Source of the DNA: Promethearchaeota archaeon
GTDB taxonomy: Archaea; Asgardarchaeota; Lokiarchaeia; Sigyniarchaeales; Sigyniarchaeaceae
DNA length: 32,500 nucleotides
Assembly: GCA_016932935.1 (NCBI GenBank)
Contig: JAFGBX010000330.1
Span: 1 to 32,500 of the forward strand
Direction: 5' to 3'
Made by a program: the position numbers and the translations under genes
In this document: one piece after another, positions 1-32,500 of the stretch
Numbering within the stretch: position 1 is the first letter of the stretch
Layout of the letters: each line of letters opens with the position of its first letter
Notes under the pieces: generated by a model
The model's database searches: none
Told to the model about the DNA's origin: nothing
Seen by the model: the letters and a program-made list of their open reading frames with translations, nothing else

Positions 1-570
1 CCAGGAATGCGCCCCGGCTGGTTGGCGTGGCTTCCAGTGCTGGTGTCCACATTTGTCCAACTTGTTTGCGAATTGTCACGACTGTCCCCTCGCTATGATG
101 TCTCGATCGACGGCACCTTGATCGCATCCGGAACGCATCTGGACGGATCTCCCATACAAGTGACATTACAACCGCTGGAAAACGTGAAGTATAACATCAC
201 GCTGACGGCGAGTAACGGTCTCGGTGCCGTCGCACGGGATAATATCGTGATCACGACAACAGAAACCCCGGTGAACGAGTTCTCGGTGCCACGACGCATC
301 AGCCTCGGCTTCCTGGAGATGACCACCCTCTTCTTGCTTGCCCGGATCCTCGATGGCGGAACCAGCGACCCCCTGGATTTTTCGAGATTAGTTAATTATC
401 AAGCCGGCTTGGATCCCAGGGTTGTACACCTCAACAGGCTCCTAGGATCTAGGAAGGGCAGGCGATTGCATCTACTGCCCGCGGACGACCCCAGCGGGAG
501 TTGTTTTTCAAGGGAAGCAAACGAATCCTCATCAGCAATCGCTCATTCTCCCTTCAAGGTGCCCGGATGA
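1..570 (+). pseudogene. Fragment of an Ig-like surface protein, probably partial or decayed
   Basis: The reading frame is open to the window edge, with the first ATG at 7, so the gene may begin outside. Roughly nt 85-275 encode an Ig/PKD-like beta-sandwich repeat of the kind found in large archaeal surface proteins: a 'SIDGTLIASG' turn, then 'LENVKYNITLTASNGLG' and a closing 'DNIVITTTETP' strand. After that the translation loses any family resemblance and becomes rich in Arg, Ser and Leu. A short hydrophobic stretch ('SLGFLEMTTLFLLARIL') could be the remains of a C-terminal membrane anchor. There is no convincing signal peptide at the ATG. I read it as the 3' remnant of a surface or adhesion gene rather than a complete protein. 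It could instead be the genuine C-terminus of a longer gene to the left. Confidence 0.4.
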
Positions 571-664
571 ACATGGGTAGCGATTGAGACGCGATGGGAA
601 TTCGAGATGCGCCCGTTTCCCTTGCTTGCGCCCTTGCTCTTCACGGCACCCGCGTGGATGTACG

Positions 665-1366
665 ATGGCGGGAACGCGTACCGATTTCACGTTCGACCGG
701 GAAGCGATCCGGGGCCGCTTGCTGCCCGTTGATTCCCAGTTGCGAAGTGTGCTTTCATACCCCGGGTTCGATTCCGCAGCGATCCTGTTCCTGCTCATGG
801 CCCATCATCCACCACGATGCTATGACCTGGTGCTGTTCCGCAGAACCAAGAATCCCCGCGACAGGCACTCGGGCGAGATATCCTTTCCCGGCGGTCGCAG
901 GGACGCGGGCGACGCCACCTTGGTCGACACAGCGGCTCGCGAGTGCGAGGAGGAACTCGGCATACCGAGGCGGCAGCTGACCGTGCTTGGCAGCTTCGAT
1001 GATTATTCGAGTCCAAAGCAGTACATCATTACCCCGGTCGTCGGGTTCGTCACTGCGCCCCAGTCCATGACCAAGAATGATGATGAAGTGGACGAGATCA
1101 TCCAGATACCCGTCGAGTTTTTCTCAAAAAAGGAGACCTACTCTGACACGATATATGAACTCGATGGCGAGCGGATTGCCGTCGCAAGATACGAACACAT
1201 CAGGCCGAGCGGGAAGAAGGACGTGATCTGGGGGGCCACGGGGCATCTCATTTCGAAATATATGGAGCTCGTGCACGGCATTCGCCTCATGGCTCCGGGC
1301 ACGCGCAGGGCTGCGCCAAGGGATTTCGTCCGACTCTTCCGATCACGAGCCCGACCGACCGATTAA
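665..1366 (+). CDS. NUDIX hydrolase, NudL/CoA-pyrophosphatase type
   Basis: A 233-residue NUDIX protein. Residues 55-77 read 'LVLFRRTKNPRDRHSGEISF' followed by PGG. This matches the NudL (UPF0035) extension that distinguishes coenzyme A pyrophosphatases from generic MutT proteins. The Nudix box follows at about 76-100, ending in 'ARECEEELGI' with the metal-binding Glu residues 93, 95, 96 and 97. Known members hydrolyse CoA and acyl-CoA to phosphopantetheine and 3',5'-ADP in the cytosol. The frame is open upstream to 584, but that 27-residue extension is Cys/Arg-rich and unlike the family, so I start at ATG 665. The C-terminal tail after about residue 200 is basic. The gene stands alone: the decayed surface gene lies upstream and the inositol operon follows after 154 bp. 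The substrate is inferred from the motif only. Confidence 0.8.
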   Translation: MAGTRTDFTFDREAIRGRLLPVDSQLRSVLSYPGFDSAAILFLLMAHHPPRCYDLVLFRRTKNPRDRHSGEISFPGGRRDAGDATLVDTAARECEEELGIPRRQLTVLGSFDDYSSPKQYIITPVVGFVTAPQSMTKNDDEVDEIIQIPVEFFSKKETYSDTIYELDGERIAVARYEHIRPSGKKDVIWGATGHLISKYMELVHGIRLMAPGTRRAAPRDFVRLFRSRARPTD

Positions 1367-1391
1367 TCCGCGTGAGCCGACGGCAACCTCG

Positions 1392-1521
1392 AGTCACAAG
1401 GAGTCACATCTTTGATTTGTCAGTACCATTCCATTGATATGGAAATCGGTCAAGAAGGCTTGATATGACCCATTAGATCCATCAGTCACACTTATCTGCA
1501 ACCCATTCTGTGTCAGTCACA
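1392..1521 (+). promoter_or_regulatory. Repeated AGTCACA motifs upstream of the inositol-phosphate synthase operon
   Basis: Four exact copies of AGTCACA lie at 1392, 1402, 1484 and 1515; the last runs into the A of the ATG at 1521. Spacings of 10, 82 and 31 bp are close to whole helical turns, as expected for sites bound on one face of the DNA. The first encoded protein carries an N-terminal HTH, so autoregulation is possible. This is an inference from motif clustering. Confidence 0.4.
1429..1444. promoter_or_regulatory. Dyad TTCCAT-TGAT-ATGGAA
   Basis: A perfect inverted repeat with 6-bp arms and a 4-bp spacer sits about 80 bp before the first synthase gene, between the second and third AGTCACA motifs. 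It is the size of an operator half-site pair for a dimeric regulator. No cognate factor can be named. Confidence 0.35.
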
Positions 1522-2720
1522 TGGTGAAGACTACGCCCGATGCGGACGTCATCGCTTACCTCGAATCGCACACCTACCAGGAGACCATGGACTACTTCAA
1601 GATAAGCCGCATGACCATCGCACGCATCAAGAAGCGAAACGCATCCCAACGGAAGAGTGATTACATGCCAGAAAAGATCCAGCTCGCGATCGTGGGGCTT
1701 GGAAATGCCGCGTCGGCGGTCATCCAGGGCATCGAGTACTACAAGAGCGCGAGGAGGCCGACGGGGCTGCTGCGCCCCACCCTCGCCGGCTACCACATCT
1801 CCGACATCCAGGTCGTGGCGGCGTTCGACATCGCCTCGGCCAAGGTCGGCAAGCCGGTGTGGAAGGCCATCAAGGAGAACGAGCTCGCCGTCGTCGCGGA
1901 ACCGCCGGACGACCTCGACGTGCCCGTGCTGATGGGTAACCCGCTCGACGGGTACATAGAGGAGACGATGGACGTCATCAAGCCGGCCAACATCGCGCCG
2001 GTCGACGTCGCCAAGGCGTTGAAGGACAGCAACGCCGAGATCGTGCTCTGCTTGCTCCCTTCCGGTGCTGACGAATCCGTGAAATACTACGCGGAGCAAT
2101 CACTCAAGGCGGGGTGCGCTTTCATCAACGCCACGCCGACGAGCATCGCCACGGACAAGGCCTTCGCGAAGAGGTACGCGGACGCGGGCCTGCCGCTCAT
2201 CGGGGACGACTTGCAGGACCAGTTCGGCGCGACCATCTTGCACAAGCTGATCCTGCAGCAGATGCTCGACCGGGGCGTCGACGTCAAGGAGAGCTACGCG
2301 CTCGACGTTGGCGGCGGGAGCGAGAGCCTGAACACGATCTTCCGCGCCCGCGACGTGAAGCGCGCGATCAAGAGCATGTCGGTCGCGGGGGCGCTCAACA
2401 TCGAGGCCCCCATCGTCGCGGGCACGTCGGACTACGTCGAGCACCTCGGCAACGGCAGGAACTCGATGCTCTGGATCGTCGGGAACGGGTTCCTCGGTTC
2501 CGAGATCATCATGGACGTGAAAATACAGACCGAAGACGGTTCGAACGGGGGATCGGTGCTCGCGGACGTGATCCGGGCGACCAAGGTCGCGCTGAACCAG
2601 GGCGCGTCCGGTGCCCTCGACGAGATCTCCGCGTACGGCTTCAAGAAGCCGCCCAAGGCGGTCAAGAACCCGGTGGAGGCCAGCAAGAACCTGGCGAGCT
2701 TCATCCTGGGGGTCAAGTGA
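1521..2720 (+). CDS. Inositol-3-phosphate synthase-like protein with N-terminal HTH (paralog 1)
   Basis: A 399-residue member of the myo-inositol-1-phosphate synthase family, which converts glucose-6-phosphate to inositol-1-phosphate with NAD as internal redox cofactor. The Rossmann motif is at 59-65 ('GLGNAAS'), followed by 'VIQGIEYY'. Residues 7-38 are an extra module that reads as a helix-turn-helix ('DVIAYLESHTYQETMDYF', then 'KISRMTIARIKKR'). It has no stop and is in frame, so this is a fusion. An internal ATG at 1666 (residue 49) would give a standard-length enzyme. The DDxKSQ signature of the downstream paralog reads DDLQDQ here, with Gln at 232 in place of Lys, and the LNIGG-DF motif is altered to 'LDVGGGSES'. 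It may therefore have a changed reaction or be a ligand-sensing regulator. First gene of a two-gene operon. Confidence 0.8.
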   Translation: MVKTTPDADVIAYLESHTYQETMDYFKISRMTIARIKKRNASQRKSDYMPEKIQLAIVGLGNAASAVIQGIEYYKSARRPTGLLRPTLAGYHISDIQVVAAFDIASAKVGKPVWKAIKENELAVVAEPPDDLDVPVLMGNPLDGYIEETMDVIKPANIAPVDVAKALKDSNAEIVLCLLPSGADESVKYYAEQSLKAGCAFINATPTSIATDKAFAKRYADAGLPLIGDDLQDQFGATILHKLILQQMLDRGVDVKESYALDVGGGSESLNTIFRARDVKRAIKSMSVAGALNIEAPIVAGTSDYVEHLGNGRNSMLWIVGNGFLGSEIIMDVKIQTEDGSNGGSVLADVIRATKVALNQGASGALDEISAYGFKKPPKAVKNPVEASKNLASFILGVK

Positions 2721-2734
2721 GCGGGGCGAGGAGA

Positions 2735-3955
2735 ATGGGAAAGAAAGCACAAACACCGGCAAAGGGCATCGACAAAATCGCCGAGCGCTCCGAGGTGTCG
2801 CTCGGGGAACTGAAGGCCGTCGGCGCCGAGGCGGGGGATCACAAGGAGATCCGCATCGCGATCGCGGGCCTGGGGAACTGCGCGTCGGCACTCGCCCAGG
2901 GGATCGAGTACTACCGCGACATCAAGGAGGAGGACATGTACATCAACGGGCTCATGAACCCGAGCGTCGGCGGGTACTTGCCGAAGCACATGAAGATCGT
3001 CGCCGCGTTCGAGGTGAACGCGCTCAAGATCGGCAAGGACGTCGCCGAGGCCATCTATTGCGACCCCATCACGACCCCGCACTTCGTGCCGCCCGAGAAG
3101 TACCCGAGGACGGGCACGGTCGTGCAAGCGGGCCCCGTCCTCGACGGCGTAGCGCCCCACATGCGCGAGAGGTTCCACGTCTACGAGGACGGTGATCCCA
3201 AGGTCAAGCCGTGCGACGTCGTGCAGGTGCTCAAGGACGCCAAAGCCGAGATCCTGGTGAACTACTGCCCCGTGGGCTCGTTCAAGGCGGCACGGTTCTA
3301 CGCACAAGCTGCCCTCGACGCGGGCTGCGGGTTCATCAACTGCATCCCCGAGTTCATCGTGAGCGAGCGAGTGGCCGGTGACAAGGACTGGGTCGCCGAG
3401 TTCAAGGCGAGGGGGCTGCCGTGCGCGGGCGACGACATCAAGTCGCAGGTCGGCGCGACCATCATGCACCGCATGCTCGCCAAGTTATTCCTCGACCGCG
3501 GGGTTATCGTCAAGGACACCTACCAGCTCAACATCGGTGGTGACACGGACTTCGAGAACATGAAGATGGAGAGCCGCCTCGTGACCAAGCGGAAGTCGAA
3601 GACCTCCGCGGTGACGAGCGTGCTCCCCTACGAGACGAAGTGCCGGATCGGCCCTTCCGACTTCGTGCCGTTCTTGCTGGGCAAGAAGATCTGCTACATC
3701 CGGATGAACGGCGTGACCTTCGGCGGGGTGCCACTGGAGGTCGACGTGAAGATGCGCGTGGAGGACGCGCCGAACTCCGCGGGCGTCGTCTTCGACATCA
3801 TCCGCGTCATGAAGCTGGCGCTCAACCGCAAGCTGTCCGGCCGGCTGGACTCGATCGCCTCGTTCTCCTTCAAGCACCCGCCGATACAGCCGCCTTCCGA
3901 CGTGATCGCCAAGCAGTGGGTCGCCGAGTTCATCGAGGGGAAGCGGGAGAGGTAG
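2735..3955 (+). CDS. Inositol-3-phosphate synthase (paralog 2, canonical)
   Basis: A 406-residue enzyme. The NAD-binding motif 'GLGNCAS' is at 45-51, followed by 'ALAQGIEYY'. The signature 'GDDIKSQVGATIMHR' (Lys 236) and 'LNIGGDTDFENM' plus 'KRKSKTSAVTS' closely resemble actinobacterial and archaeal Ino1, including the lysine cluster expected at the active site. It should make inositol-1-phosphate for archaeal phosphatidylinositol-type ether lipids or compatible solutes. The ATG at 2735 follows a GA-rich stretch (2728-2733) and lies 14 nt after the stop of paralog 1, so the two form an operon. The frame is open far upstream, but that part overlaps paralog 1 and is not protein-like. The first ~35 residues, before the Rossmann fold, are a charged extension with no recognised domain. 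Confidence 0.9.
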   Translation: MGKKAQTPAKGIDKIAERSEVSLGELKAVGAEAGDHKEIRIAIAGLGNCASALAQGIEYYRDIKEEDMYINGLMNPSVGGYLPKHMKIVAAFEVNALKIGKDVAEAIYCDPITTPHFVPPEKYPRTGTVVQAGPVLDGVAPHMRERFHVYEDGDPKVKPCDVVQVLKDAKAEILVNYCPVGSFKAARFYAQAALDAGCGFINCIPEFIVSERVAGDKDWVAEFKARGLPCAGDDIKSQVGATIMHRMLAKLFLDRGVIVKDTYQLNIGGDTDFENMKMESRLVTKRKSKTSAVTSVLPYETKCRIGPSDFVPFLLGKKICYIRMNGVTFGGVPLEVDVKMRVEDAPNSAGVVFDIIRVMKLALNRKLSGRLDSIASFSFKHPPIQPPSDVIAKQWVAEFIEGKRER

Positions 3956-3975
3956 TATCTATCGCGGGCGCGTGC

Positions 3976-3999
3976 TTTTTTCCTCCCTTTCCTTTTCTT
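3976..3999 (+). terminator. Pyrimidine/oligo-T terminator after the inositol operon
   Basis: A run of six T (3976-3981) followed by further T-rich tracts lies directly between the end of the synthase operon and the next start at 4012. There is no hairpin. Archaeal polymerases terminate at such T tracts, so this probably separates the two transcripts. Confidence 0.45.
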
Positions 4000-4011
4000 G
4001 CCCGAAGGGCA

Positions 4012-4761
4012 ATGACCAGGCCAACCATTGTGGCGATCGGTGGCGGGTCGCTGCGCCGGCGCGAGACCGAGAAGATCGACCAGCACGTCATCGGCTTGAC
4101 CGGCTCCAGGAACCCCCGCGCGCTCTACATCCCCACCGCTTCCCTCGACAACCCCACATACGTCAAATATTTCGAAGATGCGTACGGCGCGTACGGGTGC
4201 AAGGTGGACGCGCTCTTGCTATACAAGGAGCGCCATGACCTGGCGTCGATCGAGGAGAAGATCCTCTCGTGCGACCTGGTCTACGTCGGCGGCGGCAACA
4301 CCTTGTTCCTCTACAACGCGCTGCGGTACCACGGCGTCGACACGGTGTTGAGGCGCGCGTGGGAGCGCGGCACGGTCATTTCGGGCCTGTCGGCCGGTTG
4401 CATCATCTGGCACGATCGCGGGCTCACGGACTCGATACACAAGAAGTTCATCGAGATGGGCGGCCTGGGCTGGGTGCCGCGGTTCGTGAGCCCCCATTAC
4501 CTCCGCGAGCCGAGGCGGAGGGGGATCTTCCAGGAGATCGTCGAGGCGCGAGGCTACGAGGGCCTCGCGATCGACGACAACTGCGCGGTCGTCTACGAGG
4601 GGACGGCCATCAAGGAGGTGGTTTCCCTCGGCGAGGACTACGGCGCGAGGATCGTGCGGGCGGAGGGCGGCCGGGCCGCGGTGGCCGAGCTCGACAAGAC
4701 CCTGCTGGAGCACCGGGTGGAGGCGAATCGCCAGCGCCTCAAGGCGAGGCTGAGGCGGTAG
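4012..4761 (+). CDS. Peptidase E-like (family S51) serine hydrolase
   Basis: A 249-residue S51-family protein, a class I glutamine-amidotransferase-like fold whose members include aspartyl dipeptidase PepE and cyanophycinase. The start 'PTIVAIGGGSL' and the motif 'LVYVGGGNT' fit the fold. The nucleophile elbow 'SGLSAGC' places the catalytic Ser at 127. 'SPHYL' offers the His at 162. The ATG at 4012 comes just after the oligo-T tract and is the first good start; the longer open frame upstream overlaps the synthase and is rejected. It probably cleaves small Asp-containing peptides in the cytosol, though family members differ in substrate. It ends tail-to-tail with the aminotransferase gene, 21 bp apart. 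Confidence 0.8.
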   Translation: MTRPTIVAIGGGSLRRRETEKIDQHVIGLTGSRNPRALYIPTASLDNPTYVKYFEDAYGAYGCKVDALLLYKERHDLASIEEKILSCDLVYVGGGNTLFLYNALRYHGVDTVLRRAWERGTVISGLSAGCIIWHDRGLTDSIHKKFIEMGGLGWVPRFVSPHYLREPRRRGIFQEIVEARGYEGLAIDDNCAVVYEGTAIKEVVSLGEDYGARIVRAEGGRAAVAELDKTLLEHRVEANRQRLKARLRR

Positions 4762-4782
4762 GCGGGGGCGGGTAGTAGGGCC

Positions 4783-6216
4783 TCAAGCAAGCTTCACGTG
4801 CCTGGCATGAACCGCCTCGAGCACCGCCGCGATCCGCTCCTCCTGAACCTCCGTCAGCTGGCTCGGGACGTTGACGCCCACGGACGTGAGGAGCATCTCG
4901 TCGAGGCGTGGGAGCGTGCCACGGCTATACTTGTGCAACGCGTGAAACGCGTTCTTGCAGCAGGCCCACGGGCAGCCGTTGTTCATGGGCCATTTCCCGA
5001 CCAACTGGGGGACGTTATAATACACGTGTATTTCAAAATCGTGCATGAACCACGGGTGGAGCGCGTACTCGCCAAGCTCGGCTGCGATTTCCCGTCCACG
5101 CCGTATCTTGTCATCGTCGGAAAGATCGTGCCATGGGAGGTGGAAGATGCAATAGTAACCCGTGTCGCCAGGGTTGACTGCATCGGCACGCATCCGGGGA
5201 GTGAGGCCAAGTTGCCTCACGCGAGCCTCGAGCCGGTCATGGCTGGCACGCATTCGAGCGATGATCGTGTCGAGCTTCCTGAGCTGAACGCGGGCGATGG
5301 CCGCTTGCATCTCGGTCATGCGACGCCCCTGGCCCCAGCCAACCGGCTCGTCGCCGTACCAGTTCTTGGCAGGCGCGACGAGATCCTTCGAGAATCCGGC
5401 ATTGTGCAACGCCTCGACGCGCTTGTGGAGTTCTCTATCGCGCGTGACGATGACGCCACCCTCCCCAGCAGTGATGTTCTTGTTGATCTGGAGACTAAAG
5501 ATGGCGGCGTCTCCAAAAGTGCCGATGCGATAAGTACCCTCCTTGCCCGCGGTTACAGACCCTCGGCAACCGGTCGCGTGGGCACCGAGTGACTGGGCGT
5601 TGTCCTCCAGAACGCGAACCGGTTGGAGGTCCCGCTCGGCACGGTCTTCATTCACCTCACGGATGACCGCCATTATCCTTCCGATCCGGGCACAACCTCC
5701 AAGCATTGGAACAGGGATAACTACCTTGGTGCGATCGCTCATCTTGTCCTTCAACGATTCGGGATCCATGTTCATCGTGCCGTCCGAATCGACGAGGACT
5801 GGTACCGCCCGGTTCCGGACGATCGCGCTGATCGTCGACACCCACATAAACCCTTGCGTGATGACCTCGTCGCCGCACCCGACCCCGAGCGCGTCCAGTG
5901 CGACTTCGAGCGCGCCCGTGCCGCTGTTGACCGCGGTGACGAGATGTTCGCTGTCCTCGGGCCACGGCTTGCCGGGATCGCTCGCGATGAAGCGAGCGAA
6001 TTCCGCCTCGAACTGCTTGACCTCGAACCCGCATCTCGGGCCGTAGTAACGGAACGGGGACTGGCTTCTTATGACGCGGAGCGCCGCCTCCTCCTCTTCC
6101 TTCCCGTAGTGAATCGCCCCGGGGAACTCCCTGGGCAAGCAGAGATCCTTCGCCGCTGGAAGAGCACGCTCGCGCGCCGGCTTTTGCTCCCCTGGCTTCG
6201 CATTGCCTTTCGCCAC
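4783..6216 (-). CDS. DegT/DnrJ/EryC1/StrS-family PLP aminotransferase
   Basis: A 477-residue aminotransferase of the sugar-nucleotide class. The N-terminal region has 'AIHYGKEEEEAALRVI' and 'GPRCGFEVKQFEAEFA', the usual substrate-entry region. 'TAVNSGTGALEVALDALG' binds the PLP phosphate. 'VLEDNAQSLGA' holds the Asp that contacts the PLP nitrogen. 'LQINKNITAGEGG' holds the Schiff-base Lys at about 246. These enzymes aminate keto-sugars for surface glycans, glycoproteins or secondary metabolites; the exact sugar cannot be read. I start at GTG 6216 because a GAGGT ribosome-binding site precedes it; the frame is open to 6480 but overlaps the divergent transporter gene. At 477 residues it is longer than the typical ~380-400. 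The neighbouring MFS transporter shares the promoter region. Confidence 0.85.
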   Translation of the reverse strand: MAKGNAKPGEQKPARERALPAAKDLCLPREFPGAIHYGKEEEEAALRVIRSQSPFRYYGPRCGFEVKQFEAEFARFIASDPGKPWPEDSEHLVTAVNSGTGALEVALDALGVGCGDEVITQGFMWVSTISAIVRNRAVPVLVDSDGTMNMDPESLKDKMSDRTKVVIPVPMLGGCARIGRIMAVIREVNEDRAERDLQPVRVLEDNAQSLGAHATGCRGSVTAGKEGTYRIGTFGDAAIFSLQINKNITAGEGGVIVTRDRELHKRVEALHNAGFSKDLVAPAKNWYGDEPVGWGQGRRMTEMQAAIARVQLRKLDTIIARMRASHDRLEARVRQLGLTPRMRADAVNPGDTGYYCIFHLPWHDLSDDDKIRRGREIAAELGEYALHPWFMHDFEIHVYYNVPQLVGKWPMNNGCPWACCKNAFHALHKYSRGTLPRLDEMLLTSVGVNVPSQLTEVQEERIAAVLEAVHARHVKLA

Positions 6217-6223
6217 GATCGGA

Positions 6224-6228
6224 ACCTC
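6224..6228 (-). promoter_or_regulatory. GAGGT ribosome-binding site that fixes the GTG start of the aminotransferase
   Basis: On the minus strand GAGGT lies 7 nt before GTG 6216. No comparable site precedes other in-frame starts further upstream, which would also run into the divergent gene. Confidence 0.55.
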
Positions 6229-6259
6229 GAATCGGTAGTTGATGAATAAACGGGCTCGC

Positions 6260-6265
6260 TTTAAA
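6260..6265. promoter_or_regulatory. Symmetric TTTAAA box in a 76-bp divergent promoter
   Basis: The only AT-rich element between the divergent aminotransferase (start 6216) and MFS transporter (start 6293). It lies about 28 nt before the transporter ATG and 44 nt before the aminotransferase GTG. Being palindromic it can serve as a TATA box in both directions. The transporter transcript would be nearly leaderless. Confidence 0.4.
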
Positions 6266-6292
6266 GGTCGCGCGCTTTGGTGACGCGCGAGT

Positions 6293-7573
6293 ATGAGCGA
6301 ACCAGCATACGCGCGGAATAAGATCACACGATCCATCCACGTCACGTACGCCTTGTCGTTCCTCTGCGACGTGTGCACGGGGCTGTTCGGGTTCGCGCTA
6401 TCGTTGTACACGGCTGCGCTCACCGACCGGATGGGTGCTTCCCCAGCGGAGCGGGAGTTCTGGGTCGGCATTGTCGCCACGGGCTGGGGAGCGGTCTATC
6501 TGTTCTCCGCGGTGCTGCTGGGGAAGCTCTCCGACAGGATCGGCCGGCGGAACTCCCTCGCCATCGCGATGGCCGGCTTCATCGCGATGAACGTGTTCGT
6601 TCTGTTCTTCGCCTCGCATCCGCTGCACTTGTTCTTCGCGCTCTGCGGCGTCGCGCTCTTCTTCGGCTTCGTCTTCCCCGTCCTCGAAGCGCTCATCTCC
6701 GAAACGACGGAACCCTTCGGGCAGCGGTTCCACGCCCGCTCGCTGAGCGCGTTCATGATCTCGTGGAGCACCGGCCTCACGCTCGCCCCGCTCATAGGGG
6801 GATTCTTCGTCGCCTTCCTCGACCATCTGGTGGCCTTCGCGTACTTGATCGCCCACGCGACGCTCATCGCGGCGATCGTCCTCTTGTTCGTCCCCGCACC
6901 AAGGAAGGCCAAGGAGCATCTCGCGGTGGCAAACGTCACCAGCGCGGGGGACGAACGGACAGACGCCTTCTTCACGAACCTCCCCAAGCCGACCTTCAAG
7001 TTCTTGCAAGCATCCTTGCTTCTGCTGCCCCTCGCCTTCGCCTTTTGCAACCAGATCTTCTTCTCGATCTACCCGCCCTTCGGGGAGCGGCACGTGACGG
7101 GCGGGTTCATCTTGAACGGCGCCGATCCGGCCCTCGTCGTCGGCGTCCTCACGTTCGCGCTCGGGATCGGGAGGACGTTGACGTTCTGGCACACGGGCAG
7201 GCTCCCCAAGCGGCTGTTCACGACCGCGATTCTACTCGCGCCCGTCGCCATGGCCGCGGGCTGCCTCGTCATCTTCCACGCCCGCACCGCGGACGTCCTC
7301 CTCCCGGCCTTCCTCGTGTACGGGGCCGGGACGGGCTACGCGTACGCGGTCGGCCTGATCCTGCTCATGGAGATGACGAGGACGGGCAAGGGCTTGAAGG
7401 CGGGGCTCTACGAGGGGATCATCGGCGGCGGGACGTTTGCCTCCACCTTGATCTCCACGTTCATAAGCCAGGTGGACGCCTCATCGCCATACTTGCTAGC
7501 CACGCTCTTCGCGGTGGGGACGAGCGCGGCGATCGCGATCTTGTTCGCGATCCAGTTGCGACGGCCGGCCTGA
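6293..7573 (+). CDS. Major facilitator superfamily transporter
   Basis: A 426-residue integral membrane protein with about 12 hydrophobic segments in two halves separated by a polar loop near residues 203-235. The MFS loop-2/3 motif is visible as 'GKLSDRIGRRN' after the second helix. 'SLSAFMISWSTGLTLAPLIGG' resembles the helix 4-5 region of drug and metabolite efflux members. The substrate cannot be inferred. The ATG at 6293 fits the TTTAAA box upstream, and there is no clear ribosome-binding site. It is transcribed away from the aminotransferase and ends 23 bp from the convergent PfkB kinase gene. Export or import of a sugar-derived product is possible from context, but that is only inference. 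Confidence 0.85.
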   Translation: MSEPAYARNKITRSIHVTYALSFLCDVCTGLFGFALSLYTAALTDRMGASPAEREFWVGIVATGWGAVYLFSAVLLGKLSDRIGRRNSLAIAMAGFIAMNVFVLFFASHPLHLFFALCGVALFFGFVFPVLEALISETTEPFGQRFHARSLSAFMISWSTGLTLAPLIGGFFVAFLDHLVAFAYLIAHATLIAAIVLLFVPAPRKAKEHLAVANVTSAGDERTDAFFTNLPKPTFKFLQASLLLLPLAFAFCNQIFFSIYPPFGERHVTGGFILNGADPALVVGVLTFALGIGRTLTFWHTGRLPKRLFTTAILLAPVAMAAGCLVIFHARTADVLLPAFLVYGAGTGYAYAVGLILLMEMTRTGKGLKAGLYEGIIGGGTFASTLISTFISQVDASSPYLLATLFAVGTSAAIAILFAIQLRRPA

Positions 7574-7596
7574 CGCCAGAGGCCGCTCCCCCGGCC

Positions 7597-8634
7597 CTAC
7601 CGGTTGTGGTCTGCTATGAACCGAACGACCATGTCCCAGCTCGGCATGTTCACCCTTGCGGACTCGCCTTGCACGATGAATGCGGCCGTGGCGTTCCCGA
7701 ACGTCAGGCTCCCCTGGAAGAAGCCTAACGCCTTGTCCTCCTGCTTCAGGAACGCGTGGAACGCCGACTTGTAGGACATCTCGCCCGTCTTGATGTCCGG
7801 CAGGCACTCCTTGAACCGCCTGAGCAGCTTGGCCATGAACCCTGCGAAGAACGCGTCCCCCGCGCCCGTGGTGTTGACCGCGGGCACATCGAAAATGGGC
7901 TCGATCTCGCCGGACGCACCCAGGTAATAGTACTTGCTACCCCGGGGGCCGAGGGTGACGACCATGAGCTTCACGCCCGTGTTCTGGAAGCATGTCTCCG
8001 CGTTCCTGTCGATGTCAGCATGCCCGAACATCTTGTCGAGCTCCCTACGCGAGACGACGAGCACGTCGACGTGGTCGAGGATGCCCTTGAGCGCCTTGTA
8101 CCCCCGGGTTGCGTTGATCCCCCCGGGGTTCATCGAGACGATCGCGCCGATGTCGCTGGCCCGCCGGGCCGCCTCCACGAGGGGCTCCGTCACCCGGAGG
8201 CTGCCGAGGTGCACGACCAAGGCCTTCTCGAGGAAAGAGGCCTTCACGACGATGTCCTCGCGCTTCAAGGCTTGCGGCGCGCCGGGGAAGGCGAATATCA
8301 TGCGATCCGCGTGCTGGTCGACCGGGATGAACACTTGCCCGGAAGGGAGGTCGGCGTCGACGATGATGCCGTCCGTGTCGACGCCCACGTCCTGGAACGC
8401 CTTGATGAGCTCGATCCCGTTGTGGTCGCGCCCGACCTTGCCCAGGAAACCGACCTTCAGCCCGAGCTTCGCTGCTGAAACGACCGTGTTCGCCGAGCTT
8501 CCACCAGGGGCGTATGTAAGGGTGTTCACGGCCACCTGGTCGTCTATCTCTGGGAACTTGTCGACCTTCGCTATGATGTCCATGTTGGCGGCCCCGATCG
8601 CCACGAGGTCGAGCGGTTTGTGTTGGGTTTCCAT
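7597..8634 (-). CDS. PfkB-family carbohydrate kinase
   Basis: A 345-residue ribokinase-fold kinase. The start reads 'LVAIGAANMDIIAKVDKFP'. The first PfkB signature is 'GGSSANTVVSAAKLGLKVG'. The second is 'VNTTGAGDAFFAGFM', with catalytic base Asp at about 260 and the anion hole GAG. It phosphorylates a sugar or related polyol with ATP in the cytosol. An insertion near the C-terminus ('LPDIKTGEMSYKSAFHAF') is not typical of ribokinase. I use ATG 8634 ('METQHKPLDLV'), since the open frame to 8697 adds residues unlike the family. Some archaeal PfkB kinases act on myo-inositol. With inositol synthases about 4 kb away that is conceivable, but nothing in the sequence proves it. It is divergent from the DUF457 gene. 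Confidence 0.85.
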   Translation of the reverse strand: METQHKPLDLVAIGAANMDIIAKVDKFPEIDDQVAVNTLTYAPGGSSANTVVSAAKLGLKVGFLGKVGRDHNGIELIKAFQDVGVDTDGIIVDADLPSGQVFIPVDQHADRMIFAFPGAPQALKREDIVVKASFLEKALVVHLGSLRVTEPLVEAARRASDIGAIVSMNPGGINATRGYKALKGILDHVDVLVVSRRELDKMFGHADIDRNAETCFQNTGVKLMVVTLGPRGSKYYYLGASGEIEPIFDVPAVNTTGAGDAFFAGFMAKLLRRFKECLPDIKTGEMSYKSAFHAFLKQEDKALGFFQGSLTFGNATAAFIVQGESARVNMPSWDMVVRFIADHNR

Positions 8635-8665
8635 CGTGAAATCGTCTATAGGATCTTGCGCCTCC

Positions 8666-8688
8666 GGGTTAAAAATGATTAAGAACCC
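8666..8688. promoter_or_regulatory. AT-rich promoter core flanked by GGGTT/AACCC inverted repeat
   Basis: GGGTT (8666-8670) and AACCC (8684-8688) flank an AT-rich core, 'AAAAATGATTAAG', between the divergent kinase (start 8634) and membrane-protein (start 8722) genes. The core is the only candidate TATA element for either gene. The flanking dyad could be an operator or chance. Confidence 0.35.
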
Positions 8689-8721
8689 ATCGAGCAAGGG
8701 AAGAACATACGATCCCAGCCA

Positions 8722-9525
8722 ATGGGGAAGTCATCGATGCTCGCCCCGACGCATGCCTTCGTGGGGGCCGCGGTCGCCGTCGCCGTCTTCTGGACGATGC
8801 CGGCCGAGTCCCGCCCGAACCACGGCCGCTTCTTGGCTTTCGCGTTGGCCGCGGGTATGCTGGTCGACTTCGACTTCCTTTCTGGATTCCTGGAACTCGC
8901 GGTCTCCGGCTCGATCCCCCCGACGCTCCAGGAGTTCGTTTCACAAGGCCGTCACAACCATCCCGTGTTCACGCACAGCATGATCACGCTCGTGATCGCC
9001 GCGGTCGCGGCGGGGGTCGGGTTCTGCTTGCTCAGGCGGCAAGGTGCACCCGGGGGGCGCCCGGCCACCAGCCCGAGAACCGGGCACTTCCGTTCCGCCG
9101 TTCCGACCATCACCACCTTCGCGGCGACCGTGACCCCGCAGCTGCTTCTACGACTAGGATCCTGCCATTGGTGGGGGATAGACGACCCGCAGCTCTGGTC
9201 CTTCAACATCACGATGGCCACCATCTTCCTGGCGGGCATCGGCGTTGGGATCGCTGCTAACGTGAAGCGACCCGCGTACATGCTCGTATTCGGCCTGGGG
9301 GTCTGCCTCCATCTCTTGTGCGACATGATCCAGTACTGGGTGCTCGTGCTCGGCCCGTTCGACCCCGCGTGGGCGGCGGGGGAAGTGCCTTTGCGCGTCG
9401 GGCTCGATCTCTACTCGGATTCAGACATCTTGCTCGGCGTGGCCGTGGAGGGCCCCGCTTACGCGTTCATGCTCATGTACCTCGTCTGGTACGCGGTCGC
9501 TGGAAGAAAGAGGATCAAGGGATAA
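8722..9525 (+). CDS. DUF457/YdjM-type membrane-bound putative metal-dependent hydrolase
   Basis: A 267-residue multi-span membrane protein. The conserved polar residues of the DUF457 (LexA-regulated YdjM-like) family are present: 'THAFVGAAVA' near the start, 'LVDFDFLSGF' giving a D-x-D pair, and 'HNHPVFTHS' with three histidines that could bind a metal. Five or more hydrophobic segments are visible. The biochemical activity of the family is not established. ATG 8722 and ATG 8737 (residue 6) are both possible starts. The 3' end overlaps by 11 bp the 3' end of the convergent CocE-type gene. Confidence 0.75.
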   Translation: MGKSSMLAPTHAFVGAAVAVAVFWTMPAESRPNHGRFLAFALAAGMLVDFDFLSGFLELAVSGSIPPTLQEFVSQGRHNHPVFTHSMITLVIAAVAAGVGFCLLRRQGAPGGRPATSPRTGHFRSAVPTITTFAATVTPQLLLRLGSCHWWGIDDPQLWSFNITMATIFLAGIGVGIAANVKRPAYMLVFGLGVCLHLLCDMIQYWVLVLGPFDPAWAAGEVPLRVGLDLYSDSDILLGVAVEGPAYAFMLMYLVWYAVAGRKRIKG

Positions 9526-11548
9526 CGGGCAGCACGACTGCGGAAGGGCGATCCTTGTCGTGGTAGATGGTCTGCCTCGCGATCGTGTACTCGCCCTTGT
9601 TGCCGCTCGCGAGGTTGGAATGAACGCCGTACTTCGGGAAGTCGCTCGACGCGACCGAGACGCGGATGCGGTGGCCCTTCTTGAACAGGATCGACGTCGG
9701 CCAGAGGTCGAACTCTAACTTGTAAGCCTTCCCGGGCTCGAGGAGGGTCGGTGGCTTCAGGACACCCGCGCGGTACCGCGCGCGGAGGCCGAGGTCGTCG
9801 ATGTTGTAGGACTTCCCGTTCGGGTAGACGTCGCATATCTTGACCATGAAGTCCGTGTCGACGGCGGTCGTCGCCGCGTGGAGGATGCACTTCACGGGGC
9901 CCGTCACCTCTATGCCTTGCGGGAGGGGGGCCGAGGTGTAGACGAGCACGTCGTCGCGGGACTCGGCGAGGTGCTGGTCGAACGCGCCCTTGGGGATGTG
10001 CAGGTTGTTCCCGCCCGCGGTGAGCACGGGGTTCGCCGGGTCGTGGAGGTAGTCGTCGGGCTGCTCGTCCGTGGTCGGCGCGTCGAACGACAACGTGCCG
10101 TCACCCCTGCGCGAGTTGGCGGCGCCGGAGGAGTGCAGGTAGAGGTTCTGGTATCGGGTGCGGGCCAGCGGCCATTCGTGCTCCCAGCGCCACGTGTTCG
10201 CGCCGAGCGTGAATATCCGCAGCGGCGGGGCGTTGATGAAGGCCTTCTCGATGCGGGCGTGCTCGTCGGGGCCGATGTCCTTCAACCAGTAGTCGTACCA
10301 GTCGACGTTGATCACGTTCTTGATGAAGTCCGCGAACCCCCCGTGGAGGACGTTATTGAGCTTGATATCTGGATGCCGGACATCGCCGTGCGCCCACGGG
10401 CCGATCACCATCTTGATGTGCTTCCTCGCGAAGGGATCCGCGTTGGCCCGGATGTCGCAGAAGTCTTCGAGCGAGACGCGGATGAACATGTCGTACCAGC
10501 CGCCGACGATGAGGTAGGGGCGCTTGACGTTCTTGGCCTTGAAGTCGAACATGCCCGGCATGAAGCGCGACAAGTGGCCCACCGTGCTGCCGTAGATGAG
10601 CTCCATGACGAAGCGCTGGTACTTCTCCGGCTCCGGCTTGGTCGCGTGGAGATCCAGGCCGAAGACCGCCTTCATGATGGAGACCATCTCCTTCTTCTTG
10701 ACGGCCTCCATGTCCAGCAGGGTGAACTTCTCCTTGCCGACGGGCATGTTGAACATGCCCTTAGCCGGGTTGTGGACGTAGTGGGTCGTGTACTGGTAGT
10801 AGTGCATGCGCTCTTGCTTCTCGAGGCTCATGGGGTCGTAGAACCACGCGCCATCGCACTGGATGCGACTCAGTGCGGCGCTGAGCTCGTTGATCGCGAG
10901 GCCGTTGTGCTGGCTCCAGAGGTTGCGGGGCGATGAGACTTGTATCCCGAAGCACGTGATGTCCTCGCTATCATGGATTACCCATTGGGTCATCCCGAGA
11001 TAACTGGCACCCCACGTGCCCAGCTTGCCGTTGAACCAGAACTGCCGCTTCACCCAGGCGACCACGTCCTGCCCGTCCTCGCGCTCGAGGATCGTGAAGG
11101 AGTTGATCCCCGTCTTGTTGCTGTGCCCCGTCCCGCGTATGTCTTGCACGACGACGACGTAGCCGTGCTGCGAGAACGCCTGCCCGATGAGCGGCAGCTT
11201 GTCCTTCCAGTACGGCATGCGGATGAGAACCGTCGGCAACTTCTGCCGGCGGGTGTACGCCGACTTGGACGGGAAGTACAGGTCGATCGCGACCTTCACG
11301 CCGTCCCGCATGGGGATCATGACGTCCCTGACGCGGTACGGCGTGCCGACCTCGATCTTGAGGAGGAGCAAGGTTTTCAACACGGAGGAGGTTATCGGCC
11401 CGAGCGTCGACAGGAGTGGGGTCATGACGTCGGCGTGCTTGAAGAGGTTGATGGGCAGCTTGATGTCCCCGTCCGTGATGACCCGCGGGGGCCTGCTTTT
11501 CACGTTCAAGACGCTGCCCGGTTCGATCGACGTGGTTTCCATTCCCAT
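9515..11548 (-). CDS. CocE/NonD-family (S15) serine hydrolase
   Basis: A 677-residue alpha/beta-hydrolase of the CocE/X-Pro dipeptidyl-peptidase class. 'IPMRDGVKVAIDLYFPS' opens the catalytic domain. 'GTWGASYLGM' gives the nucleophile Ser at about 182. 'VGGWYDMF' offers an Asp at about 353 and 'GPWAHGD' the His at about 387. The C-terminal third is the typical jelly-roll domain ('GTLSFD', 'GIEVTGPVKCILHAAT'). Family members hydrolyse esters, amides or peptides; the substrate is unknown. No signal peptide is seen, so it should be cytosolic. About 80 residues precede the catalytic domain. ATG 11548 and a second ATG two codons later are equivalent starts. It is divergent from the alpha-glucosidase gene. 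Confidence 0.85.
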   Translation of the reverse strand: MGMETTSIEPGSVLNVKSRPPRVITDGDIKLPINLFKHADVMTPLLSTLGPITSSVLKTLLLLKIEVGTPYRVRDVMIPMRDGVKVAIDLYFPSKSAYTRRQKLPTVLIRMPYWKDKLPLIGQAFSQHGYVVVVQDIRGTGHSNKTGINSFTILEREDGQDVVAWVKRQFWFNGKLGTWGASYLGMTQWVIHDSEDITCFGIQVSSPRNLWSQHNGLAINELSAALSRIQCDGAWFYDPMSLEKQERMHYYQYTTHYVHNPAKGMFNMPVGKEKFTLLDMEAVKKKEMVSIMKAVFGLDLHATKPEPEKYQRFVMELIYGSTVGHLSRFMPGMFDFKAKNVKRPYLIVGGWYDMFIRVSLEDFCDIRANADPFARKHIKMVIGPWAHGDVRHPDIKLNNVLHGGFADFIKNVINVDWYDYWLKDIGPDEHARIEKAFINAPPLRIFTLGANTWRWEHEWPLARTRYQNLYLHSSGAANSRRGDGTLSFDAPTTDEQPDDYLHDPANPVLTAGGNNLHIPKGAFDQHLAESRDDVLVYTSAPLPQGIEVTGPVKCILHAATTAVDTDFMVKICDVYPNGKSYNIDDLGLRARYRAGVLKPPTLLEPGKAYKLEFDLWPTSILFKKGHRIRVSVASSDFPKYGVHSNLASGNKGEYTIARQTIYHDKDRPSAVVLPVIP

Positions 11549-11665
11549 GGGAATCCCTGCCCGAGAAAAGCGAGTGAGCCTTCGACGCTACCAAGACGCA
11601 CGCTCGGCATTAATAGATGATCGCGCCACCCACCCGCCTTGATGTCGCAACGTGGCACCACCTTG

Positions 11666-11714
11666 GCCGGCGGGGCCCGCTTTTCGGGCCCGCCAGTCTG
11701 CCGGCGTTGCCGGC
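11666..11714. repeat. GC-rich hairpin cluster in the divergent CocE-glucosidase spacer
   Basis: GGCGGGGCCCG (11669-11679) pairs with CGGGCCCGCC (11685-11694) across a CTTTT loop, with one bulged G. Next to it GCCGGC occurs three times (11666, 11700, 11709), the last two separated by GTT. Both flanking genes read away from it, so it is not a terminator for them. It could be a mobile-repeat remnant, a structured leader or a small RNA; I see no coding potential. Confidence 0.4.
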
Positions 11715-11789
11715 CTCCCGAGAGCAGGGCATCGGAGATGAAGGCGAGGTTCCCCACGTCTCACGCGTTATGTTAAATGGCAGCATGCC

Positions 11790-11799
11790 GTAGATCTAC
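11790..11799. promoter_or_regulatory. GTAGATCTAC palindrome just before the glucosidase start
   Basis: A perfect 10-bp palindrome ends 13 nt before ATG 11813. Immediately after it an AGTCACA motif (11807-11813) runs into the start codon, exactly as at the inositol operon. A TATA-like 'GTTATGTTAAATGG' lies at 11767-11780. An operator role is plausible but unproven. Confidence 0.3.
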
Positions 11800-11812
11800 T
11801 GAGTGAAGTCAC

Positions 11813-13525
11813 ATGGCCAGCGAACTCGACCAGGATCCCTGGTGGAAGCGCACGACCGTCTACCAGATCTATCCCCGTTCCTTCTGCGACTCGGACGGCG
11901 ACGGCATCGGGGATCTCGAGGGCATCATCTCCAAGCTGGACTACCTCGATGACCTCGGCGTGGAAACGCTGTGGCTATCGCCGCCGTACAAGAGCCCGCA
12001 GAAGGACTTCGGCTACGACATCTCGGACTACAGGGACATCGCCCCAGAGTATGGTAGCTTGGCAACGATGGACAAGCTCATCGAGGAAGTCCACGACAGG
12101 GAGATGAAAATCGTCCTTGACATGGTGCTCAACCACACGTCCGACCAGCACCCTTGGTTCATCGAGTCCAAGTCCAGCAAGTATAACGATAGGAGGGACT
12201 GGTACATCTGGCGGGACGGGAAGAAGCCGGGCGGGAAGAAGCCCCCGACGAACTGGAACGCGGTCACGAGCGGCAACGGCTGGCACTACGACCCCGCCAC
12301 CGACCAGTGGTTCTGGTCCCAGTTCCTGGCCATCCAGCCGGACCTCAACTACCGCAACCCGGAGGTCAAGAAGGAGATGCTCGACGTCTGCCGTTTCTGG
12401 CTCGACAAGGGCGTCGATGGCTTCCGGCTCGACATGATCTCGAGCATCTACGAGGACGTCCAGTTCCGCGACAATCCCTCCACGTGGCGACTGCTCCCGT
12501 CGAAGACGGAGAACGCCATGCTGTTCCAGAAGCCCTTGCACACGCTCGACCACCCCGACACGCTCGCGTTCATGCAGGAGCTTCGGTCGGTGCTGGACGA
12601 GTACCAGCCCGCGCGGTTCATGGTCGGCGAGGTCTCGGGGCCGCTCCCCGTCTTGAAGAATTACCTCGGTGACAAGGCGGAGGGATTGAACTTGGTCTTC
12701 ATATTCCAGGCGCTCGGCTTGAAGCTGGAGTCCGGACGTGTCAGGAGGTTCCTCAAGGACGTCGACGAGACGTTCCCCGACCCGTTCATGCCAACGCTCG
12801 TGTTCTCCAACCACGACCGGATGCGACGCATCTCGCGGCTCGGTGGCAGCATCGAGAAGGCGAAACTCAACGTCGCACTCCAGCTCACCGCGCGAGGCGT
12901 CCCGTTCATCTACCAGGGCGAGGAGATCGGAATGGAGCAGCATAAGCTGCCCCTCAAGGATACCCTCGACGTGACGCCGAAGAAATTCATCAAGCCGCCC
13001 GCGGGTTATGGTAGAGTGCCAGTCTGGCTCGCGCAAGGGATCAACAACATCGCCCGCGCCGTGATCGGCGAGTCCATCAACCGGGACGAGTGCCGCACGC
13101 CCATGCAGTGGGACACGACGCCGAACGCGGGCTTCTGCCCGCCGGGCGTCAAGCCGTGGCTGCCCGTGACGCCCTCGTACGAGGAGCGGAACGTGGCCGT
13201 CGAAAGCACGCAGCCGGACTCGCTCTTGTCTTGCTACCAGCGGTTCCTCCATGCCCGTGAGGTCTCGCCCGCCCTCAACTCGGGCACGTTCGAGCTGCTG
13301 GATCCGGGCAACGCCAAGCAGCTGGTCATGTACGCCCGCCGTGCGCCGACCGAGGAGGGCCTGCAGGAGACGATCACGATCCTCAACTTCAGCGACAAGC
13401 CAGCCAAGGTGCTCAACATGCTCGACGACGCTCGGGTGCTCGTGTCCACGCGGGCCTCGTACGAGCCCCTCCGCGGCAACTTGATCCTGCTCGCCCCTTG
13501 GGAGGGGATCGTGGTCTCCAAGTAG
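11813..13525 (+). CDS. GH13 alpha-glucosidase / oligo-1,6-glucosidase-like
   Basis: A 570-residue glycoside hydrolase family 13 enzyme. 'YQIYPRSFCDSDGDGIGDLEG' opens the (beta/alpha)8 barrel and contains the calcium-type DSDGDGIGD loop. Conserved regions follow: 'DMVLNHTSDQHPWF' (region I), 'DGFRLDMIS' (nucleophile Asp about 207), 'FMVGEVSG' (acid/base Glu about 273) and 'FSNHDRMR' (stabiliser Asp about 335). The C-terminal ~90 residues form the usual beta domain. The overall pattern fits the oligo-1,6-glucosidase/alpha-glucosidase/trehalose-synthase subfamilies; I cannot separate them. No signal peptide, so it probably processes imported or stored oligosaccharides in the cytosol. It stands alone and is followed by oligo-T terminators. 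Confidence 0.9.
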   Translation: MASELDQDPWWKRTTVYQIYPRSFCDSDGDGIGDLEGIISKLDYLDDLGVETLWLSPPYKSPQKDFGYDISDYRDIAPEYGSLATMDKLIEEVHDREMKIVLDMVLNHTSDQHPWFIESKSSKYNDRRDWYIWRDGKKPGGKKPPTNWNAVTSGNGWHYDPATDQWFWSQFLAIQPDLNYRNPEVKKEMLDVCRFWLDKGVDGFRLDMISSIYEDVQFRDNPSTWRLLPSKTENAMLFQKPLHTLDHPDTLAFMQELRSVLDEYQPARFMVGEVSGPLPVLKNYLGDKAEGLNLVFIFQALGLKLESGRVRRFLKDVDETFPDPFMPTLVFSNHDRMRRISRLGGSIEKAKLNVALQLTARGVPFIYQGEEIGMEQHKLPLKDTLDVTPKKFIKPPAGYGRVPVWLAQGINNIARAVIGESINRDECRTPMQWDTTPNAGFCPPGVKPWLPVTPSYEERNVAVESTQPDSLLSCYQRFLHAREVSPALNSGTFELLDPGNAKQLVMYARRAPTEEGLQETITILNFSDKPAKVLNMLDDARVLVSTRASYEPLRGNLILLAPWEGIVVSK

Positions 13526-13559
13526 TGCTTGTTCCCCCGCTGCCCCAAACACCTCGCAC

Positions 13560-13599
13560 TTTTTTTATCGTAGGCCGAGTAAATCGCCACCGTTTTTTT
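13560..13599 (+). terminator. Two T7 tracts after the glucosidase gene
   Basis: Runs of seven T at 13560-13566 and 13593-13599, and a T5 at 13626-13630, follow the stop codon at 13525 without a strong hairpin. This fits archaeal intrinsic termination. Confidence 0.5.
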
Positions 13600-13705
13600 C
13601 GACCGCATAGCGCTCAGCTGCCTACTTTTTGTCGGCTCGACGCGATAGAAATCTCCTTGCCGATCTCGCCGCACCGTCCAAAAGCTTCAATACCGTGTTT
13701 TAGGA

Positions 13706-13721
13706 ATAGTATACATAATAT
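13706..13721 (+). promoter_or_regulatory. AT-rich promoter of the phospholipase-D-like gene
   Basis: 'ATAGTATACATAATAT' is the most AT-rich stretch in this spacer and lies 35-50 nt before the gene start. That is a suitable place for a TATA box with a short leader. The rest of the 229-bp spacer holds only the upstream terminators. Confidence 0.4.
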
Positions 13722-13754
13722 CTTTCGAACAACGGGAAGAAACACGCTTCGTCT

Positions 13755-15134
13755 TTGGTGGCCATTTTGAAAAAAACGACGTTCTCCTTCCTCCTCATCT
13801 CCGTGATCGCCATGTCGGGGGCAGCGTTCATGCCGTCCGCGCGAGGTATCGGGCCGGCCGACGCTGGCCTGGATCTGGTATCCTATTTCGCAGACCTTTT
13901 CGATGGCGACTATGCCATCGGCACGCAGTACAACGCCGGCGTTGATGGCTATGGCCTCGCTGCCAGCAGGTCGGTTTCCGGTAGTCCAGCCTTCACGCCG
14001 TACAAGCGCGCCCCGCTGGACATCGAGGGGCAGATGCAGATCACGCCGGTACTCGCGCCCACGCAGGCCGAGGACGCGATCATCGACCTCATCGAGCGCG
14101 CCAGCAACAAGCTCTACATCGAGCAGATGTACATCTACGAGACGCTGAACGACGTCTTGCTCGCCATCATCGCAGCGAGAGGTGCCGGCGTGGACGTACG
14201 GATCATCCAGGACGACGGCTCGTACGACCACAACAACATCAGCGCGACGATCCTGGAAGCCCACGGCATCCCAGTGCGGCGCATGGTCCAGAACTCGGGG
14301 ATCGGCGCCCCGTTCGACACCATGCACAACAAGGGGATCGTCGTCGACGGCACGGTCGCCTTCGTTGCGAGCATCAACTGGTCACCGACGTCGATGCGGA
14401 ACAATCGGGAGGCGGGCGTGATCATCGAGTCGGCCTCGGTCGCGGGGTACTACGAGGACCTGTTCCTCTACGACTGGGGAAAGGCGGTCGACTTCGTCCC
14501 GACGACCTCGTACCCGGATCCCGCCCCGTCGTCGAGCCATTACTTCTCGCCCACGACGTACTCGGGTTCGTTCGACGTCACGTGCCTCGCCGCGCCGGAC
14601 AACTGCTTCGACGAGGTCAGCACCGCGCTCGCGGGTGCACAGACTTCGATATGGATGAGTGCCTACGTGCTCTCCTCGCCATTCATCATCGACGTGCTCT
14701 ACGAACGTCTCGCCGCCGGTGTCGACGTGCGACTGCTGCTGGAGAAATACCCCGTATCGACCAGCGAGCGAGACTACAACCGGTGGGCCATGGCCAACCT
14801 GACCACCATCGGCGCGAGCCAGGGATCCGGGGGCACCAACTACGCCAGTGGCAGGTGGGCGTCGGCGACCTTCACTTACCAGCACTGCAAGTACGCGATC
14901 GTCGACGGCAAGACGCTCATCATCTCCAGCGGCAACTACGCCCAGACGTCGTGCCCGAAGCCGCAGGCGGACGGTGACGTCGACGGGAACCGGGACTGGT
15001 GGTTCGTCATCCGCGGTAGCTCGGCCGGCTTGAGCGGCGACACGCCGGGCGCTGGGCCGGTTTTCATCGTCCTGTGCGCCTCTTTTGCCGCACTCGTGGT
15101 AGCGGCGCATGCGAGGAAAAAAGTCCATTCATGA
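13755..15134 (+). CDS. Secreted, membrane-anchored phospholipase-D-like protein
   Basis: A 459-residue protein with two HKD motifs, the signature of the phospholipase D superfamily. 'HNKGIVVDG' gives His191, Lys193, Asp198. 'HCKYAIVDG' gives His377, Lys379, Asp384. Each is followed by the usual Asn/Ser segment ('FVASINWSP', 'IISSGNYAQ'). The N-terminus is a signal peptide: basic 'LKK', then 'FSFLLISVIAMSGAAF'. The C-terminus is a single hydrophobic helix, 'GPVFIVLCASFAALVVAA', ending in a basic tail, so the enzyme should face outward, tethered to the membrane. Substrates of this superfamily include phospholipids and nucleic acids; which applies here is unknown. The start is TTG 13755 or GTG 13758; neither has a clear ribosome-binding site. 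Aromatic and Gly/Ser-rich stretches between the two halves are linker-like. Confidence 0.8.
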   Translation: MVAILKKTTFSFLLISVIAMSGAAFMPSARGIGPADAGLDLVSYFADLFDGDYAIGTQYNAGVDGYGLAASRSVSGSPAFTPYKRAPLDIEGQMQITPVLAPTQAEDAIIDLIERASNKLYIEQMYIYETLNDVLLAIIAARGAGVDVRIIQDDGSYDHNNISATILEAHGIPVRRMVQNSGIGAPFDTMHNKGIVVDGTVAFVASINWSPTSMRNNREAGVIIESASVAGYYEDLFLYDWGKAVDFVPTTSYPDPAPSSSHYFSPTTYSGSFDVTCLAAPDNCFDEVSTALAGAQTSIWMSAYVLSSPFIIDVLYERLAAGVDVRLLLEKYPVSTSERDYNRWAMANLTTIGASQGSGGTNYASGRWASATFTYQHCKYAIVDGKTLIISSGNYAQTSCPKPQADGDVDGNRDWWFVIRGSSAGLSGDTPGAGPVFIVLCASFAALVVAAHARKKVHS

Positions 15135-15335
15135 TCCTTGATTTTTCTTACCATCAGCATGGGTGACGGAAAATGAGCCTTCACGTGAAGGGAATCAACA
15201 TCTGCCTCGTCACCGCTGATGATCGCGAGGCTATCGCAGAATACCTCGGACATTATGGCAGTCTCGCCCGGGGCCGTGCGGAATGCTTCACCTCGCATAG
15301 ATTCACGGTTGTCGCCAAGGATCGAGCCCCTTCCC
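15135..15335. other. Spacer with no gene I can support
   Basis: It contains a weak T5 tract (15142-15146) that may end the phospholipase transcript, and a short forward frame at 15173 that runs into the antisense of the next gene. No structured RNA or repeat was seen. Confidence 0.4.
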
Positions 15336-15563
15336 TCACTTGTAGAAGAAGCCGTCTCCCGTGCCAATCCCGATCTTGATGACGACCTCCCTCGTGGCGT
15401 TCTTGACCGCGGATTCCAAGGACATGGCTTTCCTCCACCCGATACCGCCTGGAGGCTTGTAGGGATCCTGGGTGTTAGTGAGGATCTCGATCGTGAACGG
15501 CTCGCCCACCTTGAATTCCTTGAGACGCTGCACGAGGTTGTCCAGGTCCTCGATTAAACTCAT
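15336..15563 (-). CDS. Small acidic/mixed protein of unknown function, 75 aa
   Basis: A 75-residue protein I do not recognise. It begins with an amphipathic helix ('LIEDLDNLVQRLKEF'), continues with a strand-like 'GEPFTIEILTNTQDPYKPPGG', and ends in 'EVVIKIGIGTGDGFFYK'. The balanced charged and hydrophobic composition, and the absence of Arg/Ser-rich junk, make this the likely coding strand; the overlapping plus-strand frames are shadows. It could be a one-domain cytosolic protein. It lies convergent with the phospholipase gene and divergent from the broken LRR gene. The ATG at 15563 is the first start. Confidence 0.5.
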   Translation of the reverse strand: MSLIEDLDNLVQRLKEFKVGEPFTIEILTNTQDPYKPPGGIGWRKAMSLESAVKNATREVVIKIGIGTGDGFFYK

Positions 15564-15652
15564 CGATCATCTTTCTCGCCTCGCAAAGATAAACGTAACC
15601 CCAGAAAGAATGGGCATTCACAAGCGTTCGGATCAACGCCACGACCGCGTCG

Positions 15653-16085
15653 ATGGGTCTGGTCCCTCGGCTAGCCCCCTCCTCCGGGCAGCCCTCACGT
15701 GATCGGGGAAGGAGGGGTGGTGGTCCTGGTGGGCTTTTCGGGGCAACAGCACTTGGAGAGTCTTTCTACTGGTCATCCCAGAACCGCTACGGCCGGGTCA
15801 TGCCCTACCGGTTCGACGCGTCCGGATCCACGTGGGAGGAGACCTACCGGTACAGCGCCGAGTACGAGGTCGAGGGGGGGCACGTCGTGGCGCTCTGGGT
15901 CACGAGCGCGTGGGCGGCGTGGTGGACGGACGACGACCCGGACCGGCGCGACGTCCCGCAACTGCCGCTCGCCGCCCTGCCCGCCAGCATCGGCGACCTC
16001 GTGCACCTGCGGAAGCTGTTCCTCGGTGGGAACGCCCTCGCCGCCTTGCCCGCCAGCATCGGCAACCTCGTGCACCTGGAGGAGG
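15653..16085 (+). pseudogene. Truncated leucine-rich-repeat protein gene
   Basis: The translation contains a GC-rich LRR segment: 'WEETYRYSAEYEVEGGHVVA', then 'ALPASIGDLVHLRKLFLGGN' and a second repeat 'ALAALPASIGNLVHLEEV'. These are about 1.5-2 copies of the 23-residue 'L-x-ALPASIG-L-HLxxLxLxxN' unit common in archaeal and eukaryotic-like LRR proteins. The frame upstream of about 15756 is not protein-like (Gly/Arg-rich), and the repeats stop abruptly at a 29-bp duplication where transposase sequence begins. The gene is therefore broken on the right and perhaps on the left as well. A start at ATG 15800 would leave a fragment of about 95 residues. Confidence 0.6.
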
Positions 16086-16142
16086 TCGCCCACGAAGAGA
16101 CGGATGTGGGCAGCTCGCCCACGAAGAGACGGATGTGGGCAG
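16086..16142 (+). repeat. 29-bp tandem duplication at the LRR-transposase junction
   Basis: 28 bases at 16086-16113 recur exactly at 16115-16142 (period 29). The unit begins TCGCCCACGAAGAGACGGAT and encodes 'SPTKRRMWA' of the transposase in a different frame in each copy. Because 29 is not a multiple of three, the duplication fuses the LRR frame to the transposase frame. Confidence 0.85.
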
Positions 16143-16591
16143 AACGTGGACATCCACCTATTATCAGGAGTCCCGGTGGTCACAAGCACCTGAACATGAT
16201 GGGCGCGGTGGATCCTGCAGGCGGTGAAGTGGTGAGCGCGTTCGTGGAGGAGATGAATGCACGAGTCTACATCAAGTTCTTGTGTCGCGTTCTTTGGAGG
16301 TACAAGCCTGCCAAGAAGATCTACATCATCACGGATAACGCGAAGATACATCACGCGATCATCGTCAATAATTTCCTAGCAAGCATCAACCACAAGATAG
16401 AGCTTCTCTACATACCACCATATTCACCGGAATTAAACCCGATGGAACAAGTCTGGAAATACATGCGAGAAAGCGTGACACACAACACATTTTATCCTTT
16501 ATTTCAAGACTTGAAAGATACATTACGCCAGTTCTTTGAAAATCTGAAAATTCGGAATGATGAGGTGCGATCACGATGCAGTTTTTATTAA
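16115..16591 (+). pseudogene. IS630-family transposase, N-terminally truncated (DDE_3 3' part)
   Basis: From 'SPTKRRMWAERGHPP' onward the frame is the C-terminal half of an IS630/Tc1-mariner-type transposase. 'KKIYIITDNAKIHHA' carries the second catalytic Asp. 'LLYIPPYSPELNPMEQVWKYM' carries the diagnostic PYSPELNP motif and the third acidic residue, Glu. The N-terminal HTH domain and the first catalytic Asp are missing, so it cannot be active alone. Composition becomes AT-rich along this segment, like the region to its right. It ends 15 bp before the end of the convergent LRR gene. I could not define terminal inverted repeats or a TA duplication. Confidence 0.8.
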
Positions 16592-16606
16592 GTCGGCATC
16601 AATAAT

Positions 16607-17515
16607 TCACGAATCCCGGTTTTTCGGGCTTGTCTGTCGCTCGACCATGCGCTTGGCTTCTTGCCTCAATTCTTCCCATCGGCTCAAGATTTCCGCATCG
16701 ACATAAATATTGAGCCGCCCTCTAGCAAATGGCGACAATGAATGGTGGGAAATCGTGAACCCCCGGCGCTCGCTAAGCTGGCGGGCAGTAATATATTCGT
16801 CCATATCGTCCTTGTATCCGTCGGCGTACAGCTCGGCGCAGCGCTCCAGGTTCCCGCGAATTTCCCAATACAAGAAATTAATCAACTTACCATCGCTCCA
16901 GTCCACACTTGCCACGAGCGCGGGATCTTCTTGCGGCCCGAAGGCGAGGATGAATTCCGCCTCCTCCTTTGTCACATCTTTGATAGGATTACCAGACACG
17001 TCGATGTAACACTTCTCGTGTCGCAGAATTTCGGGGAGCACTGGCACCCGGGTCAATTTATTCCCGTCCAGCATAAGATTACACAATGCCGGCACGCCTT
17101 CAAGCACCGGGAAGCTGGTAATATTGTTTCCAGATATATCTATTGTTTGCAAATGCTTCAGCCCGGAAAAGGTATTGGCTCGTATCAAATCGATTCGATT
17201 GTGCATCGCGCTCAATTTCTCTAGCATTTTCAAGTGTTCCACCCCTTCAAGAGAGGTCAAGATATTATCTGGGATTGACAAGTGACGCAAATTAACGAGA
17301 TGTTCGATGCCATCCAGCGAAGCAATGTTATTCATCGGAACTATAAGACTGGTAAGCTTTGGATACGATTCCAGTCCTTGAATCTCCCGGAGCGATGATA
17401 TCCCTTTTTGAATCAGTCTTAATTCAAATCCATCTTGCCCCAAATCATCTCGGTATCCGATTAATCTGATCGACTCCCCGCGCACGCTCACCGATTCCTC
17501 ACAATGCTCATTCAC
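16607..17515 (-). CDS. LRR protein with C-terminal HTH-like segment, candidate immunity protein
   Basis: A 302-residue protein. Residues ~35-175 hold six or seven leucine-rich repeats ('LTSLIVPMNNIASLDGIEHL', 'LRHLSIPDNILTSLEGVEHL', 'LQTIDISGNNITSFPVLEG' and others). Beyond them an alpha-helical region ends in 'YITARQLSERRGFTISHHSL', which could be a winged or plain helix-turn-helix. No signal peptide or membrane segment, so it is cytosolic. The GTG start at 17515 overlaps the TGA of the giant gene as GTGA, so translation is probably coupled. Composition is AT-rich like the 3' third of the giant gene and unlike the rest of the window. Position, coupling and shared composition make it a candidate immunity or chaperone partner of the giant protein's C-terminal module; that role is inference. 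Confidence 0.75.
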   Translation of the reverse strand: MNEHCEESVSVRGESIRLIGYRDDLGQDGFELRLIQKGISSLREIQGLESYPKLTSLIVPMNNIASLDGIEHLVNLRHLSIPDNILTSLEGVEHLKMLEKLSAMHNRIDLIRANTFSGLKHLQTIDISGNNITSFPVLEGVPALCNLMLDGNKLTRVPVLPEILRHEKCYIDVSGNPIKDVTKEEAEFILAFGPQEDPALVASVDWSDGKLINFLYWEIRGNLERCAELYADGYKDDMDEYITARQLSERRGFTISHHSLSPFARGRLNIYVDAEILSRWEELRQEAKRMVERQTSPKNRDS

Positions 17516-20500
17516 TTCAAATTCGCCTTCTCAAGTAGCTCATCGAAAGTCGCGTAGCACTTTCTGCTTACGACATCGAAGAATGGCTTCTCTGAGCCGA
17601 ATCGATATTCTATTTTAACATATCCTACACTTGGATTGATGGAAAGTATCGATACAATTATTCCGTTTCGTTTTGCTGTAACTGTGGCAATCCCCGGGAT
17701 CGTCAATCCCGCATCAGACGCCGGTATGACGAATCCTTCGATGAACTCGCGTAACCGCTGCAAGTGAACCTCCTCGACGTAGTTTTCGGCTTCCTGGTAT
17801 TCGAGCTGCATTGCGATGCTACCTGCTTTTGTTATCGATGAGAACGAATACCTCCCCGTGATACAATTCAGCTGTCCACTCACCACGTGCCCGGTCGGCA
17901 CCCCTGCTTCATTCAACAAGCTCAAGGTGAAAGACATTCGCCCTTCCGAAGTCGTCAACGCCGTCACGGCGAATCGCTGCTTGTTGTAATGCGTCAAATG
18001 CTTGAAAAACTGCACCATGGCATCCGTCACCTGAAAGACGCTCGCAAATTCGCCTAGTCGGCTCCACACTCCACCAGCGCCTTGCTCATATATGATAGTC
18101 AATCCCGATGCCTTGTTCACGATCACCCGATATTGCAACGAATCTAGTATGTTCGTGAGCCGGGCGTCTCCGATAGCAATTTTAAGCCGATCAGCGACGA
18201 ATTGCTTGAAATTAATAGTTAGATCGGTTCTATAATCATCGGCTGTCTCTATGATTGACGTGTGGCGCGTGAAACTTGCATATCCATCGAACAATGACAC
18301 GAGCGCCGATATGCCGATGCCCGAGAATAACCCATCTATACCCGTATAATCCTTCCCAAACATGAACCCCGAGCCACCAGGCTGTACACCCGAATCCGTG
18401 AATTTTCTGCAAGTAGCCTTGTATTCTGTCAGATCGACAATCATGGCCAGCGTGTTCACGAGCTGTCGTACCTGAAGCGCCCCGGCTACCGAATCGATGT
18501 CAATCTCCCTTCCACGGAGCCCTAAAGGGATGAATGCATCATCAGAAACCGTGAACAGCATCGCTGTTTTCCCCTCACTGTTCGTGCCGACACGTAATGA
18601 GAAACCCTCAAGATCATTCGCGATCGACAATGGCTTTAATAATCCAAGCGGATCCCCGAAGATCCTCATAAGAATCGCTTTGATCTCGGCAGGTGATTTT
18701 GCTGAATAATCGACGATCTTGTTCTGGTATATATCTGGAATACGATCGGATCCGGAGAATTGCACTCGATAGGTCCCATCTATTGTATTAAAAGCGATTT
18801 TAATAGTTGGGCCGAAGCGATTAATGTCAAAAAATGTCACACAACCCCTTTCGCCTTCTCCGATGAAAAGTCTCATTTCATTTATATTTTCGAGCCGCAT
18901 ATTAGGATAACATAAGTTCCTGACCATGGCGGGTATACCAGATGCCTTCCAAGTCACTTGTTCACTCGGGGATAGTTCCGGCCGCTCTGCGTTTGGGTTC
19001 ATCGCATTAGCGAACCCCCACGTCCAATCCTCCCCATGAGCGAGCGTTTCACCCGCGGTCAATCCATGCCAATGCTCGGTGAACATTAATTGCCAGACTT
19101 GGTTTATGGTATTTACTGCCTGAATGTTACTAATCCAATTCTCGAGTGAGTTTCCATACGTTTCTACTAATCTTGATAGTGTTATAGACCCATCTATGTG
19201 CTCGCCCGATTCCGCTTGCATTCCGAATGCGAGGAATTGCATCCTGCTAGGCATATCGTCCCATGCAGGATTCGGCTTCCCATTGATAATTGGATTCGCA
19301 AGGATGCTCGCGTCTGTCTCGCCTGTTGATCGTCCAAGGGAATAATAATTGCTCGAGATAAACCTAGAATAATCGTATGCATCGTAGTGACCCTCGGGCT
19401 TTACTCCAAAACGGCCTCCCAGCTTCTGATCTTGCGCCACGCTTGCTAGGAATGCAGCGAGATCGTCGATCGTCGCGCCAGCCAGTGGAGTCCATGAATA
19501 GATTTTCCCTTTCTCTTGAACGTTAATCGTTTCACCCATTGCTGCTTTGTATAACAATTCGACGATTTCACTATTCTGCGTTTTTGTATAAGCAATGAGT
19601 ACGATCTGTCGTAATTGAATTACGTTTGTCCTTTCATTCCCATTTCTTGCTACAAATTGGATGCCCGCGTATTTTTGTTTCATATATTCCTTGAACGACG
19701 AAATATCCAAGCCTTCAGGAACCGTCAATGCAATCGTTCGGAATCGCGGGTTCACCCCCACGCCGTCATAGAGATAACGCTGCACGGTTCTCTCGAAATC
19801 TTTTCGATAATCTTTATACTGCATTGAGCCATCTTCGGAAATAATCGTCGCCGGTTCCAGCACATCGTTTGCTTTATCATCGACAATCACGAATGGCCCG
19901 AGCCAGGTTATATCTTGCTTCATAAAGCCGGGCGGGATTATTTTACTATTGGGATCCTCGAGCAAGATGAAAATATTATCGAGATTGTGGAAGGATCTCT
20001 TTCCCTCATGCTGCCAGGACATATCACTCCTCCCGCTGAAGAAGGGAATCTTGCCTTCAAGTGCTAGTTTCCGGAATTGGTTCAGATAAGCCCACTTTCC
20101 GCCACCTTGTCCATATACAAATTCTTGGAAATCCTCGAGCCCTTGAGATCCCTCATGGAAGCCTCCTTTTGCGCTCGTCTCTGAGGAAGGTACGAATATA
20201 TCGTTTATTGCTTTAGTAAAAGCCACTTGTTGAGCAACAAACGCCGTCTGAGATGGCGAACCAGGCGTATCAAACGCGTGGTTAAAATTCTTAACTATGT
20301 CAAGCATTAAATCACGGAGGTTCTTGTATGTGGCCGCAGAACGCTGCATCGCCATTAAGAAACCCACCGCTTTCATAAAATTTGTCATCAAGGGCGCCGT
20401 ACCCATAAAAACATTATTACGCTCCTCTGCTTCTTGATTTCTTTCTCGGGTAGTGCCTGGGTAATTGTCGAGTATTTCCTTAGCTACTTTCACAATCCGC

Positions 20501-23500
20501 GGATCACTATTTTTTGAGAGAACCGTGATCCGGCACATATCATATAATTGGTAAAATAGGCTGACGAATTCAATCACCAGATCTTCACTATTGGCATTCT
20601 CTCGTATCTTCGCTTTCCACTTCGCAAATTTCGCAGCGACCTCCGAATCAGGGGGATTGTTGGTCAATTCTTTGAATGCAGGCAAGTCACGAAATTGCGA
20701 ATACGTTAAATCTAAAATACGATTCAGCGAATTCAATGGATGATGGCTTTTCAACTCAGAGAAGGATTCTATGTTCGGATCCACTGTAGCCATGGCTGCG
20801 AGTGCTGGTCCCACTTGATTTACGAATTCAGTCGAAGCAGCGCCCATATTCCGCATTATCCTAAGATCCGCAGAACTCAATTGTGACCTCAATTGATTAT
20901 TGATAGAAAATACTGCGTGTCCTGCTGAATCCGTCACGATGGACACCTTATGGACTTTAATAATATGGTCACTAAATCTTTTCATCATGGTCTTCTGATT
21001 CGCTTGATTGAATTTCGCTCCGCACAAAGCACAATCAGGATCACTGACCACCGCGTCTCCTCTAAGTGCTAAAAATTCACTCGCCCTCATCTGTCTGATA
21101 GCATCCCATCCCCAAACCGTACCGTCCTTCAGTCTTACTGCGATGTTGATGAAAGCATCTTTAGAGACGCGGAAGGCGTCCTTCACCCACTGCTGCTCCA
21201 GGATCTCCTCCATGGTGAGCGTCGGGTTGGTGATCGCCGCGGTGCGGACGATCTCGAACATCGTGAGGGCGACCATCTGGACGACCGAGTCTTGCTTCAT
21301 GTCGAGGCCGGGGAACTGCTCGGCGGTCCACTTCTGGAACTCGGGGTTGGGCGCCTTGATGTTCGCGTCGGCGGCGGCGACCTTGCCTCGCAGCACGTCG
21401 AAGAAGGCCTTGACCTGGTCCCGTGCCGCCGTGATCTGCTTGATGACCCCGTCCACGCGCCGGAGATCCGCGGCGATACCTGCTTGAATGCCATCGACAT
21501 GCGTCGAGAGGCGGCACGTCGGATTCATCGTGTATCGAGTGTTGGTGGCAGTATCGATAACAGTTCGCTGCTTCTCCAAGAGCTGATCACGTTCGGCTTC
21601 CGCCTTCACGAGTTCCTGGTCGATCCGCTTGTGCATGGCGTCGAACTCCTGGTAGGTGCGGGCACGGGCGCGATAATCGCCGAAATTCTCGACGGTCGAG
21701 ACGCCAAACCAGATCGCTTCGCCGAGCGATTCGGCCAGCCAATCGGCACAGACATCATCGAGCAACTGGGAGGTCCCTTCCTCGAGGATCAACTCCTCGA
21801 ACACCTCCTTGGTGACGTCGACGACGCCCTTCAGGAAGCCCTTGATGCCGCTGCCGTACCACTGCGCGAGCGGGGTCCCGGCGACCGAGATGCCGGTCAG
21901 GATCCCCTTGGACGCGAGCACGGTGATGACCACCTGGACGGCGCTGAGGGCATACATCCAGTTCTGCACCTCGGCTTGCTTCGCCTCCATCGCCTCGTTC
22001 AGGATGCTCTCGTACCTGCCAGACATGCACGAGATCTCGTAGAACAAGTGGTTGGCAGGGTCAGTGTCCGTGATCTCGTGGGAAGCGATGGCGGGTGCAT
22101 CTTGCCGGGTGTACGCGGTCATGGCGGTGATGTCGGAAACCTCGACGTTGGGCACGACCTCGCGCTGCTCGAGGACGAGATTGCCCGACAGCCACGAGTC
22201 CGTGACGAAGGCGATGCCGGACGTGTCGGTGAACGTGGCGTTGGCAGCGAGCACGTCGCGGACGCGCGTGGCCAGGTACGCGGATTCGGTGCCGGTGATG
22301 GTTGCCGATGGATCGATCGCGACCTTGATGAACCTGTCTGCATCGACGCCGGACGGGGGCAAGGCATCCACCGGCGTGCCCGTGTCGAACCACGCACACC
22401 ACGCCTCGCCGCTGGAGCCATGAAGCATGATGTAATCCCCGGTCGAGATGGCGGCCCGCGTGGTGAACTCGATGGTCGTCGTGGTCGTGCCTGGAACGAA
22501 GGCGGCCGGCCGGCCGTGGTTCGAGAAATCGACGAGCCCGTAGCGCTGGAACGAGAAGCCGATGTTGCCGAGCCCGTCGATGGTCGGGACCAGGTTCGTC
22601 GCGAGCCCGGACGTCGAGTGCATGGCGTATGCCTCGGCATCCTCGGTCGTCGACCGCATCCTCGCGGTGAGCGAGCGCGTGTCGATCGTGACGGGGGACG
22701 TGGCCGCGATGGAGACCGTGAGGGTCACGTACGAGCTCGCGCCGGGGGTGATCGTCGTGATGGTCGATGTCGCCGACACGCCGGGGAGATCCTCGACGGC
22801 AAGGGCGATTGTCAGTTGATCGTATACAAGGCCTACTGTTGATCCCCCGGTGATGTCATACCCGACAGTATTGCACCGGACCTTGATCCTGAGGGAGAAC
22901 GACTCGCCGGCGCCATGCAACCCGTCACCGTTTATCGCCTCGATGCTCTCGATGTAACTGTCTAGCGGCTCGAACCAGTAACAGTCGCTGCTATCATACC
23001 ACCCGTATTTCTGCAAGGGGCGTATCCTGAGGGGATAGATACCGTCATGAAACGCATCGAACACGCCATGGCGCCAAGCGATCGATCCGGAAGACTTGCC
23101 GAAATTGTCGTAATATGCCTTGTCCTCGACCCAACCCGGATCGGAGACAAAGAGACGTGACGGGATGTACCGGGTATTGTAATCGACGAATTGGTAGAAC
23201 GGTAACTTGAATGGCACCGCGAATGCCTTGGAGCCAGAGCCTGGCGCGCTGCTCACCAGGTCATCGTAACCGCTCGCCACGCTGCTTCCGTAGACGTACG
23301 GGGATTCACCCGTGCCGCTGTCGGTACGCAAGAGCTCCCCGCCCGCCTCCTTTGTGGAATCGAAGTATGTCTGTATCCCGCTCCGCACGGCACCCCAGAT
23401 GATGAAGCATGCGGTGCTGATGGCGAACCCGACGAGCGCGCCTATCAAGGTACCCCATGGCCCCCCGGCCGACCCGATGGCGGCGCCGGCTGCCGCGCCG

Positions 23501-26500
23501 GCCCACGCGCTGAAGACCATGATGCCGATACCGACCGCGAGTTCCGCCACCCACATGGCCCAGAACGCGGCGTCGAACTGCTCGACGAACCATCGTTGCG
23601 CCGTCTCGTACGCCAGGCCGGTGATGTATTCCAGCTTGCTGTATGGGGCATCCGCCATCCAATAGGTCGGGAAGAATTGATCGCGCGTGTCCGGGGTGAC
23701 TTCCAGCTTGCCGGAACCATCGTCGATGAAGAACCCGATGGCCTTCGGGAGATGGACGAACGCGCCATCCGCATCCTCGTAGAATGCCATTTCGCCCCAG
23801 TAGGTCTCCGTGGTGAACACGAAGCCGATATCCCGCACCCCGTCGCCATTTGAATCGTAGAAGTAGATCGTCCCTTGCCCCACGCGCGCATCAGGGAAGA
23901 CGGTAAGACGGGGATCGAGTAGAACGTCCGTCGACTCGATGATGAGCACGTCGGCCGTGATCTCCTTCTCTCCATCTACCCCGAGCAAGAGGAACGTGCG
24001 CCTTGCCTCGAGATCGCACGTTTCATCCGTGGAGGCAATGCCTCCTGCCCGCCGGGTCACCCGGTGGGTCTCATACGTCCAGAGCCCGTTCGCGGCAATG
24101 TCGGCGCTGACGTGATCGGCCAGCACGGCGTGTTCTTTCAACTGTGCATCGTTCATGGCACTCGTGTTGGCATTGATCAAGTCGGGGCGGGGCGCGTCGT
24201 CCCAGAGATCGAGATGCTCCTCGATGTAATCGTCCAGCGAGCCGTCCCCGTCGAGCTCGTATGCGTCGGAATATCCACGCGTGATGCGCGATCTGGCGAA
24301 GCTCGGCAGCGTCGTCTCCCACTTGCCAGGCACCCATGTGCCGGTGGCACCGGATCCAGGCACCCAATAACGCGAGAGATTCGCGACCATAGTCTTGCTC
24401 GTCGCAATGGTAAACTCCGAGTGCTTCCAGTCCAGAAGCCCGTCCTCGTCCTGATCGATGCTCGTGTCGATGTACGTCACGTTCCGCAAGGCGACCATTC
24501 CATCGAGCACGTAGGGCTTGGCAGACCGGCCTTGAACGACACGTGCCTCGAAGATGCCGTCACCGGACATGTCGTATGCGATCACGTCGTTCCATCCATC
24601 CAGCAAGATGTTCCCGCCCGCGTCGATGATGGCATCCCCGCCGCTGTCGGTGTATTGGATGACCGAGTCGTAGGTGCCCGAGTAATCGAGATCGAAGAAG
24701 CGCGTCGCGATCCAATCATCCCGCCCTGGTGATGGCGTGAACCCGGCCGTGGTCCACGCGCTCGTGTCCGCGGGGAACGATCCAGGCGAGCCAAGCTGGT
24801 ACGCGAGGTTCTGGAAGGTGTTGGCCTGGGTGTCGAACGACGAGGAGAACCAGTTTCTCAACACGCTGCCGCTCGTCAGGTTCTGGCGCATGATCTGCAC
24901 CGACCGCAGCTCCAGGCTCGTCGAGCTGCTCGCGGGCATGGCGATCTGCAATCCCGTGAACCCGCCCGAGAACTGCACCGTGCCTGCCTTAACCCCAGCC
25001 CAGGACAGCGTCGCATATCCGTGCGCCGCGTCGAACGGGGCGATCGGGACCGGGATGCTCGGCGGTGTTCCGGATGCGACTTGCAAGCTCATGGTCGCCG
25101 CGTTCGACTCGTGCTCGAGGAACACCCCGGCGATCCCGACGACCGCGGTCATGTTGTTCACCGCCGCCTTCTCCTTCCACGTGACGGTGAAAGTGATGGA
25201 GCCGAGGTTGGTACCCGCGGGGATAGCGAGCGGGTGCACTGCATCCAACATACCCCCGCTCCCGAACTGGTCGACAAACGGGCTTCCAACAGCCGTCCCG
25301 GTCGCATCCTTGAACGTGGCCGTGATGGACTGGATGTTCGAGACGTTCCCCATCGCGACGGCCCGGTACCCGAAGAGCTTGTACGCGCTCCAATCGATCG
25401 AGCCCGTGAGGGATGGGTTGATGTGTTTGGCGATCTGCTCTGTGAAGCTCATGGTGGCGCTCATGGTTGCTTCCGGCCGGGCAATGCCGAGATCCATCAT
25501 GATATCACGATCCGGATCGATCTTGCCCTCGTACACGTCCACGTCGATATTGCCACCCGTCAAGAAATCCTCGATGCGGGACGGGGCACTCGTATCGGTC
25601 ATGTTCACGCAGAAACCATCACCGCTCTGCACGGTGGACCTGCCGCGGCCGAAGGTGATGTTAGCCCGAGTCGTCAAAGCCGCATCGCTGTATCCCTCGA
25701 GCACGACCGTGAAGCCGTACCAGCCGTCGTCCTCGTCGACGGCGCCGTCGCCGGCACCTTCCGCCAGCTCGTTGTACGCGGGATGGAGCTTGTTGTTCGG
25801 CCACCAGCTGCCCGCCAGGGGGTTCCTCGCGGGGTTCCCGCCCACGGGGCCGTCCCACGTGAGCTCGATGCGTGTCTTGCCGACCTGGTTGGCCTGGATG
25901 CCCGACGACAGGAAGTCGGGGCACGCCAGGATCTTCTCCATGATGTCGCGCGTGAGGGTCTCCGCGTCTTGCCATCCGAAGCCGACGCTGATCTCGTACA
26001 AGTTACCGGCCTGCGACGTGGTGCCGTCGCCCCCGATCCTGATCTTCCATTCCCTCACGCCGTTCGTGTCATAAACGCTGAACCACATGTCGTGCAGGCC
26101 GTCGAACGAGCCGAACGTCATGCTCGGCACGTCGACGACGACCGCCGGCCTCTCGTAGTGGCCGACATCACCCGCGGGGAACATGTTCGCGATGGACATC
26201 GGTAAAAAGCCACTCTTCCACTGCCCTGCCGTGAAGGTCGATTGCCCGAGGACCTGTGTAGGATCCGGCACGTAGTAGACAGGCATGCTCTCGGTCAAGT
26301 CGACGGTGCTGGCGCGCGGCGGGGATCGAGCCACGTTCTTGAGCACGGTGACGCGCACCTTCTGGAGCGGGTCGATCTCGGGCACGTGCGTCGCCAATCG
26401 AATGCCGTCGATGCTGGTCTGCATGGTACCGAGCACCTGCCCGGCGGGCTCCTTCGTGGTGATCCATTCGACGTCCTCGGAGTCGAACGAGCTCTGCCCG

Positions 26501-29373
26501 GTCTTGGGATAGAGGATAGCTAAACCCGCGCTCGTCAAGTAATCCTTCGAGATGGCGTACGAGGAACCCGCCGCCACGCGCCAATCGACGACATCGTAGA
26601 CCGGCTTGAAGCAGTACTCGTCGAAGTTCGCGTAATCGTAGCCCTGGTTCGATAGCCATGTTTGGCTGGCTTCAGACGAAGGATCGTACACCTGGACCAG
26701 CTCGTTCCAATCATCGACGACGATGTCCTTCAGGCCAACGGGCTTCCGGTAGGTGAGGTAGACAGAATCGACGACATCCTTGTCCGGCCCGACTGCCGTG
26801 TTCAGCGTGAGGGACGCGGCGAAGCTGCGGGCAATGGTGCTCGCCGTCCCGCTGGTCGCCGTGGCGAGGTCGAGATATGACGAGTGCTGCGTGTAGACGG
26901 CGGGTGTGATGACCGCGGTGATGCGGCGCTCGAATGCTGGTTTTTCGACCAGGATCGAAGATCCGTCGCCATCCGCCACTTGCTGGTAGGTCTTGATGAC
27001 GCCCTTGGTGATGGACGGCTCGGTGCGGCTGCGGATGTGCTCCTGGAACTTGAAGCGCAAGAAGAGGTCATCCGCATCCCGGTCGTCCACGACCCCGTCC
27101 CCGTTGATGTCTGTCGTCGCGCGCGGGATCTCGTACCAGGTCTGGTCTTGCTCGCCAGCGGGCGGGTCGCCCGTCTCGCCGAATGCGCCGAGGATAGCAG
27201 GCCATGAACCACCGGTGAGGAAGGGATCATCCGCGCGATAGTTCATCACGTTGAGCACGGAGGCGATCGGTCCCGACACCGTGAACTTGAGATCATTGGC
27301 GAAGGTGGTTGTTTGATACCCGTCGTATCGCTGCAAACCCATGTTGTCCATGATGTCGTTGCAGTAAAGGTTCATGAAACTGTTGCTCCAGACCTTCTGC
27401 TTCATCGAGGTGCTAAGGCCCGTGGAAACAAAAACCACGTTCTCCCACCCTGTCATCTTTGGCACCATCCAATGCGCCCGCGCCACGGACGTGCACGTGC
27501 CCACCGGCCGCCAAGTAAAGCTGATGTCGACGCTCGTCCCTTCGAGATCCGCTGGACTGCCACCGCCAGGTGCAGCATATGTCCAGGTACCCGCGCTGGC
27601 GGGGGACGAGAGCACGTCGATCGCGAACGGGATGACTTGCTGGTAATTCGTCGTGCCGGCGGTCGGGTTCACGGTCAAGCTCCACGTGTACCGCTTGGAT
27701 GGCAGGGCGGCGCTCTTGATCTCGATGCTGGCCACGAAATCCTGGTTCGGGGCGCTCGTTGCGATGAATGAACCGGACAAATATGCACGGTACGGCAAGT
27801 AGAGGCCTGGATACGACACGGCGAGGCCGTTCGTTTCGTCGGTCGATGTCGTGCTCGCCACGTCGGCGCGCGTCTGCATCACGATGGATTGATGCACGGT
27901 TTCCGCGATACCACTCACCGTGGTATACGTGCCGGCCCGGGCACCGTCTTGCCAAGATGCGTTCGCGAATTGCCAGCCAGCCATCACCCGCTCCGCGGAA
28001 CCGGATGCTGACAAGTATACCCTTGGCAATATGCTGGTCGGCGTGCCATCAGCGTTGCGGAACACGTTCTTGAACGTGATGGTGGTGTTGTGCGGTGCAA
28101 AATCGTCGGCGACGTCCAAGCTCGAATGTGCCACGACGAGTGCGTCGACGATGACAAATTGGACGGCCGTGAAGGCCATCCGGGTAGCAACGTCGTCGCT
28201 CGTCCACGGGCATCCCGTCACGGGATCCGTTCCGAAGACCGCCGCTCCCGATCCGTCGACGACCTCCACCCCGCCATATTCCTGGTGAGGCACCCAGAGC
28301 CCCGTCGTGACAGTCTCGCGATTGACATCGGGTGACTGCCCTTGCGCCGTGATCTGTGTGTCCAAGGACGTGAACGTGACGGTCTGCCCGGCTTCCTTCA
28401 AGTTCATGACGAAGGATCCATTGTCACCGGTATCGCCGTTGTACATGTTGGTCGCGAGCGCCGTGTTCGCCGGAAATTCCGTGATCCACGTCCAGTAATC
28501 CTTGCTCGACCCGGCCCGCATGGTGGAATCGACCAGGTGGATGTCGAGATAGATCTCCTTGTCGGAATAGTCCGCGATGTCCTTGAATGCGACCTGGATG
28601 TCGATGGGGTACGAGACAAGTTCGGGTATCCCGGTGGTCGGATTCGCTTGCCACCGTTTCCCGTAGATCCAATCGTCTTCTCGTGCGATCACGCTAGAGA
28701 ACGTATCGAGCGGGACCACGAAGTCCTTCCATGCAGTCGCGTCGTCCTCGACGAACACGGTGATCGTCTGCTCGATCTCGCCATCCACGATGATGTCGAC
28801 CTCCGTGCCATCGTTCGTCGGGAAACCACCAACCACTTCAGAATCTTCATCAACAAGCTCCTCGGAAGTATCATCAAATTCCACGGCCGGATCGATCGTC
28901 GTCACGTCGATCGCATCGAGGATGATCTCCCCGGTCGCCGCGGCTTCGGCCACGAGCTTGAACGACGTGCAGTTGTAAAGGGTAGTTCCCGCCTTGGTGG
29001 TGAACGGGACCGAACCCGCCTTGTACGTGGTCTCGACGCTCGTCGTTGAATCGATCGCTGTGATGATGTATTCCGTGCCAGAGAGAACCGTGATCGTGAC
29101 GTGGTATTCTCGTCCCGTGACGGGGGTAAACAAGGGGGAGTAGGTGTTGTCCCCCGTTCGGGTAGACAGGGTCGTACCATCGAATTTCATCATGAACGGT
29201 GCATCGAGGCTCGGCACCTTGAGCGGGGCGATGTAGAGGGCACCCCCCGAGAACGGCGTCGTCAGGGTGAAGGCGAAGCTCGCCTCGTACGAGTACCACG
29301 GCGTCATCTGGCCAAACAGATGCTCGATGGCGGCTTGCGCCGTGGTTCCAGTCTTGCTAAACTTGCCCGCCAT
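17512..29373 (-). CDS. Giant multidomain protein (3953 aa), candidate polymorphic toxin
   Basis: Unrecognised as a whole. Residues 1-~1930 are beta-rich and Thr/Ser/Asp-rich, like surface proteins, with calcium-loop motifs at ~755 ('DINGDGVVDDRD', dockerin-like), 1601, 1640, 1706 and 1840. Residues ~1934-1998 form a Gly/Ala-rich hydrophobic hairpin ('GIGIMVFSAWAGAAAGAAIG'). Another beta domain follows, then a hydrophobic helix at ~2469-2498, a 'VTKEVFEELILEEGTSQLL' segment resembling pre-toxin regions, and coiled coils (~2575-2670). Near residue 2735 base composition drops sharply. A C2H2-like zinc finger (Cys2781, Cys2784, His2803, His2808) opens an AT-rich C-terminal module of ~1220 residues matching no family I know. 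No signal peptide is visible. I start at ATG 29373 because a TATA box and operator precede it; TTG 29433 is the longest option. The downstream LRR gene overlaps by 4 bp. Confidence 0.75.
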   Translation of the reverse strand: MAGKFSKTGTTAQAAIEHLFGQMTPWYSYEASFAFTLTTPFSGGALYIAPLKVPSLDAPFMMKFDGTTLSTRTGDNTYSPLFTPVTGREYHVTITVLSGTEYIITAIDSTTSVETTYKAGSVPFTTKAGTTLYNCTSFKLVAEAAATGEIILDAIDVTTIDPAVEFDDTSEELVDEDSEVVGGFPTNDGTEVDIIVDGEIEQTITVFVEDDATAWKDFVVPLDTFSSVIAREDDWIYGKRWQANPTTGIPELVSYPIDIQVAFKDIADYSDKEIYLDIHLVDSTMRAGSSKDYWTWITEFPANTALATNMYNGDTGDNGSFVMNLKEAGQTVTFTSLDTQITAQGQSPDVNRETVTTGLWVPHQEYGGVEVVDGSGAAVFGTDPVTGCPWTSDDVATRMAFTAVQFVIVDALVVAHSSLDVADDFAPHNTTITFKNVFRNADGTPTSILPRVYLSASGSAERVMAGWQFANASWQDGARAGTYTTVSGIAETVHQSIVMQTRADVASTTSTDETNGLAVSYPGLYLPYRAYLSGSFIATSAPNQDFVASIEIKSAALPSKRYTWSLTVNPTAGTTNYQQVIPFAIDVLSSPASAGTWTYAAPGGGSPADLEGTSVDISFTWRPVGTCTSVARAHWMVPKMTGWENVVFVSTGLSTSMKQKVWSNSFMNLYCNDIMDNMGLQRYDGYQTTTFANDLKFTVSGPIASVLNVMNYRADDPFLTGGSWPAILGAFGETGDPPAGEQDQTWYEIPRATTDINGDGVVDDRDADDLFLRFKFQEHIRSRTEPSITKGVIKTYQQVADGDGSSILVEKPAFERRITAVITPAVYTQHSSYLDLATATSGTASTIARSFAASLTLNTAVGPDKDVVDSVYLTYRKPVGLKDIVVDDWNELVQVYDPSSEASQTWLSNQGYDYANFDEYCFKPVYDVVDWRVAAGSSYAISKDYLTSAGLAILYPKTGQSSFDSEDVEWITTKEPAGQVLGTMQTSIDGIRLATHVPEIDPLQKVRVTVLKNVARSPPRASTVDLTESMPVYYVPDPTQVLGQSTFTAGQWKSGFLPMSIANMFPAGDVGHYERPAVVVDVPSMTFGSFDGLHDMWFSVYDTNGVREWKIRIGGDGTTSQAGNLYEISVGFGWQDAETLTRDIMEKILACPDFLSSGIQANQVGKTRIELTWDGPVGGNPARNPLAGSWWPNNKLHPAYNELAEGAGDGAVDEDDGWYGFTVVLEGYSDAALTTRANITFGRGRSTVQSGDGFCVNMTDTSAPSRIEDFLTGGNIDVDVYEGKIDPDRDIMMDLGIARPEATMSATMSFTEQIAKHINPSLTGSIDWSAYKLFGYRAVAMGNVSNIQSITATFKDATGTAVGSPFVDQFGSGGMLDAVHPLAIPAGTNLGSITFTVTWKEKAAVNNMTAVVGIAGVFLEHESNAATMSLQVASGTPPSIPVPIAPFDAAHGYATLSWAGVKAGTVQFSGGFTGLQIAMPASSSTSLELRSVQIMRQNLTSGSVLRNWFSSSFDTQANTFQNLAYQLGSPGSFPADTSAWTTAGFTPSPGRDDWIATRFFDLDYSGTYDSVIQYTDSGGDAIIDAGGNILLDGWNDVIAYDMSGDGIFEARVVQGRSAKPYVLDGMVALRNVTYIDTSIDQDEDGLLDWKHSEFTIATSKTMVANLSRYWVPGSGATGTWVPGKWETTLPSFARSRITRGYSDAYELDGDGSLDDYIEEHLDLWDDAPRPDLINANTSAMNDAQLKEHAVLADHVSADIAANGLWTYETHRVTRRAGGIASTDETCDLEARRTFLLLGVDGEKEITADVLIIESTDVLLDPRLTVFPDARVGQGTIYFYDSNGDGVRDIGFVFTTETYWGEMAFYEDADGAFVHLPKAIGFFIDDGSGKLEVTPDTRDQFFPTYWMADAPYSKLEYITGLAYETAQRWFVEQFDAAFWAMWVAELAVGIGIMVFSAWAGAAAGAAIGSAGGPWGTLIGALVGFAISTACFIIWGAVRSGIQTYFDSTKEAGGELLRTDSGTGESPYVYGSSVASGYDDLVSSAPGSGSKAFAVPFKLPFYQFVDYNTRYIPSRLFVSDPGWVEDKAYYDNFGKSSGSIAWRHGVFDAFHDGIYPLRIRPLQKYGWYDSSDCYWFEPLDSYIESIEAINGDGLHGAGESFSLRIKVRCNTVGYDITGGSTVGLVYDQLTIALAVEDLPGVSATSTITTITPGASSYVTLTVSIAATSPVTIDTRSLTARMRSTTEDAEAYAMHSTSGLATNLVPTIDGLGNIGFSFQRYGLVDFSNHGRPAAFVPGTTTTTIEFTTRAAISTGDYIMLHGSSGEAWCAWFDTGTPVDALPPSGVDADRFIKVAIDPSATITGTESAYLATRVRDVLAANATFTDTSGIAFVTDSWLSGNLVLEQREVVPNVEVSDITAMTAYTRQDAPAIASHEITDTDPANHLFYEISCMSGRYESILNEAMEAKQAEVQNWMYALSAVQVVITVLASKGILTGISVAGTPLAQWYGSGIKGFLKGVVDVTKEVFEELILEEGTSQLLDDVCADWLAESLGEAIWFGVSTVENFGDYRARARTYQEFDAMHKRIDQELVKAEAERDQLLEKQRTVIDTATNTRYTMNPTCRLSTHVDGIQAGIAADLRRVDGVIKQITAARDQVKAFFDVLRGKVAAADANIKAPNPEFQKWTAEQFPGLDMKQDSVVQMVALTMFEIVRTAAITNPTLTMEEILEQQWVKDAFRVSKDAFINIAVRLKDGTVWGWDAIRQMRASEFLALRGDAVVSDPDCALCGAKFNQANQKTMMKRFSDHIIKVHKVSIVTDSAGHAVFSINNQLRSQLSSADLRIMRNMGAASTEFVNQVGPALAAMATVDPNIESFSELKSHHPLNSLNRILDLTYSQFRDLPAFKELTNNPPDSEVAAKFAKWKAKIRENANSEDLVIEFVSLFYQLYDMCRITVLSKNSDPRIVKVAKEILDNYPGTTRERNQEAEERNNVFMGTAPLMTNFMKAVGFLMAMQRSAATYKNLRDLMLDIVKNFNHAFDTPGSPSQTAFVAQQVAFTKAINDIFVPSSETSAKGGFHEGSQGLEDFQEFVYGQGGGKWAYLNQFRKLALEGKIPFFSGRSDMSWQHEGKRSFHNLDNIFILLEDPNSKIIPPGFMKQDITWLGPFVIVDDKANDVLEPATIISEDGSMQYKDYRKDFERTVQRYLYDGVGVNPRFRTIALTVPEGLDISSFKEYMKQKYAGIQFVARNGNERTNVIQLRQIVLIAYTKTQNSEIVELLYKAAMGETINVQEKGKIYSWTPLAGATIDDLAAFLASVAQDQKLGGRFGVKPEGHYDAYDYSRFISSNYYSLGRSTGETDASILANPIINGKPNPAWDDMPSRMQFLAFGMQAESGEHIDGSITLSRLVETYGNSLENWISNIQAVNTINQVWQLMFTEHWHGLTAGETLAHGEDWTWGFANAMNPNAERPELSPSEQVTWKASGIPAMVRNLCYPNMRLENINEMRLFIGEGERGCVTFFDINRFGPTIKIAFNTIDGTYRVQFSGSDRIPDIYQNKIVDYSAKSPAEIKAILMRIFGDPLGLLKPLSIANDLEGFSLRVGTNSEGKTAMLFTVSDDAFIPLGLRGREIDIDSVAGALQVRQLVNTLAMIVDLTEYKATCRKFTDSGVQPGGSGFMFGKDYTGIDGLFSGIGISALVSLFDGYASFTRHTSIIETADDYRTDLTINFKQFVADRLKIAIGDARLTNILDSLQYRVIVNKASGLTIIYEQGAGGVWSRLGEFASVFQVTDAMVQFFKHLTHYNKQRFAVTALTTSEGRMSFTLSLLNEAGVPTGHVVSGQLNCITGRYSFSSITKAGSIAMQLEYQEAENYVEEVHLQRLREFIEGFVIPASDAGLTIPGIATVTAKRNGIIVSILSINPSVGYVKIEYRFGSEKPFFDVVSRKCYATFDELLEKANLK

Positions 29374-29391
29374 GTCGTCGGCGCCCGAGGC

Positions 29392-29411
29392 ATCTTGGCC
29401 TTGGCCAAGAT
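29392..29411. promoter_or_regulatory. 20-bp palindrome between TATA box and start of the giant gene
   Basis: ATCTTGGCCTTGGCCAAGAT has perfect 9-bp arms around TT. For the minus-strand gene it lies directly downstream of the TATA-like box and about 19 nt before ATG 29373, where a repressor would block initiation. It also marks the border between GC-rich and AT-rich DNA. Confidence 0.5.
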
Positions 29412-29421
29412 GATATAAGAA
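29412..29421 (-). promoter_or_regulatory. TATA-like box of the giant gene
   Basis: Read on the minus strand the sequence is TTCTTATATC, close to the archaeal TATA consensus, 39-48 nt before ATG 29373. This supports that start over TTG 29433, which would lie upstream of the box. The same bases could also serve the divergent ATPase gene, at a longer distance. Confidence 0.4.
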
Positions 29422-29545
29422 TCGATGAACCAATCAAGATTCTAGATGAATTAGAAGCCACCTATACAAAGAAGGCATTCTCGAGGATCAAACAGTTTTT
29501 CCTTAACTCCTGGCGAGAAGAGCAGAGCGAGGATCTTGGGCATAC

Positions 29546-29550
29546 GAGGT
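29546..29550 (+). promoter_or_regulatory. GAGGT ribosome-binding site fixing the TTG start of the ATPase
   Basis: GAGGT lies 8 nt before TTG 29559. The frame stays open upstream to 29361 but contains no ATG, GTG or TTG there, so this site decides the start. Confidence 0.5.
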
Positions 29551-29558
29551 TCGCTCGT

Positions 29559-30746
29559 TTGGATCGACTGCTTTTAACAGGCTTGTTCGATAAATATGAC
29601 TTCGACATATCTATCCAAGGGCGAGAAGTCGTCTTCTTGTATGGCATCAACGGCATCGGCAAGACGACCATCTTCAATATCATCTATTGTTTCTGCCTCG
29701 GAGATTTCTTGGCAATCAAGAGAATTCGCTTTAAGGAGGCCATGTTCTTTCTTTCTGATTGGAAAGGAGTGTCGTCCTCGACGGTCGCCATCCACAACGG
29801 AGCCGACTCATTGGAGATCTTAATAGCTGGTGGCACTTTCATTCTGAAGGAGAGCGAGAAGGTAAGGGGGGAAAAGATTATGCTCTTGGCAGCCACCTAC
29901 CCGCTTATCCAGGCGTCGTCGACATATCAGCAATTACTTGGGGTTATCAGAAAGAGTATGGGACGCTCATATTTTGCAGGGGATATTCCGCTTGAAAAGT
30001 TTTGCGAGGTCTTCATTCCGCTCATCGCGAGCCTCCCCATCTATTATATTTCGACTCAACGATTAAGAGTCGACAAAAACCAGATCATCAGCTATTTTAA
30101 AAGTCTCGAGAGCGAGGACGAAAAGCGAAAGAAGAGATTTAGAAAAAGCATAGTGTCTCGACTTAGCGATCGAGACAGAATTACTTCACAACACTCGAAT
30201 TACTCCAGAACGTTGCAGCAGGAGTTAAAAGGGATCGAAGATAGAGACGCGTTTTTGTCGGGACTCTCATTCGAGGATCTGAAAACCGAAATTCTGAGTA
30301 AGGAGATCACCGACCGAGCTAGACAGCTCTTAACAGCATCACGCTCGAAGGAATTCCAGACCCCGAAGAAAGATCTTTTCTACCGACTAGTAGATGAGTT
30401 CCTCGAGGATAAAAGGATCGTGGATGACCTTCGTGAGGGCTTTATAGCGGAAAGCTTCGAAAGAGTACGCATCCCTCTAGACAAACTTTCATCAGGGGAG
30501 AAGAATCTAATCGTAATATTGTACGACTTGATCTTTCTCACGAATCCCCATACGACCATCTTGATCGATGAGCCGGAAATATCGATGCACGTCGGATGGC
30601 AAATCCGTTTCGCTGATACACTGCTCCAAATCTCGAAGACAGGTAGACGCACCTTTCTCATCGCCACCCACTCCCCCCAAATAGTACATGGAAGGAGGCA
30701 TCTCTGCATCACGGCATCCAAATACAGCAGCAGCGAGAAACCATGA
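29559..30746 (+). CDS. ariA: ABC/AAA15-type ATPase, AriA-like subunit of a PARIS-type defence system
   Basis: A 395-residue SMC/ABC-like ATPase. Walker A 'GINGIGKTT' is at 29-37, right after a short strand. The middle is helical and charged, a short coiled-coil arm. The ABC signature 'LSSGEKN' is at 310-316, Walker B 'ILIDEPE' at 334-340 and the switch His371 in 'ATHSP'. Length and layout match AriA of PARIS, where the ATPase forms a scaffold that senses a phage protein and releases AriB. The neighbour, overlapping by ATGA, is a DUF4435/TOPRIM protein, which is the PARIS pairing. DNA is AT-rich relative to both flanks, suggesting horizontal acquisition. Other OLD-like or ABC-ATPase/TOPRIM defence pairs are the alternative. 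Start is TTG with a GAGGT site. Confidence 0.8.
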   Translation: MDRLLLTGLFDKYDFDISIQGREVVFLYGINGIGKTTIFNIIYCFCLGDFLAIKRIRFKEAMFFLSDWKGVSSSTVAIHNGADSLEILIAGGTFILKESEKVRGEKIMLLAATYPLIQASSTYQQLLGVIRKSMGRSYFAGDIPLEKFCEVFIPLIASLPIYYISTQRLRVDKNQIISYFKSLESEDEKRKKRFRKSIVSRLSDRDRITSQHSNYSRTLQQELKGIEDRDAFLSGLSFEDLKTEILSKEITDRARQLLTASRSKEFQTPKKDLFYRLVDEFLEDKRIVDDLREGFIAESFERVRIPLDKLSSGEKNLIVILYDLIFLTNPHTTILIDEPEISMHVGWQIRFADTLLQISKTGRRTFLIATHSPQIVHGRRHLCITASKYSSSEKP

Positions 30747-31654
30747 CCATTGCTGGCCCTAGTATATCGGAAGATGATTTCTCTACTACGATTCTATGGG
30801 CCTTGGATAGTAGAGAAATGAAAGTGGTGCTCGTTGAAGGTGAATATGATTATGCCGTCTTTTCGAAGATGATCAACTCTGTATTATTCTTCGATGGGAA
30901 TAGGACTGAGAATAATAAGAGCGCAGTCATCAAATGTGCACAATTACTACGAGGCGACAATTCCAAAGTTACGAAATTTATCGGAATCGTGGATGCCGAT
31001 TTTGATAGGATCGCAGACCAGCCAGAACCAAGCCTTCCACCTCATGTTCTCTACACAGACGCTCATGATCTCGACTTGCTGATATTTTGTTCAGAAGCTC
31101 TCGAATCGTACTTGAGGTACGATTTCATCGAGTCCTGGAAGCTCAGCGTGGTCGATATAAGGGAGACTTGTCTCCGCTTGGCGAAGGAATATGGTCTCTT
31201 CAAGCTATTCTTGCACCACTCGAAGGTATCGAGTAAGAAGATGTCCCCAATCGAACAATATGTCAATCCGCATGATCTAAGCCTTAGAGATGTCGATATC
31301 TTAGAGGATGTAAAGGCATCGATGGCTTCTAGAGGAGGTCTGAACGAAATCTACAATGTCATTCTCGATAAGGAATCGTATATACCTGATAGCCTAAGGA
31401 TGGACATTCCGAACGGGCACGACGCAATCCGCATCTTTACATGGCTAGCCCTCAAGAAGCGGATGGGATTACGGAAGAAAAACCTCGTGGGTGCTGATAA
31501 TAAGAAGGATGGACAAGAATTCGATGACCTCGTCAAGGACGTGGAATCAGACTTGAAGAAATGTTATGATTCGGAATTCTTCAAACAAACACACCTCTAC
31601 AGCGAAATCCGCCGAATAGAAGACTCGACGAGCATTAGATTCCTTACAATATGA
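30743..31654 (+). CDS. ariB: DUF4435/TOPRIM protein, AriB-like effector of a PARIS-type system
   Basis: A 303-residue DUF4435 protein. 'VVLVEGEYDYAVFSKMI' supplies the TOPRIM Glu at 32 and Asp at 36. 'FIGIVDADFDRI' supplies the DxD pair at 84/86. Further polar positions follow in 'DAHDLDLLIF'. In known PARIS systems AriB is held inactive by AriA and, once released by a phage trigger, acts as a TOPRIM nuclease (tRNA cleavage) that stops growth. Its ATG overlaps the stop of the ATPase gene (ATGA), so the two are translationally coupled. The acidic residues are intact, so I expect an active nuclease. The trigger and target in this organism are unknown. AT-rich like its partner. Confidence 0.8.
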   Translation: MTIAGPSISEDDFSTTILWALDSREMKVVLVEGEYDYAVFSKMINSVLFFDGNRTENNKSAVIKCAQLLRGDNSKVTKFIGIVDADFDRIADQPEPSLPPHVLYTDAHDLDLLIFCSEALESYLRYDFIESWKLSVVDIRETCLRLAKEYGLFKLFLHHSKVSSKKMSPIEQYVNPHDLSLRDVDILEDVKASMASRGGLNEIYNVILDKESYIPDSLRMDIPNGHDAIRIFTWLALKKRMGLRKKNLVGADNKKDGQEFDDLVKDVESDLKKCYDSEFFKQTHLYSEIRRIEDSTSIRFLTI

Positions 31655-31687
31655 CAGATCCGACGCGTCCTTGATGGATCGAGAGCA

Positions 31688-32131
31688 TTAGCTCGCTAGC
31701 CGCCGCACGAGCACGTCGCTCCACTCGCCCCCGCCCCGCGGCACGAGCTGGAGCACCTCCCACCCGTCCGCGGCCAGGGCGGCGAGCACGTCGTCGATCG
31801 TGCCCTCGACCATGAGGAACGGCCCGCCCGCCTGGCCGGCGACCTGGTACCCGGGGCGCCCGTCCTTGCCGCGCAGGTGGGCCAGCCCGAACACCCGGTA
31901 CTGGTGCGGCCGCGCCCCGGCCGCGCCGCGCCCGGGCCCCGCTCGCCCCTTGCCCGCCTCGGCGACCCGCTCCTGCCACCACCCGGCGTCGTGCTTGATG
32001 GCCTCTTGCACGGTGCGCGTGGACGCGTGGAACCGTTTGGCCAGCGTCGCGACCGAGCCCTCTTTGTCCTCGTACGCCCTCGATATGTCTCGCTTCTTCC
32101 GCAGCGAGTCGATCTCGCCCTTCCGCATCAT
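31688..32131 (-). CDS. HTH protein with C-terminal DUF4177-like domain
   Basis: A 147-residue protein. The first ~50 residues are charged helices ending in a helix-turn-helix: 'SVATLAKRFHASTRTVQEAI'. A Gly/Ala/Arg-rich linker follows. The last ~65 residues resemble DUF4177 (e.g. 'TIDDVLAALAADGWEVLQLV', ending 'WSDVLVRRL'), a small alpha-beta domain defined by the G-W-E motif. A DNA-binding regulator with a sensor domain is a reasonable guess. I start at the double ATG (32131/32128) before 'RKGEIDSLRKKRD'; the frame continues to 32257 but is Arg-rich and not convincing. It is strongly GC-rich in contrast to the AT-rich PARIS-like genes, and convergent with them. Repeated GTCACG motifs lie upstream. 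Confidence 0.6.
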   Translation of the reverse strand: MMRKGEIDSLRKKRDISRAYEDKEGSVATLAKRFHASTRTVQEAIKHDAGWWQERVAEAGKGRAGPGRGAAGARPHQYRVFGLAHLRGKDGRPGYQVAGQAGGPFLMVEGTIDDVLAALAADGWEVLQLVPRGGGEWSDVLVRRLAS

Positions 32132-32500
32132 GACATCGCACCCGTGCGCCCCGGGATCGGACGCCGCGCGTCGCGTCACGCGCCGCGTGGTTATGAATCT
32201 TGCGCGCCAGTCACGGGTCACGCCGCACCGCCCGTCACCGGCCCGTCTTGCGGCCACACGCGGTCGGGCCTCAACACCCGGCCGGGATCACGATGGCCTG
32301 CGATCGCGCGCCCGGTCACGTGGTACCGGCCAGGGCCGAGCCCGGCGGGCACGTCGAACCGCGACGAGCGCGGCTGGGGGCCCGCCCTTGCCGGTCCCGG
32401 TCACGTGTGGTCACGCGCCAGCATGGCGTGGGACGACCCGATCGTGCCTGGAACGGTGGGGACGCGCCGTGCCGGGATGGACGTTTCCGTCCCGCCCCCC
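32132..32500. promoter_or_regulatory. Very GC-rich stretch with repeated GTCACG motifs, no gene seen
   Basis: GTCACG occurs at 32175, 32210, 32217, 32315, 32400 and 32410, with a GTCACC at 32234. I find no convincing reading frame, RNA gene or larger repeat. The motifs lie upstream of the HTH/DUF4177 gene and could be operator sites. The GTCAC core is also the centre of the AGTCACA repeats before the HTH-bearing synthase. Confidence 0.35.

Follow-up and report, generated by a model that had tools for sequence, protein, structure and literature searches.

An HTH-MIPS fusion protein in a Lokiarchaeia-type Asgard archaeon as a probable autoregulator of its own promoter

Can a homologue of a metabolic enzyme also regulate its own gene? 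The question is raised by a reading frame in which a helix-turn-helix (HTH) module precedes an inositol-phosphate synthase (MIPS) homologue, located in a 32,500-nucleotide stretch of DNA (the window) from a Lokiarchaeia-type Asgard archaeon whose sister is Candidatus Sigynarchaeum springense (94% identity; locus L032). In the trigger enzymes BirA, PutA, and NadR, a DNA-binding domain is fused to the enzyme. The protein described here resembles them in joining an enzyme-like domain to a DNA-binding one in a single chain and would likewise act on its own promoter or on that of its pathway, but as a fusion it is not homologous to them, and it differs in enzyme family, in the type of HTH, and in the domain of life. 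The literature searched gave no account of an HTH-MIPS fusion, absence there being weak evidence. The features of the locus are listed in Table 1.

Table 1. Features of the fusion locus in window coordinates
Feature	Coordinates	Strand	Basis
Distal operator-like pair of AGTCAC elements (1392, 1402), starts 10 bp apart	1392..1408	+	kept in L032, genome-unique
AGTCAC element adjoining TATA-like box	1484..1489	+	motif, L032 comparison
TATA-like box CTTATCTG at -30; CTTATATG in L032	1491..1498	+	consensus match only
AGTCAC element directly before ATG 1521	1515..1520	+	motif, L032 comparison
HTH module, aa 1-48; helices aa 7-14, 19-26, 30-47; recognition helix SRMTIARIKKRN	1521..1665	+	Pfam, conservation, profile, AF2
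HTH-MIPS fusion protein, divergent MIPS-like clade, 399 aa	1521..2720	+	domain, homology, tree, structure evidence
Paralogue 2, canonical-type MIPS homologue without HTH, 14-bp gap after fusion gene	2735..3955	+	homology, tree

Other genes of the window include a single minus-strand ORF of 3973 aa (17512-29433) with no Pfam match at 1e-3, adjoined by a leucine-rich-repeat ORF (16607-17515), and a DDE_3 transposase-like ORF (15653-16591, +). An AAA_15/AAA_21 ATPase gene overlapping a weakly DUF4435-like gene (29559-31654, +) forms a pair that we take to resemble the two-gene ATPase-effector pairs of defence systems.

The first-pass annotation had read an HTH in frame with the enzyme homologue, and this arrangement holds: the frame is open from ATG 1521 through the Inos-1-P_synth domain, residues 1-48 form an HTH by structural model and conservation, and the rest is a MIPS homologue. 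In the AF2 model the head folds into three helices, the third ending at residue 43 or 47, with residues 11-40 at a pLDDT of about 90-93 and the turn between helices 2 and 3 that typifies HTH folds in general. Matches of the head to Pfam are sub-threshold, both for HTH_23 (20 bits against a gathering score of 24.6, E 5.9e-4, with the head fragment as query) and for Sigma70_r4, and a Foldseek search of PDB folds with a 52-residue HTH model returned nothing significant, the nonsignificant list consisting mostly of sigma region 4, DeoR, resolvase, and NarL type HTHs. Despite the sub-threshold Pfam scores, the module is judged real from the modelled helices, from its profile E-values (1e-28 to 1e-30 in the seven genomes that also supplied the profile), and from its conservation at seven loci. 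H17-T18-Y19, S29-R30-M31, I33, R35, and K38-R39-N40 are invariant in 7/7 aligned sequences, a one-residue insertion in L034 excepted, and the recognition helix is near-invariant across the seven HTH-bearing metagenome-assembled genomes (MAGs).

From residue 49 onward the protein is a MIPS homologue by PF01658 (E 4.1e-14, above cut-off) and by its match to Mycobacterium tuberculosis Ino1 (phmmer E 2.9e-61). The full-length AF2 model, of moderate quality (mean pLDDT 64), matches MIPS structures, with 1gr0, the M. tuberculosis enzyme, at 2.3e-24 in Foldseek. Fold and sequence over aa 51-397 and three catalytic lysines are shared with Ino1, whereas the HTH head is not, and the mycothiol_INO1 model TIGR03450 is matched at 228 bits against a curated cut-off of 638. 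The NAD fold and the GxGNxAS motif are retained. In Archaeoglobus fulgidus MIPS, K274, K306, K367, N255, and D332 have been reported as important (PMC5614600). With positions counted by hand on alignments to that enzyme, K274, K278, K367, and D332 are kept (as K280, K284, K375, and D339), whereas three others are changed (N255D at D262, D261E at E268, and K306R at R313), so that the EC 5.5.1.4 catalytic set is incomplete. These changes are invariant in 15 aligned clade members, with and without HTH; the altered site is therefore independent of the HTH, and the core function does not require it. On sequence, the substitutions could permit either catalysis or a sensing role. As the MIPS-like active site is uniformly altered, the earlier proposal that the protein senses its own pathway is something we infer rather than observe.

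Two readings of this active site have to be weighed, neither of them judged likely. In the first, a possible but doubtful special case of autoregulation set apart by its view of catalysis, the MIPS-like domain would be a non-catalytic sensor that binds NAD(H) together with an inositol- or hexose-phosphate, serving only as the ligand domain of a transcription factor that controls the neighbouring canonical MIPS. The three catalytic-site positions changed throughout the clade fit this, as does the neighbouring paralogue 2, which keeps a canonical active site and lies adjacent to the fusion gene in the host genome, in L032, and in L009. Against it stand the three catalytic lysines and D332 that remain, the identical site of HTH-less members, which presumably have a non-DNA role, and the unlinked, operator-free paralogue 2 of Harpocratesius and other genomes. 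The second reading, about equally doubtful, is that of an active enzyme of altered specificity, using another cyclitol or sugar phosphate, in which the HTH provides abundance-based negative feedback with no ligand sensing. Strict conservation of the non-canonical site in members with and without HTH, and relatedness to Ari2, a five-membered-cyclitol-phosphate synthase (6k96), speak for such a putative enzyme. Feedback of this kind would also depart from the ligand response found in most known trigger enzymes.

The distribution of the fusion, among sequences that are all MAG-derived, is narrow. A module profile search finds the head fused to a MIPS homologue in 7/228 Asgard genomes, all seven being Lokiarchaeia-type MAGs; outside the Asgard archaea, the search for fusions covered close relatives of the window protein. 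The possibility, raised in the first-pass annotation, that all close homologues lack the module is thereby refuted. In sequence, orthologues without the HTH (L035, L037-L041) are no more distant (67-72%). The HTH-bearing proteins sit in a clade of 18 that is separated from canonical paralogue 2 with 100/100 support, but they are not monophyletic within it (AU p 0.011), and the best tree requires three changes of state. A single origin of the fusion followed by strict descent is accordingly rejected, leaving one gain with two losses, or else several gains or exchanges. Upstream of the HTH-less orthologues, a search for a decayed HTH gave no remnant that convinces: the score of L041 was 19 where its shuffles reached at most 16, the others fell within their own shuffles, and the control scored 145.

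The operator-like repeats noted upstream in the earlier reading are real. AGTCAC occurs at 1392, 1402, 1484, and 1515 (shuffle P = 3e-4), and all four copies lie at the same distance from the ATG in L032 despite diverged surrounding DNA; the last would be near the expected transcription start of a leaderless mRNA. Among 7978 degenerate 6-mers tested, AGTMAC (AGTCAC or AGTAAC) is the only one with at least two copies in 7/7 promoters of HTH-bearing genes (18 copies in these, versus 1 in nine HTH-less orthologues), the motif having been tested on the very promoters that yielded it. A separate observation is how rare it is across the genome. The pattern AGTCACN{3,28}AGTCACA has two matches in the host genome (G000) and one in G001, every one in the promoter of the fusion gene; outside it, neither the 5.1-Mb genome nor the 6.4-Mb sister genome contains paired AGTCAC sites. 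In 12 genomes searched, AGTMACN{12,14}AGTMACA picks out the fusion promoter in G005, G010, G014, and G021, the remaining matches (0-2 per genome) being at the level of a reversed control. Two extra matches in G010 were inspected and fall within long reading frames or at their ends, and pair searches at these spacings gave no convincing further target of a wider regulon. Spacing and orientation differ between lineages, from 10 or 31 bp to the 19 bp between the two AGTMAC copies of L033, L034 (Prometheoarchaeum sp.), L036, and L042, and the L009 promoter has one direct and one inverted copy.

By their sequence and distribution, the AGTMAC repeats are candidate binding sites of the fusion protein. 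It is improbable, although HTH folds can mediate protein contacts, that another regulator binds them and that the HTH serves for structure or interaction or directs the protein to other places: the sites track HTH presence among orthologues, pairs are nearly confined to the fusion promoter, and the same arrangement recurs in a second HTH family.

In this second family, the module profile matches a protein of about 185 aa in nine genomes, the host included (L059, G000:C387:3421-3975), and a reciprocal profile recovers the HTH-MIPS proteins. Its C-terminal part is a Roadblock/LC7 domain (1.1e-11 in L058, 4.3e-5 in L059), L061 matching only the related MAPKK1_Int model below cut-off; members in Lokiarchaeia are L051-L054 and L058-L062. 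The two architectures share the HTH class and a multi-copy upstream repeat but differ in the sensor domain and in the element, which is CTAAYA in the HTH-Roadblock promoters (36 observed versus 3.9 expected) and AGTMAC in those of the fusion. Genome-wide searches for CTAAYACT pairs gave few matches, the pattern being too strict. A single base separates AGTAACA from ACTAACA, and a difference of this size would fit the related recognition helices SRMTIARI and SQMTLARW. The HTH-Roadblock/LC7 family has the appearance of a further autoregulator built on this HTH class. Somewhat short of an even chance is the broader proposal that unrelated sensor domains (MIPS-like Rossmann and Roadblock/LC7) have been combined with this lokiarchaeal HTH class to give one-component autoregulators, each with a related repeat, of which the MIPS version would sense inositol phosphate or another cyclitol phosphate and control archaeal inositol metabolism.

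Between the window sequence and L032 the module differs by about nine synonymous and five nonsynonymous changes (dN/dS ~0.14), and in Harpocratesius repetitus (L042) and in L009 (G006) no ATG, GTG, or TTG separates the HTH from the Rossmann fold, so that there the heads must be translated. The start at ATG 1666 that the first-pass annotation had considered is thus refuted as a general rule, while in the window species a second, shorter product from this codon may accompany the full-length protein. That the head is an annotation artefact, with ATG 1666 (MPEK) the true start and the HTH untranslated, draws on the GTGAT that precedes this Met in the window species, but is so improbable in view of purifying selection, module conservation, and the missing internal starts of L042 and L009 that it is rejected.

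A translated, conserved module and upstream repeats that are specific to HTH-bearing promoters and nearly unique in the genome together favour autoregulation: the protein is probably an autoregulatory enzyme-regulator fusion, acting at the promoter of the fusion gene and, in the host, probably also on the canonical MIPS gene directly downstream. In the scheme that we infer, including specific DNA binding, sign of regulation, ligand, and oligomeric state, the N-terminal HTH would bind the repeated AGTMACA elements, MIPS oligomers would present several HTHs to several sites, and the fusion gene and, in the host genome, the co-transcribed paralogue 2 would be repressed. NAD and/or a sugar-phosphate or inositol-phosphate ligand in the MIPS-like domain would modulate DNA binding, control through the NAD/sugar-phosphate site being plausible. 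Repression is suggested by sites that adjoin the TATA-like box and precede the ATG in the window; one element adjoins the box in L032 as well, whereas the pair lies upstream of it in L036, L042, and L009, a position that fits activation equally well. Paralogue 2 is probably in the same operon and probably co-controlled, given its position directly downstream of the fusion gene here, in L032, and in L009. Control of the unlinked paralogue 2 in trans is rejected, the AGTMAC pair being absent from its promoters (0/4). At one locus, a third MIPS-type paralogue (L040:8487-9599) follows straight after the first two and belongs to another clade, with a DWGGxSDF motif, that is common in f4 genomes.

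The HTH-Roadblock relatives, whose promoters are full of a similar repeat, may be counted in favour of autoregulation. Counted against it are these unlinked promoters without a pair, the altered active site that HTH-less orthologues share, the few independent lineages behind the co-occurrence of HTH and repeat (one independent pair on well-supported branches), and the variable spacing and orientation of the sites, direct repeats being unusual for symmetric oligomers. They are known nonetheless, as for ArdK (PMC9723621), and the linker at aa 44-49, which is of low confidence in the full-length model, could allow binding to direct repeats. In Corynebacteriales, ino1 is regulated by IpsA, a LacI-type protein that responds to inositol (PMC3899939). 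Transcription control of a MIPS gene, as proposed for the fusion, is common to both systems, but IpsA is a separate protein with a palindromic site, whereas here the MIPS homologue carries the head in its own chain.

Characterisation of regulators and operators has barely begun in Asgard archaea, and the fusion offers a protein together with its predicted site and target promoter, all directly testable in vitro. It would tie the control of transcription to the metabolism of inositol phosphates, from which archaea can obtain the headgroups of inositol lipids, and the HTH-Roadblock parallel suggests that such regulators form a small modular class whose DNA repeats are related.
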